Below, in pieces: positions 1 to 64,000 of a stretch of DNA of 64,000 nt (positions are counted from its first letter, which is position 1; every line of letters begins with the position of its first letter). The notes under the pieces were generated by a model that did no database searches, was not told where the DNA came from, and saw only the letters and a program-made list of their open reading frames with translations. The stretch comes from Streptomyces liangshanensis (GTDB lineage Bacteria; Actinomycetota; Actinomycetes; Streptomycetales; Streptomycetaceae), in the NCBI RefSeq assembly GCF_011694815.1, contig NZ_CP050177.1, positions 5,186,001-5,250,000 on the forward strand, written 5' to 3'. The position numbers were made by a program, and so were the translations under genes.

Positions 1-278
1 TCGCCCGGCACAGCGGGGCGGCCCGGGCGACAGTGACCGGGCGGTACGGGGACGGGCGGCTGGTGCTCGCCGTCGAGGACGACGGGCGGGGCGGGGCGCG
101 GGCGGCGGGCGGGAGCGGGCTGACCGGTCTCGCCGACCGGGTGTCCGTCCTGGACGGCCGGCTGTCCCTGTCGAGCCCGGTCGGCGGCCCCACGGTCCTG
201 CGGGTCGAGATCCCGTGCGACATCCGTGCGGATTCCGTACGGGGATCCGCACCGAAGCCGCCAACCAGGCGCGTTTGA
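1..278 (+). CDS. Sensor histidine kinase, C-terminal fragment
   Basis: The reading frame is open from the left edge of the window (frame starting at base 3), so only the last ~91 residues are present. They carry the end of a HATPase domain: an N-box-like ARHSGAARATV, then VEDDGRGG (G1 box), then GGSGLTGLADRVSVLDGRL, which matches the G2 box of NarL-associated (HisKA_3) kinases. The protein would autophosphorylate and pass phosphate to a response regulator, which should lie to the left, outside the window. The last 25 residues are a short basic tail. The family is clear, but the signal sensed cannot be judged. Confidence 0.82.
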   Translation, partial: ARHSGAARATVTGRYGDGRLVLAVEDDGRGGARAAGGSGLTGLADRVSVLDGRLSLSSPVGGPTVLRVEIPCDIRADSVRGSAPKPPTRRV

Positions 279-451
279 AAGGGCGTTCCGTCGCGCCACC
301 GGTGCAGGGGGCTATCACGGCACGGGAATGTCGGGGAGGATTCTCGCAGCGGTCATCGCGCGTAGACCCGTAAGAGAACCACCCCGTTCAGTGTGAGGAA
401 GCGCCGCGCCACCGCACGGCGTCACGCCCGTTTACGCCCGGAGGTTTTCGC

Positions 452-949
452 ATGCGCAGACGTCTGGCTCTTTCGCTCGCCGCAGCCCTGCTCGCCCTTC
501 CCGCCGCACTGCTGTCAACCAGTCAGGCCGTCGCGGCGCCCGCGGACAAGCCGCAGGTGCTCAGTGGCTGGACGCAGGGAACCGTGAGCAGCTACAACGC
601 GTGGGTCTCCGCCCGCGGGAATCAGGGCGCCTGGTCGGCGTACGGCTTCGACTGGTCCACCGACTACTGCTCCAGCTCGCCGGACAACCCCTTCGGCTTC
701 CCGTTCCAGACGGCCTGTGCCCGCCACGACTTCGGTTACCGCAACTACAAGGCGGCCGGCACGTTCAGCGCGAACAAGGCGCGGCTCGACTCCGCGTTCT
801 ACACCGACCTCAAGCGGGTCTGCTCGACGTACTCCGGCGCCACGAAGGCGTCCTGCGACGCCACGGCGTGGACGTACTACCACGCGGTCGACATCTTCGG
901 CGTGACCCCGGCGGTGGACGGCAACCGGTCGGTCGCCCAGGTCGGCTGA
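452..949 (+). CDS. Secreted prokaryotic phospholipase A2
   Basis: A 165-residue preprotein. Residues 1-28 form a signal peptide (MRRRL, hydrophobic stretch, AVAA cleavage region). The mature part carries CARHDFGYRN at 89-98, the catalytic His92-Asp93 pair of actinobacterial phospholipase A2, with four cysteines (73, 89 and two near 128 and 135) expected to form two disulphides. It would hydrolyse the sn-2 ester of phospholipids outside the cell, using Ca2+. The start is set by GGAGG at 440-444, 7 bases before ATG. The length is normal for the family. It stands alone, ending before a strong terminator. Confidence 0.9.
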   Translation: MRRRLALSLAAALLALPAALLSTSQAVAAPADKPQVLSGWTQGTVSSYNAWVSARGNQGAWSAYGFDWSTDYCSSSPDNPFGFPFQTACARHDFGYRNYKAAGTFSANKARLDSAFYTDLKRVCSTYSGATKASCDATAWTYYHAVDIFGVTPAVDGNRSVAQVG

Positions 950-1017
950 CCCGCCGGTCCCGGCACCCCAGCCCCAGCCCCACCCCGCTGCGGCACCCCG
1001 CACGCCAGGCACACGAA

Positions 1018-1047
1018 GAAGGCCCCTCGCTCTCGCGAGGGGCCTTC
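1018..1047. terminator. Bidirectional hairpin terminator
   Basis: A perfect 13-bp inverted repeat (1018-1030 and 1035-1047) with a TCTC loop. It lies directly 3' of the tRNA-Lys on the minus strand and 3' of the phospholipase gene on the plus strand, so it can end both transcripts. There is no long U tract, as is common in Streptomyces. Confidence 0.8.
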
Positions 1048-1056
1048 TCCTGTCTG

Positions 1057-1130
1057 TGCGCCGTCAGGGACTCGAACCCCGGACCCGCTGATTAAGAGTC
1101 AGCTGCTCTAACCAACTGAGCTAACGGCGC
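1057..1130 (-). tRNA. tRNA-Lys (CUU)
   Basis: The minus strand folds as a 74-nt cloverleaf: 7-bp acceptor GCGCCGT/ACGGCGC, D arm GCTC/GAGC, anticodon stem GCTGA/TCAGC with loop CTCTTAA (anticodon CTT, lysine) and T arm CGGGG TTCGAGT CCCTG. The discriminator base is A and CCA is not encoded. An identical copy lies at 26414-26487, and 88 bp including flanks match exactly (1051-1138 and 26408-26495). Confidence 0.96.
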
Positions 1131-1228
1131 CTGCTGACTCGAAAATAATACCCGGTGCTCGGGGGTGCTCCGGACCACGGCCTTCCCCGCCCCGGGGAGG
1201 AAGGGGGGAGGCCGTGGCCCGGGTCCTG

Positions 1229-2326
1229 TCAGCCCCTGGGCGGGGCGGTCCTGAGAAGGCCCTCGAAGGCGGCCTTCACCTGGCGGGCCTGGTTGTCGGC
1301 GCCCGCCGCGTTGGGGTGGACGAACGTGCACGCCTCACCGTTGCCGGGGATCTGCTCGCAGAACTCGGCCGGGGGGTCCGTCTGGTCCCCGTCGCCGGTC
1401 AGGTCGTCCTTCACCCCGTACATCCAGCGCTCCGCGGCCGGCTCGCACAGGCCGTGCGCGGCACTGGAGGCGTAGGTGTCCACATACGTGGCGCCATGGT
1501 CGGCGGCGTGGGCGCCGATCCGGTCGTTGAGCTCCCGCTCCACACCGTCCAGCCAGGGCATGTCCCCCCTGGCCACCGTGCCGAGCTGGCGCCAGACGCC
1601 CCACGTGCAGCCGCTGTTGTGGGGGATGATCGCCGGATACCCGACGACCAGGACCCGGGCCTCCGGCGCGCGCTCGCCGATGGCGGTCATCATGGCGTCG
1701 TACTCCCGGTCGAGCTGGGCGAACCTGTCCTCCAGCCACTCCCGGCCGTCGCCCTCCGTGAAGTACTTCGTGCAGGGTGTCCCGAAGCCGAGCGTGGCGA
1801 GGCCGCGCTCCAGGCACTGGGTGACGATCGAGCCGAACCCGAGGGTGTTGCCGCCGATGCCGACCGTCACGTAGTCCGTGTCCGGCCCGAGCGCGTCCAG
1901 CTGCGGCGGCTTCGCGGGCCAGCCGCCCTCGGGGGGCAGGGACGGCGGACCGAGGATCTTGTCGGACGGCTGGGGGCCCAGGATCCCGTCCTGCACCTCC
2001 GCCGCACCGCACGTGACGTCCGTGAGGTCGAGGGCCAGCTCGGCGGCGACCTGGCGGGGCCAGCTGCGCGCGGACCGGCCGCACCCGTCGCTGTCGTCCC
2101 ACGGGCGCACCCAGACGTTGGCACTGTACGAGTCACCCAGCGCCACGTAACGCGGCGGCGCCTCGGCCCGTGCCACCGCCCCGGCTCTCGCCCGGCCGTC
2201 GGTGGCCTGCGCCCCGGAGGTCGAGCCGAGGACGGAGAGGGAGACGGCGAGCGCGGCGGCCGCGGCGAGCGGCACGCGCAGGCGGACCGGCACACGCAGG
2301 CGGACAGGCATGCGGAATCTGGACAA
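1229..2326 (-). CDS. Secreted SGNH/GDSL-type lipase or esterase
   Basis: A secreted hydrolase of the SGNH fold, related to Streptomyces lipases and esterases. Block I is YVALGDSYS (nucleophile Ser), the Asn block is GIGGNTLGFG, and the C-terminal block V holds FVHPN with the catalytic His. Several cysteines suggest disulphides. An Arg-rich n-region and hydrophobic core of about 35 residues make the signal peptide. TTG at 2326 is preferred because GAAGGG lies 7 bases upstream; ATG at 2311 is the alternative. The substrate is not predictable; acyl-ester or phospholipid hydrolysis is likely. Monocistronic, on the strand opposite to the phospholipase. Confidence 0.85.
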   Translation of the reverse strand: MSRFRMPVRLRVPVRLRVPLAAAAALAVSLSVLGSTSGAQATDGRARAGAVARAEAPPRYVALGDSYSANVWVRPWDDSDGCGRSARSWPRQVAAELALDLTDVTCGAAEVQDGILGPQPSDKILGPPSLPPEGGWPAKPPQLDALGPDTDYVTVGIGGNTLGFGSIVTQCLERGLATLGFGTPCTKYFTEGDGREWLEDRFAQLDREYDAMMTAIGERAPEARVLVVGYPAIIPHNSGCTWGVWRQLGTVARGDMPWLDGVERELNDRIGAHAADHGATYVDTYASSAAHGLCEPAAERWMYGVKDDLTGDGDQTDPPAEFCEQIPGNGEACTFVHPNAAGADNQARQVKAAFEGLLRTAPPRG

Positions 2327-2485
2327 TCGATCGCCCTTCGTGACTGCGCCGCGGGCACATCCCGGCGGCACATCACCAAGCGTAGTTACAGGGCGACTCC
2401 GCGTGAATGGCCGCGAGCGAGGTTGGCGAAGGGTCGCCAGATCCGTTTGATCCCAGGATTCAGAGCGTCAGCGGCACGGTCGTGA

Positions 2486-3244
2486 TCAGAGCGTCAGCGA
2501 CAAGGCCATCGGCGCCGCCCCGCGGTTCAGCCTCGCCGCCGCCGACCTCAGCCGGTGCGCGTCCTCGACCGGCAGCGACAGCGCGAGGCAGCCCACCGCC
2601 GAGCCGGCCGTCAGCGGCACCGCCGCGCACACCGTCCCCACGGCGTACTCCTGGAGGTCCAGCACCGGCACCGTCGGCGGCTGGCCCTCCAGCCGCGAGA
2701 GCAGCAGCCGCTCGCTGGTGATCGTGCGGGACGTGAAGCGGGCCACCTTGTGGCGCGCCAGGTGGTCCCGGCGCCCGTTCTGGTCCAGCTGCGTCAGCAG
2801 GCACTTCCCTATGGCGCTCGCGTGCGCGGTGGACCGGAAGTCCACCCACTCGTTCACCGCCGGGGTGCCGGGGCCGTCCGCGATCTGCGTGACCTTGATC
2901 TCGCCGTCGATGTACCGGCTCATGTAGACCGCCGCGCCGACGGAGTCGCGCAGCGCGGTCAGGGAGTCCTGGAGCTTGGTCTCCAGCGCCTCCTTGCGGG
3001 CGGCGCCGGACCCGAGCAGGACGAGCGAGTCGCCGATCGCGTACGCGCCGTCGGCGACCTGCTCGACGTACCCCTCGCGCCGCAGCATCGAGAGCATCGG
3101 CGCCAGATGGCCGGTGGGCAGGCCCGTCTCGCGGGCGATCTGGGCGTCCGTCACCCCGCCGGCGTACTTGGACACCGTCTCCAGGACGCGCAGGACGTAG
3201 TGCACCGAGTGGAACGGCGCGGTCGGCTCCGGCTTCAGCGCCAC
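2486..3244 (-). CDS. IclR-family transcriptional regulator
   Basis: 252 residues. An N-terminal winged helix (about 10-70, with TDAQIARETGLPTGHLAPML as recognition region) is followed by the IclR ligand-binding domain (about 80-245), with the typical HASAIGKCLL segment. Such proteins sense small organic acids and control adjacent catabolic genes. It sits downstream of, and in the same direction as, the amidase and 2-hydroxyacid dehydrogenase genes, with a 308-base gap containing a palindrome. It is the natural candidate to regulate that cluster and the divergent racemase-fold gene; this is inference from position. Confidence 0.9.
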   Translation of the reverse strand: MALKPEPTAPFHSVHYVLRVLETVSKYAGGVTDAQIARETGLPTGHLAPMLSMLRREGYVEQVADGAYAIGDSLVLLGSGAARKEALETKLQDSLTALRDSVGAAVYMSRYIDGEIKVTQIADGPGTPAVNEWVDFRSTAHASAIGKCLLTQLDQNGRRDHLARHKVARFTSRTITSERLLLSRLEGQPPTVPVLDLQEYAVGTVCAAVPLTAGSAVGCLALSLPVEDAHRLRSAAARLNRGAAPMALSLTL

Positions 3245-3397
3245 GGCTCCCCCTTGCAGGTTGTCAGCGGGTTGACAGCAGGTAGTGACCGCAGGATTAC
3301 GGACCCACGATAACCGCCAAGGAGCCCGTGCGGGGCGGCTGTCGAGGAGAAGAACGGAGCGGCCCCGCGCCGTACGCAGCGGCGCGCGACCTTGGCA

Positions 3398-3412
3398 TAT
3401 GACAGTGTCATA
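3398..3412. promoter_or_regulatory. 7-bp palindrome, possible operator upstream of the IclR gene
   Basis: TATGACA-G-TGTCATA is a perfect inverted repeat with a one-base centre, about 154 bases upstream of the IclR start. The gap 3245-3552 between the IclR and amidase genes holds no convincing ORF; apart from this site nothing else stands out. IclR proteins often bind palindromes of this size, so autoregulation is possible. Confidence 0.45.
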
Positions 3413-3552
3413 GCTGGTAAGCGGAGTGAGAGGTCAGAGCCCCGGACGCGCGGCCCGGGGACCGTCGGCCGGTCCGGGGAGCGGCGGAACATTTCTCGGC
3501 GCCACCGCCGGGCGGACCCCTCCGCAAGGCTTCACCGTACGCTCACGGCCGC

Positions 3553-5007
3553 TCAGTAGGAGTCGGAAGGCGCCGGAATCCGCGCCGCGCCGGACACGTA
3601 CAGCGCGTGCGCCGCGCGCAGCACCACCTCGTCCGCGTGGCGCGCCCCGACCAGCTGGAGCCCGATCGGCAGCCCCTTCCCGTCGACCCCGCAGGGCACG
3701 GTCGCGGCCGGCTGCTGGGTGAGGTTGAAGGGGTACGTGAACGGCGTCCACGCCGTCCACCGCCGCTGCCCCGACCCGGCGGGCGTCTCCCGGCCCGCCT
3801 CGAACGCGGTGATCGGCAGGGTCGGCGTGACCAGCAGGTCGTACGACGTGTGGAAGAGCCCCAGCCGGCGGCCGAGTTCGGCCCGTACCTCCGTCGCCGC
3901 CACGTACTCGCGCGCGCCGGTCCGCGCGCCGGCCGCCGCCATCTCCCGCAGCCCCGGGTCGACCAGCGCCAGCTGCTTGCGGCTGAGCGGCTGGAGCAGC
4001 CGCGCGGCCCCGGCGGCCCACAGCGTGTGGAAGGCCGCCAGCGGATCGGTGAGGTCGGGGTCCGCCTCCTCCACGTACGCGCCCAACTCGGCCAGCCGGC
4101 CCACCGCGCGCCGTACCGCCGCCGCCACCTCGGGGTGCACCGCCACCTGGCCGCCCAGCGACGGCGAGTACGCGATCCGCAGCCCCCGTACCCCCCGGCT
4201 CCCGTCGCCGTCCCGCGTCAGCGGGCCGGACACCCCGGCGGCAGGCGGGAGATGGGACCAGTCGCGCGGGTCGGGCCCGCCGATCACGTCCAGCAGGAGC
4301 GCCGCGTCGGCCGCGTCCCGCGCCAGCGGTCCCGCGTGCCCGAGCGTGCCGAACGGGCTGACCGGGTACTGCGGCACCCGCCCGTACGTCGGCTTGAACC
4401 CGAAGACCCCGCAGAAGGAGGCCGGGATACGGACCGAACCCCCGCCGTCCGTACCGATGGAGAGCGGCGCCGCGCCGAGGGCGACGGCCGCCGCGCTGCC
4501 GCCGCTGGACCCGCCGGGCGTACGGGACAGGTCGTACGGGTTGCGCGTCACCCCGGTCAGCGGCGAGTCCGTGACGCCCTTCCAGCCGAACTCCGGGGTG
4601 GTCGTCTTCCCCACCAGCACCGCGCCGTGCTCCCGCAGCCGCGCGACCGCCGGAGCGTCCTGGTCCCAGAGGTTCGCCGGGCCCTCACCCTCGGTCCGTA
4701 CGGTCCGCGACCCGCGCAGGGTGGGCAGGCCGCGCTGCCGGAACGTGTCCTTCACCGAGACCGGCACGCCGTCCAGCAGCCCCTGGGGGCGCTTGCGGTG
4801 CCACCGCTCGGCCGACGCCTCCGCCTGCGTGAGCGCCTCGTCCGCGTTCAGCCGTACGAACGCGTTGACCAGCGGTTGTACGGTCTCGATCCGGTCCAGG
4901 ACGGCCACGGTGACGTCGAAGGGCGAGAAGTCGCCCTTCGCGTACCCGGCCAGGAGCTGTCGTGCCGTCAGATCGGTCAGGAACGCGGAGGCCGCGGGCT
5001 CAGTCAT
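3553..5007 (-). CDS. Amidase signature family hydrolase
   Basis: 484 residues from ATG 5007. It has the Ser-cisSer-Lys triad of the amidase signature family: Lys in SVKDTF near residue 85, cis-Ser in PGGSSGGSAAA near 167, and nucleophile Ser in GTDGGGSVRIPA near 190. It would hydrolyse a carboxamide to acid and ammonia in the cytosol; the substrate is unknown. The start overlaps the stop of the upstream dehydrogenase by 8 bases (ATGACTGA) and lacks its own Shine-Dalgarno, so translation is probably coupled. A longer in-frame start at 5097 is rejected for that reason. Confidence 0.9.
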   Translation of the reverse strand: MTEPAASAFLTDLTARQLLAGYAKGDFSPFDVTVAVLDRIETVQPLVNAFVRLNADEALTQAEASAERWHRKRPQGLLDGVPVSVKDTFRQRGLPTLRGSRTVRTEGEGPANLWDQDAPAVARLREHGAVLVGKTTTPEFGWKGVTDSPLTGVTRNPYDLSRTPGGSSGGSAAAVALGAAPLSIGTDGGGSVRIPASFCGVFGFKPTYGRVPQYPVSPFGTLGHAGPLARDAADAALLLDVIGGPDPRDWSHLPPAAGVSGPLTRDGDGSRGVRGLRIAYSPSLGGQVAVHPEVAAAVRRAVGRLAELGAYVEEADPDLTDPLAAFHTLWAAGAARLLQPLSRKQLALVDPGLREMAAAGARTGAREYVAATEVRAELGRRLGLFHTSYDLLVTPTLPITAFEAGRETPAGSGQRRWTAWTPFTYPFNLTQQPAATVPCGVDGKGLPIGLQLVGARHADEVVLRAAHALYVSGAARIPAPSDSY

Positions 5008-5959
5008 GCAGGGGGACGTACCCACGTTTCTTGTCGACCACGTTACGGAGGGGCCTTCCGGCCGCCCACAGTTCGTACAGATCGACGAACTGCTCACCCA
5101 GCCGGTCGAGCCGGCCGACGGTGTCCCCGCTCATGTGCGGGGACACGATCAGGCCCGGCACGTCCCACAGCGGGCTGTCCGGCCCCAGCGGCTCCCGGTC
5201 GAAGACGTCGAGGGCGGCGCCGGCGATCCAGCGCTTGGACACGGCGGCGACGAGGTCGCTCCCGACGACCAGCTCCCCGCGCCCGACGTTGATGAAGCGC
5301 GCCGACGGCTGCATCAGCCCGAAGGCGCCGGCGTCGAACATGCCCCGGGTCGACTCCGTCAGCGGGGCCGCGCAGATCACCCAGTCCGCCCGGGTGAGCA
5401 GCCGCCGCAGCTGCTCGGGGCCGTGGACGCCGGGGCGCGCCCGGCTGCCGGTGACGGCGACCGTCACGCCGAGCGCGCGCAGGGTGGTCGCGACGGCCCG
5501 GCCGACCGGCCCCGCGCCGACGACGGCGGCCTTGCTGCCCGCGACCCGTAACCCCTCGCGGTGGCGCCACTGCCGCCGTCCTTGCAGCTCCAGCGTCCGC
5601 GGCAGGTCCTTGGCCATGGCGAGGACGAGGGCCGCCACGTACTCGGCGACGGGTTCCTCGAAGATGCCGCGCGCGTTGGTGACGACGGTGCCGGAGGCGA
5701 CCAGCTCGGGGCAGAGCACCCGGTCGACCCCGGTGCTCGCGGTGTGCACCCAGCGGGGCCGCGGGCCCGCGCCGGGCCAGGCCGCGCGGACCGCGTCGGA
5801 GGTGGGGTCCCAGACCAGCAGCACGTCCGCGGTGGGCAGCCGGGCGGCGAGCCCGGGCCCGTCGGTGTGCAGGACCGTCGCCCGCCCGGTCAGCCTGCCG
5901 AGGCGCGGGCCGGGTTCCTGGCCCGGCGCGTCCAGGACGAGCAGGGTCGGTACGGCCAT
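5000..5959 (-). CDS. D-2-hydroxyacid dehydrogenase (NAD(P)-dependent)
   Basis: 319 residues from ATG 5959, with AAGGG about 9 bases upstream. The Rossmann motif VGAGPVGRAVA (GxGxxG) lies near residue 145. Later come FINVGRGELV and LDVFDREPL, which hold the Arg and Glu of the active site, and a histidine in VSPHMSG, completing the Arg-Glu-His set of the D-isomer-specific 2-hydroxyacid dehydrogenases. It interconverts 2-keto and 2-hydroxy acids. It is first in the operon with the amidase and divergent from the racemase-fold gene across 189 bases that must hold both promoters. Confidence 0.9.
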   Translation of the reverse strand: MAVPTLLVLDAPGQEPGPRLGRLTGRATVLHTDGPGLAARLPTADVLLVWDPTSDAVRAAWPGAGPRPRWVHTASTGVDRVLCPELVASGTVVTNARGIFEEPVAEYVAALVLAMAKDLPRTLELQGRRQWRHREGLRVAGSKAAVVGAGPVGRAVATTLRALGVTVAVTGSRARPGVHGPEQLRRLLTRADWVICAAPLTESTRGMFDAGAFGLMQPSARFINVGRGELVVGSDLVAAVSKRWIAGAALDVFDREPLGPDSPLWDVPGLIVSPHMSGDTVGRLDRLGEQFVDLYELWAAGRPLRNVVDKKRGYVPLHD

Positions 5960-6148
5960 GAGGGGGAGCCCTTCCACCGGCGTCCGGGAGGTGCGGATCG
6001 ACCACGCTCGCACCTCGCCAGGAGGTCGTCAACAGCGCACCGGGGCGTGGGGAGTACCGGCCTCGGGAGGGGGTACTCGTCATCGATCTCATGGAGGAGC
6101 CGGTGAAAAAGTAGGACAATTGGTCGTGACGACACAGGAAGGCTGGAC

Positions 6149-6844
6149 ATGACAACCGTTGGACTTCTCTGTCCCGGACATGCCGCCGAGGACGACTTCC
6201 CGCGCATCGAGATGCTGCTCGGCACCGACGTCAGGCTGCCCCTGGTGCACGCGGACATGGGCGAGCCGGACCGGCTGGCCGAGGGCGTGGCCGAGCTGAG
6301 GCTCGCGGGCGCGGAGTGTGTCGTCTGGGCGTCCGCCAGCGGCAGTTTCATGTACGGGTGGGACGGGGCGCACGAGCACACGCGCGCGCTGGCCGTGGCG
6401 GCGGGACTGCCGGCGTCGAGCACGTCGTTCGCCTTCGCCCACGCGGTACGGGCCCTGGGGGTCGGCCGGGTCGCCGTCGCGGCGGGCTATCCCCGGGACG
6501 TCACCGACCGGTTCGTCGCGTTCCTGAAGGCGGCGGGGACCGAGGTCGTGTCGGACGGGGCGGGTGGGCCGGACCTTGCCGGCGGCCCGGCGGGCGACGG
6601 CGGCGAGGCGGACTCGCGCGAGGAGGTGATGGAGCTGGCCCGGGCGGCGGATCACCCCGACGCGCAGGCGGTGCTCCTCCCGGACACGGCCCTGCACACG
6701 GTGGCGTACCTGCCGGAGCTGGAGGAGAGCCTCGGGAAGCCGGTGCTCACCGCGAACCAGGTGACCGTCTGGGAAGGGTTGCGGCTGACGGAGCGCCGGG
6801 CGCGCGGGCGGGGTCTGGGCGCGCTGTTCGCGGGCCCGGAGTGA
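6149..6844 (+). CDS. Asp/Glu racemase / maleate isomerase-like protein lacking the catalytic cysteines
   Basis: 231 residues, start set by AGGAAGG 6 bases upstream. It resembles the maleate cis-trans isomerase / arylmalonate decarboxylase branch of the Asp/Glu racemase fold: N-terminal VGLLCPGHAAEDDFPR, middle CVVWASASGSFMYG, C-terminal VLLPDTALHT and ITVWE-like VTVWEGL. In active members the middle and C-terminal motifs each carry a cysteine (C-T-S-G-S and S-C-T-type); here those positions are Ser and Asp. It may be a hydrolase or lyase with altered chemistry, or a non-catalytic member. Divergent from the dehydrogenase/amidase operon and probably part of the same pathway. Confidence 0.75.
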   Translation: MTTVGLLCPGHAAEDDFPRIEMLLGTDVRLPLVHADMGEPDRLAEGVAELRLAGAECVVWASASGSFMYGWDGAHEHTRALAVAAGLPASSTSFAFAHAVRALGVGRVAVAAGYPRDVTDRFVAFLKAAGTEVVSDGAGGPDLAGGPAGDGGEADSREEVMELARAADHPDAQAVLLPDTALHTVAYLPELEESLGKPVLTANQVTVWEGLRLTERRARGRGLGALFAGPE

Positions 6845-6921
6845 GCGGGCGGGAATAAAACGGCGGGGCCCTCCTGTTGTGTCGTGATCCGAGGATCTAC
6901 TGGCGCAGGAGGGTTTTTCCG

Positions 6922-8070
6922 GTGGTTGACGCGAGCCGAGACACGACGGACACCGGGGCGGGCACGTCCGCGGCCACCGGCACGGGAGCGGACGCCGAGG
7001 CGGCCACGGACACGATCCGTGGGGTGGTGCGGGGGACCGCCCCCGTGCCCCTGTCCGTCCTGGACCTGGTCACGGTCGGCAAGGGCTCGACCGCCACGAA
7101 CTCCCTGCGCACCAGCGTCGCGCTGGCGAAGCTCGCCGAGCGCCGCGGCTTCCACCGGCACTGGGTCGCCGAGCACCACTCGATGCCGGGCGTCGCCTCG
7201 TCCTCCCCGGCCGTGATCCTGGCCCACCTCGCCGCCCACACCGAGCGCGTCCGGCTCGGCTCCGGCGGGGTGATGCTCCCCAACCACGCCCCGCTGGTCA
7301 TCGCCGAGCAGTTCGGGACGCTGGAGGCGCTCGCCCCCGGCCGTATCGACCTGGGCCTGGGCCGCGCGCCCGGCACCGACGGCGCGACCGCCGCGGCCCT
7401 GCGCCGTACCGAACGCCTCAACGAAGGCGCGGACGACTTCCCCGAGCAGCTCGCCGAGCTGACCCGCTTCCTGGACGACAACTTCCCCGACGGGCACCGC
7501 TACGGCCGGATCCACGCGATCCCCGGCCCGGTCCAGGGCCCGAAGGGCCGCCCGCCGATCTGGCTGCTCGGCTCGTCCGGCTTCAGCGCCCGCCTCGCCG
7601 GCGTGCTGGGCCTCCCCTTCGCCTTCGCCCACCACTTCTCGGCGCAGAACACCATCCCCGCGCTCGACCTCTACCGCGAGTCGTTCCGCCCGTCGGAGGT
7701 GCTGGACGCCCCGTACTCCCTGATCGGCGTGGCGGCCCTCGCGACCGACGAGGAGCAGGAGGCCCGCCGCCAGGTCCTCACCGGCGCGCTGTCCATGCTC
7801 CAGCTGCGCACCGGCCGCCCGGGCCTGATCCCGACGCCGGACGAGGCGGCGGCGTACCGGTTCAGCCCGGTGGAGCGGGAGTTCGTGGACAGCTGGCTCG
7901 TCAACATCGTGCACGGCACGCCGGACGTGGTACGGGCGGGCCTGGACGACCTCCAGAAGCGCACGGGCACCGACGAGTTGATGATCACGGCCCACGCCCA
8001 CAGCCCCGAGACGCGCCTGCGCAGCTACGAACTGATCGCGGACGCCTACGGGTTGCCGACGCTGGACTGA
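6922..8070 (+). CDS. LLM-class (luciferase-like) flavin-dependent oxidoreductase
   Basis: 382 residues from GTG 6922, fixed by AGGAGGG 8 bases upstream; the upstream TTG at 6877 has no such signal. The TIM-barrel bacterial luciferase-like fold shows in [34 protein letters not shown] and [20 protein letters not shown], the pattern of the group-1 subfamily that includes MsnO8. It probably uses reduced FMN and O2 on an unknown substrate. The first ~45 residues are low-complexity Ala/Thr/Asp. It lies 78 bases after the racemase-fold gene, so co-transcription is possible. Confidence 0.88.
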
Positions 8071-8078
8071 CGCGTCGG

Positions 8079-8118
8079 GCGCGTCCGGTGGGCACGCGTC
8101 CGGTGCACGCCTCCGGTG
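8079..8118. repeat. Short tandem repeat, ~13-bp unit
   Basis: Three head-to-tail copies of a unit like CACGCGTCCGGTG; 8093-8105 and 8106-8118 differ at one base. A fourth partial copy is at 8134-8146. It fills the gap between two convergent genes. Probably replication slippage; no function is visible. Confidence 0.6.
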
Positions 8119-8146
8119 CAAGCGGGGCATCGGGCGCGTCCGGGGC

Positions 8147-9532
8147 TCAACTCACCTTGGGCGCGGCCCGCATGCCCACGTACACGCAGCTCGTGCCGTC
8201 GGCGAGGGTGGAGAAGACCACGGGCATCCAGCCCTCGCTGAACGACGGCCCCGCGCCCGTCCCCGCGAACACGCTGTCCGACACCGGTACGAGGCTGACG
8301 TCGAGCGGCGGCGAGAAGTCCTTCATTCCGTCGACGAACTCGTAGACCAGGTGCGGCGATCCGTCGCGCTCGCCGACGGTGATGACCACTCCCTCCCGCC
8401 GGTAGACGCCCGCGAACGGCGCGAGGTCCACCACGGGCGGCCGGGGCGGCGGCGCGAACGCGTCCGGCATCCGTACCCCGGCCAACTCGCCCAGCAGTTC
8501 CCGCATCAGCTCCCCGTACAGCCCCCGAGCGCCGCCGCCGTTCGTCAGCAGGGCCACGGCCACCCCCGCTCCCGGCACCACACGCAGGTACGCGTACTGC
8601 CCGATCGAGGCGCCGTCGTGGCCGAAGCCGGGAACGCCGGCCCAGTCGTACAGCGTCCAGCCCAGGCCCCAACCGTCCGCGCTGACCGTCCACTTGTCCG
8701 GCACGTCGACCTCCCGGCGCCGCATCGCGGCGACGGACTCCGCCGTCAGCACCCGCGTGCCGTCCGGCGCCGTACCGCCGTCGAGGTGCGCCCGGGCCAG
8801 GGCGACGACGTCGCCGGCGGTGGCGCAGACCCGCCCGTACGGTCCGGCCGAGCGCGGCATGAGGTCCCACGCGGGAGCCGGGTCCGGGTCCTGGCCCGGC
8901 TCTCCCAGGTGCCCCATCGCGGCCCGGAAGGACAGGACTTCCTCGGGCAGGGTCATCGTGCGCGCCAGCCCGAGCGGGTCGAGCAGCAGCTCCTTGAGCG
9001 CCCGGTCCCAGGTCAGCCCGGTCAGCACCTCGACGACGCGGCCCAGCACGTTGTAGCCGACGCTGCTGTACGAAACGGCCGTGCCCGGCGGGCAGTCGAG
9101 CGCGACGTCCTTCGCGGCCTCGACGTAACGGGCCAGGCAGTCGTCGCCGCGTCCGCTGTCGTGGGTGAAGTCGCACGTCAACCCACTGGTGTGGCTGAGC
9201 AGTTGGCGGACGGTGATGGCCTTCGTCGCCTCGGGGTCGGCGGTGGCGAACTCGGGCAGGACGTCCACCACCGGCGCGTCCAGGTCCAGTTGGCCGGTCT
9301 CGGCCAGCCGCATCACCAGGGTGGCGGTGTAGACCTTCGCGATCGAGCCGAGCTGGAAGACGGAGTCCGTCGTCGCCTCGACGCCGGTGCCGCGGTGCAG
9401 GACCCCGGAGGCCAGCTCGTGGACCATCCCGTCGGCGAGCACGGCGAGGGTCGCCGCCGGTACGTGGTGCGCGGCGCGCAGTTCGTCGAGCCGGGCCTGC
9501 CAGCGGCGGGTGTCGAAGCGTGAGGGCGTCAT
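8147..9532 (-). CDS. Serine beta-lactamase-like hydrolase (class C / DD-peptidase fold)
   Basis: 461 residues from ATG 9532, with GAAAGG 7 bases upstream. FQLGSIAKVYTATL supplies the SxxK nucleophile and general base. The second motif is YSSVGYNVLG, a YSS in place of the usual YxN. The C-terminal half includes FGHDGASIGQ, in the place of the HxG motif. There is no signal peptide, so it is probably a cytosolic esterase or peptidase of the beta-lactamase-related family, not a resistance enzyme. A strong promoter with overlapping repeats lies 90-125 bases upstream. Confidence 0.87.
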   Translation of the reverse strand: MTPSRFDTRRWQARLDELRAAHHVPAATLAVLADGMVHELASGVLHRGTGVEATTDSVFQLGSIAKVYTATLVMRLAETGQLDLDAPVVDVLPEFATADPEATKAITVRQLLSHTSGLTCDFTHDSGRGDDCLARYVEAAKDVALDCPPGTAVSYSSVGYNVLGRVVEVLTGLTWDRALKELLLDPLGLARTMTLPEEVLSFRAAMGHLGEPGQDPDPAPAWDLMPRSAGPYGRVCATAGDVVALARAHLDGGTAPDGTRVLTAESVAAMRRREVDVPDKWTVSADGWGLGWTLYDWAGVPGFGHDGASIGQYAYLRVVPGAGVAVALLTNGGGARGLYGELMRELLGELAGVRMPDAFAPPPRPPVVDLAPFAGVYRREGVVITVGERDGSPHLVYEFVDGMKDFSPPLDVSLVPVSDSVFAGTGAGPSFSEGWMPVVFSTLADGTSCVYVGMRAAPKVS

Positions 9533-9583
9533 GGGGTGGCCTTTCACCGGGCGTGGCTGAGGAGGACGAGGAGTCGGCGACGC

Positions 9584-9655
9584 GTACGGTGTGCGAGGCT
9601 CCCGTACGCCGTGCGCCTCTCCGCACACTGTACGGTCAACGCACGGCGTACGCAA
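9584..9655 (-). promoter_or_regulatory. Promoter with overlapping operator repeats for the beta-lactamase-like gene
   Basis: On the minus strand TTGCGT (9650-9655) and TACAGT (9627-9632) are separated by exactly 17 bases, a good sigma-70/HrdB promoter. Four 12-bp elements cover it: GTACGCCGTGCG at 9604-9615 with its perfect reverse complement at 9640-9651, and GTACGGTGTGCG at 9584-9595 with a one-mismatch reverse complement at 9622-9633. The elements overlap both -35 and -10, as expected for a repressor of TetR type. No such regulator is encoded next to it. Confidence 0.65.
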
Positions 9656-9706
9656 CGCTGTCCCGGCTCAACCCTCGTAGACCCCTCCGCCCCCTCCTTC
9701 GCGCCC

Positions 9707-10660
9707 TCAGTCGCTCAACGGGCGGACCAACCCCCAATACCCCAGCGCCGGCTTCATGCCGAGCGAGTCGTTCAGGCGCAGGATCGGCTCGTTCGTCTCG
9801 TCGTTGTGCGTGACCACGCAATCGGCCCCCGCCCGGTACGCGTACAGCAGCGCCGCCGACTTCACCGCCGCCGCGATGCCGCGCCCCCGGTACCGCGCGT
9901 CGACCCCCGTGAAGATCGTGTACCAGGGGTCGGTCGGGCCCTGCGGGGTCATGATGGTCAACCCGCAGGTCACGGGCTCGGAGCCGTCCAGCGACTCCGC
10001 CAGCATGATCACGGCCTCCGCCGGGATCAGTCTTCGCGCGTGGTCGAGGTTGATGTCCTGGCCCTCCTGGAACGGGAGCTTGGCGCCCTCCATGCAGCGG
10101 CTGACGCACTCCATGATCGTCCGCGCCTCGTCCTCCATGCTGGCCGCCCGGACGCTGACGCGCGCCAGCGTCGCCGACCGCGCCGCCGCCCCCGCCAGCC
10201 GCTCGCCGTGCGCCGGCAGCTCGTACAGCCGCCCCACGCTGTGGTTCGTCACCCGGAAGCCCCGCCCCTCCGCGAACGCCCGCCCCTCGGGGAGGTCGTC
10301 CCGCAGCGTGCAGGTGAGCATCCCCGACCCGCGCAGCCGCCCGGCCCCCTCTTCGAGCAGCCCGGCGAGGGCCGTCCCGATGCCGGTCCCGCGGGCCTGC
10401 GGGCCGACGGAGACCAGCGCGGAGGCCGTCCCGGGGAACGCGGGCTCCCGCGCGAGCTTCGCCGCGCCCACCAGGTCACCCTCGCGCTCCGCGACAAAGG
10501 CGAGATGGGCGTCGTGCGCGGCGGCGGCGCGGAGCTGCTCCCGCAGGCGGTAGCGGATGTCCCAGGCGCTGGTCAGCATGAGCAGCTCCATCACCGCGTC
10601 CATGTCCGCGGGGCGCATCGGCCGTGTGGTGTACCCCGCCCGCGTCAGAGATTCGCCCAT
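9707..10660 (-). CDS. Double-GNAT acetyltransferase
   Basis: 317 residues with two GNAT domains. The N-terminal one (about 10-165) has the acetyl-CoA loop VGPQARGTGIGTAL; the C-terminal one (about 170-310) has VDARYRGRGIAAAV followed by a VTHNDETNEPIL segment. The tandem layout recalls MshD-type enzymes, but the acceptor is unknown. There is no Shine-Dalgarno; TAAACT lies 6 bases before the ATG on the minus strand, which would suit a leaderless transcript. Monocistronic. Confidence 0.85.
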   Translation of the reverse strand: MGESLTRAGYTTRPMRPADMDAVMELLMLTSAWDIRYRLREQLRAAAAHDAHLAFVAEREGDLVGAAKLAREPAFPGTASALVSVGPQARGTGIGTALAGLLEEGAGRLRGSGMLTCTLRDDLPEGRAFAEGRGFRVTNHSVGRLYELPAHGERLAGAAARSATLARVSVRAASMEDEARTIMECVSRCMEGAKLPFQEGQDINLDHARRLIPAEAVIMLAESLDGSEPVTCGLTIMTPQGPTDPWYTIFTGVDARYRGRGIAAAVKSAALLYAYRAGADCVVTHNDETNEPILRLNDSLGMKPALGYWGLVRPLSD

Positions 10661-10740
10661 ATGTACAGTTTAGGTGGAATGCCCCAGCCGCGCCCTGCCG
10701 ACGATCCGACCCCGGCCGCACGGCTCCGGGGCCGTCCGTC

Positions 10741-11310
10741 TCACCCCTCGTCGCCACGCTCCCGTGTCGCCCGTCGGTGCCGTGGCCGGTGCGGCATCAG
10801 ATTGCGTACGTTCGCTTCGCCCGCGCCCACGATGGGCAGCCGCTGTGCCTGTGACGCGGGGAGGACTTCCGGCTCGCAGCGCGCCTCCGGCTCGTGGCGG
10901 GATTCCGGGTGCGGGTGCGGGTGCGTGGGCGCGGTTGAGTGCGGGCGGGCAGCCGTGTCCGGCGCGCCAGGTGTGCCCGGAGCTGGAGGCATCGGCTCCA
11001 CGTCGGCCGACGCGTCGTCGGCCGACTGGTCCGGGAAGCGGAGCAGCCTGCCCGAGGGAACGGGAAGGTCCTCCATGTCGGGGTGACCGGCCGCCGTGGG
11101 CTGCGCCGGGTCCGCCGCCCGTGCGTGTTCCGCCCAGCCGGTGCGATACCAGCGCACTTGATCCCGGATGACTTCCTCGTCCGTGAGTATGCGCACACCG
11201 TCGACACCGGCCTGCTGGACCTTCTGACCCAGCTCGATCAATAAGTCACCCAACAGCATGGCCACCCGGTCCTGTGGGACCGGAACGCCACCATCCCCTT
11301 CGTTGCCCAT
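10741..11310 (-). CDS. Hypothetical protein co-transcribed with the XRE regulator
   Basis: 189 residues, unrecognised. The N-terminal ~65 residues look folded and helical (VAMLLGDLLIELGQKVQQAGVD type heptads, then EEVIRDQVRWYRTGW). The rest is disordered: Pro, Ala and His rich, with a PTHPHPHPES run and an Arg-rich C-terminus. GAAGGAG lies 8 bases before the ATG and only 41 bases separate it from the XRE gene, so the two form an operon at the left edge of the phage-tail locus. It could be an anti-regulator or partner of the repressor; there is no direct evidence. Confidence 0.6.
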   Translation of the reverse strand: MGNEGDGGVPVPQDRVAMLLGDLLIELGQKVQQAGVDGVRILTDEEVIRDQVRWYRTGWAEHARAADPAQPTAAGHPDMEDLPVPSGRLLRFPDQSADDASADVEPMPPAPGTPGAPDTAARPHSTAPTHPHPHPESRHEPEARCEPEVLPASQAQRLPIVGAGEANVRNLMPHRPRHRRATRERGDEG

Positions 11311-11351
11311 GCGCGCTCTCCTTCACGCCCCCCCACGGGGCAGCCGATCCC

Positions 11352-11837
11352 CTAACTACTGGCCGGCAGGAATTGCTTCGCGACCTTCACGAAGATTTCC
11401 CGCAGCTCAGGGGGCACCCCCATTCTCCGTGCAGCCTCCTCCGGGCCCAGCCGCGGGGAGTCCTCTCCCGCCCCGGGCCCCGCCGGATCGGTCTGCTGCC
11501 GCACCGCGATCGGCAGGTCCTCCTCCGACAATCGCCCCGACCTGATGAGCATTTCTCTCAGCGGGATGCCGAGCACCGCCGCCAGTCTTCGCATGGTCTC
11601 CAGGTCGGGCATGCTCTGCCGCTGGAGCAGTCGGCTGACCGCAGCACGGTGCACCCCCGCGTCGTCCGCGAGCTTGGACTTGCCGCCACCCCGCGGATTG
11701 TCGATGTCGTATCCCTGACGCCGCATCAGGGATTCCACCCAGCCGGCGAACACGTCCAGTCCGTCCGCGCGGTTCCTGACACCGTCACCGCGGAAGCCCG
11801 GGTTGTTGCGGGCATCCGCCCGCGAGCCTGAACCCAT
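11352..11837 (-). CDS. XRE-family helix-turn-helix regulator of the tail locus
   Basis: 161 residues from ATG 11837 (GGGGAG 9 bases upstream). The Cro/C1-type HTH is about residues 55-110: KLADDAGVHRAAVSRLLQR, then PDLETMRRLAAVLGIPLREM. A ~40-residue basic N-terminal arm and a helical C-terminus (GPEEAARRMGVPPELREIF) flank it. It is divergent from the WhiB-like operon across 243 bases with two inverted repeats. By analogy with phage repressors it could hold the tail locus silent, but it has no obvious autocleavage domain. Confidence 0.8.
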   Translation of the reverse strand: MGSGSRADARNNPGFRGDGVRNRADGLDVFAGWVESLMRRQGYDIDNPRGGGKSKLADDAGVHRAAVSRLLQRQSMPDLETMRRLAAVLGIPLREMLIRSGRLSEEDLPIAVRQQTDPAGPGAGEDSPRLGPEEAARRMGVPPELREIFVKVAKQFLPASS

Positions 11838-11880
11838 TGTCTCGATCTCCCCTCGTCGCGGGAGACAGCGTACCGATCGC

Positions 11881-11934
11881 GCGCGCACCCATTGGTGTGC
11901 GCGCTCGCGCGTAGTTGTGGAGATGTCGCACAAC
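11881..11934. promoter_or_regulatory. Two inverted repeats between the XRE and WhiB-like genes
   Basis: GCGCGCAC (11881-11888) and GTGCGCGC (11897-11904) are perfect 8-bp arms with an 8-base spacer, 44 bases upstream of the XRE start. GTTGTG (11914-11919) and CACAAC (11929-11934) form a second pair. Both lie where an autoregulating XRE repressor would bind. The remainder of the gap (11935-12080) becomes AT-rich towards the WhiB-like gene. Confidence 0.45.
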
Positions 11935-12043
11935 GCGCAGGCCGGGTGGGGGACTTGGCGTGCAGTGCTGACACCCCCTCACGGAACGTAGTCGCTTGCG
12001 CACGCGCTCGCACCATGCAACGCTGATCACGCGTCCGCAATTG

Positions 12044-12059
12044 TCGAACAAATATTCCC
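12044..12059. promoter_or_regulatory. Degenerate LexA (SOS) box candidate
   Basis: TCGAAC-N4-ATTCCC compared with the actinobacterial LexA palindrome TCGAAC-N4-GTTCGA: the left half is perfect and the right half matches 3 of 6, giving 9 of 12 positions. It is 22 bases upstream of the WhiB-like start. SOS control would suit a tailocin-like locus, but the right half-site is poor. Confidence 0.25.
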
Positions 12060-12080
12060 ATACATGGGGAGGGGTTGCAC

Positions 12081-12362
12081 GTGCCTTCACCGATGACAGC
12101 GTCCTCAACCGCTGTGACCTTGGACTTCTGCCGCACGGACGAAGATCTCGACTGGCGCAGGGACGCCGCCTGCGCCGATCTTCCCCAACGTTTTGTGTTC
12201 ACCAAAGTCCCTTCCGAGGCCGCACCGGTATTGCGTGCCTGCAATCACTGCCCGATCCGTGAGGAGTGCGTCGCTGTCGTGGATCCCATGCGGACCTGGT
12301 TCGACGGGGTCAGCGGCGGGCGTCTGTGGCGCAACGGCCGCGAGGTAAGGCGGGCGGCGTGA
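12081..12362 (+). CDS. WhiB-like Fe-S transcription factor of the tail locus
   Basis: 93 residues from GTG 12081, with a purine-rich GGGGAGGGG 6 bases upstream. Four cysteines, C31, C54, C57 and C63, give the canonical C-x22-C-x2-C-x5-C that holds a [4Fe-4S] cluster in Wbl proteins. The turn after it is GVSGG (76-80) instead of the usual G[VI]WGG; a basic tail follows. Wbl proteins work by binding the sigma factor. Actinophages also carry whiB genes (for example TM4). It is first in a three-gene operon linked by GTGA overlaps and probably controls the tail genes. Confidence 0.88.
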   Translation: MPSPMTASSTAVTLDFCRTDEDLDWRRDAACADLPQRFVFTKVPSEAAPVLRACNHCPIREECVAVVDPMRTWFDGVSGGRLWRNGREVRRAA

Positions 12363-12871
12363 CGGACATGGGCGGCACACTCTGGATCGCCGCTCTCCTG
12401 CGGCACTTTCCCGAACTCCTGGCAGAACTAGCCCCGTCCGGCGGCCGCACCCTGCGCGAGCGCCTGGGCGGCGCCCCGGCCGGTGGCTCCGTAGCACCCC
12501 TGCGCCTCTACGTGTCGGATGCCATCCGCGATGTCACCGACGGCGTCGTGGAGTTGGAGGAGGCCGTACGGGAACGGCTCGGCCTCCCCCGGGTGGCCGC
12601 CGCCCCCGTGCCCGTACGCCTTCGCCGTATCGCGGGTCTTTCGGAGCGGATCGCCGGGGACCTTGACCTGGCCGCGCATGTGGAGGACGAGACCCGGCGG
12701 ATGGCCCGCCGGTGCGCCCGGGCGCTGGGCGATCCCGAGCAGTTGGTCCGCGTCGCCGGGCGCTGCCCCGCCTGCGACTCGGTGTCCCTGCGGGCGTTCC
12801 CCGAGCGAGCGACGGTGATGTGCGTGAATCCCGTCTGCCGCCACACACCGACGGTGGAGGTGGCGTCGTGA
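12359..12871 (+). CDS. Zinc-ribbon protein of the tail-locus regulatory operon
   Basis: 170 residues from GTG 12359, whose start overlaps the WhiB-like stop (GTGA). The body is helical (IAALLRHFPELLAELAP, then DVTDGVVELEEAVRERLGLP). The C-terminus has CPACDS and, 19 residues on, CVNPVCRH: two pairs of Cys that look like a zinc ribbon. Proteins of this build occur as hypothetical genes in actinophages and their remnants. A DNA-binding or sigma-contact role is plausible; the function is not recognised. Confidence 0.7.
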   Translation: MTDMGGTLWIAALLRHFPELLAELAPSGGRTLRERLGGAPAGGSVAPLRLYVSDAIRDVTDGVVELEEAVRERLGLPRVAAAPVPVRLRRIAGLSERIAGDLDLAAHVEDETRRMARRCARALGDPEQLVRVAGRCPACDSVSLRAFPERATVMCVNPVCRHTPTVEVAS

Positions 12872-13080
12872 GCGCCGGGACGACAGGTGCGGGCGGAGCG
12901 GCGAGCGTCGCGCTGATCTCGGCGGATCTGGCCGCCGCCGAGGTCGAGGTGTCGCCTGCGACCATCCGCAAGTGGGTCCAGCTCGGACACCTCATCGCGG
13001 CGGGACGCCAGGGCAGGCGGCTGCTCTACCGACTGGAGGATGTGTTCGCCGCGGAGCGCGCGGTACGCCGTAGGAGCTGA
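12868..13080 (+). CDS. Small MerR/excisionase-like HTH protein
   Basis: 70 residues from GTG 12868, overlapping the previous stop (GTGA) with GGAGG 7 bases upstream. A winged-helix segment, VSPATIRKWVQLGHLIAAGR followed by RRLLYRLEDVFAAE, is the helix-turn-helix-wing of MerR-N/excisionase-type proteins, which read a short DNA site and bend it. With no integrase in the locus a transcriptional role is more likely than excision. A strong terminator follows 32 bases later. Confidence 0.78.
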   Translation: MSAGTTGAGGAASVALISADLAAAEVEVSPATIRKWVQLGHLIAAGRQGRRLLYRLEDVFAAERAVRRRS

Positions 13081-13111
13081 ACCTACGACCGACGCACGGC
13101 CCACGTACGAC

Positions 13112-13151
13112 CGAGGAAGGCCCCGCCGGGACACCGGCGGGGCCTTCCTCG
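13112..13151 (+). terminator. Strong hairpin terminator after the regulatory operon
   Basis: A perfect 18-bp inverted repeat (13112-13129 and 13134-13151) with a GACA loop. It separates the WhiB-like operon from the tail structural operon, so the latter needs its own promoter in 13152-13363 or read-through. Confidence 0.85.
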
Positions 13152-13222
13152 TTGCCGGCGCTCGCCAACCGCGCCTCCGGAAAGGTCGGTTGCGGGATCA
13201 GCCACCCTCGATCACACTTGAA

Positions 13223-13268
13223 GCAGCGGCAGAGCTGCGCCCCTTCCGAGGGGCGGCGGACCTGCCGC
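13223..13268 (+). promoter_or_regulatory. Three consecutive hairpins in the leader of the tail operon
   Basis: GCAGC/GCTGC (13223-13238), GCCCC/GGGGC (13239-13254) and GCGGC/GCCGC (13253-13268) can fold one after another; the second and third share two bases and are mutually exclusive at the edge. TTTGTGTT follows the third, giving it the look of a weak intrinsic terminator 96 bases before the first tail gene. Possible attenuation or antitermination control. Confidence 0.35.
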
Positions 13269-13363
13269 TTTGTGTTGCCCGGAATCCCACTCCCCTGGGT
13301 CGCGACCGGGCCTCACCACTGATCCGCACCACGGCCCATCGCCTTCCGCGAAGGAGCGTCCAT

Positions 13364-13765
13364 GTGAGCGTTCTGAACTTTCCCGATGTGGAGCGACTCG
13401 TCGTCGACTTCCTTGAGGACCGGCCCGAAATGGTCGGCGTCACGGTCGACAACCGCCCGCCCGCCGGGTTCGACGGCACCCAGAAAGCCGTCCTGGTCTC
13501 CCGCGTCGGCGGCGTGTGGGTCGACGACCTGCATCTCGACAAACCGCTGTTGGACCTTGAGGTGTACGGCCCCGACAAGACCACGGCGCACGCCGTGGCT
13601 CTCGCCGCCCGCGCCTGTGTCCTGGAGCTGATCGGTACGCGGTACGGCACCGCGGTGGTCACCGATGTCGACGAGGCCGACGGACCTCGCTGGCTGCCCG
13701 ACTACAACCGCCCGGCCGGCAATCGCTACCTGGCCACGCTCCGCCTGTCCATCCGCCCCGCGTGA
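13364..13765 (+). CDS. Putative tail terminator / tail completion protein
   Basis: 133 residues from GTG 13364, with AAGGAG 7 bases upstream. The sequence (FPDVERLVVDFLEDRP, VTVDNRP, AVLVSRVGG, LDLEVYG, AHAVALAARACVLEL) follows the alpha/beta pattern of the siphophage tail terminator (gpU, SPP1 gp17 type), which caps the tail tube. Its place directly before the tail tube gene is the standard one in siphophages. In a headless particle it would finish the end that normally joins the head. The family assignment rests on pattern and position. Confidence 0.72.
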   Translation: MSVLNFPDVERLVVDFLEDRPEMVGVTVDNRPPAGFDGTQKAVLVSRVGGVWVDDLHLDKPLLDLEVYGPDKTTAHAVALAARACVLELIGTRYGTAVVTDVDEADGPRWLPDYNRPAGNRYLATLRLSIRPA

Positions 13766-13799
13766 ATCCGCAACACCCAACCCTTCCGAAGGAGTTCCC

Positions 13800-14405
13800 A
13801 TGGCACCCGGTCCCAACAGCAGCAAGGAAATCCGCGTCGCAGGCACCGGAAAGGTCCTGGTGGCCGCCCCTGTCGGAGCCACCGGAGCGCCGGCCGCGCC
13901 GATCGACACCACCGTGGCGTGGACCGGCTGGACCGAGCTCGGCTACACCTCCACCGACGGCATCAAGCTCAGCAAGAAGGACAAGATCGACCAGGTGGAC
14001 GGCTGGCAGTCGGTGAGCGCGCTGCGCTACATCTACTCCGACCGCGAGCTGACCGTGAAGTTCCAGCTGCTCCAGATCAACAAGAGCACCCTGCCGTTCT
14101 TCATGGGCGGCGGTGCCACGTCGCTCCTGGCCTCCCCGGCCGCGTCCGGCACGTTCAAGTACGACCTCTCCGCCAACCCCAAGGCGGACGAACGCCAGCT
14201 CGGCTTCGAGTTCACCGACAGCAACGGCACCGGTGACGTGTCGTACCGCTTCGTCATCCCGCGCGGCCAGGTCACCGAGACCGAGGAGATCTCGATGACC
14301 CGTACGGGCGCGATCAAGCTCGGTGTCACCTTCACGGCCTACGCGCAGGACGACACGTCGCTGCCGCTGGCGACGTGGCTGATGAAGGACACGGCGTTCG
14401 CGTAA
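13800..14405 (+). CDS. Major tail (tube) protein
   Basis: 201 residues, ATG 13800 with GAAGGAG upstream. Built from beta strands with the pattern of actinophage major tail proteins: SSKEIRVAGTGKVLVAP-like N-terminus, WTELGYTSTDGIKL near residue 45, RYIYSDRELTVKFQL near 82, and VSYRFVIPRGQVTE near 150. It would polymerise as hexameric rings around the tape measure to form the non-contractile tube. A Ser/Ala-rich insertion occurs near 105-120. It is followed, as in siphophages, by the tail chaperones. Confidence 0.85.
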   Translation: MAPGPNSSKEIRVAGTGKVLVAAPVGATGAPAAPIDTTVAWTGWTELGYTSTDGIKLSKKDKIDQVDGWQSVSALRYIYSDRELTVKFQLLQINKSTLPFFMGGGATSLLASPAASGTFKYDLSANPKADERQLGFEFTDSNGTGDVSYRFVIPRGQVTETEEISMTRTGAIKLGVTFTAYAQDDTSLPLATWLMKDTAFA

Positions 14406-14481
14406 CCGCTACAGGTACGGGGGTGGCCGACGCGCTACCCCCGTACCTCCGTACCCCCAACACAAGGAACAGGAGACCGAC

Positions 14482-14772
14482 ATGGCGGGATTCAACGTCA
14501 ACGCCGCACGTGCCCAGCGCCTCGAAGCGCTCGGCCGTGCCTGGGGTTTCGATCTGGACGAGGACTCGTTCGAGCTGCCGACGGAGCTGACCCGTACGAC
14601 GGCGCGCAAGCTGCGGGACCTCGACGACAACGACGTGGACGGTCTGCTGCGACTGCTGCTCGGCGAGCAGCAGTTCACGCGCTTCGAGCGGCACGACGTC
14701 ACGATGCAGGACATCGCGGCGATCCTGGAGGCGTACGGCAAGGAGACGGGGCTCGGCCTGGGGGAAGACTGA
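14482..14772 (+). CDS. Tail assembly chaperone, short form (G)
   Basis: 96 residues, acidic and helical (FDLDEDSFELP, TTARKLRDLDDNDVDGLLRLL). It is the G protein of the siphophage G/G-T pair that binds the tape measure during tail assembly and is absent from the finished tail. It ends LGLGED at a TGA only a few bases after a slippery run; the longer G-T form arises by a -1 shift at that point. The T reading frame continues without its own convincing start or Shine-Dalgarno. Confidence 0.85.
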   Translation: MAGFNVNAARAQRLEALGRAWGFDLDEDSFELPTELTRTTARKLRDLDDNDVDGLLRLLLGEQQFTRFERHDVTMQDIAAILEAYGKETGLGLGED

Positions 14773-15167
14773 GCCTCGGCGAGCTCGTCGACGAGCACGC
14801 CGAGGCCCTGGAGGCCGACCTGTTGCGTTACTACGGCACGGACCTGCTGGACTGGCACCGCGGCCGCCTCACCTCCCGCCGCCTCGCGGTACTGATCCGA
14901 CACCTCCCCCGGGACAGCGCGGTGGCCCGCGAACTCCACGGCGAGTCGGCCGACTGGACGGTGACGGAGTACCTCCTGGCCCACGTGGCCGACCAACTGG
15001 CGGAAGCGAACTGGATGTTCGCCACGGTCAACCGCGACGAGGACGCCGATCCACCGGAGGCGCCGGAGCCCGTTCCCCGCCCCGGCGGGACGTCCGGTGC
15101 CGAGGCCGGGGAACGGCCCGCGCCTGCCCCACCCGGCCCGGCGGAAATCGCGCACTTCTTTTCCTGA
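14482..15167 (+). CDS. Tail assembly chaperone, frameshifted G-T fusion
   Basis: Join of 14482-14763 with a -1 shift and 14763-15167, about 228 residues. After GGG at 14761-14763 the ribosome re-reads from 14763, giving GRLSLGELVDEHAEALEADL, then a T domain typical of actinophage chaperones (RYYGTDLLDWHRGRL, SRRLAVLIRHLP, EYLLAHVADQL) and a Pro-rich tail. The frame relationship (-1), the gene order and the sequence of the T part all fit the conserved programmed frameshift of long-tailed phages. Loss of this shift normally stops tail assembly. Confidence 0.8.
14760..14766 (+). other. -1 ribosomal frameshift site
   Basis: GGGGGAA, read as CTG GGG GAA in the G frame, nine bases upstream of the G stop. 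The P-site glycine tRNA can slip back one base and still pair with GGG. A slippery G-run followed by A at this point is usual in actinophage tail chaperone genes. A GC-rich stretch follows that could slow the ribosome. Confidence 0.7.
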
Positions 15168-15174
15168 GACGTCT

Positions 15175-15564
15175 CTAGGAGCTGAGGAGAGCCAGGGCCA
15201 GGGAAAAGACGGCGACCGCGGCGGACGCCGCCATGAACGAGAGGGACAACCGGCCTTTTGTCATCTGGTCCGGGGTCTCCGCGTTTCGTGGATCGCGAGG
15301 ATCGTATATCACGGTGACCGTGTCACCGATGTCGGCGGGGGGATAGCGGAACGGCCCCAGATCGAAATGCAGTTCCATCCCGTCGGGTGACGTGTGCCGG
15401 ACCATGAGATTCACGGTGCCACTGGGGCCTTTCGCTTTGTTCACGCATATCGCGGAGACTCGCACCCCGCGCTTCCGTAACGCCCTGCCCCGGCTGTGAA
15501 TCTTGGTGAAGAAGAGCAGGGAAAGTGATGCCAGGGCAGTAACCGTGATCGCAGGTCCATTCAT
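15175..15564 (-). CDS. DUF3592-type membrane protein, inserted antisense in the tail operon
   Basis: 129 residues from ATG 15564. An N-terminal membrane helix (about 4-22) is followed by a soluble DUF3592-like domain (RGVRVSAICVN, then DIGDTVTVIYDPRDPRNAE) and a C-terminal membrane helix (about 108-127). It points against all the tail genes, between the chaperone and the tape measure, like a phage moron with its own promoter. DUF3592 proteins are widespread and of unknown function. A role in immunity or envelope change in the producer is possible but untested. Confidence 0.72.
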   Translation of the reverse strand: MNGPAITVTALASLSLLFFTKIHSRGRALRKRGVRVSAICVNKAKGPSGTVNLMVRHTSPDGMELHFDLGPFRYPPADIGDTVTVIYDPRDPRNAETPDQMTKGRLSLSFMAASAAVAVFSLALALLSS

Positions 15565-15689
15565 GTTCCACCCCTGTACTCGACCTGGACGACACCGAAG
15601 ATCGGCGCGGCTCATTGTCGTGCGGCCGAGTTTCCGTGTCAAGGGTCGTCAAGTGCGGGCGGCGGGCGCAGAAAGAGAAGGAATCGACT

Positions 15690-16250
15690 ATGGCAGATCA
15701 CTCGCTCGGCGAGGTCTACGACCAAGTGGTCGAGGTGAAGCGAAAGCTCGAAGCCGGCGGTGGCATTGCCACCCAGGCGTACATCAACGAGAAGTTCAAG
15801 GAGCACAAGGGCGGGGGTGTCACCAAGGAATATCTGGACGAGAAGTTCAAGAGTGCCAAAGAGGATCCGACGCAGGCCGAGCAGTGGGCCAAGGTGATTG
15901 GTGCGGACGGAGTCGTCAAGGCGATCCAGGACTTCAAGATCTCGTCGCTCGCCAGCCTGTCCGCACTGGGTGCCGTACTTGTGGGTTTCCTGGTCAGCAC
16001 GATCGTGGACAAGGATCTGCTGACGGTCGCCGCGCTGAAGAAGTTCAATCTGGCCCGCGATGAAAGAGGAATTCCCCGGTCTATTCCGAGGGAGACGCCC
16101 ACCCCCGCGAGGACCACTCCTCAGTCGGCGCCGGTGAGCAGTATCGACATCGACCGGCTCAAGAGCATGCGCAGCGCCTCCATCGCACTGTCCCGATCCC
16201 TCAGCGATCTCACCAAGGAAGTCACCAACGCCGCACGGCAGATCGCCTGA
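15690..16250 (+). CDS. Single-pass membrane/coiled-coil protein before the tape measure
   Basis: 186 residues, ATG 15690 with an AAGGAA upstream. N-terminal 85 residues are charged and helical with two related copies of a YINEKFKEHKGGG / YLDEKFKSAKED unit. One hydrophobic segment (about 86-107, SLASLSALGAVLVGFLVSTIV) follows, then a basic Pro/Thr linker and an amphipathic C-terminal helix. Not recognised. It sits 18 bases before the tape measure gene, so it is in the tail operon. It could be a second lumen or membrane-penetrating component, or a second moron. Confidence 0.65.
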   Translation: MADHSLGEVYDQVVEVKRKLEAGGGIATQAYINEKFKEHKGGGVTKEYLDEKFKSAKEDPTQAEQWAKVIGADGVVKAIQDFKISSLASLSALGAVLVGFLVSTIVDKDLLTVAALKKFNLARDERGIPRSIPRETPTPARTTPQSAPVSSIDIDRLKSMRSASIALSRSLSDLTKEVTNAARQIA

Positions 16251-16267
16251 CACGACAGGGAACCCTG

Positions 16268-17338
16268 ATGTCACTCGCTCGAAGTTCGACCACCGCAGCC
16301 TCCTCACTCTCGCGATTCCGCACCACGATCACCCAAGCGGCGTCGGCCGTACGGCAACTTCAGACCTCCGCCGGCGGGGCGGGCCCCACGCTGGACAGGA
16401 TCCGTGGAGGGTCGGACCGGCTGAACACCTCGTTGGGCAGGCTCAGGACCGCCGCGACCACCGGAGGCAGCGGCCTGGACAGGATCAAGTCGACCGCCGT
16501 GTCCGCCGACGGCGGGATGGGGAAGGCCCGGGCCGGGGCCGACAAGTTCAAGACCTCGCTCGACCGGCTCAAGAGTTCCGCCGACAAGGCCAAGAACGCC
16601 CTCCAGGACGTCAAGAGGCAGGCCGACGGGGTGGAGAAGTCCGTCGGGAAGGCCGGGAAGAACGCCGACAAGGGCGGGAAGTCCATGGACGGGCTCGGGA
16701 AGGGGCTCAAGGGCGCGTCGCTCGCGCAGAGGGGACTCAACCTCGCCATGGCCGCCAGCCCGTTCGGGCTCATCATGACGCTGCTCGCGCCCCTCATCGC
16801 GCGGTTCGTCAACATGGACAAGGTCATGGCCGTCGCCAAGCGGGGCATGACGGCGGCCTGGAACGCCATGCGGTCCGCGTCCTCCTCCGCAGCCCGGTTC
16901 CTCGGCCCGCTCTTCAAGGGCGTCGTCAACGCCTTCCTGCTGCCCACCCGCATGCTCGTCCGGGGGCTCAACTCCCTGATCGGCGGGCTCAACCAGGTCA
17001 AGTTCAGCGTTCCCGACTGGGTGCCCGTCATCGGCGGCAAGGGCTTCGCGTTCAACCTTCCCCGCATCCCGGTGCCCCAACTCGCGCAGGGCGGCATCGT
17101 CGAGGCCAGGGCCGGCGGCCGGCTCGCACTCATCGGAGAGGGAGGCGAGGCCGAGGCCGTCATCCCGCTCTCCCGGCTGGAGCGCATGCTCGGCGGGCAC
17201 CCAGGCGGAGCCGCCGGAATGACCCGGCTCGCCCAGGCCGTCGAGCGCCTCGCCGAACGCCCCGTACACATCGAGGTCGACTCGCAGACCATCGCTCGCG
17301 CTGTCCTCGTCGGCCAGCGCAAGCTCGCCAGGAGGTGA
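16268..17338 (+). CDS. Short tail tape measure protein
   Basis: 356 residues. The first ~150 are helical and periodic, with repeats of the LDRIRGGSDRLNTSLGRLR kind rich in Gly, Ala, Lys and Ser. A hydrophobic block (about 155-180, LNLAMAASPFGLIMTLLAPL) matches the membrane-active part of tape measures. The C-terminus has QGGIVEARAGGRLALIGEGG followed by EAEAVIPLSRL, a hallmark of actinophage tape measures. At about 1.5 angstrom per residue this would set a tube of roughly 50 nm, well below the 100-300 nm of most Streptomyces siphophages. No peptidase or lytic domain is embedded. Confidence 0.85.
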   Translation: MSLARSSTTAASSLSRFRTTITQAASAVRQLQTSAGGAGPTLDRIRGGSDRLNTSLGRLRTAATTGGSGLDRIKSTAVSADGGMGKARAGADKFKTSLDRLKSSADKAKNALQDVKRQADGVEKSVGKAGKNADKGGKSMDGLGKGLKGASLAQRGLNLAMAASPFGLIMTLLAPLIARFVNMDKVMAVAKRGMTAAWNAMRSASSSAARFLGPLFKGVVNAFLLPTRMLVRGLNSLIGGLNQVKFSVPDWVPVIGGKGFAFNLPRIPVPQLAQGGIVEARAGGRLALIGEGGEAEAVIPLSRLERMLGGHPGGAAGMTRLAQAVERLAERPVHIEVDSQTIARAVLVGQRKLARR

Positions 17339-17346
17339 GACAGGAC

Positions 17347-18192
17347 ATGGCAAGGAATCTGTGGATCGGCAAGCCGGGACTCCTGCGGGAGATCACGCAG
17401 GCCGCCAAGAGCTGGGACCGCGGAGCCGAGTTGAACGTCAGCGAGTTCAAGTCGTTGGAGGGGCAGATCACCACCATCGCGCCCGCACGTACCGCGCGCC
17501 GGCTCAAGTTCGCCTGGGACTGGCTGGAGCCGGCCGACGCCGAGCACCTGATCCGGCTTGCCCGGCGTGTCAACGGCCCCGGCATGTTGGGCCGCAACGT
17601 GTACGCCGGCCGGTCCGTCGTCGTGATCGATCCCGCGGCCGTCAATCTGCTGGACCCCTACCAGGCGGCGGGACAGACCCTGAATCCCGGCGGCCACGAG
17701 CACTGGTTCACCGTGCAGGGAGCGATCACCATCAGTCCCACCGTCGACGACGTCGTCGTCGGCAGTTGTGACAACGCGGCCACCAAGATCGGCTGGCGGC
17801 ACGGGGTCTGGCCCGGCTGGCCCGTGATGCCGGGTATGCGGATCTCCTGGCTGCTTCCGCCCGACTGGGATTCCGAAGTGGCCACCGCCCAACTGGATTG
17901 GAAGGACGTGGACGGCACCTATCTGTCCACGACGTCGGCCGCCGGCCCGCTGGTCACCGGCACGGCGCCCGCTGGCGCAGCCTTCGTCACCCCCGTCGGT
18001 GCCCCCGGCAGGACCGGGCTGACCGGTCTGGCCGGAGCGAGCCTGACCATCGGCGAGGAGCCCGTGGCCCTGTCGCTCGGCGACGGCTGCCCGGCCATGG
18101 CCGTCACCGGCTACACCGAGACACCCGCCACCCGCCTGCCCTACCGCAGTGTCAGCATCGATCTGGTGGAGGTGGCAGGTGCAGCCCTCTGA
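17347..18192 (+). CDS. Distal tail protein (Dit-like)
   Basis: 281 residues, ATG 17347; AGGAGG overlaps the end of the tape measure gene. The N-terminal half (NLWIGKPGLLREI, then FAWDWLEPADAEHLIRLARR, then GPGMLGRNVYAGRSVVV) has the organisation of actinophage Dit or first minor tail proteins, which form the ring between tube and hub. The C-terminal half is beta-rich with GWRHGVWPGWPVMPG and may be a galectin-like or carbohydrate-binding module. Its end overlaps the next start by 14 bases. Confidence 0.75.
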   Translation: MARNLWIGKPGLLREITQAAKSWDRGAELNVSEFKSLEGQITTIAPARTARRLKFAWDWLEPADAEHLIRLARRVNGPGMLGRNVYAGRSVVVIDPAAVNLLDPYQAAGQTLNPGGHEHWFTVQGAITISPTVDDVVVGSCDNAATKIGWRHGVWPGWPVMPGMRISWLLPPDWDSEVATAQLDWKDVDGTYLSTTSAAGPLVTGTAPAGAAFVTPVGAPGRTGLTGLAGASLTIGEEPVALSLGDGCPAMAVTGYTETPATRLPYRSVSIDLVEVAGAAL

Positions 18193-20794
18193 CGAGAGGT
18201 TCGACGCAGCGCTCGCCGCGCCGGAGCGTACCCCCGTCCACTCCACCCGCCTCGGCGGCGAGGAGCTCGGCGAGCAGATTCAGTCCTGGAAGGTCGAGCG
18301 GGCCTACAACACCGACCTCCCCGAGGCCATGCGGGCGTTCAGCGGCAGCGCCTCGGCGCAGTTCGAGGCGCAGCTGGGCGGCCGGACCGAGGAGCGGAAC
18401 GCCGACGAGGCCGGCGCGGGCCCGGTCCCGGAGCCCGCCCCGCGCCTGTACTCCGCCTGGGCGGACCGGGCCACCGGCGACGCCGTACGCCCCGGCCAGT
18501 CCGTCGTCCACGAGACGGGCGTCAACGGCCGCACGCTGCCGGCCTTCCGGGGCACCATCCGCTCCCGTACGGCGGCGTCCGGCAGCGACACCGTCACCGT
18601 CCAGGCCCTCGACGGCGCCGAGCGGCTGCGGGGCCCCGCTTCGCTCCCCCGCCCCTACCACGGCGTCTGGACCGGCCTGCGGATCGCGTCCGCGCCCTGG
18701 TGCGTGGACGAACTGCTCCGGCAGGGCGGCATCCACACCTGCCCGCCGCCTCGCGCGCCGCAGGCCGACGCCGACGACACCAACGCCTTCACCGCGCTGT
18801 ACGCCTCGTTGCACGGTGGCGTCAACGCGACCTACGGACAGCCCGAGTCGGTCCCCTCGATCGGCGACTACGACTGGATCCGCGAAGGTGCTCCCTTCGA
18901 GATGGCCCTCATGCCGAAGGCGGCCGGACTCACCGCATCGTGGATGCCGCGCTCGCGGTTCGTCGTGCCCGGCAAGGTGTTCCTGCTCGAATGCTGGGTC
19001 AACACGGCCAAGAGCAGGGGCAACATCATCGAGCTCAGTGTCGTGCTGGACCGGAGCGGTGGGGCCTTCGGCTACCTGAAGGGGAGCGTCGACATCGCGA
19101 CGGGTACGGTCTTCATCCACTCCGGGACCCAGGGGGGACCCTTCTGGTATTTCACCTGGACGGTTGCCGCGCTGGCGGCCCTCAGGGGCAGCTGGCACCT
19201 CGGATTCCTCTTCGACACCCGGTCGTCGGGGACCAGCGTGCTGCCGACGGTCGCCCCCCGGCTGACCGGCCCCGACGGCTCGTACTACGCCGGCCCCACC
19301 GCGACCTACGTCCAGCCGTCGGGGAGCCAGCCGCGCGCGGAGGTCCACCACGTCGACCTCACCACCGACATGGCGGTGGAGTGCGTCCAGCTGACCGACC
19401 GGATCTGGCCCGACATCCCCTCCTACCCCCGCGCCGAGTGGGAACAGCGGGGTAAGTGGACCAAGGGCGCGGTGCTGGACGACGAGGCGTTGCCGATCTA
19501 CGCCATGCCCAGGGTGACCGGTTCGCAGTGGGACGTGATCACCGAGATCGCCCGCGCGAGCATGTCCACCGCGGAGTTCGACGAACAGGGCGTCTTCCAC
19601 TGGAAGGGACCGACCCGCTTCGGCAGGGTGCCGGCCGAGCCCGACCTCACCGTGACCACCAGAAGGAACATCGCCGCTCTCACCGTCGGCGAGGAGATCG
19701 ACGCCTGCCGCAATCACTGCGAGCAGCCGTACCAGGACTGGTCCGGCGTCGGCCGCGTGAACGGTGACTCCGTGGACGACACGGCCATCCGGAGAATCGA
19801 TCCCGGTACGTCGGTGGAGATCTCCTACGCCGTCGCCGAGGACGAGTTCGACATCGGACCCCTGGTCGTGACCGACGACTCGGTGGTGAACGACGGTCAC
19901 CGGGTTCGCTTCGGTACAGCCCCGACCGGTGGTACAGCGGTCAAGGGCGTGGTCTCCGTCAGCTGCCGTCGCGAGGGACCCACGTACTTCGCCCGCTTCA
20001 CCAACACCGGGACCGTACCGCTGTGGACCGTCACCAAGGACGGCAAGCCATCGGCCCGGATCGTGCCGCAGAAGGCGACCGGCGATCCCCAACTGCGCCA
20101 GGCGGCCTGGTGGAGCCCCGATAGCCAGCAGTACTACGGCCGGCAGCAGTACGCGGCCCCCGCCTCCGAGTGGGTGCAGAACGGCGGTTCGGCGACCACC
20201 CTCGCGCAGACCATGCTCAACGCCGGCCGCTACCCGGTGCCGGTGCTGGGGGAGGTCGAGGTGCTGCACGATCCGCGGATCCAACTCGGCGACGCCGTCC
20301 GGGTCGTGGACACGGCGGGAGCGCAACTCGACACACTCGCCTGGGTGGTCGGGACGCGCACGAACTACGCCGCGGGAGCCGCGCCGCAGCAGACGCTCAC
20401 ACTGCGGGGGACCTCGTACAACGGCGTACCGCGGGACGCGGGGCTGACACCGGACGGGCCGATCGACCCGTCGTACGGCACACGGCGTACGTACGCCCAG
20501 GTCACCGCCCAGTACGCGACGCTCGCCGACCTGAGGGCGGGTGAGCCCGACTACCGCGCGCTGCTGGTTCCGCTGCCGGTGACCGCCGGTGCGGCCGCCA
20601 GATCGGCGGGCGCGCCCCACGCCGCCTCGGAGGTCGCGCCTGAGGACGTACCCGAAGCCGAGCAGCCTGCCGACGACCCGCTCCCCCCGGAGCCTCCGCG
20701 GCCACCGGTACCGGTCGACAGCCCCGGGGCGGGCGCGGGCGACCGGGGCACGAGCCCCGACATCCTGCCGCCGTCTCGGGAGGGCCGCGGCTGA
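18179..20794 (+). CDS. Tail hub / receptor-binding protein with inserted lectin-like domain
   Basis: 871 residues from GTG 18179 (GGAGG 6 bases upstream). Residues 1-215 and ~385-790 look like the two halves of an actinophage tail-hub protein (QIQSWKVERAYNTDLPEAM; later TAEFDEQGVFHWKGPTRFG and LGEVEVLHDPRIQLGDAVRV). Between them (~220-385) is a beta-rich domain (FVVPGKVFLLECWVNTA, LSVVLDRSGGAFGYLKGSVD) resembling a concanavalin-A/LamG jelly roll. The last ~80 residues are Pro/Ala/Glu rich and disordered. It would seal the tube tip and bind the target surface. Confidence 0.72.
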   Translation: MQPSDERFDAALAAPERTPVHSTRLGGEELGEQIQSWKVERAYNTDLPEAMRAFSGSASAQFEAQLGGRTEERNADEAGAGPVPEPAPRLYSAWADRATGDAVRPGQSVVHETGVNGRTLPAFRGTIRSRTAASGSDTVTVQALDGAERLRGPASLPRPYHGVWTGLRIASAPWCVDELLRQGGIHTCPPPRAPQADADDTNAFTALYASLHGGVNATYGQPESVPSIGDYDWIREGAPFEMALMPKAAGLTASWMPRSRFVVPGKVFLLECWVNTAKSRGNIIELSVVLDRSGGAFGYLKGSVDIATGTVFIHSGTQGGPFWYFTWTVAALAALRGSWHLGFLFDTRSSGTSVLPTVAPRLTGPDGSYYAGPTATYVQPSGSQPRAEVHHVDLTTDMAVECVQLTDRIWPDIPSYPRAEWEQRGKWTKGAVLDDEALPIYAMPRVTGSQWDVITEIARASMSTAEFDEQGVFHWKGPTRFGRVPAEPDLTVTTRRNIAALTVGEEIDACRNHCEQPYQDWSGVGRVNGDSVDDTAIRRIDPGTSVEISYAVAEDEFDIGPLVVTDDSVVNDGHRVRFGTAPTGGTAVKGVVSVSCRREGPTYFARFTNTGTVPLWTVTKDGKPSARIVPQKATGDPQLRQAAWWSPDSQQYYGRQQYAAPASEWVQNGGSATTLAQTMLNAGRYPVPVLGEVEVLHDPRIQLGDAVRVVDTAGAQLDTLAWVVGTRTNYAAGAAPQQTLTLRGTSYNGVPRDAGLTPDGPIDPSYGTRRTYAQVTAQYATLADLRAGEPDYRALLVPLPVTAGAAARSAGAPHAASEVAPEDVPEAEQPADDPLPPEPPRPPVPVDSPGAGAGDRGTSPDILPPSREGRG

Positions 20795-20869
20795 CCCGGC
20801 GCCGCCTCCACCCTGACGCCCGCCTCGACATCCGCGCCTTCCTCGTCCGTACAGCCAGGAGGTCCTGCC

Positions 20870-21511
20870 ATGGCCCAGCTCACCCCGCTCGGGAATCTGC
20901 CGTACCCGCAGCCCACCGACGCCGCCAACGTCCCTCTCCACATCCAGTCACTCGCCGAGTCCATCGACGGCCGTACCGTCCTGCGCTTCCTCGACGCGGC
21001 GACCCGCGACGCCAGGGTCACCGCGCCGGTCCAGGGCATGCTCGTCTGGCTCAACACCCCCGGCCGGTTCTTCCACTACTCCGGCACCCAGTGGCAGCCC
21101 GTCGTGCCGGGCGCCGTGCACAAGGCCAACACGACGGCCGGCACCCTCGCGGTCACCGCCTACACCGAGACGCTCACCGGCTCCACCGGCGATCCGACGG
21201 CGGTCACGTTCACCGCGCCCCTCTCCGGCTCGGTCCTGGTCTCGGTGGGCGCGCGCATCAGCGGCAGCGCGGCCTCCGCGTCCTTCATGTCGGCGAACAT
21301 CCGCACCGGTACGACTCTCACGCTCGCCGCCGCCGACGCGCGCGCCGCGATCGTCAGTGGTACGAACCAGTGCTCCGCCTCCACGCAGTTCCAGGTCAAC
21401 AGCCTCGCACCCGGCGCCGTCTGCACCGCGACCGCCGCCTACAAGTCGGCCGCCACGACGAACACCGCCACCTTCACCAACCGATTCGTGACCGTGACGC
21501 CCCTGATGTGA
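20870..21511 (+). CDS. Short tail-fibre-like minor tail protein
   Basis: 213 residues, ATG 20870 with AGGAGG 8 bases upstream. The N-terminus, LTPLGNLPYPQPTDAANVP, then a short helix, is the particle-anchoring segment common at the start of actinophage minor tail proteins. From ~90 on it is all beta, Thr/Ala/Ser rich (TAVTFTAPLSGSVLVSVGAR), as in C1q-like or pyocin-knob trimeric heads. It is much shorter than normal fibres and has no collagen repeats. Probably a receptor-binding tip accessory to the hub. Confidence 0.7.
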   Translation: MAQLTPLGNLPYPQPTDAANVPLHIQSLAESIDGRTVLRFLDAATRDARVTAPVQGMLVWLNTPGRFFHYSGTQWQPVVPGAVHKANTTAGTLAVTAYTETLTGSTGDPTAVTFTAPLSGSVLVSVGARISGSAASASFMSANIRTGTTLTLAAADARAAIVSGTNQCSASTQFQVNSLAPGAVCTATAAYKSAATTNTATFTNRFVTVTPLM

Positions 21512-21542
21512 CACCCCCGTCCACGACGTGAGGAGCCGGCCC

Positions 21543-22454
21543 ATGGCCGCACCGCTGTCCGCCGACGCCCTCGTCCGCGCCCTGCGCGGCGAGGGCGTCC
21601 GCGTCGCCGAGCACGGCGACTGGAAGACCCACAACCGGAACCACAAGGGCCCTTGGGGCCCCGTCCATGGAGTGATGCTGCACCACACCGCGGGCGTCGA
21701 CAGCCTCGCGCTCTGCCGCGACGGCATTCCGTCCCTGCCCGGCCCCCTCTGCGTCGGCCTGCTCACCAAGGACGGCACGGTCCATCTCGTCGGCCACGGA
21801 CGGACGAACCACGCGGGCAACGGCTCCGCCGCTGTCCTCGAAGCCGTACGCGCCGAGCGGCCCCTGCCCGCGAGGGGGCCGGACACCGTGGACGGCAATG
21901 CCCGTTTCTACGGCTTCGAGATCGAGAACCTCGGCAACGGACGTGACCCCTATCCCGCCGCCCAGCTCGACGCGGCCGAGCGGCTGTCGGCGGCATTGTG
22001 CCGGGCGCACGGCTGGTCGGCGAGGAGTGTGGTCGCGCACAAGGAGTGGACGCGACGGAAGGTCGACCCGTCGTTCTCGATGTCTCTGATGCGGGACCGC
22101 GTCAGCGCCCGCCTGCGCTCGAAACCGGCGCCTCCGGCCCCACCCCCCGGGCCCGGCACACCCCCGGAACCGGCCTACGAGACCTTCCCCGGTGCCGCCT
22201 TCTTCGTGCCGGGCCGCAGCAGCCCCCTGATCACGTCGGTCGGCCGCCGGCTGGTTGCCGAGGGCTGCGGACGGTACGACGTCGGCCCCGGTCCCGTATG
22301 GGGTGCGGCCGACAACCGTTCGTACGCCGCGTGGCAGCGCAAGCTCGGCTACCGCGGCGCCGACGCCGACGGCATTCCAGGGCGGGCCAGTTGGGAGCGG
22401 CTGCGTGTCCCTCGTACCGGAGGAACCGTTCTGACCGGGGGTGGGGCCGCGTGA
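21543..22454 (+). CDS. N-acetylmuramoyl-L-alanine amidase (endolysin type) with cell-wall-binding domain
   Basis: 303 residues, ATG 21543 with GAGGAG upstream. Amidase_2 / PGRP-like zinc amidase (about 25-190): GVMLHHTAG with the first Zn-binding His at 47, YGFEIENLG and VVAHKEWTRRKVDP. A Pro-rich linker (~193-212) leads to a peptidoglycan-binding-like domain (SYAAWQRKLGYRGADADGIP) found at the C-terminus of Streptomyces phage endolysins. It cleaves the bond between MurNAc and L-Ala. No signal peptide, so it needs a holin or particle delivery. Confidence 0.87.
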   Translation: MAAPLSADALVRALRGEGVRVAEHGDWKTHNRNHKGPWGPVHGVMLHHTAGVDSLALCRDGIPSLPGPLCVGLLTKDGTVHLVGHGRTNHAGNGSAAVLEAVRAERPLPARGPDTVDGNARFYGFEIENLGNGRDPYPAAQLDAAERLSAALCRAHGWSARSVVAHKEWTRRKVDPSFSMSLMRDRVSARLRSKPAPPAPPPGPGTPPEPAYETFPGAAFFVPGRSSPLITSVGRRLVAEGCGRYDVGPGPVWGAADNRSYAAWQRKLGYRGADADGIPGRASWERLRVPRTGGTVLTGGGAA

Positions 22455-22705
22455 CGCAGTCGGAAGCCGAGGGCATCGCCGTCGAACTGGAGCGCCTGCA
22501 CCGGTCGGTGGACGTCGGATTCGCCACCACCCGCGGCGACTTGGCGCTGCTGCTCCAGCGCGTCGACCAGACCGACAAGGCCGTGGACGAGCACGAGGAC
22601 CGGCTCGACGCGCTGGAGCGTTCGCGCTGGCCCCTGTCGTCGCTCGCTGCGGTGACGTCGTGCGCCGCGCTGGCGCTGACCATCTGGCAGGCCTCAGGAA
22701 AGTGA
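22451..22705 (+). CDS. Holin-like small membrane protein
   Basis: 84 residues from GTG 22451, overlapping the amidase stop (GTGA). Residues 1-58 form a charged coiled coil (heptads around VDQTDKAVDEHEDRLDALE); one membrane helix follows (about 62-80, LSSLAAVTSCAALALTIW) with a short tail. Size, topology and place directly after the endolysin match the membrane proteins seen in actinophage lysis cassettes. It could permeabilise the producer to release particles. A terminator closes the operon 13 bases later. Confidence 0.68.
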   Translation: MTQSEAEGIAVELERLHRSVDVGFATTRGDLALLLQRVDQTDKAVDEHEDRLDALERSRWPLSSLAAVTSCAALALTIWQASGK

Positions 22706-22717
22706 CGTGACGCGGGG

Positions 22718-22752
22718 ACGCCCCCGGCCGTGTGTCCCGCGGTCGGGGGCGT
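22718..22752 (+). terminator. Intrinsic terminator of the tail operon
   Basis: ACGCCCCCGGCC (22718-22729) pairs with GGTCGGGGGCGT (22741-22752) with one G-T wobble; TTCTCC follows, so there is a short U-rich tail. It ends the tail operon and faces the convergent GGDEF-EAL gene. Confidence 0.78.
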
Positions 22753-22784
22753 TTCTCCGCGTTCCCGGGTGGGACCGTTCCGCC

Positions 22785-24767
22785 TCAGACCTGCTGGGGG
22801 CTGGGGGCGTGGGTGCGGTCCGCCGTGATCATTTCCGCAATGCGGTCCGGGGTGACCGCGCGGGAGTACAGCCAGCCCTGGCCCGTGTCGCAGCCGATGC
22901 GGCCCAGGCGCTCGGCCTGGCCCTCGGTCTCCACGCACTCCGCCGTGACCGTCAGCCCCAGCCGGTGCGCGAGGTGCACCAGGGTCTCCACGATCACCTC
23001 GTCCGCCGGGCTCGGGTGGACCCCCTCGTCGTAACGGAAGCCCCGGACGAAGGAGCCGTCCAACTTCAGGACGGAGACGGGCAGTCGGCTGAGGTAGGCG
23101 AGGTTCGAGTAGCCCGTGCCGAAGTCGTCGATCGCGATCCGTACCCCCATGTCGCTCAGCGCCTGGAGGGCCTGGAGCGGGCGGCCCGCCGAGCCCATCA
23201 CCGCGGACTCCGTCAGCTCCAACTGGAGAAGGTACGGGGCCAGTCCGGTCTCCGCGAGGATCCCGGCGACGTCCGCCACCAGGTCGGAGTCCCACACCTG
23301 GCGTACGGCGACGTTGACGCTGACGAACAGCGGGCGGGCGCCCGGGTGGTCCTTCTGCCACTGCCGGGCCTGGCGGCAGGCCGTCCGCAGTACCCACCGG
23401 CCCAACTGCACGATCGAGCCGTCCTCCTCGGCGATCCCGATGAAGCGGTTCGGCGCGAGCGTCCCGAACTGCGGGTGCTCCCAGCGCACCAGCGCCTCCA
23501 CGCCCCGCACGGCCCCGTCCGCCATCCCCACCAACGGCTGGTACTCCAGCAGGAATTCGCCGCGCTCGACGGCCGGCCGCAGCGTCGAGGACAGCGCCTG
23601 ACGGGTCATCCGGTGGGCGTTGCGCTCCGGGTCGAAGAGGGTCCAGCGGGCCTTGCCGTCGGCCTTCGCCCAGTAGAGCGTGGTGTCGGCGGCCTGCATG
23701 AGGCCGGTGGGCGTGGTGCCCTCGGTCGTACGTTCCACGACCCCGATCGAGGCCGAGACCGCGAGCCGCTGGCCGGCCAGGTCGAAGGGGCGCTGGAGCG
23801 CGGAGAGCACGGACCGGGCGAGATCGGCGAGTTGCTCCGTACCGGTGGAGTCCTCGACCAGGATCGCGAACTCGTCGCCGCCGAGCCGGGCGACCAGGTG
23901 GCTGCCGCTGCGGGTGTAGCCGTCGTGGTCGGCGCACTCGGTCAGGCGGCCGGCGACGGCGGCGAGCAGCCGGTCGCCGACCCGGTGGCCGAGGGTGTCG
24001 TTGACCGCCTTGAAGCCGTCGAGATCGAGGTAGCAGAGGCCGATCCGCCCTGTTCTGCCATGATCTGCCCCCGTGTCGCCGCCCCGGCCGACACCGCCGG
24101 ACGGGTACGCGGGGTGGCGCGGCGGTGTCTCCAGCGCCGACGCCAGGCGTTCGAAGAACAGGGTGCGGTTGGGCAGCCGCGTGACCGGGTCGTGCATCTG
24201 GAGGTGGCGCAGCCGTGCCTGGAGCTCCCGCCGGTCGGTGATGTCGGAGACCGACAGCAGGACGCTGCGGCTGTCCGGCACCGGCGCGACCGTGATCTCC
24301 GCCCACAGGGTCCGGCCGTCGGAGTGCTTGAGGCGGCGGGTGCAGCGGAAGCGGGAGCGCAGGCCGTGCAGCACCTCGCGGTACGCGTGCCAGGTGCGGG
24401 TGTCGGAGGAGAGGTCGACGAGGTCGGCGGCGGACCGGTCGAGGAGCACGGCGGCCGGCACGCCGAGGAGCGCGGCGAGCGCGTCGTTGGCGCACACGAT
24501 CGTGCCGTGGTGGTCCACGACGGCCATGGCGAGGGGGGCGGTCCGGAAGGCGGCGCGATGCTCGCCCGCGTCCGCCGGGGGCGGCCCGTCCGTCCGGGGC
24601 GGCGCGTCCGTCCGGCCCGCTGGATCCGTCCAGCCGGCCGAATCCGCCCGGCCCCCCGAATCCGTCCGGTCCGCATGACGCTCCGTGACCGGCGGCCGCA
24701 CGGTGCCGGGTACGTTGCCGGGCGCCACGACTGCCGCAGGGCGCGGCCCTTCGGAGGTTCCGCTCAC
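22785..24767 (-). CDS. PAS-GGDEF-EAL cyclic-di-GMP synthase/phosphodiesterase
   Basis: 660 residues from GTG 24767 (GGGAG 7 bases upstream). A disordered N-terminus rich in short Thr-Asp repeats is followed by a PAS domain (~73-195), a GGDEF domain with intact GGDEF at 296-300, and an EAL domain with EAL at 424-426 and DDFGTGYSNL further on. Both catalytic signatures are intact, so it may make and break c-di-GMP, like the Streptomyces Rmd proteins that time development; no membrane segment is present. Convergent with the tail operon. Confidence 0.93.
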   Translation of the reverse strand: MSGTSEGPRPAAVVAPGNVPGTVRPPVTERHADRTDSGGRADSAGWTDPAGRTDAPPRTDGPPPADAGEHRAAFRTAPLAMAVVDHHGTIVCANDALAALLGVPAAVLLDRSAADLVDLSSDTRTWHAYREVLHGLRSRFRCTRRLKHSDGRTLWAEITVAPVPDSRSVLLSVSDITDRRELQARLRHLQMHDPVTRLPNRTLFFERLASALETPPRHPAYPSGGVGRGGDTGADHGRTGRIGLCYLDLDGFKAVNDTLGHRVGDRLLAAVAGRLTECADHDGYTRSGSHLVARLGGDEFAILVEDSTGTEQLADLARSVLSALQRPFDLAGQRLAVSASIGVVERTTEGTTPTGLMQAADTTLYWAKADGKARWTLFDPERNAHRMTRQALSSTLRPAVERGEFLLEYQPLVGMADGAVRGVEALVRWEHPQFGTLAPNRFIGIAEEDGSIVQLGRWVLRTACRQARQWQKDHPGARPLFVSVNVAVRQVWDSDLVADVAGILAETGLAPYLLQLELTESAVMGSAGRPLQALQALSDMGVRIAIDDFGTGYSNLAYLSRLPVSVLKLDGSFVRGFRYDEGVHPSPADEVIVETLVHLAHRLGLTVTAECVETEGQAERLGRIGCDTGQGWLYSRAVTPDRIAEMITADRTHAPSPQQV

Positions 24768-25103
24768 GGCTCGCTCCCGCGGTGCAGTGGTGTCGTACAG
24801 GGTGGTCGGGACGGTCGGCCTGGGAAAGTGTGCCGATCATAGAGGCTGTCCGGGTGGCCGTTCCAGCTCTGTGGCCGAGATCCGGAGTCCGATCGGTCGG
24901 CGGCCTGTCGCTGGGCGATCGTTTCTGCACGCCCGTGGCCTCGGACGATCCCCTCGTGAGCGGTTGTGACTTTCCGTGAGAGCCCGGGGTGTCGCACCCC
25001 GCGCGCCGCGCCTCACCCGAGTGGGGCAGCGGAACAGGGCGTATCGCGAGGAACCGGCACAAGGTGGGTGGTGGTGTCCCCCAACCCCCAGCCGGAGGTC
25101 GAC

Positions 25104-26345
25104 GTGCAGCGACTGGAGCCACCCGGGGGAGTGGAACGGCCGCGCCTGCGCAGCACGGCGGCCGCTCTGACCTCCCTCATGGCGCTCGCCGCCACGTCCC
25201 TGGTCGCCGGCCCGGCCGTGGCCGCGCCGGCGGCGGGGCCCTGCGCCCTGCCCCGTACCGCCGCGCACCACTCCCTCGGCCTGGACACCTGGAACGGCTC
25301 CTACACCCGCCCCGACCGCACCCTCGACGCGGTGATGGTCTTCCTGTCGTTCCCGGACGCCGAACCGACGACCAGCCCCGAGGAGCTGGCCGCCGACCAC
25401 TTCCCGGCCACCAGCCGCTTCTACGCGCGGGCGTCGTACGGGAAGTTCGCCCTGCGCGCCCACCCCGAGGCGCGGTGGATCCGGATGCCGGACGCCTCCA
25501 CCTCGTACGGGATACAGCGCGACTGGGACCCGTCGAAGCGCACCGCCTACCTGCGCGACGCGCTGCGCGTCGCCGATCCGGTCGTGGACTTCTCGCGCTA
25601 CGACATCGTGTACCTGGTCGCCGACCCGACCGCCCCCGGCGTCGACTCGGACGCCACGAAGGTCGTCAACTTCGAGCGGCCGATGCGCGCGGACGGCAAG
25701 GACATCCGCCGTATCGTCACCGTCTTCGAGAAGCACCCGCCGGACCGCAACGTGCTGGCCCACGAGACCGGGCACGTCTTCGACCTGCCGGATCTCTACC
25801 ACCGCCCGTCGGACGGCAAGGGCGACTGGGACACGTACGTGGGGGACTGGGACGTGATGGGCAGCCAGTTCGGCCTCTCGCCGGACCTCTTCGGCTGGCA
25901 CAAGTGGAAGCTGGGCTGGCTGGACCGGCGCCAGGTGCGCTGCGTGCTGCCCGGTACGGAGCTGCTCACCCTGGAGCCGATCGCCGAGGCCCCGCAGGTC
26001 GGCGGGGACGCGGGGACCCGGCTCGCGGTCGTCAGGACCGGGGAGGACTCCGTGGTCGCCGTCGAGGCGCGCGGCGCGACCGGGAACGACGCGGGCACCT
26101 GCACCGAGGGCGTGCTGATCTACCGCGTGCGGAGCGGGGCGGAGTCCGGCGGCGGCCCGGTGGAGGTGGTCGACACCCATCCGTCCAGCGACGCCTGCTG
26201 GGACACGTCGGTGTACCCGCCGCTGGCGGACGCGCCGCTGGGGGTGGGGGAGACGTTCTCGGTCCCGGACGAGCGGATCAGGGTGGAGGTCGCGGACCGG
26301 ACGGCGACCGGCGCCTGGACCGTCAAGATCACCACGGGCACGTAG
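25104..26345 (+). CDS. Secreted zinc metalloprotease (M6-like)
   Basis: 413 residues from GTG 25104, with GGAGG 5 bases upstream. A signal peptide runs to about residue 46 (ALTSLMALAATSLVAGPAVAA is its core). The zinc motif HETGH is at 220-224, followed by VFDLPDLYH and a WDVMGS segment like the Met-turn of M6 peptidases. The C-terminal part is beta-rich (VVAVEARGATGNDAG). It probably degrades extracellular protein. Monocistronic, ending just before the second tRNA-Lys terminator. Confidence 0.83.
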   Translation: MQRLEPPGGVERPRLRSTAAALTSLMALAATSLVAGPAVAAPAAGPCALPRTAAHHSLGLDTWNGSYTRPDRTLDAVMVFLSFPDAEPTTSPEELAADHFPATSRFYARASYGKFALRAHPEARWIRMPDASTSYGIQRDWDPSKRTAYLRDALRVADPVVDFSRYDIVYLVADPTAPGVDSDATKVVNFERPMRADGKDIRRIVTVFEKHPPDRNVLAHETGHVFDLPDLYHRPSDGKGDWDTYVGDWDVMGSQFGLSPDLFGWHKWKLGWLDRRQVRCVLPGTELLTLEPIAEAPQVGGDAGTRLAVVRTGEDSVVAVEARGATGNDAGTCTEGVLIYRVRSGAESGGGPVEVVDTHPSSDACWDTSVYPPLADAPLGVGETFSVPDERIRVEVADRTATGAWTVKITTGT

Positions 26346-26373
26346 CGCCGGAGCCGGCGTACGGCCAAAAGAC

Positions 26374-26403
26374 CGAGGCCCCCCGCTCGCGCGAGGGGCC
26401 TCG
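26374..26403. terminator. Hairpin terminator after the second tRNA-Lys
   Basis: A 13-bp inverted repeat with one mismatch (26374-26386 and 26391-26403), loop TCGC. It is almost the same sequence as the terminator after the first tRNA-Lys, and it also ends the metalloprotease transcript. Confidence 0.75.
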
Positions 26404-26413
26404 ATCTTGTCTG

Positions 26414-26487
26414 TGCGCCGTCAGGGACTCGAACCCCGGACCCGCTGATTAAGAGTCAGCTGCTCTAACCAACTGAGCTAACGGCGC
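26414..26487 (-). tRNA. tRNA-Lys (CUU), second copy
   Basis: Identical in all 74 bases to the tRNA at 1057-1130 and in the same orientation, with anticodon CTT. The flanks match for 6 more bases on the 3' side and 8 on the 5' side. No partial tRNA copy that would mark an att site was seen nearby. Confidence 0.96.
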
Positions 26488-26505
26488 CTGCTGACGTCGT
26501 AGACC

Positions 26506-27321
26506 TTAGCACCCGGATCGGCGGGAGGAAAAATCGATATGGGGGGAGCGGGTGCGGGGTCGTATCGCCTGGTCAGAGGTGTGTGCGGGGACGCGGGTAC
26601 GGGAGCGGGCGGGACGTCCCGCCGCACGGGCGGCCCGGACGCACGCCCACAGCAGGACGTCCGGTCCCGGCAGCCACGGATGGCGGGTGTCGGGCGCCAC
26701 CACCCAGCGCGGCCCCGACGCGTTCCCGGGCGCCAGCGGCGGTACGGTCACGGCGTCACCGGCCCCGTGACACAGCAGGGGCGGTACGGAGAGGGCGCCG
26801 CCCGACCGGTGGCCGTCGCCGTCGTCCGCGTACTCGCCCGCGCCCCCGTACCCGTCCGCGTCGCCGCCCCCGTACCCGCCCGCGCCCCCGTCCCGGGCTC
26901 CTTCGGCCGTCGCCGCCGAGCCGCCCCACTCCTCCCACGCGAGCAGGGACGGCAGCCGCTGGGCGGTGCCCGGAGCGGCGAAGAGTAAGGTCCTGCCCCG
27001 GTACGCGGCCACCGGACCCGACCCGGGGCCGTCGGACCAGAGCCGGTTCAGCATGCGGCGGCCGAAGATCGCCGGGGCGCTGACCACGTCGAACGCCCCG
27101 CCGCATGGAAGAACCCCCGGCGCGGTGGGGCGGGCGGCCCACTGGGAGAGCGTCGAGCGGGGGTACGGCCCCGCGGAGGCGAGCCAGTCCGCACCGGCCG
27201 GCGTGACCCGTGCCGTGTGGTGCCCGCTCTCCCCCTGGAGGAGACCGAGGATGTCGGTGCGGCGCTCGTCGTCGCTCGCGCCCGGACTCAAGGGTGATTC
27301 GTCTCGCAGCCATCCACTCAT
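26506..27321 (-). CDS. Hypothetical actinobacterial protein with Gly/Tyr/Asp-rich insertion
   Basis: 271 residues. Ordered parts are LPCGGAFDVVSAPAIFGRRM (residue ~72 on), a LFAAPGTAQRLPSLLAWEEW segment, and WVVAPDTRHPWLPGPDVLLW near the C-terminus. Between them (~138-170) is a low-complexity run of Gly, Tyr and Asp. From memory this sequence type is conserved in Streptomyces and resembles parts of bifunctional primase/polymerase-N-like proteins, but no catalytic motif is clear. A basic C-terminal tail follows. Confidence 0.65.
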   Translation of the reverse strand: MSGWLRDESPLSPGASDDERRTDILGLLQGESGHHTARVTPAGADWLASAGPYPRSTLSQWAARPTAPGVLPCGGAFDVVSAPAIFGRRMLNRLWSDGPGSGPVAAYRGRTLLFAAPGTAQRLPSLLAWEEWGGSAATAEGARDGGAGGYGGGDADGYGGAGEYADDGDGHRSGGALSVPPLLCHGAGDAVTVPPLAPGNASGPRWVVAPDTRHPWLPGPDVLLWACVRAARAAGRPARSRTRVPAHTSDQAIRPRTRSPHIDFSSRRSGC

Positions 27322-27501
27322 GTCACCCAGATGTACCGGGAGTGACGAGGCAGTTCCTCAGAGTTCACGGAAACCGGGACAGGGCGGGAGCGGACGGCGT
27401 AACCTACGCCCCGGCATATGCCAGCTGCCTGGCCGGTTCGAGCGGTTGACAGCGGTCCGGGGACCGCCACCGCCCCCGGCCGCTCCCGCCGCCCCCGAGG
27501 G

Positions 27502-27849
27502 CTACTTCTCCGCCAGGCCCTCACCACGCAGCAGATCCCGGCCGAACTCGACCATCTTCTTCGCGTAGTCCTCGGTCCACTGCGCCCGCAGCGCGATGTC
27601 CGCGGCCGTCAGCCGGTCGAACCGGCGCGGGTCGGCGAGCTGGGCCGCCGCGACCGCCTGGAACTCGACCGCCCGGTCGGCCGCCGCGCGGAAGGCCAGA
27701 CTCAGCTCGGTGGCGCGGCTCAGCAGGTCCGCCGGGTCGTCCATGGATTCGAGGTCGAAGAAGTGCTCGGGGTCGGCGACCGCCTCCGAGGGCTCGAAGA
27801 GCAGCGGTGCGGGCCGCAGCCGCCGCTCACTCCGCTCGGGATCCGCCAT
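27502..27849 (-). CDS. Small conserved helical hypothetical protein
   Basis: 115 residues from ATG 27849, with AGGAGGAA about 6 bases upstream. Predominantly helical and acidic: DPADLLSRATELSLAFRAA, then AAAQLADPRRFDRLTAADIA and YAKKMVEFGRDLL. No known domain and no membrane segment or signal. It lies 153 bases downstream of the helicase gene in the same direction, so it could be a last, loosely attached member of that operon. Confidence 0.6.
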   Translation of the reverse strand: MADPERSERRLRPAPLLFEPSEAVADPEHFFDLESMDDPADLLSRATELSLAFRAAADRAVEFQAVAAAQLADPRRFDRLTAADIALRAQWTEDYAKKMVEFGRDLLRGEGLAEK

Positions 27850-28002
27850 GTGATTCCTCCTGCTCGTGCCTGTGCCGGCCTCTGGGCCACCGTCCATTGT
27901 CCAACCCCCCGCAAGAGGGCCTCCGCCCATACACCGGACGACCTCCGGGCGACAGACAGCCCGAAACCAGGAACTCCCCGCACGCCCAGCCCGCCCCGGC
28001 CC

Positions 28003-29376
28003 TCACGGCCGCCAGGTCACGCGGTGTTCCGACAGTTGGGCCAGCACCGCGTGGTTGGCCTCCCAGCCGTCCGGGAACTTGACCGTGACGCCCAGCTGGA
28101 CCGGTTCGGTGGACGGGTGCTCGTCCAGCAGTTCCGCCACCCCCGCCCGGCAGACCACCACGCACGCGTGCCGGTGGCGGGAGGCCAGGACGCAGAGCCT
28201 TCCGGTCTCCAGGTGGAAGGCCGTCGCGTCCGGGCGGCCCGAGAGCGGGTGGAGCACCACCGTGACGTCGAACTCCCGGCCCTGGAGGCGGTTGGCCGTG
28301 TCGACCGCGACCCCCTCCACGCCCAGCTCGGCGAGGGCCGCGCGGACCGCCGCCGCCTGGTCGCGGTGGGCCGTGCCGACCGCGACCCGGTCGGCCGTGA
28401 CCGGCACCGGATCCGGGGAGCGCTCGCTCGTCGCCACGCCGCCGCGGTCCAGCAGCCGCCGTACCACCAGGGCCACGGCGCGGACCGCCTCCGGGTCGGT
28501 ACGGGGCGTGCGCCGCGCGGGCAGCTCCAGCAGCCCCCAGCCCGCGGCGGCCGCCTCGTCCAGCACCCGGTCGGGCCCCGAGCCGTCCGACGGGACGCCG
28601 AAGGCCAGCTTCCGGTCCCCGGGACCCGTACCGCTGCGGAAGGGGGTGTACGGGTAGAACGCGTCCGACACCAGGGGCGCCGCCGACGCCGGCAGCCGCC
28701 ACGAGACCGGCAGCCGGTGCTGGGGCAGCTCCGGATTGTGCGCGAGGAGCGTCGAGACGGCGCTCGCCGACGGGTCGTACGACAACCCCGCCCACTGGTC
28801 CGCCCCCACCACGCTGAACGGGTCCAGCTGCCCGGGATCCCCGACGAACAGCGCCCGCTCGAAGAGCCCCGCGACGGCGAGCAGCGCGTCCGAACGCATC
28901 TGGTACGCCTCGTCCACGATGGCGTGCCGCCACGGCTCGACGCCCTGCACGTGGGCCCACTTCGCGGCCGTGGAGATCACGATGTCGAGCCCGGCGAGGT
29001 CCGCGGCCTTCGCGGACTTGCGCACGCTGGGCAGCTCGTCGAGGACCTTGTCGTACGGGTCGGGGTCGTTGCTGTGCAGCCGCCCGACCGGCAGGTCGGG
29101 GGCCTTCTCGGCGAGCCGCGTCACCAGGTCGTCCACCTGGGCGTTGGTCTGCGCGACCACCATCAGCGGCCGCCCGGCGGCGGCCAGTTCGAGGGCGGCC
29201 CGCACCACCAGCGTCGACTTCCCGGCGCCGGGCGGGGAGTCCACGACCACCCCGCGATGGGCGCCGTGCAGGGTGTCCCGCAGGATCGCGTCGGTGGCCC
29301 GGGTCGCGGCGGCGCCGGGGTCGAAGGCGGCCGCCGTACGGGGGTGCGCGGCCTCGTCCGTACTGCTGCTGCTCAC
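28003..29376 (-). CDS. SF1B (Upf1/Dna2-like) DNA helicase
   Basis: 457 residues from GTG 29376. Ordered helicase motifs: I DSPPGAGKST, Ia VVAQTNAQVDDL, II IVDEAYQM, III FVGDPGQLDPF, IV VSWRLP, V DTANRLQGREFDVTVVLHP and VI VLASRHRHACVVV. This is the Upf1/Dna2 type that moves 5' to 3'. No nuclease or accessory domain is fused; residues 1-25 are a short disordered lead. The start overlaps the previous stop (GTGA). With the Fe-S nuclease two genes upstream it forms a split Dna2-like set for DNA end processing or defence. Confidence 0.85.
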   Translation of the reverse strand: MSSSSTDEAAHPRTAAAFDPGAAATRATDAILRDTLHGAHRGVVVDSPPGAGKSTLVVRAALELAAAGRPLMVVAQTNAQVDDLVTRLAEKAPDLPVGRLHSNDPDPYDKVLDELPSVRKSAKAADLAGLDIVISTAAKWAHVQGVEPWRHAIVDEAYQMRSDALLAVAGLFERALFVGDPGQLDPFSVVGADQWAGLSYDPSASAVSTLLAHNPELPQHRLPVSWRLPASAAPLVSDAFYPYTPFRSGTGPGDRKLAFGVPSDGSGPDRVLDEAAAAGWGLLELPARRTPRTDPEAVRAVALVVRRLLDRGGVATSERSPDPVPVTADRVAVGTAHRDQAAAVRAALAELGVEGVAVDTANRLQGREFDVTVVLHPLSGRPDATAFHLETGRLCVLASRHRHACVVVCRAGVAELLDEHPSTEPVQLGVTVKFPDGWEANHAVLAQLSEHRVTWRP

Positions 29377-30998
29377 AGGAAGTCGTCCTCCGTGACCGGG
29401 TCGGGGGCGGGGAGTGGTGCCTCGGGGGTGGCGTCGGCGCCCGGGGGGCCGCCGTGCGTCCACGGCGTCTCCTCCGGGTCCGGCAGCTTCGGGCCGCCGC
29501 GCTGGTCGTGCTCAAACAGGGTCCAGACGATCCGGTCGCCCTTCTCCGGTACGGAGCCGGGCGCGGGGTCCTTGCTCCGCCCCATCCGGTCCAGGAGCCG
29601 CAGCACCAGTGCGCCGCCCCCGGCGTCGCCCTCCGGGGTGTCGTCCGCGCGGACGAACTCTGCCGACTGCGGTTTGCCGTCCAGCGAGCGGAACACCTTC
29701 GTCCGGTGGCCGAGGTGCGGCAGGTCGTCGGTCAGGACGGTGATCAGCGGGCGCGGCGAGGGCCGCTTGCTGTCGCTGTACGCCATCTCCACCTCCGTCA
29801 CCTCGCCCAGGAACGCCTCCCCGGCCAGCCTGCGCCCCGCGAGCACCAGCGGGTCGTCCAGCGCCTCCTGCGCCTCCAGCTGCCCCTGCGCGGTCTCCCG
29901 CGAGGCGAGCTTCTGGGCGGCCGTCACCGCGTCGTCGCGGCGCGGCTGCGGCGGCTCACCGGCCCGCACCCGGTCGCGGTGACCGGTGAACGACCAGCGG
30001 TCGCGCGTCCAGCGGTCCGTGACGCGCGCGCCCTCGGGCAGTTCCGCGAGCAGGTCGAGGCCGTGCCACACGGCGTCCCAGGTGGGGCGCATGACCCCGG
30101 CGAGCAGCCGGCGGATCTCCCGCTCGGCGCCGGTGAGCCGGGCGAGCTGTTCGTCGGCGCCCGGGCCGTCCTCGGCGGCGGCGAGGGCCTGCCGGGCGCT
30201 GTCGTACCGCTCGATCGCCGGGGCGAGGAGCCGGTTGTCGAACGCCGGGTCCGTGGCCGGTCCGGCCGGCGGGCACACCAGCTGGCCGTCCCGGTCCCGC
30301 TCCAGCTCGGCGCGGAGCGCGGCCTCCTCGCCGGACGACCCGGCCGGCGGGTCGATCCACGCGAGCAGCGCGCCCAGGTGCTGGTCCTCCAGGTTCGACT
30401 GCCCGGTCGCCCAGTGGCGGTTGAGCAGGTCGGTCGCCGCGAGCAGCAGCGAGGAGCCGGGGACCCGCGCGCGCTCGCCGTAGTGCGTCAGCCAGCGGCC
30501 GAGCAGCGGGACGCGCGGGGGCGCGGGGTACGGGGTCTCCGGGTCGTCCTCCGCCGTACGCCGGAAGCGCATCGAGCGCCCCAGCAGCCGGACGAAGTCG
30601 ATCCCGGGGCGGCTCGGCACGATCAACTGCGGCGCGTCCGCGCACAGCTCGACCTCGACCTTGACGCGCTTCCCGCTCTCCGGGTCGGTCTCGTTGCGCT
30701 CGGCGGCCTCCACGACGTCCGCGTACGCGTCCAGGTACGGCAGGACGGATTCGGCCAGCTCGGCGAGGAAGGCAAACCGCAGGTCACGGTCGCGCGGCTG
30801 GGCGACGGTCAGCAGCCGGGGGGCGTCCCGGTCCGTCCCGACGAGCGCGCCGAGCGGGGCGCCGGCCTCGCCGGACGTGGTCAGCGGCACCAGCACGAGG
30901 GGCCGCGCCGAGATCCGCCGGTGCCGCACGGTGGCCAGCGCCCGCGCCCGCCCACTCTCCATGGCCTCCAGCCGCGCGAGCGTACCGATCAACGACAT
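29373..30998 (-). CDS. Unrecognised middle protein of the nuclease-helicase operon
   Basis: 541 residues from ATG 30998, which overlaps the nuclease stop by one base (TGATG). N-terminal ~100 residues mix strands and helices (RRISARPLVLVPLTTSG). The middle is helical and Arg/Glu rich. Residues ~390-510 look like a beta barrel (GRRLAGEAFLGEVTEVEMAY, RPLITVLTDDLPHLGHRTKV, GDRIVWTLFEHD), which recalls the 1B barrel that SF1B helicases carry next to their motor; the neighbouring helicase seems to lack one. The C-terminus is Pro/Asp rich. No catalytic motif seen. Confidence 0.7.
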   Translation of the reverse strand: MSLIGTLARLEAMESGRARALATVRHRRISARPLVLVPLTTSGEAGAPLGALVGTDRDAPRLLTVAQPRDRDLRFAFLAELAESVLPYLDAYADVVEAAERNETDPESGKRVKVEVELCADAPQLIVPSRPGIDFVRLLGRSMRFRRTAEDDPETPYPAPPRVPLLGRWLTHYGERARVPGSSLLLAATDLLNRHWATGQSNLEDQHLGALLAWIDPPAGSSGEEAALRAELERDRDGQLVCPPAGPATDPAFDNRLLAPAIERYDSARQALAAAEDGPGADEQLARLTGAEREIRRLLAGVMRPTWDAVWHGLDLLAELPEGARVTDRWTRDRWSFTGHRDRVRAGEPPQPRRDDAVTAAQKLASRETAQGQLEAQEALDDPLVLAGRRLAGEAFLGEVTEVEMAYSDSKRPSPRPLITVLTDDLPHLGHRTKVFRSLDGKPQSAEFVRADDTPEGDAGGGALVLRLLDRMGRSKDPAPGSVPEKGDRIVWTLFEHDQRGGPKLPDPEETPWTHGGPPGADATPEAPLPAPDPVTEDDFL

Positions 30999-32296
30999 CA
31001 GCCCTCCCCTCCGGACAGACCACCCGAAGCGGCCCCACCGGAAGGCGACCCACCGGAGGGCACCCCGCCGAAAGCCACCCCCGCAGCCGCCGCCAGCTCC
31101 CCGGTTGCCTCCTCGCGCGCGGCCTCCCGCGCCGTCGCCTCCGCCAGGGCCTCCGCGCGCAACCGCGCCGCCCTGCGCAGTGCCGCCACCGTCGGGTCGG
31201 CCGGGTCGCCCGACTCGCCGCGGGCCGCCGCGAGGACCGCGCCCACCGTGGTCAGGCCGCCCAGCTCGCCCCGTACACCCCGGCCCAGCGCCTCCACCGC
31301 GCCGTCCGTGCGCGCCCTGCCCCGGCAGTGGAACGCCAGCTCGCAGGCCGCCAGGCACTCGGGCGCGTACGCCGCCGCCACCGCCTCCACGGCCGCCGTC
31401 AGCTGCGCGCCCGAGCACTGCTCCACGTCGAACGTCGTGCCCTCAGGGAGCGCGTCCGCGATGTCCTCGATCCGGGTCAGCCGGGCCAACTGCCGGCGCG
31501 TCACCGACAACTGCTTCCGTACGTCGACCACGGATGCCGTCGGCAGGTTCGAGAAGTCCTTCGGGCAGACCAGCAGCACCCGGTGGTCCACCTCCGCGCC
31601 CTCCGTACGGACCGCGACCCGCTCCAGCGCCAGCACGTACACCGCCGCCTGGCGCGCCGCCGCCCCCACCTTCGCCGCGTCCGCCGAGCCGTCGATCATC
31701 GGGAACGACTTGATCTCGACGACCGTCCACCGCCCGTCGGGCCGTACGACCACCGCGTCCGGCTCCAGGTACGCCGGCGAGCCCGCCACCTCCAGCGCCA
31801 GCAGCGGATGGTCCAGCAGCGCCCACGCGCCCGCCTCCGTCGCCTCCCGCAGCGCGAGCGCCGTCCTCGCCGTGCGCCCCTCGGGGCCCGCCGCCGACAG
31901 GTCGGGTACGAGGACCTCACCGGGCGCGGGCGCAGCGACGCCCAGCCGCTCGGCGACCAGGCGCGTCAGTTCCGTACCGCCGTCGGCCTTGACCTTGGCC
32001 TCGAACGCGTTCCCCCGCATGAACGCGAACTGCGACTGGCCGAACGGGGCGGGGGAGCCCAACGCCTTCGCGAGCGCCGCCTTGTCCACCCCGGCGCCGT
32101 CCAGCAGCGCGCGGCGCCGGCAGCCGGGGTTGGCGGCGAGGGCGGCCAGGGCGCGGGCGTCCAGGGGATGCGGCGCGACAGCCGGGCCGCGCAGCTCAGC
32201 GAGCCGTTGCCGCAGCGTCGTCCGCGGTGGAGGCGGCGGGGACGGAGGGGCTGGAGGGAGCGCTGGTGCGGGTCCGCTGCCCAGGGAATCGGTCAC
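30998..32296 (-). CDS. RecB/Cas4-family Fe-S exonuclease
   Basis: 432 residues from GTG 32296. PD-(D/E)XK motifs are complete: GNAFEA (95-100), D180 in LEPDAV, E194-x-K196 in VVEIKS, and Q216xxxY220 in RQAAVY. C59 and C314, C318, C324 are placed as the four [4Fe-4S] ligands of Cas4, AddB and Dna2 nucleases, with C-x3-C where C-x2-C is usual. The N-terminus is Pro-rich and the C-terminus Gly/Ser-rich. It overlaps the PAP2 gene by about 100 bases; the start is uncertain (TTG 32326 is the alternative). Confidence 0.83.
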   Translation of the reverse strand: MTDSLGSGPAPALPPAPPSPPPPPRTTLRQRLAELRGPAVAPHPLDARALAALAANPGCRRRALLDGAGVDKAALAKALGSPAPFGQSQFAFMRGNAFEAKVKADGGTELTRLVAERLGVAAPAPGEVLVPDLSAAGPEGRTARTALALREATEAGAWALLDHPLLALEVAGSPAYLEPDAVVVRPDGRWTVVEIKSFPMIDGSADAAKVGAAARQAAVYVLALERVAVRTEGAEVDHRVLLVCPKDFSNLPTASVVDVRKQLSVTRRQLARLTRIEDIADALPEGTTFDVEQCSGAQLTAAVEAVAAAYAPECLAACELAFHCRGRARTDGAVEALGRGVRGELGGLTTVGAVLAAARGESGDPADPTVAALRRAARLRAEALAEATAREAAREEATGELAAAAGVAFGGVPSGGSPSGGAASGGLSGGEG

Positions 32297-33170
32297 CCGC
32301 GGAAGTGTCGCATCCGCCGCTGACAATCGGGGTTTCGCGGGACGGGATCGAGGGGAGCGACGGGGCGGGCGCCCCGGCGGCGGCGAACGGCAGCGCCGCC
32401 CACAGACGGTCCGCCAGCCGCATCGCGGGCCTGGTCAGCAGCGCCCCCGCGCCCATCACCACCACACCCGCCACCGCGTCGAGGAAGTAGTGGTTGGCCG
32501 TGCCCATCACGACGATCGTGATGACCACGGGATACGCGACGCCCACCCACCGGACGAACGGCGTCCGCGCGTGCCGCCACAGCAGCACCCCGCACCACAC
32601 GGCCCACCCGACGTGCAGGCTGGGCATCGCCGCGTACTGGTTCGTCATCCCGCCGAGCCCGCGCGGCGCGCTCGCCTGGGCGCCCCACCAGCCGTACGAG
32701 CTGTACTGCGCCATCGTGTCGACGAAGCCGTGCCCGGCCTCCAGCAGCCGGGGCGGGCAGGTCGGCAGCAGCGTGAAGCCTATGAGGCCGAGGAGGGTGG
32801 AGAGCATCAGCCAGGTGCGGGCCGCCCGGTAGCGGGCGGGGCGGCTGCGGAAGATCCAGACCAGGATCGCCGGCGTGACCAGGTAGTGCAGCGAGGCGTA
32901 CGCGAAGTCGGCGGGTATGCCGAGGGCGGGGGTGCTGGTGAAGAGCCGGTTCAGCGGGTGTTCGGCGTTGAGGCGCAACGCCTTCTCTATCCGCAGGATC
33001 GCCAGCCCGTGATCGACCGCCGTGGACACGTCACCACGTGCGAGCAGCCGGCCCGCCGAGTACGCCGCGTAGACCGCGACGATCAGCACCAGCTCGGCCC
33101 ACCAGCGCGGCCTGAGCCGGAGCCGAGGCCGGGGGTGCGGCCTGGTCTCCGCGCTGGCGCTGTACGGCAT
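32196..33170 (-). CDS. PAP2-superfamily membrane phosphatase / inositol-phosphotransferase-like
   Basis: 324 residues from ATG 33170 (GGAG 9 bases upstream; ATG 33185 also possible). About six membrane helices. The PAP2 signature is YAAMPSLHVGW and GTANHYFLDAVAG, with the catalytic histidines in both. The pattern is that of the PAP2_3 (Aur1-like) branch, which transfers or removes lipid phosphate at the outer face. The C-terminal ~60 residues are Ser/Pro/Ala-rich, and their codons overlap the start of the nuclease gene in another frame. Confidence 0.85.
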   Translation of the reverse strand: MPYSASAETRPHPRPRLRLRPRWWAELVLIVAVYAAYSAGRLLARGDVSTAVDHGLAILRIEKALRLNAEHPLNRLFTSTPALGIPADFAYASLHYLVTPAILVWIFRSRPARYRAARTWLMLSTLLGLIGFTLLPTCPPRLLEAGHGFVDTMAQYSSYGWWGAQASAPRGLGGMTNQYAAMPSLHVGWAVWCGVLLWRHARTPFVRWVGVAYPVVITIVVMGTANHYFLDAVAGVVVMGAGALLTRPAMRLADRLWAALPFAAAGAPAPSLPSIPSRETPIVSGGCDTSAGDRFPGQRTRTSAPSSPSVPAASTADDAAATAR

Positions 33171-33387
33171 CCGGACGATCTCCATCGTGTTGTCATACGG
33201 TTTTCGGCCGACGTTCAACCGTACGGTGCGGCCTGTCGGACGTTTCGGCCGGGTTCCTCTCCGGATCAACGTTCGACAACATCACCTTCTCCCCGAAAGA
33301 GGACGCCGCTATCCCCCTGGGGGTTGCCCAATGTTCAGGTACGCGATGATGGGGCGGCACCCGTTGTGAACTCCAGGGAGAGCCCCG

Positions 33388-33984
33388 ATGGCACCGCGCG
33401 TCCTGCTGGCCCGGCACGGTCAGACGGCCTGGTCACTGTCCGGCCGGCACACCGGCAGGACGGACATCCCGCTCCTCGACGAGGGCAGGCGGGGTGCGGC
33501 GCTGCTGGGCGAGCGCCTGCACCGCGCGCCGTGGTCGGGACTGCCGGGTACGGAGGTCCGTACCAGCCCGCTGGTCCGCGCGAGCGAGACGTGCGCGCTC
33601 GCAGGGTTCGGGGAGCGGGCCACCGAGTGGGACGCCCTGATGGAGTTCGACTACGGGGCGTACGAGGGGCTCACCCCGGCCGAGATCAGGGCCGCGCGGC
33701 CCGACTGGTTCATCTGGCGCGACGGCGTCCCGGACGGCGAGACCCTGGCGCAGGTCGCCGCCCGCGCGGACGAGGTGGTCGCGTGGGCGCGCTCGGCCGA
33801 CCGTGACGTCCTGGTCTTCGCCCACGGCCACATCCTGCGGGCGATCGGCGCGCGCTGGCTGGGCGAGGACGTGTCCTTCGCGGCCCGCATCCGGCTCGAC
33901 CCGACGTCGGTGTCCGTCCTCAACTGGGCTTACGGCGAACCGGCGATCGAGGTCTGGAACGACACGGCGCACCTGGCGGGTTGA
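33388..33984 (+). CDS. Histidine phosphatase (phosphoglycerate mutase-like)
   Basis: 198 residues, ATG 33388 with AGGGAG upstream. [11 protein letters not shown] carries the phospho-acceptor His (residue 10); [18 protein letters not shown] and FAHGHILRA supply the Arg, Glu and second His of the histidine phosphatase superfamily. It should act as a phosphomonoesterase on a small molecule in the cytosol. Divergent from PAP2; 33171-33387 holds both promoters. Short repeats follow at 34042-34132. Confidence 0.9.
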
Positions 33985-34064
33985 CGCGGCGCTGGGCTGG
34001 GACGGGGAGCCCGGTACGGCCCGGGACCGCGTGCCCTGCCCGTACGGCCGGGAAGGCGCGCCTC

Positions 34065-34110
34065 GTACAAAGGGCCGACGCGCCCCGTACGAAGGGCCGA
34101 CGCGCGCCCC
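34065..34110. repeat. Two-copy tandem repeat, 22-24 bp
   Basis: GTACAAAGGGCCGACGCGCC at 34065 is repeated with one change at 34087; looser copies, GTACGGCCGGGAAGG and GTACCGCCGGGAAGT, flank it at 34042 and 34111. It lies between two convergent genes. No terminator hairpin dominates here. Confidence 0.55.
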
Positions 34111-34132
34111 GTACCGCCGGGAAGTACGCGCC

Positions 34133-35470
34133 CTACACGGCCGCGTGCCGCTCCAGGAACGCCGCCACCTCCGGCGACGACCTGCGGCGCGGCAGCAGCA
34201 GTCGGGCCGTCACCGCCAGCATCGCCTGGATGCGGGACGACTGGACCTCGTCCAGCAGGTCGAGCACCTGCCGCCCCGCCGCCGCGGCCTCCTCGGGCCG
34301 CCCCGCCCGCGCCAGGTCCGTGGCCAACTCGGCCCGGTAGAGCGCGAGATTGCGGGTGAAGTGCGGATCCTGGAGCACGGAGGCGCGGTACGCGTGCCGC
34401 GCCGCCCGCGCCCAGTCGCCCAACGCCGCGTGGCACTGCGCCTCCAGGGCCTCCAGCTCCGGTTCGCCGAAGAAGGACATCCACTCGGGGTCCGCGTCCG
34501 AGGTGCCGCGGTCGAACAGCGCGTGGGCCTGGACCAGGGCCTGTTCACAGTTCGTACGGTCGCCGAGCCCCGCCCAGCCGCCCGCCTCCCGCAGGGACAG
34601 CAGCGACAGCAGCCGGGCGGACGACAGGTGCTTGGCCGCGCCCCGGCCGGCCTGGGCGGCCCGTACCGCCTCCCGGTACCGGCCCGAATCCCGCGCCAGG
34701 AACGACGTGTTGCAGAACGCGTGCGCCTCCAGCGCCGGGTCCCCCGCGACCCGCGCGGTCGCGAGCGCCTCCGCGTAGTGCGAGCGGGCGTCGTCGAAGC
34801 GGCCCGAGTCGTGCGCGAGCCACCCCACCGAGATCGACAACTCGCCCGCGCCGGAGTGCAGCCGGTCGGTGGTGGACTGCCGGGTCGCCGTCCCCGAGTC
34901 GAGCAGCGCGTACGCCGTGCGCAGCGGCACCGCCGCCTGGCGGTAGAGCCCGTCGGCGCCGTGCCGGTCGTCCAGCAGCCGGATCCGCCGCACCGCCGCC
35001 TCGACGGCGGCCACCTCGGCCTCGCCGATTCTGCGCGGGGCCGGGATCGAGGGCGTGGCCGCGGCGGACGTACCGCCGAGCCCCAGGCTCGCGGCCACGG
35101 TGACGGAACCGCTGGTCATGAATGCGCGACGCAGCACGTCGCTCTCCTCGCTGATCTCGCTGTGTCCCGGGTCGTTCGCGGATTGCTCCACGGGTACCCG
35201 GGCCGCCCGGCCGCGAACGTGCTCGCGGGCCGTGAAGCCCAGGTCGGTCAGGGTCAACCCGGGGAACATGTGCAGGAAGACCCGTTCGTACGCGTAGTTG
35301 GGGCAGCGGATCTCACCCGCTTCCACCCGACCGATATAACGTGCGTCGCACGCGACTTGTTCACCGATCTCCCGGGCGGCCCTGCGCACCGCGGCGGCGA
35401 ACTCCCCCGGCGAGCGCTGTCCGCGCTGCCGGCGGAAGGGGAGGTTGGGAACTGCCCGAGAAGACGCCAT
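34133..35470 (-). CDS. NsdA-like HTH-TPR transcriptional regulator
   Basis: 445 residues from ATG 35470 (AGGAGAGGG upstream). The N-terminus has an XRE-like HTH (FAAAVRRAAREIGEQVACDA, then YIGRVEAGEIRCP). A Thr/Ala/Ser linker with AFMTSGSVTVAASLGLGG (~120) is followed by several tetratricopeptide-like helical pairs (HYAEALATARVAGDPALEAH, HALFDRGTSDADPEW, YRASVLQDPHF). The arrangement matches NsdA-type Streptomyces regulators that repress sporulation and antibiotic production. No TTA codon was seen, though this was not checked exhaustively. Confidence 0.8.
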   Translation of the reverse strand: MASSRAVPNLPFRRQRGQRSPGEFAAAVRRAAREIGEQVACDARYIGRVEAGEIRCPNYAYERVFLHMFPGLTLTDLGFTAREHVRGRAARVPVEQSANDPGHSEISEESDVLRRAFMTSGSVTVAASLGLGGTSAAATPSIPAPRRIGEAEVAAVEAAVRRIRLLDDRHGADGLYRQAAVPLRTAYALLDSGTATRQSTTDRLHSGAGELSISVGWLAHDSGRFDDARSHYAEALATARVAGDPALEAHAFCNTSFLARDSGRYREAVRAAQAGRGAAKHLSSARLLSLLSLREAGGWAGLGDRTNCEQALVQAHALFDRGTSDADPEWMSFFGEPELEALEAQCHAALGDWARAARHAYRASVLQDPHFTRNLALYRAELATDLARAGRPEEAAAAGRQVLDLLDEVQSSRIQAMLAVTARLLLPRRRSSPEVAAFLERHAAV

Positions 35471-35690
35471 GGCCGAGCCCTCTCCTGTGCTCCGGTGGTC
35501 CGGCGGGCAAGAACGTACCTGCTGTGACGGGTCGCACACGCGGTGTTTGCCTACAAAGCGGATATCTCACCCACGATCTGCCATGAACTGCCATCCTTTG
35601 CGGCGGTGTGCCTCCGTAGCTGTTGACGCCGGCGGACGTTGAACCTTATGGAGACGCCCTACGCGTCTCCACCCGACGAGGAGGGTTCCC

Positions 35691-36110
35691 TTGTTAGAGG
35701 TGGAGGTGAAGGTCGGCATGGAGACCGGTGACGGCTCACACACGACTGCTCAGCACGGTGGCGACGAGCTGGACCTGGTGACGGTCCCGGCCCGGCAGGG
35801 CCTTGAGGCGGTGGACATCCTGCGGCGCGGGGCGACGCCCTCGGTGGGGCCCGTCCTGCACGACGGCTCCTGCCACACCCTCGGCTTCCTGGTGCCGCCC
35901 GGCACGGCGGAGGGCTGGGACGTCCCGGGGAGCGCCTGTACGCGGACGAGCGGCCGGGGGTTCCGTGTCCCCGTCGAGGAGCCGCCGGTCACCGGCACCG
36001 GCTGGCTGCTGCCCCCGGAGGCGTCCGACCCGGTCACGGACCCGGCGGTCCTGCGCGCGGCGCTCGGCGAGGCGGCGAGACTCATCGAGGCGGCCGACCG
36101 CTGCCGATAG
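35691..36110 (+). CDS. Small conserved hypothetical protein
   Basis: 139 residues if TTG 35691 is used (AGGAGGG 5 bases upstream); ATG 35718 is the other candidate. Beta-rich with LVTVPARQGLEAVDILRR, GPVLHDGSCHTLGFLVPPG and TGTGWLLPPEASDP. This looks like the Streptomyces family of ~140-residue proteins related to the primase/polymerase-N segment, of unknown role. A 7-bp hairpin (GGAGACG at 35650-35656, CGTCTCC at 35664-35670) lies just before the ribosome site and might affect translation. Confidence 0.6.
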   Translation: MLEVEVKVGMETGDGSHTTAQHGGDELDLVTVPARQGLEAVDILRRGATPSVGPVLHDGSCHTLGFLVPPGTAEGWDVPGSACTRTSGRGFRVPVEEPPVTGTGWLLPPEASDPVTDPAVLRAALGEAARLIEAADRCR

Positions 36111-36269
36111 GCCGGCACCGAGCCGGCACCAGGACAGCAACAGGACACCGCCAGGCAGCTGCCAGGACACCACCGAGCGGCACCAGGACACTCGTCACCA
36201 CGCACCCGGCGCAGGGGCCCGCACCCCCGCCGGATCTCGGCATGTCCGCCCGGCCCCGATACTGGGGGG
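36111..36269. repeat. Imperfect repeats of CCAGGACAC
   Basis: Between two plus-strand genes the motif CCAGGACA or ACAGGACAC occurs four times (about 36129, 36142, 36161, 36184) with irregular spacing. No gene or clear terminator is present in these 159 bases. Confidence 0.4.
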
Positions 36270-37136
36270 ATGGCCAGGAACAGGCGGGGCGGACGGGGTA
36301 CGGCGGCCGAGACGGTGACCCGGCCGGTCGACGGCGGGCTCGCCGAACTCGTACCGGACCGGGAGCGTCCGCGCGCCTGGACGCTGCTGATCGACGGCGC
36401 CCCGCAGTCCCACGTGGATCTGGACGACCCGGCCCACCTGTCCTTCGAGTACCAGCGCAGACTCGGCCATGTCGCCGACCTCGTGGCCCCCGCGCACCAG
36501 CCCCTGCGCGTCCTGCACCTCGGCGGCGGGGCGTTCACCCTCGCCCGGTACGTCGCCGCCACCCGGCCCCGCTCCACCCAGCAGGTCGTCGAGGTCGACG
36601 CGCCGCTGGTGCAACTCGTGCGTGAGCAGCTCCCGTTGGATCCGCAGGCCCGGATCAAGGTCAGGTCAGCGGACGCCCGGGCCGGTCTCGCGAAGCTGCC
36701 GGACGGCTGGGCGGACCTGGTGATCGCCGACGTGTTCGGCGGAGCCCGTACCCCCGCGCACCTCACCAGCGCCGAGTTCCTGACCGCGGTACGGCGGGTC
36801 CTCGCCCCGGACGGCTGCTACGCGGCGAACCTCGCGGACGGGCCGCCTCTCGGCCATCTGCGCGGCCAGGTCGCCACCGCCGCCTCGCTGTTCGGCCATC
36901 TCGCGCTGGCCGCGGACCCGACGGTCCTGCGGGGCCGGCGCTTCGGCAACGCCGTGCTCCTCGCGTCCGACCGCGACCTGCCGGTCGCCGAACTGACCCG
37001 CCGCATCGCGAGCGACCCGCACCCCGGCCGGGTCGAACACGGCCGCGCCCTCAGGGACTTCACCGGGGGAGCGGCCGTCGTCACCGACGCGGACGCCAAG
37101 CCTTCCCCGCCGCCCCCGGCGGGCGCCTTCTCCTGA
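36270..37136 (+). CDS. Spermidine-synthase-like methyltransferase-fold protein
   Basis: 288 residues, ATG 36270 after a GGGGGG. Class I Rossmann fold of the SpeE family: VLHLGGGAFTLARYVAATRP (~87) forms the AdoMet/decarboxylated-AdoMet loop, VVEVDAPLVQLVREQL the acidic ribose-binding end and VIADVFGGARTP the catalytic region where polyamine synthases have D-x-x-D. The N-terminus (SHVDLDDPAHLSFEYQR) matches the fused or soluble actinobacterial type. True polyamine synthesis is uncertain, since key acidic residues differ. Confidence 0.78.
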   Translation: MARNRRGGRGTAAETVTRPVDGGLAELVPDRERPRAWTLLIDGAPQSHVDLDDPAHLSFEYQRRLGHVADLVAPAHQPLRVLHLGGGAFTLARYVAATRPRSTQQVVEVDAPLVQLVREQLPLDPQARIKVRSADARAGLAKLPDGWADLVIADVFGGARTPAHLTSAEFLTAVRRVLAPDGCYAANLADGPPLGHLRGQVATAASLFGHLALAADPTVLRGRRFGNAVLLASDRDLPVAELTRRIASDPHPGRVEHGRALRDFTGGAAVVTDADAKPSPPPPAGAFS

Positions 37137-37270
37137 CCGTCCGCACCGAGGTGCACAGTGGCCGGTTCCGATCAACGGGAGCCACCGGTCCTGGACAGTG
37201 CGAATGACGTTGCCTAACGTTTGTTCAGCGACTTCCCGAACAATGGTTTGGTAACTCTCCGTAGGAGTCC

Positions 37271-38497
37271 ATGGTGACGGAAACCCTCCCCCCACACCCC
37301 CCGCTCGCCCCCGAGTTCCCGATGGCCCGCGGCTGCCCCTTCGACCCGCCGCCCGAACTGCGCAGGATCCAGCACGAGGCTCCGGTCTCCCGGGTCACCC
37401 TCTGGGACGGCAGCACGCCCTGGCTGATCACCCGCTACGACGACGTGCGGGCCGTGCTCGCCGATCCCCGGGTCAGCGCCGACATCGACCGGCCGGGCTA
37501 TCCGCACAGCACCGAGGGCTCGGCCACCCGGTCGAGCCGCGTCAAGCTCTTCATCACCATGGACGACCCCGAACACGCCGCCCAACGCCGCCTCCTCACC
37601 TCCGACTTCATGGTCAAGAAGATGGAGGCGCTGCGGCCGCGAATCCAGGAGATCGTCGACGGCCTGATCGACGACCTGCTCGCCGGGCCCCGACCCGCCG
37701 ATCTGGTACGGGAGTTCGCGCTGCCGGTGCCGTCGCTCGTCATCTGCGAGCTGCTCGGGGTCCCCTACGCCGACCGTGACTTCTTCCACCGGCTCAGCAA
37801 GACGCTGGTGTCGCGGGAGACCACCGCGGAGCAGGGCGCGGCGGCGGTGGCCGAGTTGACCGGCTACCTCGGCGACCTCGTGGACCGGAAGCTCGCCGAC
37901 CCCGGTCAGGACGTCCTCAGCCGGCTCGCCACCGGGCAGCTGGGCACGGGTCTGATGACCCGCGAACAGATAGCCTCCATGGGCCTGTTGCTGCTGGTGG
38001 CCGGGCACGAGACCACCGCCAACATGATCGCGCTGGGTACGGTCGTCCTGCTGGAGAACCCGGAGCAGCTGGACCGGCTCCGCGCGACCGACGACCCCAA
38101 GGTGGTCGCGAACGCCGTCGAGGAACTCCTGCGCCACCTCACCATCGTCCACGGCGGCCGGCGCCGGGTCGCGACCGAGGACCTGGAGGTCGGCGGGCAG
38201 CTCATCCGCGCGGGCGAGGGCATCATCGCCGCCAGCGACATCGCCAACCGCGACGGGGCGGCCTTCCCCGATCCGGACGCCCTCGACCTCGGCCGCGAGG
38301 CGCGTCATCACGTCGCGTTCGGCTACGGCGTCCACCAGTGCCTCGGGCAGCCGCTGGCCCGCGTCGAACTCCAGGTCGTCTACAGCACGCTGTACCGGCG
38401 CGTCCCCACCCTGGCCCTCGCGAAGCCCGTCTCCGAACTGGGCTTCAAGCACGACATGTTGGTGTACGGGGTGCACGAGCTGCCGGTGACCTGGTGA
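37271..38497 (+). CDS. Cytochrome P450, CYP105-like
   Basis: 408 residues, ATG 37271 with AGGAG upstream. The I-helix oxygen-binding motif is AGHETTA (~245), the K-helix ExxR is in EELLR, and the haem loop FGYGVHQCLGQPLAR has the thiolate ligand C357. LTIVHGGRRRVATEDLEVGG resembles CYP105 members, versatile hydroxylases of macrolides, polyenes and xenobiotics. It is followed 25 bases later by its ferredoxin and then a ferredoxin reductase, so the electron chain is complete. Confidence 0.93.
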   Translation: MVTETLPPHPPLAPEFPMARGCPFDPPPELRRIQHEAPVSRVTLWDGSTPWLITRYDDVRAVLADPRVSADIDRPGYPHSTEGSATRSSRVKLFITMDDPEHAAQRRLLTSDFMVKKMEALRPRIQEIVDGLIDDLLAGPRPADLVREFALPVPSLVICELLGVPYADRDFFHRLSKTLVSRETTAEQGAAAVAELTGYLGDLVDRKLADPGQDVLSRLATGQLGTGLMTREQIASMGLLLLVAGHETTANMIALGTVVLLENPEQLDRLRATDDPKVVANAVEELLRHLTIVHGGRRRVATEDLEVGGQLIRAGEGIIAASDIANRDGAAFPDPDALDLGREARHHVAFGYGVHQCLGQPLARVELQVVYSTLYRRVPTLALAKPVSELGFKHDMLVYGVHELPVTW

Positions 38498-38522
38498 CCC
38501 GGGAACGGAAAGGATCAGCACG

Positions 38523-38720
38523 ATGAAGGTCATCCTGGATCAGGACAAGTGCGTCGGCTCCGGGCAGTGCGTCCTGGTCGCGCCCGAGGTGTTCGACCAG
38601 CGGGACGAGGACGGCATCGCCGTACTGCTGGACCCGGACCCGCCCGCCGGCCGGCACGCGGAGACCCGCGAGGCCGCGCGTCTCTGCCCCGCGCTCGCCA
38701 TCGAACTGGCCGATTCGTGA
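38523..38720 (+). CDS. [3Fe-4S] ferredoxin partner of the P450
   Basis: 65 residues. C10, C16 (C-x5-C) and a third Cys in ARLCPALAIEL coordinate a [3Fe-4S] cluster, the form that serves Streptomyces P450s (SoyB-like); the position of a fourth Cys is taken by Gly. ATG 38523 follows GAAAGGA. It carries single electrons from the reductase to the P450. The stop overlaps the reductase start (GTGA). Confidence 0.92.
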   Translation: MKVILDQDKCVGSGQCVLVAPEVFDQRDEDGIAVLLDPDPPAGRHAETREAARLCPALAIELADS

Positions 38721-39913
38721 GTGGTCTGTCGCGGATCGTCGTCGTGGGCGCCTCGGCGGCGGGTCTGACCGCCGCCGAGGCGCTCCGGCGCGAGGGCTAC
38801 GGCGGGCGGCTCACGCTGGTGGGCGACGAGCCCCACCTCCCGTACGACCGCCCGCCGCTGTCCAAGCAGGTCCTGCGCGGGAGTTGGACGCCGGACCGCA
38901 CGGCCCTGCGGCGCGCGGACCACCTCGACGGCCTCGGCGCGCGATGGCTGCTCGGGCGGACCGCGGCCGGTCTCGACGCCGCCGCGCGGACCGTCACGCT
39001 CGTGGACGGCGAGGTGCTCGGGTACGACGGGCTGGTCGTCGCCACCGGCGTCACTCCCCGGTCGCTCCCGCGCGGCCACGAACTGGCGGGCGTCCACGTC
39101 CTGCGTACCCTCGACGACGCGCTCGCGCTGCGCGAGGGGCTGCTCACGGCGGCCTCCGTGGTGATCGTCGGCGCGGGGTTCCTCGGGTCCGAGGCCGCGG
39201 CGGTCGCCACCGAACTGGGCGCGGACGTCACGCTCGTGGATCCGCTGGCGGCGCCGATGATCCGGCAACTCGGCCCGCTGGTCGGGGACATGGCGGCCCG
39301 GCTGCACACCGGCCACGGCGTGCGGGTGCGGACCCGCACCGGGGTACGGCGGTTGGCGGGCGAGGACGGCCGGGTGGTGGGCGTCGTCCTCGACGACGGC
39401 TCGCACGTCCCGGCCGATCTGGTGCTGGTGGCCATCGGCTCCACCCCGTCCGTCGGCTGGCTCACCGGCAGCGGGCTCGCCCTCGGCGACGGCGTCGAGT
39501 GCGACGAACTGTGCCGGGCCGCCCCCGGCGTGGTGGCCGCGGGCGACGTGGCGTCCTGGCACCACCCCGGCCTCGGGCGCCTGCGGGTCGAGCACCGGAT
39601 GAACGCCACGGAGCAGGGCACGGCCGCCGCGCTGACCCTGCTGGGCGGCGGCCGCCCGTTCGCGCCCGTACCGTACTTCTGGACCGATCAGTACGACGTG
39701 AAGATCCAGGCGTACGGCCTGACCGGCCAGGAGGCAACCTTCCGCGTGGTCGCGGGGGACCCGGCCGAGGGACGGTTCGCGGGACTGTACGGCCGGGCGG
39801 GCCGGGTGGTGGGCGCACTCGGCTGGAACATGCCCCGAGAGGCCCGAACCCTCCGCCGCCACGTCACCGAGACCACCCCCTGGCCACAGGTGATGACCCC
39901 CGCGGGGGGATGA
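38717..39913 (+). CDS. FAD-dependent ferredoxin reductase
   Basis: 398 residues from GTG 38717 (GTGA overlap). An N-terminal FAD-binding Rossmann motif VVVGASAAGLTAAEALR, the DEPHLPYDRPPLSKQVL segment, and an NAD(P)H-binding VVIVGAGFLGSEAAA (~155) identify it as an oxygenase-coupled NAD(P)H-ferredoxin reductase of putidaredoxin-reductase type. VVAAGDVASWHH is the second FAD contact. It completes a three-component P450 system. Confidence 0.92.
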   Translation: MSGLSRIVVVGASAAGLTAAEALRREGYGGRLTLVGDEPHLPYDRPPLSKQVLRGSWTPDRTALRRADHLDGLGARWLLGRTAAGLDAAARTVTLVDGEVLGYDGLVVATGVTPRSLPRGHELAGVHVLRTLDDALALREGLLTAASVVIVGAGFLGSEAAAVATELGADVTLVDPLAAPMIRQLGPLVGDMAARLHTGHGVRVRTRTGVRRLAGEDGRVVGVVLDDGSHVPADLVLVAIGSTPSVGWLTGSGLALGDGVECDELCRAAPGVVAAGDVASWHHPGLGRLRVEHRMNATEQGTAAALTLLGGGRPFAPVPYFWTDQYDVKIQAYGLTGQEATFRVVAGDPAEGRFAGLYGRAGRVVGALGWNMPREARTLRRHVTETTPWPQVMTPAGG

Positions 39914-40007
39914 GCGCGGGGCGTCCGGACGGGCCGGGTCCACCAGGGCGCCCCCGCCCCCGGCGGGACCGCCCCCTCCCCGCGCCGCATGCGGTAAGAA
40001 TGGCCTC

Positions 40008-40628
40008 GTGCCAGACGACGTCGACATCAAGCCCGAACGGACGCGTAACCGCTGGGGTGAGGGCGACCGTCTCCGTGGCGAGATCCTGGACGCCGCCGGC
40101 CGGCTGCTCTCCGGGCTCGGGGGTGAGGACGGCCTCACCATCCGCGGGGTCGCCCGCGAGGTCGGCATCGCCCCCGCCAGCATCTACCACCACTTCACCG
40201 ACCGCACCGCGCTGGTCCAGGGCCTGATGGACCACGAGCACGCACGGCTCACCTCGCTGATGCGGGCGGCCGACGAGGCGGTGGTCGCGGAGGACGTGGT
40301 CGGGCGCGTCCACGCCCAGTTGTACGCCTACTGCGACTTCGCCACCGACAACCCGGGACACCACCGGCTCGTCCTCGGCAACGGTTCCGGCGAGCCGCGC
40401 TCCGCCGCCCCGCCCGTGCTCATCGACGTCGTGGAGGCCCTCACCGCGGCGTTCGACCGGTGCGAGGCCGCCGGGCACACCCTGCGCCTGCCCGGCGACC
40501 GGGCGGCCGTCATGGTCTTCGTCGCCGTGTACGGGCGGGTCGCGCTGCTGCACAGCATCCAGCGCGGACAGACGACCGACGAGCGCCGGTCGTTCATCGA
40601 CGAACTCGTCTCCCTGGTCCTCGCCTGA
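40008..40628 (+). CDS. TetR-family regulator
   Basis: 206 residues from GTG 40008. The N-terminal HTH is GLTIRGVAREVGIAPASIYH followed by HFTDRTALV. The C-terminal domain (HRLVLGNGSGEPRS, AVYGRVALLHSIQRG) belongs to the TetR_C family with WHG motifs. It lies 95 bases after the ferredoxin reductase, same strand, and is the likely regulator of the P450 cluster, although its own operator is not evident. It could instead bind the operator at 9584-9655 only by chance similarity. Confidence 0.88.
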   Translation: MPDDVDIKPERTRNRWGEGDRLRGEILDAAGRLLSGLGGEDGLTIRGVAREVGIAPASIYHHFTDRTALVQGLMDHEHARLTSLMRAADEAVVAEDVVGRVHAQLYAYCDFATDNPGHHRLVLGNGSGEPRSAAPPVLIDVVEALTAAFDRCEAAGHTLRLPGDRAAVMVFVAVYGRVALLHSIQRGQTTDERRSFIDELVSLVLA

Positions 40629-40672
40629 CCCCGCCCGGACGGTGACCAGCGACCAACCCCGCCGGACGCCGC

Positions 40673-41257
40673 TCAGCGGTCGTCGAACTCCACCAGCGGC
40701 GGATGGTCGTGCCAGGTGCAGAACACCGACACCTCCCGACCGTCCCGGGTGAACGTCACCCGGATCCACGTCGGCTGCGTCCACACCTGCATCTGCCACC
40801 CCGCGTCCGGCGTCGCCGACACCAGCTCCGCCGACACGTCCCCGATGTCCAGCACCACCCGGCCGCCGTCGACCGTGTAGCTCTTCACGTTCCCGGGGGA
40901 CGCGGGCGGGGACGGCTCCACCGCGGGCCGCGAGGCGGACCCGCCGTAACTCTGCGAAGGAACGGGAACGGGCGTGAACGACAGCGTCGGCGAGGGCTTC
41001 ACGGACTTCCTCGGTTTCGGCGCCGGCGGCGACACCGACCGCGAGGCCGACGGGCTCGGCGGGCGGTGCGTCGAGGACACCACCGGCCGGGCACCCTGCG
41101 TCGTCGCGTTGTCCTTGCCGATCGGCACCGCGCGCGGCGGGTCGTACGCCGTCCCCGCCATCACCGTGTGGACACCCCACCACGACAACGTCACGGCGGC
41201 GCCGGTCGCGAGCGACCACGCAATGGCATGTACGAGTCCGATACGCATCGGGGCCAT
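40673..41257 (-). CDS. Membrane-anchored hypothetical protein
   Basis: 194 residues from ATG 41257 (GGTGG 7 bases upstream; ATG 41248 is possible). One N-terminal membrane helix (AIAWSLATGAAVTLSWWGV), then a Pro/Ser/Lys-rich extracytoplasmic linker (~50-105) and a beta-sandwich-like C-terminus (VVLDIGDVSAELVSATP, WIRVTFTRDGREVSVFCTWH). Divergent from the two-component system across 68 bases, so it may belong to its regulon. Unrecognised. Confidence 0.7.
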   Translation of the reverse strand: MAPMRIGLVHAIAWSLATGAAVTLSWWGVHTVMAGTAYDPPRAVPIGKDNATTQGARPVVSSTHRPPSPSASRSVSPPAPKPRKSVKPSPTLSFTPVPVPSQSYGGSASRPAVEPSPPASPGNVKSYTVDGGRVVLDIGDVSAELVSATPDAGWQMQVWTQPTWIRVTFTRDGREVSVFCTWHDHPPLVEFDDR

Positions 41258-41325
41258 GGTGCACCACCGGGGCCGCCACGGGGAACCGCCGACCGGCATC
41301 CCCCGAATGGCGTACGGTGCCGCCC

Positions 41326-42030
41326 ATGCCCAGTGTGCTCGTGGTCGAGGACGACCAGTTCGTACGCTCCGCCCTCATCAGGCACTTGACCGAGGCCTCC
41401 CACACCGTACGCAGTGTCGGGACGGCCCTGGAGGCGCTGCGTGAAGTGGCCCATTTCCGGTTCGACGTGGTCATTCTGGACCTCGGCCTGCCCGATCTCG
41501 ACGGGTCCGAGGCGCTCAAGATGCTGCGCGGCATCACCGACGTACCGGTGATCATCGCCACAGCGCGCGACGACGAGACCGAGATCGTCCGGCTCCTCAA
41601 CGACGGCGCCGACGACTACCTCACCAAACCGTTCTCCGTCGAACACCTCTCCGCCCGGATGGCGGCCGTCCTGCGCCGCTCCCGCGCGACCTCGGACGAG
41701 GCTGCGTCCCCCCGCGTCATCCGCGTCGGCGGCCTCGCCATCGACCCGCTGCGCCGCCAGGCCGAACTGGACGGCACCCGGCTCGACCTCACCCGCCGCG
41801 AGTTCGACCTGCTGACCTTCCTCGCCGGGCGCCCCGGCGTGGTCGTCCCCCGCAAGGAACTGCTCGCCGAGGTCTGGCAGCAGTCGTACGGCGACGACCA
41901 GACCATCGACGTCCACCTGTCCTGGCTGCGCCGCAAACTGGGCGAGACCGCCGCCAGGCCCCGTTACCTGCACACCCTGCGCGGAGTCGGCGTGAAACTC
42001 GAACCCCCCAGCGGGGAGCGCCCCGTATGA
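41326..42030 (+). CDS. OmpR-family response regulator
   Basis: 234 residues from ATG 41326. Receiver domain: VLVVEDDQ, phospho-acceptor Asp in VVILDLGLPDLDG, Thr in IATARDD, Lys in YLTKPF. The C-terminal winged helix (GGLAIDPLRRQAELDG, LTRREFDLLTFLAG, TIDVHLSWLRRKLG) binds direct repeats. There is no Shine-Dalgarno; TACGGT lies 7 bases before the ATG, so the message may be leaderless. It overlaps the kinase gene by 4 bases. Confidence 0.94.
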   Translation: MPSVLVVEDDQFVRSALIRHLTEASHTVRSVGTALEALREVAHFRFDVVILDLGLPDLDGSEALKMLRGITDVPVIIATARDDETEIVRLLNDGADDYLTKPFSVEHLSARMAAVLRRSRATSDEAASPRVIRVGGLAIDPLRRQAELDGTRLDLTRREFDLLTFLAGRPGVVVPRKELLAEVWQQSYGDDQTIDVHLSWLRRKLGETAARPRYLHTLRGVGVKLEPPSGERPV

Positions 42031-43442
42031 GGTGGGCACTGATCAAGGTCTCCCTGGCCGTCACGGTGATGGTCGTGATCGCCTTCGCCGTGCCGCTGGG
42101 CATGGTCATCAAGGAGATGGCCAGGGACCGGGCCTTCACCAACGCCGAACGGCAGGCCGCCGCCATCGGCCCCACCCTCTCCATCACCTCCGACCGCGAC
42201 CAGCTCGACCGGGCCATCGCCTCCACCCAGGCGGGCGCCGACGGCAAGATGGCCGTGCACGTCCCCGCCTCCGGCGAACCGGGCGGCCTCCCGATGGAGC
42301 TCGGCACGCGCCGGGCCGCCGAGAAGGACCTGGCGACCGTACGGCGGCTCGGCCGCGCCTCCATCACCGACGTCCCCGGCGGCTTCGCGCTGCTCCAGCC
42401 GACCGCCCTCGGATCCAGCCTCGGCTCCAACTGGATCGCGATCGTGGAGGTGTACGTCCCCGAGGCGGAGGTCTCCAACGGCGTCACCACCGCGTGGCTC
42501 GTCCTCGCCGGGGTCGGCATCGCGCTCATCGTCGGCTCGGTCACCGTCGCCGACCGCCTCGGCCTGCGCATGGTCGAGCCCGCCCAGCGGCTCGCCGGCG
42601 CCGCCCACGCCCTCGGCGAGGGCAAGCTCGGCGTACGCGTCCCCGAGGAGGGGCCGCCCGAACTGCGCTCCGCCGCCGTCGCGTTCAACTCCATGGCCGA
42701 CCAGGTCGTCCAACTCCTCGCCAACGAAAGGGAGCTGGCCGCCGACCTCTCCCACCGCCTGCGCACCCCGCTGACCGTGCTGCGTCTCAACGCCGCCTCG
42801 CTGGGCGAGGGGCCCGCCGCCGACCAGACGCGGGCCGCCGTCGCGCAGTTGGAGCGCGAGGTCGACACGATCATCCGTACCGCCCGCGAGTCCACCTCCC
42901 ACTCGGTGGCCAACGCGCCCGCCGTGGGCTGCGACGTCTCCGAAGTCGTCCGCGAGCGCATGGACTTCTGGTCGGCGCTGGCCGAGGACGAGGACCGGAA
43001 GGTACGGCTCGCGGGCGTCGGCGCGCCGATCCGTATCCCGGTCGCCCGCCCCGAACTGGCCGCCGCGCTGGACGCGTTGCTCGGGAACGTCTTCCGGCAC
43101 ACCCCGGAGGGCACCGCGTTCTCCGTGGACGTGCACAACGGCGAGGACGCGGTGATCGTCCTCGTCTCCGACGCGGGCCCCGGCATCGCGGACCCGAAGG
43201 CCGCGCTCGTACGGGGCAACAGCGGCGGCCGGGAGGGCTCGACGGGCCTCGGCCTGGACATCGTGCGCCGGGTCGCGGAGTCGACCGGCGGGGACGTACG
43301 GATCGGGCGGTCCGTGCTCGGCGGGACCGAGGTGCGCATCTGGATCGGACGCGAGGGCTGGCGGCCCGCCCGCGAGCCGCGCGGACACCGGCTGCGCGGC
43401 AGGAAGCGCGGCGCGCCGGACCGCCGGGGAGCGGACGTCTGA
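42027..43442 (+). CDS. Membrane sensor histidine kinase
   Basis: 471 residues. Two membrane helices (about 8-28 and 157-177) bracket a ~125-residue extracytoplasmic sensor. HAMP (PAQRLAGAAHALGEG), then HisKA with ADLSHRLRTPLTVLRL (phospho-His in SH-R-RTP), then HATPase with NVFRHTPEG, DAGPGI and TGLGLDIVRR. It pairs with the response regulator, from which it starts within an ATGA overlap. Direct repeats just downstream suggest that the pair may control the chitinase gene. Confidence 0.94.
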   Translation: MRWALIKVSLAVTVMVVIAFAVPLGMVIKEMARDRAFTNAERQAAAIGPTLSITSDRDQLDRAIASTQAGADGKMAVHVPASGEPGGLPMELGTRRAAEKDLATVRRLGRASITDVPGGFALLQPTALGSSLGSNWIAIVEVYVPEAEVSNGVTTAWLVLAGVGIALIVGSVTVADRLGLRMVEPAQRLAGAAHALGEGKLGVRVPEEGPPELRSAAVAFNSMADQVVQLLANERELAADLSHRLRTPLTVLRLNAASLGEGPAADQTRAAVAQLEREVDTIIRTARESTSHSVANAPAVGCDVSEVVRERMDFWSALAEDEDRKVRLAGVGAPIRIPVARPELAAALDALLGNVFRHTPEGTAFSVDVHNGEDAVIVLVSDAGPGIADPKAALVRGNSGGREGSTGLGLDIVRRVAESTGGDVRIGRSVLGGTEVRIWIGREGWRPAREPRGHRLRGRKRGAPDRRGADV

Positions 43443-43471
43443 GCCCGCAGGCACCCCTGGATCCCGACGGG

Positions 43472-43511
43472 TCTTAATCGGCCCCCATGCCTTCCTTAAG
43501 GGCGCCCTAAG
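43472..43511 (+). promoter_or_regulatory. Direct repeats in 11-bp register upstream of the chitinase gene
   Basis: TCTTAAT (43472-43478), CCTTAAG (43494-43500) and CCCTAAG (43505-43511) start 22 and 11 bases apart, so they lie on one face of the helix, as OmpR-type regulators require. They sit between the kinase gene and the chitinase gene, ~140 bases upstream of its start. A 10-bp palindrome AGGGCGCCCT overlaps the last two. Confidence 0.5.
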
Positions 43512-43652
43512 AACCGCGACCGCCGCCCCGAACAGGCCTTTTGTCGTCCCGGGGGCGGCTAGCGTGCTGCCACACCCACCGGAGACGCCCACGGGACCCA
43601 CCCACCGGGCGTACCGCTGGAGAACAGCCGCACCACTTGAGGCAGGCACACG

Positions 43653-45167
43653 ATGGGCAGAGTCACACACCGGCGCACGGTGAACCGCCGGACCAAGGTG
43701 ATCGGGGCCGTTCTCGCGGCCGCCGTGATCGGCGGAGCCGCGTTCACCCTCGCGGGGTCGGCGCAGGCCGCGTCGGTGAGTGCCACGTTCAGCAAGCCGA
43801 GTTCCTGGAGCGGTGGTTACACCGGGCAGTACGTCATCACCAACGCCACGGACAAGGCCCGTTCGGGCTGGACCCTCACGTTCGACCTGCCGGCCGGGAC
43901 GACGCTCAGCTCCCTCTGGAACGGTGAGTACACCGTCTCCGGGCGGCACGTGACGGTGACGGCCCAGGACTGGAACAAGAAGCTGGCCCCCGGCGCCACC
44001 GCCACCGTCGGGTTCACCACCGCCGGGACGGGCGGCGCGGCACCGACCGGCTGCCGGATCGACGGCGCGACCTGCGGCCCCGGCGGAAGCTCCCCCACCA
44101 CAGCCCCCACCCGGCCCGCGACACCCCCGGCCACCACCGCGCCCGCCACCAAGCCGCCGGCCACGAAGCCCCCCGTCACCATCCCGCCCGCCACGAAGCC
44201 CCCCACCGCCACGAAGCCCCCCACCGGCACCCCCACGGCCCCCGCCACCACCCCGCCGGCCGGCGGCACCGCGGCCTCCGCCGCCTTCTCCCCGTACGTC
44301 GACACCTCGCTCTTCCCGGCGTACGACCTGCTGGACACCGTCACCAAGACCGGGGTGAAGAACTTCACCCTCGCCTTCATCACCTCCGGCGGCACCTGCA
44401 CCCCCAAGTGGGGCGGCGTCTCCGACCTCGCGAGCGACGCCGTCGCCCGCCAGATCACCGCCCTGCGCGCCAAGGGCGGCGACGTACGGGTCTCCTTCGG
44501 CGGCGCGTCCGGCGTCGAACTCGCCAACAGCTGCACGTCCGCCACCACCCTCGCGGCGGCCTACGGCAAGGTCGTCGACACGTACCGCCTCACCAAGGCC
44601 GACTTCGACATCGAGGGCGCGGCCCTGCCCGACACCGCCGCCAACACCCGCCGCGCGCAGGCGATCGCCCAGCTCCAGAAGTCCCACCCGGGCCTTGACG
44701 TCTCCTTCACCCTGCCCGTGATGCCCGAGGGCCTCACCCAGCCCGGGGTGGACCTGCTCGCCGACGCGCGGCGCAACGGCGTCAAGGTCGGCGCGGTCAA
44801 CATCATGGCGATGGACTACGGGCCCGCGTACAGCGGTGACATGGGCCAGTACGCCATCCAGGCCGCGACCTCCACCCAGGCCCAGGTCAAGGGCGTGCTC
44901 GGCCTCTCCGACGCCGCCGCGTGGAAGGCCGTCGCGGTCACCCCGATGATCGGCGTCAACGACGTCAGCACGGAGATCTTCCGGGTCGACGACGCCACCC
45001 AGCTGGTCGACTTCGCCCGCGCCAAGGGCCTGGCCGGGCTGGCGATGTGGTCCTCCACCCGCGACAAGCAGTGCGCGGGCGGGGCGAAGAACACGGCCGA
45101 CGCGTCGTGCAGCTCGATCGTCCAGCAGCCGCTGGCCTTCACGAAGGCGTTCGCCGCCTTCAAGTAG
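43653..45167 (+). CDS. Secreted chitinase: CBM2 plus GH18 domain
   Basis: 504 residues. Signal peptide to ~39 (VIGAVLAAAVIGGAAFTLAG core, AQAA). A family-2 carbohydrate-binding module (~40-130) with conserved Trp in SSWSGGYTGQYVI, SGWTLTF, LWNGEYT and DWNKKL, then a Pro/Thr/Lys linker (~140-215), then GH18 (~222-504). The catalytic signature is ADFDIEG (D-x-D-x-E), with MAMDYGP later. It would hydrolyse chitin outside the cell; the lack of a dre-like box contrasts with other chi genes. Confidence 0.9.
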   Translation: MGRVTHRRTVNRRTKVIGAVLAAAVIGGAAFTLAGSAQAASVSATFSKPSSWSGGYTGQYVITNATDKARSGWTLTFDLPAGTTLSSLWNGEYTVSGRHVTVTAQDWNKKLAPGATATVGFTTAGTGGAAPTGCRIDGATCGPGGSSPTTAPTRPATPPATTAPATKPPATKPPVTIPPATKPPTATKPPTGTPTAPATTPPAGGTAASAAFSPYVDTSLFPAYDLLDTVTKTGVKNFTLAFITSGGTCTPKWGGVSDLASDAVARQITALRAKGGDVRVSFGGASGVELANSCTSATTLAAAYGKVVDTYRLTKADFDIEGAALPDTAANTRRAQAIAQLQKSHPGLDVSFTLPVMPEGLTQPGVDLLADARRNGVKVGAVNIMAMDYGPAYSGDMGQYAIQAATSTQAQVKGVLGLSDAAAWKAVAVTPMIGVNDVSTEIFRVDDATQLVDFARAKGLAGLAMWSSTRDKQCAGGAKNTADASCSSIVQQPLAFTKAFAAFK

Positions 45168-45344
45168 GCGACACCTGCAAGTACGCCTCGCCCCTGCGTA
45201 ACCCCCCTCGACCATCCCCCAAGGCTGCCCCACCAGCCGCCCCGCGCGTCCCGGCCGGATCCCCGACACCCCCCCACCCGGCCGGGGCGCGCTGAGTTGT
45301 ACCGCCCGGCCTTCTCTCTCCCCCCGAGCCCCCGCCCCCCCTCG
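45168..45344. other. Intergenic gap without a recognisable feature
   Basis: 177 C-rich bases on the plus strand between the convergent chitinase and ABC permease genes. No gene and no strong hairpin were found; loosely self-complementary GGGG/CCCC runs may still end transcription. Confidence 0.5.
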
Positions 45345-46190
45345 TCAGCCCTTGACCGCGCCCTGCATGATCCCGCCCACGATCTGCCGGCCGAAGACCA
45401 CGAACGCCAGCAGCAGCGGCAGGGTGCCGAGCAGCGCGCCCGCCATGATCACCGACTGGTCGGGGACGTAGCCGCGCCCGAGGCCCGTCAGCGCCACCTG
45501 CACGGTCGGGTTGCCGCTCTGGGTCAGCGCGATGATCGGCCAGAAGAAGTCGTTCCAGGCCATCACGAAGGTCAGCATCCCCAGCACCGCCATCGCGGGC
45601 CGCGCGGCCGGGAACACGACGTGCCACATCACACGCCAACTGCCCGCGCCGTCCACCCGCGCCGCTTCGATCAGCTCGGTGGGCAGCGCGCCCGTCAGGT
45701 ACTGCCGCATGAAGAACACCCCGAACGCGCTGACCAGACCGGGCAGGACCACCGACTGGAGCCGGTCCGTCCAGGACAGTTCGGCGATCAGCAGGTAGAG
45801 CGGGACGACGCTGAGCTGCGGCGGCACCATCATCGTGCCGATCACCAGCGCCAGCAGCGCGTTCCGGAAGCGGAAGCGCAGCTTGGCGAAGGCGAACCCG
45901 GCCAGCGTCGAGAAGAACACCGTCCCCGCCGCGACGCTGCCCGCGACGACGGTCGTGTTGATCAGGGCCGTACCGAGGTTCGCGTCCGTCCAGGCGATCT
46001 CCAGGTTCTCGAGCAGATGCCCGCCGAACCAGAACGGGGGTGGCGTCCTCGCCAGCCGCCCACTGGTCCCGGAGGCCGCGACCGCCGTCCAGACGAGCGG
46101 GAAGAGCGAGCCGGCCGCGAAGAGGATCAGCACGGCGTGCGCGACCCGGCCGCCGGTCAACTGCCGCTTCCCCTCGGTCGTACGGCTCAT
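45345..46190 (-). CDS. Sugar ABC transporter permease (MalG-like)
   Basis: 281 residues from ATG 46190 (ATGA overlap with the other permease). Six membrane helices, and the EAA loop ELIEAARVDGAGSWRVMWH that docks to the ATPase. Last gene of a binding protein-permease-permease operon. As in many Streptomyces carbohydrate importers no ATPase gene is present; a shared MsiK-type ATPase is the usual partner. Confidence 0.92.
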   Translation of the reverse strand: MSRTTEGKRQLTGGRVAHAVLILFAAGSLFPLVWTAVAASGTSGRLARTPPPFWFGGHLLENLEIAWTDANLGTALINTTVVAGSVAAGTVFFSTLAGFAFAKLRFRFRNALLALVIGTMMVPPQLSVVPLYLLIAELSWTDRLQSVVLPGLVSAFGVFFMRQYLTGALPTELIEAARVDGAGSWRVMWHVVFPAARPAMAVLGMLTFVMAWNDFFWPIIALTQSGNPTVQVALTGLGRGYVPDQSVIMAGALLGTLPLLLAFVVFGRQIVGGIMQGAVKG

Positions 46191-47227
46191 CGTTCCCCGC
46201 CCCCTCCGGTCAACCGCCGCGCGACGAGCCAGTTCACCGCGCCGACCACCAGCAGGATCAGGAACATCGCCCAGGCGATCGCCGAGGCCCGGCCGAGGTG
46301 GAGGTTCACCCAGCCCTGCTCGTACAGGTAGAGCCCGAGGGTCTGGTACTGGTGGTTCACCCCGCCCGTCGCGCCCGCGCCGCCGTTGAAGAGCAGCGGC
46401 TCGCCGAACAACTGGGTGGCGCCGATCGTCGAGACCACACACGTGAAGAGGATGGTCGGCCGCAGCGACGGCACGGTGACGTGCACGAACTGCTGCCACC
46501 GCGACGCCCCGTCCAGGGCCGCCGACTCGTACAGGTCACCGGGGACGGACTGCATGGCCGCCAGGTAGATCAGCGCGTTGTAGCCGGTCCACCGCCAGAC
46601 GACGATCGTGGAGACGGCGATACGGGAGGTCCAGTCGCCGTTCTGCCAGTCGACCGCGTCGAGACCGGCCAGCCCCAGCGCCCAGTTGATCAGCCCGTGG
46701 TCGCGGCCGAAGAGCAGCACGAAGACGAGGGTCGCGGCGGCGACCGAGGTGGCGTACGGCGTGAGCACGGCGACCCGGAAGAACGCGGAGCCGCGCAGGC
46801 GGTGATCGAGCAGGTGCGCGAGGCCGAGCGCGATCAGCAGTTGGGGGACGGTGGAGAGCAGCCCGATGGTGACGGTGTTGGCCAGCGCGTTCCAGAAGAA
46901 GTCGTCGTCGAGCAGCCGGGAGAAGTTGCGCAGCCCCACCCACTCCCGCCGGCCGGGCGCGGTGAGTTCGACGCGGTGGAGCGCGGCCCAGCCGGTGTAG
47001 AGCAGGGGGAAGAGGCCGAAGACGGCGAAGAAGGTGAAGAACGGGGCGACGAAGACGTACGGGCTCCAGCGCAGGTCGCGGCGGTGCCGACGGCTGCGGC
47101 GCGCGCGCCGCCGTTCGTCCCGGAGGGACGCGTACCCCGCCCCGGGGGGAGCGGCGACGGACACCTCCCCGGCCACCGGGGCCACGTCACCCGGCGCCCC
47201 ACCGGCCACCGGCGCCTCGCTCGTCAC
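46187..47227 (-). CDS. Sugar ABC transporter permease (MalF-like)
   Basis: 346 residues from GTG 47227, overlapping the binding-protein stop (GTGA). A ~60-residue basic cytoplasmic N-terminus is followed by six membrane helices; the EAA loop is DLYESAALDGASRWQQFVH. It pairs with the MalG-like permease to form the channel. Much longer apparent ORFs in this frame run into the binding-protein gene and are not real. Confidence 0.92.
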   Translation of the reverse strand: MTSEAPVAGGAPGDVAPVAGEVSVAAPPGAGYASLRDERRRARRSRRHRRDLRWSPYVFVAPFFTFFAVFGLFPLLYTGWAALHRVELTAPGRREWVGLRNFSRLLDDDFFWNALANTVTIGLLSTVPQLLIALGLAHLLDHRLRGSAFFRVAVLTPYATSVAAATLVFVLLFGRDHGLINWALGLAGLDAVDWQNGDWTSRIAVSTIVVWRWTGYNALIYLAAMQSVPGDLYESAALDGASRWQQFVHVTVPSLRPTILFTCVVSTIGATQLFGEPLLFNGGAGATGGVNHQYQTLGLYLYEQGWVNLHLGRASAIAWAMFLILLVVGAVNWLVARRLTGGGGER

Positions 47228-48537
47228 AGGTCCAGCGCGTTGTCGATGGCCTTCACGGCGGCCTCCCAGCCGTCGTCCGGGGACGTGCCCTTCTGGTCGA
47301 CCTGGAGCATCCCGACGTCGGACAGGTTCTGGGCGATGAGCAGATCCTTCGGTCCGACGATCTGTACGGGGACGTTCCGCGCGGCGTCGGCGAAGATCCG
47401 CCCGATGGGCGCGTCGCCGAAGTACGGGTGCCGGGCGCCGGACACCACGGGCAGCGCGTACGCGGCCCGCGCGCTCGGGAAACTGCCCCGTTCGGCGAAG
47501 AGCGTCGCCTGCTGGGCGGGGGCCGTCAGCCAGGCGGCCAGCGCCGCGGCCTCCTTCGTGTGGCGCCCGGTCCTCGGCACCACGAGGAACGAGCCGCCCC
47601 AGTTGCCGGGACGCGGCGCGGCGGCCACGTCCCACCGGTCCCGGCCCGCCGCCCCGGCCTTGTCCTGGATGTAGCCGAGCATCCAGGCGGGGCAGGAGAC
47701 GGTGGCGAAGGACGCGTTGGCGAAGCCCTGGTCCCACGCGGGCGTGAACTGCTGGAGCTTGGCGGTCAGCCCCGAGGCCGCGAAACGGGCGGCGGTGCGC
47801 CAGGCGTTCCGTACCGTCGTACTCGTGCGGTAGACGACCTTGCCGCGCCGGTCGTAGAAGCGGTACCGCTCGCTGCCGGTCACCGCGGCCATCACACCGC
47901 TCGCCGAGTCCACGAAGGCCGTGCCCCGGGGCGCCTTCGCCCGGTAGCGCTTCCCCGCGGCCAGGTACTTCCCCCAGTCGCCCGCCCACAGCCGCCCCAC
48001 GGCCGCGCGGTCGGTGGGCAGGCCGGCGCGGGCGAACAGGTCCTTGCGGTAGCAGATGGCCTGCGGCCCGATGTCGGTGCCGAGGCCGAGGGTCCTGCCG
48101 TCGCGGTCGGTGGCCTGCGCCCACTTCCACGGCAGGAAGGCGCCCCGGTCCACCCCGGGGGTGGCGCCGAGGTCGACCAGCTTGCCGGCCTGCGTGGCGG
48201 TGACCTCGGCGATGTTGCTGACCTCGACGGCCTGGACGTCGGCGAGTCCGCTGCCGCTGCCGAGGTGGGTGAGGAGTTGCGGGTAGTAGTTCTCGTTGCG
48301 CTGGATGGACGTCTGCCGGACGGCGATGTCCGGATGGAGCGTCATGTACCGCTCGTAGAGGCCGGCTTCCTCGAACCCGAAGGACCCGAAGACCCCGACG
48401 GTGAGGGTCGTCCGCCCGTCGGAGGCCCCGCTCCCGCAGCCGGCCGCCGCCCCGGCCCCGAGGACGCAGGTGATCCCGAGGGCCGCCGCCCGACGGGACG
48501 TACGGCTGATCCGGATGCCCTTGCCGAGCCGGCGCAC
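47224..48537 (-). CDS. Extracellular solute-binding lipoprotein of the sugar ABC importer
   Basis: 437 residues from GTG 48537 (GGAGG 5 bases upstream). Lipobox GAAAGC with the lipidated Cys at 34. Family-1 (MalE-like) fold: TLTVGVFGSFGFEEAGLYER, VQAVEVSNIAEVTATQAG, GNWGGSFLVVPRTGRHTKEA. It captures a sugar, probably an oligosaccharide, and passes it to the two permeases. The location near chitinase, hexosaminidase and glmS suggests an amino sugar, but this is inference. Confidence 0.9.
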   Translation of the reverse strand: MRRLGKGIRISRTSRRAAALGITCVLGAGAAAGCGSGASDGRTTLTVGVFGSFGFEEAGLYERYMTLHPDIAVRQTSIQRNENYYPQLLTHLGSGSGLADVQAVEVSNIAEVTATQAGKLVDLGATPGVDRGAFLPWKWAQATDRDGRTLGLGTDIGPQAICYRKDLFARAGLPTDRAAVGRLWAGDWGKYLAAGKRYRAKAPRGTAFVDSASGVMAAVTGSERYRFYDRRGKVVYRTSTTVRNAWRTAARFAASGLTAKLQQFTPAWDQGFANASFATVSCPAWMLGYIQDKAGAAGRDRWDVAAAPRPGNWGGSFLVVPRTGRHTKEAAALAAWLTAPAQQATLFAERGSFPSARAAYALPVVSGARHPYFGDAPIGRIFADAARNVPVQIVGPKDLLIAQNLSDVGMLQVDQKGTSPDDGWEAAVKAIDNALDL

Positions 48538-48667
48538 ACGATCCTCCCGCGGCCATGGAGGTACGGGTACGGGGGAGCCCGCACCTTGCGCGCAGCGTCG
48601 CGGCTGCCCACCGGCCAGTCAAGGAACCGGGCGGGGGCAGCCGCGAAGATCACCCCTGCCCCCGCGC

Positions 48668-48988
48668 CTACACGGGCGGCGTGCCCGGCGGGGACGGGGC
48701 CGGAGGCGGGCTGGGCAGGGCGGGCCCGGGGTTCGGCGGGGTCTGCGGGGTGCCGCCGCCGTGCTTGCCGTCGTTCATCCCGACCAGCCGGGTCGTCAGC
48801 TTGTAGACCCCGAACGGCGGGAACAGGTCGACGCGGCGCGGATAGCCGCCCTGCGCGCACGGCACGCACAGCAGGGCGCGGCCGTCGGCATCCGTACGGA
48901 CGGCGCCGACGGGGGCCCGCCAGCAGGCCTCGCAGGTACGGACATCCGTCTCCGACAGGGACGCCGGTAACGCGACGGTGACAGTCAT
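48668..48988 (-). CDS. Small protein with two CxxC knuckles
   Basis: 106 residues from ATG 48988 (GGAGG 9 bases upstream). CEACWR and CVPCAQ lie ~21 residues apart and probably bind zinc. The C-terminus is Pro/Gly-rich. Such proteins accompany GntR regulators and plasmid-transfer genes in Streptomyces integrative elements, but no other transfer gene is seen here. Function unknown. Confidence 0.65.
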   Translation of the reverse strand: MTVTVALPASLSETDVRTCEACWRAPVGAVRTDADGRALLCVPCAQGGYPRRVDLFPPFGVYKLTTRLVGMNDGKHGGGTPQTPPNPGPALPSPPPAPSPPGTPPV

Positions 48989-49038
48989 GGGTGGTGCCTC
49001 CCGTTCTCGTGGATGGTCTCGTGGGTGGGGGAGCGCGG

Positions 49039-49479
49039 TCACAGGTCGGCCTCACGGCCCGGATCGGCGTCACGCTCCCGCTCGGCCCCCCGACGCGGCT
49101 CGCCCCCGGCCTGAGCCCCGAGCCCGGCGGCCTCCGCCCCCTCCGCCGTCCTCTCCGCCCCCGCCGCGCCTTCGCTCGCCGCGGCCCCGGCCTCGTCCGC
49201 CGTAGAACCGCGCTCGCCCGCGGTCGCCGCCCCGGCCTCCCCCCGTCCGTCCAGCTCGGCCCAGACGGTGTCGCCCCGGTCGGTGTGGGTGTGTCCGTAC
49301 CGGTCCGCCGTCGCGAGCGCGGTGAGGATCGCGTTCCGCGTGGTCGGGCTCACCTGCACGGGGAGGTCGGCCTCGATCCGTACGGCACCGCCCTCGGTGC
49401 CCGTGATCCGCGGCTCGCCGCCGGTCGCGGCGGCGAGCATGCCGACCAGCGCGGCCGCCAGGATGTCCACAGTGGGCAC
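49039..49479 (-). CDS. Hypothetical protein divergent from the GntR regulator
   Basis: 146 residues if GTG 49479 is used; GTG 49470 is also possible. The N-terminal 80 residues look folded (TVDILAAALVGMLAAATGG, then VQVSPTTRNAILTALATADR); the C-terminal 65 are a low-complexity Ala/Gly/Glu run. It lies 50 bases upstream of the CxxC gene in the same direction and shares an AT-rich control region with the GntR gene. A plasmid- or ICE-type origin is possible. Confidence 0.6.
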   Translation of the reverse strand: MPTVDILAAALVGMLAAATGGEPRITGTEGGAVRIEADLPVQVSPTTRNAILTALATADRYGHTHTDRGDTVWAELDGRGEAGAATAGERGSTADEAGAAASEGAAGAERTAEGAEAAGLGAQAGGEPRRGAERERDADPGREADL

Positions 49480-49517
49480 AGCCCTCCCCTCGTGAGCGCT
49501 CGATCACGCCTCGTAAT

Positions 49518-49531
49518 GCTGAGTATTCAGC
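49518..49531. promoter_or_regulatory. Probable GntR operator
   Basis: GCTGA-GTAT-TCAGC is a perfect palindrome in the AT-rich 108-base gap between the divergent GntR and hypothetical genes. Near-repeats AGCTTTACC and AGCTTTGTC follow it. The position suits a repressor acting on both promoters. Confidence 0.5.
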
Positions 49532-49587
49532 TTTACCTGATGGGTTAGCTTTGTCAATGTCGACGCACACCACCCGGAGCCGCCCAA

Positions 49588-50349
49588 ATGCCACGTGAGA
49601 CGCCGTACTTGCAGGTCGCCGACGCGCTGCGGACCCGCATCAGGGCCGGCGAGTGGGCGCTGGGCGAGAAGCTGCCCAGCCGGGCCCGCTTCGCCGAGGA
49701 GTACGGGGTCGGCCAGTCCGTCGCGCAGCGCGCCATGGAGCGCCTCATCATCGAGGGCCTCCTCGAAGGCCGCGCCGGATCGGGTACGTACGTCAGGCGC
49801 CCGCGCGAGCGCCTGCGCATGGTCCGCTCCCGCCGCCGCGAACGCCGCGGCGGCAGCCCCTTCCTCGCGGACATGGAGGAGCGGCGCCGGGCCGGGTCGT
49901 GGGAGTCCCGCAGCAACGCCCGCGTACCGGCGCCCGAGCACATCGCGGAACGCCTCGCCATCGAGCCCGGGGACCCCTGCGTCCACACCATGTACGAGTT
50001 CCTGGGCGACGGCCTGCCCGTCCAGCTGTCCCAGTCCTGGGAGCCGATGGCCATCACCGACGGAACGCCGATCGTGCTCCCCGAGATGGGCCCGCACGCG
50101 GGCGCCGGGGTCGTCGAGCGGATGCGCTCCATCGGCGTCGACATCGACACGGCCGTGGAACTCCCGCGCCCGGCCCGCGCGACCCAGGAGCAGGCCAACC
50201 TCCTCGGCATCTCGGTGGGCGACCTCATCACGGAGATCGAGCGCACCTACTACGACACCGAAGGCCGCCCGGTCGAAACCGCGGACATCACCGTCGCGGA
50301 CGTCCGCTGGGAGATCGCCTACGAAATCCCCATCGACCCTGCCACCTGA
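49588..50349 (+). CDS. GntR-family regulator (HutC/UTRA subfamily)
   Basis: 253 residues. The winged helix (~5-70: LRTRIRAGEWALGEKLPSRA, EEYGVGQSVAQRAMERL) is typical of GntR. The C-terminal UTRA domain (VHTMYEFLGDGLPVQLSQSW, IERTYYDTEGRPVETADIT) binds a small effector. It resembles KorSA-type and DasR-type regulators in layout. Convergent with tRNA-His and divergent from two small genes it probably represses. Confidence 0.9.
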   Translation: MPRETPYLQVADALRTRIRAGEWALGEKLPSRARFAEEYGVGQSVAQRAMERLIIEGLLEGRAGSGTYVRRPRERLRMVRSRRRERRGGSPFLADMEERRRAGSWESRSNARVPAPEHIAERLAIEPGDPCVHTMYEFLGDGLPVQLSQSWEPMAITDGTPIVLPEMGPHAGAGVVERMRSIGVDIDTAVELPRPARATQEQANLLGISVGDLITEIERTYYDTEGRPVETADITVADVRWEIAYEIPIDPAT

Positions 50350-50396
50350 GCCCCCACGGGCCCGGTGACGCCGGCGCCCCGAAAGCCGGAAACGGC

Positions 50397-50430
50397 GAAG
50401 GCCCGGCCTGTTCTCACAGGTCGGGCCTTC
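50397..50430. terminator. Bidirectional hairpin terminator
   Basis: A 14-bp inverted repeat with one mismatch (50397-50410 and 50417-50430) between the GntR gene and the convergent tRNA-His. Confidence 0.75.
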
Positions 50431-50440
50431 GTCTTACAAG

Positions 50441-50514
50441 GGTGAGTAACGGGACTCGAACCCGCGACATCCTGGACCACAACCAGGTGCTCTACCAGCT
50501 GAGCTATACCCACC
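50441..50514 (-). tRNA. tRNA-His (GUG)
   Basis: The minus strand gives acceptor GTGGGTA/TACTCAC, D arm, anticodon stem CCTGG/CCAGG with loop TTGTGGT (anticodon GTG) and T arm CGGGTTCGAGTCCCG. The extra G at position -1 opposite discriminator C73, the identity element of tRNA-His, is encoded. CCA is not encoded. Confidence 0.95.
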
Positions 50515-50606
50515 ACGCCCGGTCTTCTTCCCTGACCGGCCGAGAAAAAGTGTACAGGGTCCGCGAGGGTGCTCGCGCCCGCTTTTCCGCGAGGTCGGCG
50601 GTGGGG

Positions 50607-51209
50607 TCAGTCCGCCTTGAGGACGTGCTTCGCCGCGATGTGCTTGGCCGTTTCCGAGTCCGGGCCCGGCTGCGGGACGAAGACCGCCTCGCGGTAGTAG
50701 CGCAGCTCCGCGATGGACTCGCGGATGTCCGCCAGGGCGCGGTGGTTGCCGTTCTTCTCCGGGCTGTTGAAGTACGCCCGGGGGTACCAGCGCCGCGCCA
50801 GCTCCTTCACCGACGACACGTCCACGATCCGGTAGTGGAGGTAGCCCTCCAGCGTCGGCATGTCCCGCAGGAGGAACCCGCGGTCGGTGCCGACCGTGTT
50901 CCCGCACAGCGGCGCCTTGCCGGGCTCCTTGACCTGCTCGCGGACGTACGCCAGCACCTGTTCCTCGGCCGCCGCCAGCGTCGTACCCGCCGCCAGCTCG
51001 TCGAGCAGGCCCGAGGTGGTGTGCATCTGCCGCACCACCTCGGGCATGGTCTCCAGCGCCTCGTCCGGCGGGCGGATCACGATGTCCACGCCGTCGCCGA
51101 GCACGTTCAGTTCCGAGTCGGTGACCAGCGCGGCCACCTCGATGAGTGCGTCTTCCGTCAACGAGAGCCCGGTCATCTCGCAGTCGATCCACACCATGCG
51201 GTCGTTCAT
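50607..51209 (-). CDS. orn: Oligoribonuclease
   Basis: 200 residues. DEDDh exonuclease: WIDCEMTGL (D, E), [12 protein letters not shown] (D), and [12 protein letters not shown] with the His and last Asp. It degrades 2-5-nt RNAs and pGpG, the breakdown product of c-di-GMP. The gene lies directly downstream of adpA, 10 bases after its stop, an arrangement conserved in Streptomyces where loss of ornA slows growth and development. Confidence 0.96.
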
Positions 51210-51219
51210 GGGCCTTACC

Positions 51220-52440
51220 CTACGGGGCGCTCCGCTGGCCGGGCAGACTCGGACGTGCCGGACCTGCCGCGTACAGGTCCGAACCGGGCTTCCCCGGGTC
51301 CGGCACCGGTGCCGACGCCGACGCGTGACCCGGTGCGCCGGCCGCCGCCGCGGTCCGCCGGGACTGCACGGACGCCTGCGCCGGTACGACCGTCTCCGTG
51401 ACCCCGTGGGACACGGGTTCGCCCTGTGGGCGGCGCGCCCGGTAGGCGGAGCGGTAGGCCGCCGGGGAGGACCCCAGCTGCCGCCGGAAGTGGCCGCGCA
51501 GCGCGACGGGGGAGCGGAAGCCGCAGCGGCCCGCCACCTCGTCGACCGAGTAGTCCGAGGTCTCCAGCAGCCGCTGTGCCTGGAGCACCCGCTGGGTGAT
51601 CAGCCACTGGAGCGGCGCGCTGCCGGTCAGCGAGCGGAACCGCCGGTCGAAGGTCCGCCGGCTCATGTACGCGCGGGCCGCGAGCGTCTCCACGTCGAAC
51701 TGCTCGTGCAGATGCTCCAGCGCCCAGGCCACCACCTCGGCCAGCGGGTCCGAGCCGATCTCCTCCGGCAGCGACCGGTCGAGATAGCGCTCCTGGCCAC
51801 CACTGCGCCGCGGCGGCACCACCAGCCGGCGGGCGAGCGCGCCCGCGGCCTCGGCGCCGTGGTCCGTCCGGACTATGTGCAGGCACAGATCGATTCCGGC
51901 CGCCGTGCCGGCGGACGTCAGCACGTCCCCGTCGTCGACGAACAGCTCGCGCGGATCCACATGGACGGACGGGTAGCGCTTCGCCAGCGTCGGCGCGTAC
52001 ATCCAGTGCGTGGTCGCCGGCCGGCCGTCCAGCAGGCCCGCCGCGGCGAGCACGAACGCGCCGGTGCACAAGCCCACGATCCGCGCGCCCTCCTCGTGCG
52101 CCCGGCGTAGCGCGTCGAGCGCTTCCGGGGGCGGCGGCGAGGTGATGGACCGCCACGCCGGTACGACGACCGTGCCGGCTCTGCTGATGGCCTCCAGGCC
52201 GTACGGCGCGCTCAGTTCGAGTCCGCCGGTGGTCCGCAGCGGTCCTTCCTCCCCGGCACAGACCAACAGGCGGTAGCGCGGAACCCCGGCGTCCTGGCGG
52301 TCGATTCCGAACACGGAGAGGGGGATGGAACTCTCGAAGATGGGCCCCCCGCTGAAAAGCAGCACGGCGACAACTTCCCGGCGCCTGCGCCCGGAAAGCT
52401 TCCGTGCCGACTCCGGCGCGGCAGTGGAGTCCTGGCTCAT
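51220..52440 (-). CDS. adpA: AdpA, central AraC/XylS-type developmental regulator
   Basis: 406 residues. An N-terminal DJ-1/PfpI-like dimerisation domain (~20-190; [20 protein letters not shown]) precedes an AraC-type double HTH (~230-335; [40 protein letters not shown]). AdpA activates hundreds of genes for aerial growth and antibiotics at TGGCSNGWWY sites. The linker reads [20 protein letters not shown]. The gene has no TTA codon anywhere, whereas adpA orthologues almost always carry one in this linker for control by the bldA tRNA. Confidence 0.96.
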
Positions 52441-52827
52441 GTCGCTAAGCCCCCCTCGGTGTTCGCGTCTCCCCGTTCTTGTCGGGCCTCTCGCTCCTGC
52501 ACGATTCCCCTCGGTTCTGCACGGGTCCCCAGCCTTGGATCCTCATGATCGAATCTACTGTGTCCCGTGGTGCCGGCGTGACAAGTTCTCCCACCGGCGC
52601 TATGTCGACAAGGCAACTTGGCGCGAAGCATTCGATCACGAAGCGTTCCACTCGTGGGCCGCCCAGGGAAGTGGGCGTCGCGCGCATGGCCCGTCCCCGT
52701 AGGGTGCGGAGGACCGGTTCAGTCCTTTCTTCCCAGGTGGCAAGGGGGTTGACAGGCCATTTCGCCAAGAGTTCGGTTCATGCGCAAAGTTGGCCGAAAA
52801 GCGATGGGTGTGTCTGTACGAAGACCA
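52441..52827 (-). promoter_or_regulatory. adpA upstream control region
   Basis: 387 bases with no gene. A 9-bp inverted repeat, TGATCGAAT (52546-52554) and ATTCGATCA (52630-52638), encloses 75 bases. TGGCGCGAAG at 52619-52628 matches the AdpA consensus TGGCSNGWWY at 9 of 10 positions, fitting known AdpA autoregulation. On the minus strand TTGTCA (52579-52584) and TAGATT (52552-52557) are recognisable but 21 bases apart, so the promoter is not clear. No gamma-butyrolactone receptor box was found. Confidence 0.5.
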
Positions 52828-53382
52828 TCAGTCTCCCGGCGCACTCCCCTCACGCCCGCGCGACCCCCGGTGCGCCCCCTGTCGGCCACGCGCTCGGCCG
52901 CACGACCGACCGTACGCCCGCCGGTTTCCGGCCGTTCCGTACATTCCGGGCGCATGTGCCGCGACCGCTTCCCGGACGGTACGGGCCTCCCCTCCCCGTA
53001 CGGTTGCCGCCTCCCCGTCCCGTACACCCGCCGCCCGCGCCTCCTCGGCGCGCAGCCGCGCCGCCGTCCGCTCGGAGCGGCGCAGCAGGAGCCGGCACGC
53101 GGCGGTCACCGCGGCGAGGCCGAACGCCGCGGAGGCGGTCCCTCCGAACGACGTTCCGTACACGCCGAGCACGACAGGGACCAGGAGGCAACTGAACGCC
53201 GCCCAGCGGAGAAGATCGTCCGCCGGCTCGGCGGGCGGCCGGGCGGCGGCCCGGGAGCGCGGCGGGCGCACGGTGCGGTCGCGGGTCCCGGCGGACGGGT
53301 CGGCGCGGTCCGGCCCCGCGGTGCCGGCGGGCGCCCCGGCGGACACCCGGAGGGACTGCGTGACGGTCGACGGTGCGGGCAC
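52828..53382 (-). CDS. Small membrane protein upstream of adpA
   Basis: 184 residues from GTG 53382, with AAGGAG 5 bases upstream. After a ~65-residue Ala/Arg/Pro-rich cytoplasmic start come two membrane helices (LLRWAAFSCLLVPVVLGVY and SAAFGLAAVTAACRLLL) and a long basic Ala/Arg/Gly-rich tail. No known domain. Similar two-helix proteins are found next to adpA in Streptomyces. Longer ORFs in this frame have no ribosome site. Confidence 0.65.
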   Translation of the reverse strand: MPAPSTVTQSLRVSAGAPAGTAGPDRADPSAGTRDRTVRPPRSRAAARPPAEPADDLLRWAAFSCLLVPVVLGVYGTSFGGTASAAFGLAAVTAACRLLLRRSERTAARLRAEEARAAGVRDGEAATVRGGEARTVREAVAAHAPGMYGTAGNRRAYGRSCGRARGRQGAHRGSRGREGSAPGD

Positions 53383-53614
53383 GGGGGCTCCTTGGGGGCG
53401 GCGGCGTGGCCGATGGCCAACGAGGAGCGCGCCCGTCCGGTCACTCCGCGGCGCCCTTCCGCGGAAGGCTGTAGATGCCATCCGGCGTTGCGATCCTGGG
53501 CGCCCTCGTGCATGCTCCCTGAAACGCCGCGTAAGGGGCGGTGGACTCTGGGCACGAGAGGAGTGTCGCCGTACCCTTGGGGGTATGGAGTTGGGAAGAT
53601 GATTCCCGGACACA

Positions 53615-53643
53615 GGTCCACCCGGACATCGGTCCACCCGGAC
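53615..53643. repeat. 13-bp direct repeat with 16-bp period
   Basis: GGTCCACCCGGAC occurs at 53615-53627 and 53631-53643. The 338-base gap 53383-53720 between divergent genes also has TACCC-TTGG-GGGTA (53572-53585) and AAGAGG-A-CCTCTT (53694-53706). These are possible control sites for the stress protein gene; no gene is seen in the gap. Confidence 0.5.
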
Positions 53644-53720
53644 CCAGCACCCGTCACAGCTCCGCGCGCCACGCCACTTGTTGATCCTTTCCCAAGAGGA
53701 CCTCTTTCGCCGAGACACCA

Positions 53721-54242
53721 ATGGCCGGTCACGAAATCCCTGAACCCGCGGACCGCAAGCAGGTAGCCGACCCCGTGTCGGACCCGCTGGCGGTGGAACA
53801 GACGCGCGCCTCCTGCGATCCCGCCTTCCGGCACGGAGTGGTCGTCGGCTTCGACGGCTCCACCTCCAGCGAGCGGGCGCTCGCGTACGCCATCGGCATG
53901 GCCCGGCGGCTCGGCTCCGGACTGATCATCGTCCATGTCGCCAACAGGCTCCCGACCACGGTGTGGGCGGGCTGTGAGCCCCCTGTGTTCGTGGACGTCC
54001 CCGACCACCGCACCGAGGTGCTCGGCCTCGAACTGGCCTGCGCGGACTACCTCGCCGAGGTGCCCTGGATCCTGGTCGAGCGCGGCGGTGACATCTGCCA
54101 CGAACTCGAAGAGGTCGGCCAGGAGTACTCCGCCGACGCGATCGTCGTCGGCTCGACCCACGGCATCGTCGGCCGCATCTTCGGCTCGGTGGCCGGCCGC
54201 CTCGCACGCCGCGCGCAGCGGCCCGTGGTGGTCATTCCGTAA
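53721..54242 (+). CDS. Universal stress protein (UspA family)
   Basis: 173 residues. After a ~35-residue variable N-terminus, a single Usp domain: VVVGFDGSTSSERALAYAI and the ATP-binding GSTHGIVGRIFGSVAGRL (G-x2-G-x9-G-S/T pattern) then RPVVVIP. It probably binds ATP and acts in stress or hypoxia, as Usp genes of actinobacteria often do. The palindrome at 53694-53706 lies 15 bases before the ATG and could be an operator. Confidence 0.9.
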   Translation: MAGHEIPEPADRKQVADPVSDPLAVEQTRASCDPAFRHGVVVGFDGSTSSERALAYAIGMARRLGSGLIIVHVANRLPTTVWAGCEPPVFVDVPDHRTEVLGLELACADYLAEVPWILVERGGDICHELEEVGQEYSADAIVVGSTHGIVGRIFGSVAGRLARRAQRPVVVIP

Positions 54243-54409
54243 GCCCGCCGCCCCTTCCCCTCCGGTGGCCCGCGGAAACGCTGATCGATCGTCAACTACC
54301 TTCCCCCCGCCGTGAATTAAGTCACGCCCGAAGGTGAATTGTGCCCTTGTGAAGGGTACATAAAGGTCGCTGGGACCACAGCACCCGCACTTCGTGAAGG
54401 GAGCCCGCC

Positions 54410-54988
54410 GTGGACAATGACGTCTCCGCGGGAAGCGCAACTTCGACTTCGGTTCTCGGCCATCTCGCGCTGGGACTGACCCTGCTGGCCTTCGGAATCG
54501 GCCTCACCGACGTGGTCGACGGGGTGACGGCGGCGGACGCCGTCACCCTCGCCCTGTACGTCGGCGGGGTCGCGCTCTTCGTCGCGGGTCTGCTCGCCTT
54601 CCGGGCGGGCGACTCGTTCACCGGTACGGCCTTCGCGGGCCTCGGCGCCTTCTGGTTCACCTGGGGCATCGGCTCCGGCACCCAGGTCTCCGCCGACGCG
54701 GCCGGACTCTTCCTGATCCTGTGGGCGCTCCTGGCCCTCAGCCTCACCATAGGGGCCGCGGGCTCGGGCCCCCTCGTCCAGGGCACGTACGGGCTGCTGA
54801 CCCTCGCGCTGCTGCTGCTCGGGGTCGCCCAGTTCGCGGACAGCGGGGGCCTGGGCAAGGTCGGCGGCTGGGTCGCCGCCCTCGCGGGCCTGGCATCCTG
54901 GTACGGCGCGACGGCCGCGCTCGCCAAGTGGCCGACCGCTCTGCCGCGTCGACGCGCTGCCGGCCGCGGTGTGACGGCCGCGGGCTGA
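54410..54988 (+). CDS. GPR1/FUN34/YaaH-type membrane protein
   Basis: 192 residues from GTG 54410 (GAAGGGAG upstream). Six predicted membrane helices (LGLTLLAFGIGLTDV, LALYVGGVALFVAGLLAF, GTAFAGLGAFWFTWGIG, LFLILWALLALSLTIGAA, LLTLALLLLGVAQF, WVAALAGLASWYGATAAL). The family includes acetate/succinate channels of the SatP type. The usual N-P-[AV]-P entry motif is not visible, so transport of acetate is uncertain. Confidence 0.78.
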   Translation: MDNDVSAGSATSTSVLGHLALGLTLLAFGIGLTDVVDGVTAADAVTLALYVGGVALFVAGLLAFRAGDSFTGTAFAGLGAFWFTWGIGSGTQVSADAAGLFLILWALLALSLTIGAAGSGPLVQGTYGLLTLALLLLGVAQFADSGGLGKVGGWVAALAGLASWYGATAALAKWPTALPRRRAAGRGVTAAG

Positions 54989-55141
54989 CGACCTGACGGT
55001 CCTCGGGCAGCGTACGGGGGGCCGGCGCCGGGCGTCGCCGACCCCCCACTCCACCGCGACCTGGGACTCCGTACGTCACCGGAGACCCCGCAGGCGTGAC
55101 CCCGCAACCGGGACCCGCGGGCGTGTCCCCCCGAGGCGCGA

Positions 55142-56971
55142 CTACTCCACCGTCACCGACTTCGCCAGGTTCCGGGGCTTGTCGATGTCCCGGCCCAGCG
55201 CCAGCGCCGTGTGGTACGCCAGCAACTGGAGCGGGATGCCCAGCAGGATCGGGTCGAGCTCCGTCTCGTTCTTCGGTACGACGATCGTGTGGTCGGCCTT
55301 CTCCTGCGGCTGGTGCGCCACCGCCAGGATCCGCCCGTCGCGCGCCTTGATCTCCTCCAGCGCCGCGCGGTTCTTCTCCAGCAGGTCGTCGTCCGGGACC
55401 ACCGCCACCGTCGGCATCGCCGGCTCGATCAGCGCGAGCGGACCGTGCTTGAGCTCGGAGGCCGGATACGCCTCGGCGTGGATGTACGACACCTCCTTGA
55501 GCTTCAGCGACGCCTCGCGCGCCACGGGATAGCCCCGTACCCGCCCGATGAACATCATCGACTTCGCGTGCGCGTACTCGCCCGCCAGCTTCTCGATGTC
55601 GCCCTCCGTCGCGAGGATCTCGGCGATCTGGGCGGGCAGCTTCCGCAGCCCCGCGATGATCCGCTTGCCGTCGGCCACCGACAGGTCGCGGATCCGGCCC
55701 AGGTGCAGCGCCAGCAGCGCGAAGGACACGACGGTGTTGGTGAAGCACTTGGTGGAGACGACGCAGACCTCGGGGCCCGCGTGCACGTACACCCCGCCGT
55801 CGGTCTCCCGGGCGATCGCGGAACCGACCACGTTCACGACCCCCAGCACCCGCGCGCCCTTGCGCTTCAGCTCCTGGACGGCGGCCAGTACGTCGTACGT
55901 CTCGCCGGACTGGGACACCGCGACGTAGAGGGTGTCGGGGTCCACGACCGGGTTGCGGTAGCGGAACTCGGACGCCGGCTCCGCGTCCGCCGGGATCCGG
56001 GCCAGCTCCTCGATCAACTGCGCCCCGATCATGCCCGCGTGGTACGACGTGCCGCAGCCCAGGATCTTGATCCGGCGCACCCCGCGCGCCTCACGGGCGT
56101 CGAGGTTGAGCCCGCCCAGGTGGACCGTGGAGAAGCGGTCGTCGATCCGCCCGCGCAGCACCCGGTCCACCGCCTCGGGCTGCTCCGAGATCTCCTTGTG
56201 CATGTACGTGTCGTGGCCGCCCATGTCGTACGACTCGGCCTCCCACTCCACGGTGGTCGGCGTCGCCGACGTACGGGAGCCCTCGGTCGTGTACGTACGG
56301 AAGTCGTCGGCCTTGAGGGTGGCCATCTCGCCGTCGTCGAGGGTGACGACCTGGCGGGTGTGGGAGACGAGCGCGGCGACGTCGGACGCGACGAACATCT
56401 CCTTCTCGCCGATGCCGAGGACGACGGGGGAGCCGTTGCGGGCGACCACGATGCGGTCCGGGAAGTCGGCGTGCAGCACGGCGATGCCGTACGTGCCCTC
56501 GATCAGCCGGAGAGCCTGGCGGACCTTCTCCTCCAGCGTCTCGGCCGGCGAGCGGGCGATCAGGTGCGTCAGCACCTCGGTGTCGGTCTCGGAGGCGAAC
56601 ACCACCCCGTCGGCCTCCAGCTTCACGCGCAGCTCGGAGGCGTTGTCGATGATGCCGTTGTGGACGAGCGCGACCTTGCCCTCGCCGTCCAGGTGGGGGT
56701 GCGCGTTGTGGTCGCTGGGGGCGCCGTGCGTGGCCCAGCGGGTGTGCGCGATGCCGGTCGTACCGGCGAACCGCTTGGGGACCCGGGCCTCCAGCTCGCG
56801 GACGCGGCCCTTGGCCTTGACCATCCTGAGCGTGGCGGCCTTGCCCGCGGCGGGCTTGCCGGTGATGACGATGCCGGCCGAGTCGTACCCCCGGTACTCC
56901 AGTCGCTGCAAGCCCTCCAGCAGCAGTGGCGCGACGTCCCGCTTTCCGATGTAACCGACGATTCCGCACAT
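55142..56971 (-). CDS. glmS: Glutamine-fructose-6-phosphate aminotransferase (isomerising)
   Basis: 609 residues, full length. N-terminal class-II glutaminase with catalytic Cys2 (MCGIVGYIG) and two SIS domains (GCGTSYHAG, VAVSQSGETYDVL; RGYPVAREASLKLKEVSYIH), ending NLAKSVTVE. It makes glucosamine-6-phosphate, the first committed step to UDP-GlcNAc for cell wall. No glmS ribozyme was seen upstream. A 91-residue gene lies 61 bases upstream in the same direction. Confidence 0.97.
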   Translation of the reverse strand: MCGIVGYIGKRDVAPLLLEGLQRLEYRGYDSAGIVITGKPAAGKAATLRMVKAKGRVRELEARVPKRFAGTTGIAHTRWATHGAPSDHNAHPHLDGEGKVALVHNGIIDNASELRVKLEADGVVFASETDTEVLTHLIARSPAETLEEKVRQALRLIEGTYGIAVLHADFPDRIVVARNGSPVVLGIGEKEMFVASDVAALVSHTRQVVTLDDGEMATLKADDFRTYTTEGSRTSATPTTVEWEAESYDMGGHDTYMHKEISEQPEAVDRVLRGRIDDRFSTVHLGGLNLDAREARGVRRIKILGCGTSYHAGMIGAQLIEELARIPADAEPASEFRYRNPVVDPDTLYVAVSQSGETYDVLAAVQELKRKGARVLGVVNVVGSAIARETDGGVYVHAGPEVCVVSTKCFTNTVVSFALLALHLGRIRDLSVADGKRIIAGLRKLPAQIAEILATEGDIEKLAGEYAHAKSMMFIGRVRGYPVAREASLKLKEVSYIHAEAYPASELKHGPLALIEPAMPTVAVVPDDDLLEKNRAALEEIKARDGRILAVAHQPQEKADHTIVVPKNETELDPILLGIPLQLLAYHTALALGRDIDKPRNLAKSVTVE

Positions 56972-57032
56972 GACAGTCTCTGCCCCTCCTGATCGTGTGG
57001 TCCGCCCGGCCGCCGAGTCGTACCGGCCCGCC

Positions 57033-57308
57033 TCAGCCGTAGACGATGCGGCGCAGCTGGCGGAGCGACAGCTCCGGAGGTGCCACCGCGCGGTACGGCA
57101 GCTCGGCCGCGATCCGCTCGAAGATCTCCGTGTTCACCGCGCCGCCGGCCTGGAGCTCCCGGTGGCGGCGGCGGACGTAGTCCTCGGTCGTCTCGTCGAA
57201 GTAGGCCAGCACGTCGAGGATCACCCTGGCGGCCTCGCCGCGCTGGAGCGCGGTGCTGCGGATCAGGTGGTCGATGAGGTCGTCGTGCGACGGGCGTCGT
57301 TCGAGCAC
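57033..57308 (-). CDS. Conserved small hypothetical protein upstream of glmS
   Basis: 91 residues from GTG 57308. Helical: DDLIDHLIRSTALQRGEAA, ILDVLAYFDETTEDYVRRRH, FERIAAELPYRAV, ending LSLRQLRRIVYG. The sequence is of a type kept next to glmS in Streptomyces (from memory) and may bind nucleic acid, but no function is known. 61 bases separate it from glmS, so co-transcription is likely. Confidence 0.72.
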   Translation of the reverse strand: MLERRPSHDDLIDHLIRSTALQRGEAARVILDVLAYFDETTEDYVRRRHRELQAGGAVNTEIFERIAAELPYRAVAPPELSLRQLRRIVYG

Positions 57309-57446
57309 CCGTTGATACTGCTGGTGCGGGCCGCCGTACGCAACATTTCTGCCCGGAATCGGGCAGGATGAGGCCGGAGTCTCGCTGTGGGTGATCCCCG
57401 GGGTAGTGATTCCGGCGGCGATGATCCCCGGGGGCGGGGGTGGTGA

Positions 57447-58424
57447 TCAGAGTCTCTTGAGGACGGCCTGCTTGGCGGTGGCGAACTCTTCGGCGGTGAG
57501 AATCCCGGCCTGGTGCAGATCGCCCAGCTCACGGAGCCGGCGCAGCAGGACGTCATGATCGTCGCCGGTCGTCTCCGCCGCTTCCCCGGCCGGTCCCCCC
57601 GGCCCGGTCGCGGCCGTCGCCGCCGTCGCCGCCAGGGGGAGACCCGTGGCCTCTGCGGGCGACGGCTCCCGCTCCGTCCCCTTCGCCCCCTCCAGGGTCT
57701 TCTTCGCCCCGGCCCCCGCCGGCCGGTTCGGGTGCGGCAGCCTCGCCACCACCGCGGCCCCGACCAGGGCCATCAGTGGGTCCTTCCGGAACCCCCACAG
57801 CTCCACCGCGTACGGGTCGTACTTGGGCGGGGTGGCCGGGGACGACCCGGCCGTACGGAACCGCAGGTAGCCGTTCTCCAGGCCGGCGCTCGGCCGCCAC
57901 TCCACCGACTCGACCTCGCCCAGCGCGAGCGTGCGGGTGCCGCCGGACGACTTGGACTCCTCCGTCTTCCAGTTCCACTCCAGCCGGATCCGCTCGCCGT
58001 CGAAGGTGACCGTCGCGTCGCCCGCGCCGACGGTGATCGGCAGGGCGGGGCCCGGCAGGAGGTAGCGCTCGACGGGACCGGTGGGGACCTGGTCCAGGAG
58101 GAGGGCGTTGCGCACCTCGTCCACCAGGTACTCCGCGACACCCGCGCGGTCGCCCTCCACGCTCAGTTGGAACGGGTCGGCCGCGTCGCCCAGCTTGCCG
58201 CCGCCGATCCGCAGCAGCGGGTCCGCGCCGTCCCGCAGCCGCAGTCTCAACCGCCCCGACTTACGGCCCGCTTCGAACGACACACCGGCCAACGCCCCCA
58301 GCGGGACGGCGACTTCGCCGAGGGTCTTGCGGAGCAGACTCACGCCCTTGTCCGTGCCGGGCACGATGCGGACCGTGTCGCCGTCGAAGGTCCAGGTGCC
58401 GTCCTTCTGGATGATTTCCGCCAT
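57447..58424 (-). CDS. DUF4429 protein with C-terminal SHOCT motif
   Basis: 325 residues. Two PH-like DUF4429 modules: ~1-120 (GTWTFDGDTVRIVPGTDKG) and ~125-230 (ATVTFDGERIRLEWNW), an Ala/Gly-rich linker, and a SHOCT helix pair at the end (LRELGDLHQAGILTAEEFAT, then AKQAVLKRL). SHOCT motifs serve oligomerisation. Known in Streptomyces as conserved proteins of unknown role. Divergent from the hexosaminidase gene. Confidence 0.85.
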   Translation of the reverse strand: MAEIIQKDGTWTFDGDTVRIVPGTDKGVSLLRKTLGEVAVPLGALAGVSFEAGRKSGRLRLRLRDGADPLLRIGGGKLGDAADPFQLSVEGDRAGVAEYLVDEVRNALLLDQVPTGPVERYLLPGPALPITVGAGDATVTFDGERIRLEWNWKTEESKSSGGTRTLALGEVESVEWRPSAGLENGYLRFRTAGSSPATPPKYDPYAVELWGFRKDPLMALVGAAVVARLPHPNRPAGAGAKKTLEGAKGTEREPSPAEATGLPLAATAATAATGPGGPAGEAAETTGDDHDVLLRRLRELGDLHQAGILTAEEFATAKQAVLKRL

Positions 58425-58561
58425 GCCGTGATTGTTCCATCACGGTCCGGCACGGGCACTACGTCTTGACCGCCGCCGTTATGGGCGGTTCCCATGGAGG
58501 AGTTCGGCCGTCCGCACCCCCACAGGTGAGTACCTCGTCGCCCTGTCGAAGGGACACCTTT

Positions 58562-60244
58562 GTGAGACAGCACAGAACGTTGCCCCGGTTGTTCGGATCG
58601 CTCCTCCTTGTCGTGGCCGCCGGGATCTCCTCCGTCGCCGCCGCGCCGGCGCCCTCCGAACGGTCCGCCACTCCTCCTCCCGCCCCCCGGGCTCCCACCA
58701 TCCGCCCGCTGGGTGACGTCGTCCCCGTACCGGCGTCCGTCCGGCCGGGCGGCTCGCCGTACACCATCACCCCCTTCACCTGGATCGGGGTGGTCGCCTC
58801 CCCGGGGCAGGCCCGGGCGGCGCGCTCGGTCGGCACGTACCTGGCCGGTGTGCTGCGCCCCTCCACCGGATACGCGCTGCCGGTCGTCCCCGACCCGGGG
58901 ATCGGCCCCGGAGGCGGCATCCGCCTGCGTCTGGCCACCGGCTCGGGACCCGACTCCCGCTCCGCTGACCGGGACCTCGGGGAGGAGGGCTACCGCCTGG
59001 AGTCCGGGCGCGGCGGCGTCACGATCACCGCGTACCGCCCCGCCGGCCTCTTCCACGGCGTGCAGACCCTGCGCCAACTGCTCCCCGCCGCCGTCGAGAA
59101 GAGCAGCCGGCAGAGCGGCCCGTGGAAGGTCGCGGGCGGCACGATCACGGACACCCCGCGGTACGCGTACCGCGGCGCGATGCTCGACGTCTCGCGGCAC
59201 TTCTTCACAGTCGCCCAAGTGAAGCGCTACATCGACCAGTTGGCGCTCTACAAGGTCAACACCCTGCATCTGCACCTCTCCGACGACCAGGGGTGGCGCA
59301 TCGCGATCGACTCCTGGCCGCGCCTGGCGACGTACGGCGGTTCCACCCAGGTCGGCGGCGGCCCGGGCGGCTACTACACCAAGGCGCAGTACCGGGAGTT
59401 GGTCTCCTACGCGGCCTCGCGCCACCTGGAGGTCGTCCCCGAGGTCGACATGCCGGGCCACACGAACGCGGCGCTCGCCTCGTACGCGCAACTGAACTGC
59501 GACGGCGTCGCCCCGCCGCTCTACACCGGCATCCAGGTCGGGTTCAGCTCGCTGTGCGTGCCGAAGGAGGTGACGTACGACTTCGTGGACGACGTGGTCC
59601 GCGAACTGGCCGCGCTCACGCCCGGCCGGTACCTCCACATCGGCGGCGACGAGACGCACGCCACCAGCCACGCGGACTACGTGACCTTCATGGAGCGGGC
59701 GCAGGCCGTCGTGGCGAAGTACGGGAAGACGGTGATGGGTTGGCACGAGCTGACCGGCGCCCACCCCGTCGAGGGGGCCGTCGCGCAGTACTGGGGCCGC
59801 GACCGTACGAGTGCCTCCGTGCGCGAACAGGTCGCGGCGGCGGCGAAGGCCGGCACGCGGCTGGTGCTCTCGCCGGCGGACCGGGTCTACCTGGACATGA
59901 AGTACGACCCGTCGACCGTGCTCGGCCAGACCTGGGCCGGGTACATCGAGGTGGACCGGGCGTACGACTGGGACCCGGCGACGTACCTCGCCGCCTCGGG
60001 GGTGCCGTCGGACGCGATCCTCGGTGTGGAGGCGCCCGTATGGACGGAGACGCTCTCGACGAGCGACCACCTGGAGACCATGACGTTCCCGAGGCTCCAG
60101 GGGGTGGCCGAACTGGGCTGGTCCCCGGCGTCCACGCACGACTGGTCGGCCTTCAAGGCCCGACTGGCGTCCCAGGGCCCCCGGATGGAGGCACTGGGCA
60201 TCGACTACTACCGCTCCCCGCAGGTGCCGTGGTCGGCGGAGTGA
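58562..60244 (+). CDS. Secreted beta-N-acetylhexosaminidase (GH20)
   Basis: 560 residues from GTG 58562, GAAGGGA upstream. Signal peptide to ~31 (LFGSLLLVVAAGISSVAAA). A GH20b N-terminal domain (~50-170) precedes the (beta/alpha)8 barrel, with catalytic Asp-Glu in YLHIGGDETHAT, LHLHLSDDQGWRI and VPEVDMPGHTNA. It removes terminal GlcNAc by substrate-assisted catalysis, taking chitobiose to GlcNAc outside the cell. The nearby chitinase could supply its substrate. Confidence 0.93.
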   Translation: MRQHRTLPRLFGSLLLVVAAGISSVAAAPAPSERSATPPPAPRAPTIRPLGDVVPVPASVRPGGSPYTITPFTWIGVVASPGQARAARSVGTYLAGVLRPSTGYALPVVPDPGIGPGGGIRLRLATGSGPDSRSADRDLGEEGYRLESGRGGVTITAYRPAGLFHGVQTLRQLLPAAVEKSSRQSGPWKVAGGTITDTPRYAYRGAMLDVSRHFFTVAQVKRYIDQLALYKVNTLHLHLSDDQGWRIAIDSWPRLATYGGSTQVGGGPGGYYTKAQYRELVSYAASRHLEVVPEVDMPGHTNAALASYAQLNCDGVAPPLYTGIQVGFSSLCVPKEVTYDFVDDVVRELAALTPGRYLHIGGDETHATSHADYVTFMERAQAVVAKYGKTVMGWHELTGAHPVEGAVAQYWGRDRTSASVREQVAAAAKAGTRLVLSPADRVYLDMKYDPSTVLGQTWAGYIEVDRAYDWDPATYLAASGVPSDAILGVEAPVWTETLSTSDHLETMTFPRLQGVAELGWSPASTHDWSAFKARLASQGPRMEALGIDYYRSPQVPWSAE

Positions 60245-60272
60245 GTTCCGCGTCCTGAGCTGAGGAGGAACA

Positions 60273-60309
60273 GGGTGACGGGGGCAAAGCGCCACACCCC
60301 CCGTCACCC
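60273..60309. terminator. Bidirectional hairpin terminator
   Basis: A perfect 12-bp inverted repeat, GGGTGACGGGGG (60273-60284) and its complement (60298-60309). It sits between the convergent hexosaminidase and YdcF-like genes and overlaps the last codons of the latter. Confidence 0.78.
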
Positions 60310-60966
60310 ACTCCGCCCCTCCACCACGAGCCGACCGGTGAACCCCGCACGACACAGCCGCTCGTACGCACCCGTCACCTCCCCGGGGACAACCTGAGGC
60401 GTCATGAACCCCCGCCCCGGATAGACCAACAACCGCTGCAACGCCCCGACGAGCATGTCGATCACCAACCGCTCGTCCCCGATCGAGGCCACGTACTCCT
60501 CGAAGGACAGAGGACTCGACGCACTCACGAGGTCCACCCCGGGCCACAACTTGCTCGCAGTGGCATACACGCGCCGCTCCTCGTACGGCTTGCTGACCAA
60601 CAGCACGGACGAAACCTCAACGCCCGCCTCCTCCAACAGAGCCCGCGAGAAGCGGATGTTCTCCCCCGTGTTACGCGCACGGTTCTCCACCAACACGTCC
60701 GCCCCGGCCACCCCGAGCGCAAGCGCCCGCTCCCGATAGTGGACGGCTTCACCACGAGGCATGCGCTCCCGCGTGGTCGGACTCGTCGCACCGGTGAACA
60801 CGATGAGCGGCGCCATCCCCCGCCGATAGAGCCCCACAGCGGCATCGGCCACCCCCAGGTCATGGCTCCCCAGCCCCACGACCACCGAACAGGCCCGCGG
60901 CTCATGCCCCATGAGGTGATAACCCCACACGCACCGCGCATCCGCCCAGTCCTGCGCCGAGATCAA
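60304..60966 (-). CDS. YdcF/ElyC-like DUF218 protein
   Basis: 220 residues if TTG 60966 is the start (AGGAGG 4 bases upstream). DUF218 fold: VVVGLGSHDLGVADAAVGLY, TGATSPTTRERMPRGEA, DVLVENRARNTGENI, VLLVSKPYEERRVY. The NTGEN motif and following Arg/Glu residues are the family core, which binds AdoMet or a phosphate. Cytosolic, function unknown. The codon use of this gene is less GC-biased than its neighbours. Confidence 0.8.
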   Translation of the reverse strand: MISAQDWADARCVWGYHLMGHEPRACSVVVGLGSHDLGVADAAVGLYRRGMAPLIVFTGATSPTTRERMPRGEAVHYRERALALGVAGADVLVENRARNTGENIRFSRALLEEAGVEVSSVLLVSKPYEERRVYATASKLWPGVDLVSASSPLSFEEYVASIGDERLVIDMLVGALQRLLVYPGRGFMTPQVVPGEVTGAYERLCRAGFTGRLVVEGRSG

Positions 60967-61038
60967 TTCGCCTCCTGACAGCGGGGGTTGCGTGCCATGA
61001 TCGGGTGGGTACGGAGCCCGACCGACTGGAAGGACGCC

Positions 61039-61386
61039 ATGCCCGCCTATGCCATAGCTCACCTGCAAGAGGCCGCACCCGTGCCTGAGATTCTCGAGTA
61101 CATCGAGCGTGTCGCCGGCACCTTCGAGCCGTACGGTGGGCGATTCCTTGTGCACGCCGCGCAGCACGAGGTGAAGGAGGGGAGCTGGCCCGGGCACGTC
61201 GTGGTCATCGGCTTTCCCGGGATCGCGGAGGCGCGGGACTGGTGGGACTCGGCCGCGTACCAGGAGATCGCGCCCCTGCGCTCGCGGCACATCAAGGGCG
61301 ACATCATCCTGGTCGAGGGCGTTCCCGAGGGGTACGACCCGGCTGTCACCGCCCGCGCCATGCGGGAAGCGTTGCCTGCCGAGTAG
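61039..61386 (+). CDS. DUF1330 protein
   Basis: 115 residues from ATG 61039 (GGAAGG 6 bases upstream). Ferredoxin-like dimeric alpha/beta-barrel fold: YAIAHLQEAAPVPEILEYIE, YGGRFLVHAAQHEVKEG, VVVIGFPGIAEARDWWDSAA, YQEIAPLRSRH. Typical DUF1330 proteins are ~95 residues; a ~15-residue tail is extra. Function unknown. Convergent with the MarR gene. Confidence 0.88.
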   Translation: MPAYAIAHLQEAAPVPEILEYIERVAGTFEPYGGRFLVHAAQHEVKEGSWPGHVVVIGFPGIAEARDWWDSAAYQEIAPLRSRHIKGDIILVEGVPEGYDPAVTARAMREALPAE

Positions 61387-61416
61387 GTCGCGGGGATGGG
61401 GCCAGTTTGGGGTGCT

Positions 61417-61872
61417 CTAGTGGTGCCAGGCCTTGGCGCCCACGTTGTGGATCATGCGTTGGAGCACCTTGAGGGTGACCACGTACTCCTCGTTGGTGAT
61501 GTCCTTGTGCACCCGTTCCCGCATCGACCTCTGGAACGACGCGCACTTCTGGAAGAGCTCGTCTCCCTCCGCCGTCAGGTGCAGGCGCCCCTCCGCGTCC
61601 GGGGTGATCAGGCCTCGGTCGAGGAGGGCGTCCATCTCCGGTACGAGGGCTTCGCCCACGTCCAGGTAGCCCCACAGGACCGACAGCACCTCGTCGCGGG
61701 AGCGGCCGTTCTCGCCGGTTGCCAGTTGGCCCAAGATCCACCACTGGGGCTGGGTGACGCCGAACGGCGCCAGGCCTTCGCGGATGGCGGTCACGACCGC
61801 GTTCCCGGCGGTCGTGCTCCAGTAGCCGATCGGTTGGGTGAGCAGCTCTTCGTCGCTGTGCGAGTACTCCAT
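61417..61872 (-). CDS. MarR-family regulator
   Basis: 151 residues. The winged helix sits at ~35-105 (FGVTQPQWWILGQLATGENG, DEVLSVLWGYLDVGEALVPE, DLLDRGLITPD, GRLHLTAEG), flanked by the dimerising helices. The wing and recognition helix are a little divergent from typical MarR. It lies 104 bases downstream of the acyl-CoA dehydrogenase gene, same strand; whether it controls it is unknown. Confidence 0.85.
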   Translation of the reverse strand: MEYSHSDEELLTQPIGYWSTTAGNAVVTAIREGLAPFGVTQPQWWILGQLATGENGRSRDEVLSVLWGYLDVGEALVPEMDALLDRGLITPDAEGRLHLTAEGDELFQKCASFQRSMRERVHKDITNEEYVVTLKVLQRMIHNVGAKAWHH

Positions 61873-61976
61873 GGTCGTTCGTCCTCACCGTCGGAAGATC
61901 CGGATGCCGGTGACGTCCCGGCCGGTGAGGACGAACGTAGAACCTCAGCCTCGCTTGAGGTCAAGAGGACGTGGGG

Positions 61977-63137
61977 TCAGGACGGGAGGCCCAACTCCCG
62001 GGCGATCAGCATGCGCTGGACCTCGCTCGTGCCCTCGCCGATCTCCAGGATCTTGGAGTCGCGCCACATGCGGGCCACCGGGTACTCGTTCATGAAGCCG
62101 TACCCGCCGAAGATCTGCGTGGCATCCCGGGCGTTGTCGACGGCGACCGTCGAGGAGTAGAGCTTCGCCACCGCCGCCTCCTTCTTGAACGGCTCGCCCT
62201 GCACCAGGCGGGACGCCGCGTCGCGCCAGCCGATCCGCGCCATGTGCGCGCGTGTCTCCATGTCCGCGATCTTGAACTGGATGGCCTGGTTGGCGCCGAT
62301 CGGGCGCCCGAAGGCGTGGCGCTCCTTCGCGTACGTCACCGACTCGTCCACGCAGCCCTGCGCCAGGCCCGTCGCGAGGGCCGAGATCGCGATCCGGCCC
62401 TCGTCGAGGATGCGGAGGAACTGCGCGTACCCCCGGCCCTCCTCGCCGAGCAGGTTCGCCACCGGGACCCGGACGTCCGCGAAGGACAGCTCGCGGGTGT
62501 CGGACGCGTTCCACCCGACCTTGGAGTAGGGGGCGGCGACCGTGAAGCCGGGGGTGCCGGACGGGACGATGATCGAGGAGATCAGCGGGCGGCCGTCCTC
62601 CTTGCGGCTGGTGACGGCCGTGACCGTGACCAGCCCGGTGATGTCCGTGCCGGAGTTGGTGATGAAGCACTTCGTGCCGTTGATCACCCACTCGTCGCCG
62701 TCCCGGACGGCCGTGGTGCGCGTCCCGCCCGCGTCCGACCCGCAGTCGGGCTCGGTCAGGCCGAACGCGCCGAGCAGCTCGCCCGAGCACAGCCGCGGCA
62801 GCCACTCCCGCTTCTGCTCGTCCGTGCCGAACCGGAAGACCGGCATCGCGCCGAGGGAGACGCCCGCCTCCAGGGTGATCGCCACGGAGGAGTCCACCCG
62901 GGCCAGCTCCTCCAGGGCGATGCCGAGGGCGAGGTAGTCGCCGCCCATGCCGCCGTACTCCTCCGGGAAGGGCAGCCCGAACAGGCCCATGCGCCCCATC
63001 TCGCGGACGATCTCGTACGGGAACTCGTGCCGCTCGTAGAAGTCGCCGATCTTGGGCGCGACGACGTCGTGCGCGAACTGCTCGACGGTGCGGCGCAGTT
63101 CCTCGTGTTCGGCGGAGAGCCGGTGGTCCAGGGACAT
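61977..63137 (-). CDS. Acyl-CoA dehydrogenase (isovaleryl/short-branched-chain type)
   Basis: 386 residues from ATG 63137; GTG 63149 overlapping the lyase stop is an alternative. FAD-enzyme signatures AFGLTEPDCGSDA and a LEIGEGTSEVQRMLIAREL C-terminus, where the Glu of GEGTSE is the usual catalytic base. It oxidises an acyl-CoA to the enoyl-CoA. Directly downstream of HMG-CoA lyase, so leucine/isovalerate degradation is likely; it corresponds to the AcdH-type genes of Streptomyces. Confidence 0.93.
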   Translation of the reverse strand: MSLDHRLSAEHEELRRTVEQFAHDVVAPKIGDFYERHEFPYEIVREMGRMGLFGLPFPEEYGGMGGDYLALGIALEELARVDSSVAITLEAGVSLGAMPVFRFGTDEQKREWLPRLCSGELLGAFGLTEPDCGSDAGGTRTTAVRDGDEWVINGTKCFITNSGTDITGLVTVTAVTSRKEDGRPLISSIIVPSGTPGFTVAAPYSKVGWNASDTRELSFADVRVPVANLLGEEGRGYAQFLRILDEGRIAISALATGLAQGCVDESVTYAKERHAFGRPIGANQAIQFKIADMETRAHMARIGWRDAASRLVQGEPFKKEAAVAKLYSSTVAVDNARDATQIFGGYGFMNEYPVARMWRDSKILEIGEGTSEVQRMLIARELGLPS

Positions 63138-63145
63138 CGGGGCAG

Positions 63146-64000
63146 TCACTCCTTGTGGGAGAGGGCGCGGACGGTACGGGAAGGGCTGGGGCGGCCCAGC
63201 CGTTCGGCCAGCCACACACTGGTGGCGGTGAGCCGGCCGAGATCGACGCCGGTTTCCACACCGAGGCCGTCGAGCATCCACACGAGGTCTTCGGTGGCGA
63301 GGTTTCCGGTGGCGCTCTTCGCGTACGGGCAGCCGCCCAGGCCGCCCGCCGAGGCGTCCACGGTGGTCACCCCGAGCTGGAGCGCGGCCAGGGTGTTCGA
63401 GAGCGCCTGGCCGTACGTGTCGTGGAAGTGCACCCCGATGGCGTCGGTCGGCACACCTTCCTCGTCGAGCTGGGCGAGGAGGGCCTGGACGTGGCCGGGC
63501 GTGGCGACGCCGATGGTGTCGCCGAGGCTCAGCTCGTCGCAGCCGAGGTCCATCAACGCCTTGGCCACGCGCACCACTTGGCGCACGGGGACGGGACCCT
63601 CCCAGGGGTCGCCGAAGCACATCGACAGATACCCGCGGACGTGGACCTTCTCCTCGCGGGCGCGGGCCACGACGGGGGCGAACATCGCCAGGGACTCGTC
63701 GACCGTGCGGTTGAGGTTGGCCCGGGCGAAGGATTCGGTGGCGCTGCCGAACACGGCGATCCGGCGGGCGCCGAGGGCGAGCGCGCGGTCGAGGCCGCGT
63801 TCGTTCGGTACGAGGACGGGGAGCGCGACGCCGTCGAGGTCGGCGAGCTGGGGGAACAGCTCCTCGGCGTCGGCCAGTTGGGGCACCCACTTGGGGTGCA
63901 CGAAGCTGGTGGCCTCGATGGTGGTCAGCCCGGCGTCGGCGAGGCGGTGGACGAACTCCGCCTTGAGCGCGGTCGGGACGACCGTCTTCTCGTTCTGGAG
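63146..64000 (-). CDS. Hydroxymethylglutaryl-CoA lyase, 5' end outside the window
   Basis: The frame stays open to the right edge, so the start is missing. Visible: TTIEATSFVHPKWVPQLAD (metal and substrate site), GYLSMCFGDPWEG, LGDTIGVATPG, VHFHDTYGQALSN with the metal-binding His pair, and GGLGGCPYAKSATGN with the catalytic Cys. It cleaves HMG-CoA to acetoacetate and acetyl-CoA, the last step of leucine breakdown. Followed closely by the acyl-CoA dehydrogenase. Confidence 0.95.
   Translation of the reverse strand, partial: LQNEKTVVPTALKAEFVHRLADAGLTTIEATSFVHPKWVPQLADAEELFPQLADLDGVALPVLVPNERGLDRALALGARRIAVFGSATESFARANLNRTVDESLAMFAPVVARAREEKVHVRGYLSMCFGDPWEGPVPVRQVVRVAKALMDLGCDELSLGDTIGVATPGHVQALLAQLDEEGVPTDAIGVHFHDTYGQALSNTLAALQLGVTTVDASAGGLGGCPYAKSATGNLATEDLVWMLDGLGVETGVDLGRLTATSVWLAERLGRPSPSRTVRALSHKE

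Follow-up and report, generated by a model that had tools for sequence, protein, structure and literature searches.

Organization of the locus

The cluster occupied positions 10741-22762 of the window, the whole 64,000-nucleotide stretch of Streptomyces liangshanensis contig NZ_CP050177.1 that was analysed, and contained regulators, siphophage-type tail genes, an amidase and a small membrane protein. Genes lie on the forward strand unless the reverse strand is given, and no strand was assigned to the palindrome and the hairpins. Profile matches and AlphaFold models together identified a complete siphophage-type tail set of tube, chaperones, tape measure, Dit and hub. An earlier reading made from the letters alone (the sequence-only reading) had listed the tail genes in siphophage order with open frames, which the gene calls and the Pfam and PHROG profiles bore out; its description of them as all intact and with good ribosome sites held for intactness and failed for the GT chaperone gene, which has no start of its own. 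Ordinary chromosomal genes flanked the cluster on both sides, as had been claimed, the flanking genes being luciferase-like and GGDEF-EAL, and a beta-lactamase-family gene in the flank (8147-9532) was not present in the sister species SID3212. The position of tRNA-Lys, at 26413 past the EAL and M6 genes, spoke against a tRNA attachment site. At the start of the cluster, g189 (10741-11310, reverse strand) encoded a cluster-linked accessory protein that matched no Pfam family; of 29 related loci, 7 had a homolog. Of the 170 named relatives of the cluster, the best 80 were analysed with flanks of at most 10 kb, a choice that favours intact copies, and counts out of 80 below refer to this best-80 sample.

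Regulatory genes and hairpins

The regulatory part began with an XRE/CI-like repressor (11352-11837, reverse strand; HTH_3, 3e-9; repressor family phrog_3949, 1e-14), in which no peptidase domain was found. A palindrome at 11879-11904, with the core GCGCGCAC-N8-GTGCGCGC, is a candidate operator; it occurred in identical form in loci L088, L090 and L097 and in near-identical form in L091. The next gene encoded a WhiB-like protein with four cysteines (12093-12362; PF02467, 1.7e-5), whose pattern C-x20-32-C-x2-C-x5-C was retained in 54 of 58 relatives; WhiB-like proteins are developmental and redox regulators. It was followed by a cluster-linked protein with CxxC and CxxxxC-type cysteine pairs (12368-12871; phrog_8013, 4e-6; relatives in 71 of the best 80 loci), which looked zinc-ribbon-like by eye, and by a MerR/HTH_17 DNA-binding protein (12868-13080; HTH_17, 2e-6; phrog_2474, 6e-14). 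Three of the four regulators were present in 70-72 of the best 80 loci, and the WhiB-like protein in 58.

An 18-bp perfect hairpin between the regulator and tail genes (13112-13151) and a strong hairpin after the last gene (22710-22762) had folding energies of -45.4 and -46.6 kcal/mol and z values of -6.8 and -5.8. The sequence-only reading had described strong terminators on both sides of the cluster; both strong hairpins exist, but the consensus terminator scan, with its requirement for a run of T, listed neither, and only the second closes the cluster, the first ending the regulator genes. Using a 14-base motif that we take to be the LexA box, 18 matches with at most two mismatches were obtained over the 12.3-kb cluster, none of them a convincing site; SOS control was not adopted, since LexA-like matches lay in 17 of 54 promoter regions and gave no clear signal.

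Tail genes and the frameshift signal

The tail part opened with the tail terminator (13364-13765; phrog_123, 1e-23), the tail tube protein (13800-14405; PF25681, 1.7e-58), for which no relative was found among the viral contigs searched, and the tail assembly chaperone G (14482-14772; phrog_10551, 5e-23). The T part of the GT chaperone (14766-15167; phrog_5813, 5e-31) lay in the -1 frame and, as judged from the sequence, is read via a -1 frameshift at CTG GGG GAA (14758-14766), with a hairpin beginning 6 nt downstream. Of 81 loci, 78 had the identical slippery site CTGGGGGAA, and its near-invariant GGG stands against only 41 GGG among the 257 glycine codons of the window's own tail genes. In the hairpin 3' of the site, the 23 type A loci had 305 of 322 cells paired and the 57 other loci 725 of 798; these are pair counts made in coding sequence, and one pair only clearly covaries. 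Folding energy after the site (mean z -1.42, 80 loci) was no better than at two control offsets (-1.48 and -1.17). Overall, the sequence points to a conserved frameshift signal that would yield two chaperone forms.

The tape measure and its exchangeable partner

Between the chaperones and the tape measure lay an exchangeable, DUF3592-like small membrane protein (15175-15564, reverse strand), matching PF12158 at 8e-4, below the family cut-off, and TMPa (15690-16250), an exchangeable partner of the tape measure with one hydrophobic segment and no Pfam match. The tape measure protein itself (16268-17338; phrog_1535, 9e-13) had 356 residues. By eye, TMPa appeared coiled-coil-like. In SID3212, at the same site, a 1.45-kb block with sharp edges was replaced, comprising the end of GT, the DUF3592 gene, TMPa and the start of the tape measure. 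TMPa and the N-terminal ~80 residues of the tape measure form an exchangeable unit that probably determines the activity, and the swap between SID3212 and the window strain offers a natural experiment on the role of the tape-measure partner.

It is tentative, and rather doubtful, that this block forms a polymorphic effector-immunity cassette between GT and the tape-measure core, in which TMPa would be a swappable, membrane-acting effector cargo of the tube, docked on the tape-measure N-terminus, and the DUF3592-like proteins would confer immunity; if so, a non-contractile tail would carry exchangeable protein cargo. Among the 78 cassettes (2 of the 80 loci gave no cassette reading, and TMPa was not found in 12 of the 78), the DUF3592 family occurred in 38, with up to four or five DUF3592-like ORF matches per cassette, some overlapping. 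A universal immunity role for DUF3592 was not supported by these counts, by the largest TMPa cluster, where comparing lists by eye put it in 6 of 28 loci, or by SID3212, which lacks it. The contractile-system effectors Tme and Sle1, which derive from tape measures (PMC11126660 and PMC13277306), resemble TMPa by description in having a coiled coil, a transmembrane segment and a modular, exchangeable part; unlike TMPa, they are loaded in contractile particles.

The tail tip and candidate lysis genes

No Pfam or PHROG family matched Dit (17347-18192) or the central hub (18179-20794) with a usable E-value, and among solved structures a sequence search returned one match at E=1 for Dit and none for the hub. 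Their predicted identities rest on AlphaFold fold models (pLDDT 85 and 71), each with an inserted sugar-binding-type domain, namely a carbohydrate-binding-module-like insert at residues ~96-240 of Dit and a ConA-lectin-like insert at residues ~199-428 of the hub, which we take to be of the gp27/VgrG class. Some VIA-align rows of the hub were jelly-roll domains, from clostridial neurotoxin proteins and from lectins, that covered the insert only; this is a common fold, and no function was drawn from it. The arrangement differs from that of the evolved Dit known from phage J-1 of Lactobacillus (PDB 5ly8; identity 9%): in the present cluster the hub carries the lectin-like domain, and Dit has a module of another kind.

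Among 7992 scored candidates, 166 were database homologs of the hub, mostly named 'hypothetical protein'; those with an organism name among the 120 listed were all from Streptomyces or Kitasatospora, and none was found in 50,697 phage records. The hub alignment A3 left out 4 of 22 sequences: L094 (contig edge), L134 (short), and L093 and L097 (stop flags). The flag in L093 was a start-extension artefact, and the first 155 residues of the L097 hub may be disrupted.

The fibre-like tail protein (20870-21511; phrog_16452, 3e-14, a PHROG without known function) was placed by gene order. It was followed by an Amidase_2 endolysin (21543-22454; Amidase_2, 9e-19; endolysin phrog_880, 2e-68) and a small membrane protein (22451-22705; phrog_5225, 7e-24, a family of unknown function), a possible lysis partner of the amidase. 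The last gene had been called holin-like; it does encode a small membrane protein, but its only match to a holin family was XhlA at E 0.14.

Head, packaging and sheath genes

Neighbouring gene calls, judged by similarity and by eye, agreed with the claim that no head, integrase or sheath genes surround the cluster. Profiles for the portal (PF04860), the capsid (PF05065) and the contractile sheath (PF17482) each had 0 matches in the own genome. Searches with four head proteins of a single prophage, checked as queries, found head genes in 0 of the best 80 related loci within flanks of at most 10 kb, and in 29 other surroundings the gene set likewise stood without head genes. One 20-bit match to phrog_2, which we take to be the terminase large subunit, fell at 28876-29280 on an ORF read as a helicase-like ATPase; phrog_2 carries no information on terminase, because it also matched 11 of 14 controls. 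A complete prophage was rejected from the gene calls, the head queries and the portal and capsid profiles, no head, packaging or integration gene being called in the cluster, and a gene transfer agent from the lack of a called capsid, portal or terminase in the cluster. The cluster could be the tail half of a split system, completed by a head or helper phage from other genes, as for a satellite or gene-transfer agent, and its tail completion genes mean that a head could in principle attach; this is very unlikely, given that the HK97-type portal was unmatched in 22 of 30 carriers, the own genome included, and lay more than 500 kb from the cluster or on another contig in the other eight, and that PF05065 is missing from the own genome.

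Distribution and selection

The family was found in 30 of 199 sampled same-genus genomes (~1 in 7), and about half of its loci sat between rpoC and rpsL. The idea of a common locus held in part: many species share the rpoC-rpsL home and SID3212, the only known sharer, has the window's own insertion site, but that site was empty in 33 of 35 other genomes, the flanking genes being at most 233 bp apart in 30, 2.1-2.3 kb apart in three and far apart in two. The empty sites exclude a conserved position of the window's copy as a general rule. Strict vertical descent at rpoC-rpsL was not upheld either, the rank correlation with rpsL-rpsG distance being positive and modest (0.23-0.46, genes with 39-44 loci; genes below 90% coverage were dropped, and XRE had five usable loci only).

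Compared with SID3212, dN/dS was 0.04 for the terminator, 0.13 for the tube, 0.12 for G, 0.24 for Dit and 0.22 for the hub, so that most tail genes (0.04-0.25) were comparable to the two flanking genes (0.14 and 0.30); it was higher in GT (0.40) and the tape measure (0.46), both of which carry the replaced ends. These low values, obtained with a sister species that shares the site, support purifying selection, for which the sequence-only reading had asked a test. In-frame stops in aligned stretches of relatives were seen in XRE (2 of 70) and the amidase (1 of 19) and in none of 14 other genes.

Disrupted copies in relatives and a scattered spread had been named as counting against domestication, and both were found to a degree: the family occupies several sites, and partial or broken copies lay close to rpoC or rpsL in G166, G008, G172 and G041. 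Together with the empty own site, the decayed copies indicate that the cluster is dispensable, and old but gained and lost. The same copies would fit a prophage remnant in decay that has lost its head genes and still has unbroken tail genes; this is highly improbable, as the low dN/dS, the near-invariant frameshift signal, the regulators kept along, and the same headless gene set in the best 80 loci and 29 other surroundings argue against it.

Proposed function and comparison with known systems

We favour, with some reservation, reading the cluster as an F-type phage-tail module of Streptomycetaceae, non-contractile and without a head, that is kept in the chromosome and is probably antibacterial. 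Its domesticated, headless and non-contractile nature was well supported by the selection, the frameshift signal, the lack of head genes in the best 80 loci and of an HK97-type portal, capsid or sheath in the own genome, the site common to the sister species and the rpoC-rpsL home. Since many Streptomyces chromosomes carry relatives and selection maintains them, it is probably a weapon or delivery device. The repressor would hold the cluster silent, and the WhiB-like and MerR-like proteins would activate it; the tape measure would be wrapped by the chaperones, and on the Dit-hub tip a ~50-80 nm tube would assemble. The amidase and the membrane protein would lyse a share of the cells and free the tails, whose sugar-binding-type tip domains may bind a cell-envelope glycan of related actinobacteria, and the tape measure and TMPa would enter the target membrane, so that the target is killed or altered.

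A tail acting on the producer or its own mycelium, in cell death, lysis or development, instead of on rivals, is possible though unlikely. The developmental and redox role of WhiB-like proteins fits such an action, whereas the amidase and the sugar-binding-type tip domains, both of inferred function, fit a tail that is released and binds another cell. Such action on the producer is reported for intracellular contractile systems of Streptomyces (PMC11126660, PMC13277306, PMC12237407 and PMC10020575), but the own genome has no sheath match, while 19 of the 30 carriers have one.

For the favoured antibacterial module, the nearest layout is that of monocin, an F-type tailocin of Listeria that, as passages of PMC6872733 describe it, likewise has regulatory and tail modules and no capsid or excision genes, and whose lysis module has its counterpart here in the amidase and the possible lysis partner. 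Monocin comes from another host phylum, and the WhiB-like regulator, exchangeable TMPa and sugar-binding-type inserts in Dit and hub set the present cluster apart by description. F-pyocin and rhizoviticin, like the tail predicted here, are flexible, headless, non-contractile tails with lysis genes, but come from Gram-negative producers; the passages concerned call F-type tailocins rare and name only F-pyocin and monocin besides rhizoviticin (PMC10811719). No description of this Streptomyces headless tail was found in the open literature searched. Streptomyces, the main antibiotic-producing genus, is studied for its antibiotics and contractile nanomachines; particles of this tail, if made, would add a new weapon or delivery device built of protein and would be the first actinobacterial F-type tailocin in that literature. 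The contractile injection system (SLP/CIS) of the same genus is likewise chromosomal and phage-tail derived, and the modelled hub fold also matched its S. coelicolor chain 9gtr_q; it has a sheath, unlike this cluster and genome, and was rejected as the identity of the cluster. The contractile sheath in 19 of the 30 carriers shows that contractile and headless non-contractile systems are not mutually exclusive.

Gene content and selection in the tail gene cluster

In gene content and in selection, and as known here from its genes, the headless non-contractile tail cluster at 10741-22762 would be classed as an F-type tailocin. In the source genome, a single contig of 7.7 Mb, its regulator end consists of a divergent repressor and an accessory gene, followed by WhiB-like, zinc-ribbon-like and MerR-like genes, and a perfect 18-bp hairpin separates these from the tail genes. 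The latter run in the order terminator, tube, tail assembly chaperones G and GT, a DUF3592-like gene, TMPa (a small coiled-coil-like partner of the tape measure), tape measure, distal tail protein (Dit), hub, fibre-like protein, amidase and a small membrane gene, after which a second hairpin ends the cluster. The DUF3592-like gene, also a small membrane gene, lies on the reverse strand between GT and TMPa. Since tape measures set tube length at 1.5 Å per residue, the predicted tube would be about 50 nm long with the tape measure alone and about 80 nm with TMPa.

Nei-Gojobori dN/dS was calculated for one genome pair, the window strain and Streptomyces sp. SID3212 (L088), a sister species. The ratio was 0.04 for the terminator, 0.10 for HTH, 0.12 for both G and XRE, 0.13 for the tube, 0.18 for the zinc-ribbon-like gene, 0.22 for the hub, 0.24 for Dit, 0.26 for WhiB, 0.32 for g189 (the accessory gene beside the XRE repressor), 0.40 for GT and 0.46 for the tape measure, with 0.14 and 0.30 for flanking genes; the fibre, amidase and last genes lay outside this comparison, beyond the end of the SID3212 contig.

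Distribution and types of related clusters

The tube protein matched 51 of 199 same-genus genomes. In 30 of these, counting the own genome, identity was at least 51% across the whole protein; the remaining 21 were weaker, the best whole-length match reaching 40%. One of these 21, G008, carries two pieces (51-58%) beside rpoC, which are a decayed copy of the cluster. Relatives of G occurred in 170 named genomes, and the best 80 of them were retained (Streptomyces, one Kitasatospora and two records with other names). The class-level search matched 11 of 394 genomes: nine belong to the same genus, with the own genome and one weak match among them, another family contributes one at E 3e-37, and the last lies close to the threshold. 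The hub profile matched five of 150 genomes in the family, four of them from two other genera.

Among phage records the tube had 457 matches, with identity up to about 34% among the 40 listed, and G and hub had none. Viral contigs yielded no match to tube or hub and eight to G, seven at 41-46% and one at 67%, the last being a bare headless cluster labelled as virus. L184, an 11.3-kb contig of the viral collection, consists of one headless cluster cut at the repressor and the last gene, and is probably a mislabelled virus. In the plasmid collection, one record held a 35% relative of the tube. No description of non-contractile Streptomyces tails was found by title or abstract start among the listed matches in open PMC papers; a passage of one paper refers to a tail gene of S. 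ambofaciens that is expressed and lies outside a provirus.

Surroundings of up to 20 kb were fetched for 29 relatives and six weaker matches. Type A loci have Dit and hub in common with the window, and type B loci have the regulators through GT in common with it, but two tape measures, a different hub and an SPP1-type Dit (PF22768, 3e-10). Type C is a small group of three loci, and L036 and L058 match no type fully. Downstream of the type C tail genes (L037, L038, L039), DnaE-type polymerase and ImuB/DinB-like genes were read by eye, neighbours that hint at a DNA-damage link. A palindrome at 11879-11904, between the repressor and WhiB genes, is retained in several relatives; in type B loci it is often replaced by GTTGCG-N8-CGCAAC. 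The contractile sheath gene PF17482 was also present in 19 of 30 carrier genomes, and none was found in the own genome.

Frameshift signal between G and GT

GGGGGAA commonly serves as a slippery site in tail chaperone genes. G ends with CTG GGG GAA, and from this point the -1 frame runs open through GT. Of 81 loci, the window and 80 named ones, 78 carry this string and 80 had at least 90 codons open in the -1 frame. A stem starts 6 bases 3' of the slippery site; 305 of 322 cells were paired in type A (23 loci), where one pair alternates between C-G and T-A, and 725 of 798 in the 57 other loci.

Replacement of TMPa and the tape-measure N-terminus

DNA identity between the window and SID3212 was 95-99% up to about 15,000, 51-70% across the GT end, DUF3592 gene, TMPa and tape-measure start, 86% at 16,500 and 97% from 16,650, falling again after 20,550 at the hub C-terminus. 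The window's DUF3592 gene and TMPa had no match in SID3212, which has its own, different TMPa. G+C content was 65-69% in 2-kb windows starting at 11001 to 16001 and mostly 71-77% elsewhere. Across the whole window it reached its minimum at 15001-17000, and by gene it was lowest, at 61%, in the DUF3592 gene and TMPa.

Among pairs with tape-measure C-termini more than 80% identical, which are not independent of one another, TMPa identity was below 35% in six of seven for type A and in 175 of 223 for type B. The tape-measure N-terminus tracks TMPa, with a value of 0.35 for differing TMPa versus 0.92 in the single similar pair (type A), and 0.66 versus 0.89 (type B). Overall, the rank correlation of TMPa was 0.33 (A) and 0.45 (B) with the N-terminus, and 0.17 and 0.32 with the C-terminus. 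We infer from these comparisons that the tape-measure N-terminus and TMPa fit each other and, through this fit, that TMPa would be part of the predicted particle. DUF3592-like ORFs occurred in 38 of 78 cassettes, some with several in a row; L131 and L138 each have runs of four to five hits, some overlapping.

Chromosomal sites

Sites were assigned by eye from flanking genes and from where RpoC and S12 matched, some genomes being in many contigs; among the RpoC and S12 matches listed, the cluster lay in the rpoC-rpsL interval in 14 of 30 genomes and at other sites in 16. Of the named loci, 46 of 80 adjoin rpsL and rpsG, six have rpoC matches, and rpsL is upstream and antiparallel in all 44 with full genes. 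Sixteen regions at this interval were fetched from other genomes or the own one, that of G008 stopping before rpsL. Eight (L070-L074, L079-L081) hold another, conserved gene set; among its products are a cyclase-like protein, a CRP-like regulator and a membrane protein that by eye resembles a Pycsar effector. Three (L066-L068) hold unrelated sets: what may be a cluster for a peptide natural product, genes resembling those for conjugation, and genes for sugar transfer. In the other four (L069 in G166, L075 in G008, L077 in G172, L078 in G041), the cluster is partly deleted or reduced to remnants beside rpoC or rpsL, which points to repeated loss.

The own interval is empty, with 0.45 kb from RpoC to S12, and the window's copy sits within a 14.7-kb insertion. 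A beta-lactamase-family gene at 8147-9532, between luciferase-like and acetyltransferase genes, is missing from SID3212. The sequence-only reading had proposed a search for the gene set at the same locus across Streptomyces; in 33 of 35 other genomes the two genes bordering the insertion lie next to each other, leaving the site empty, and the SID3212 cluster occupies the same site as the window's.
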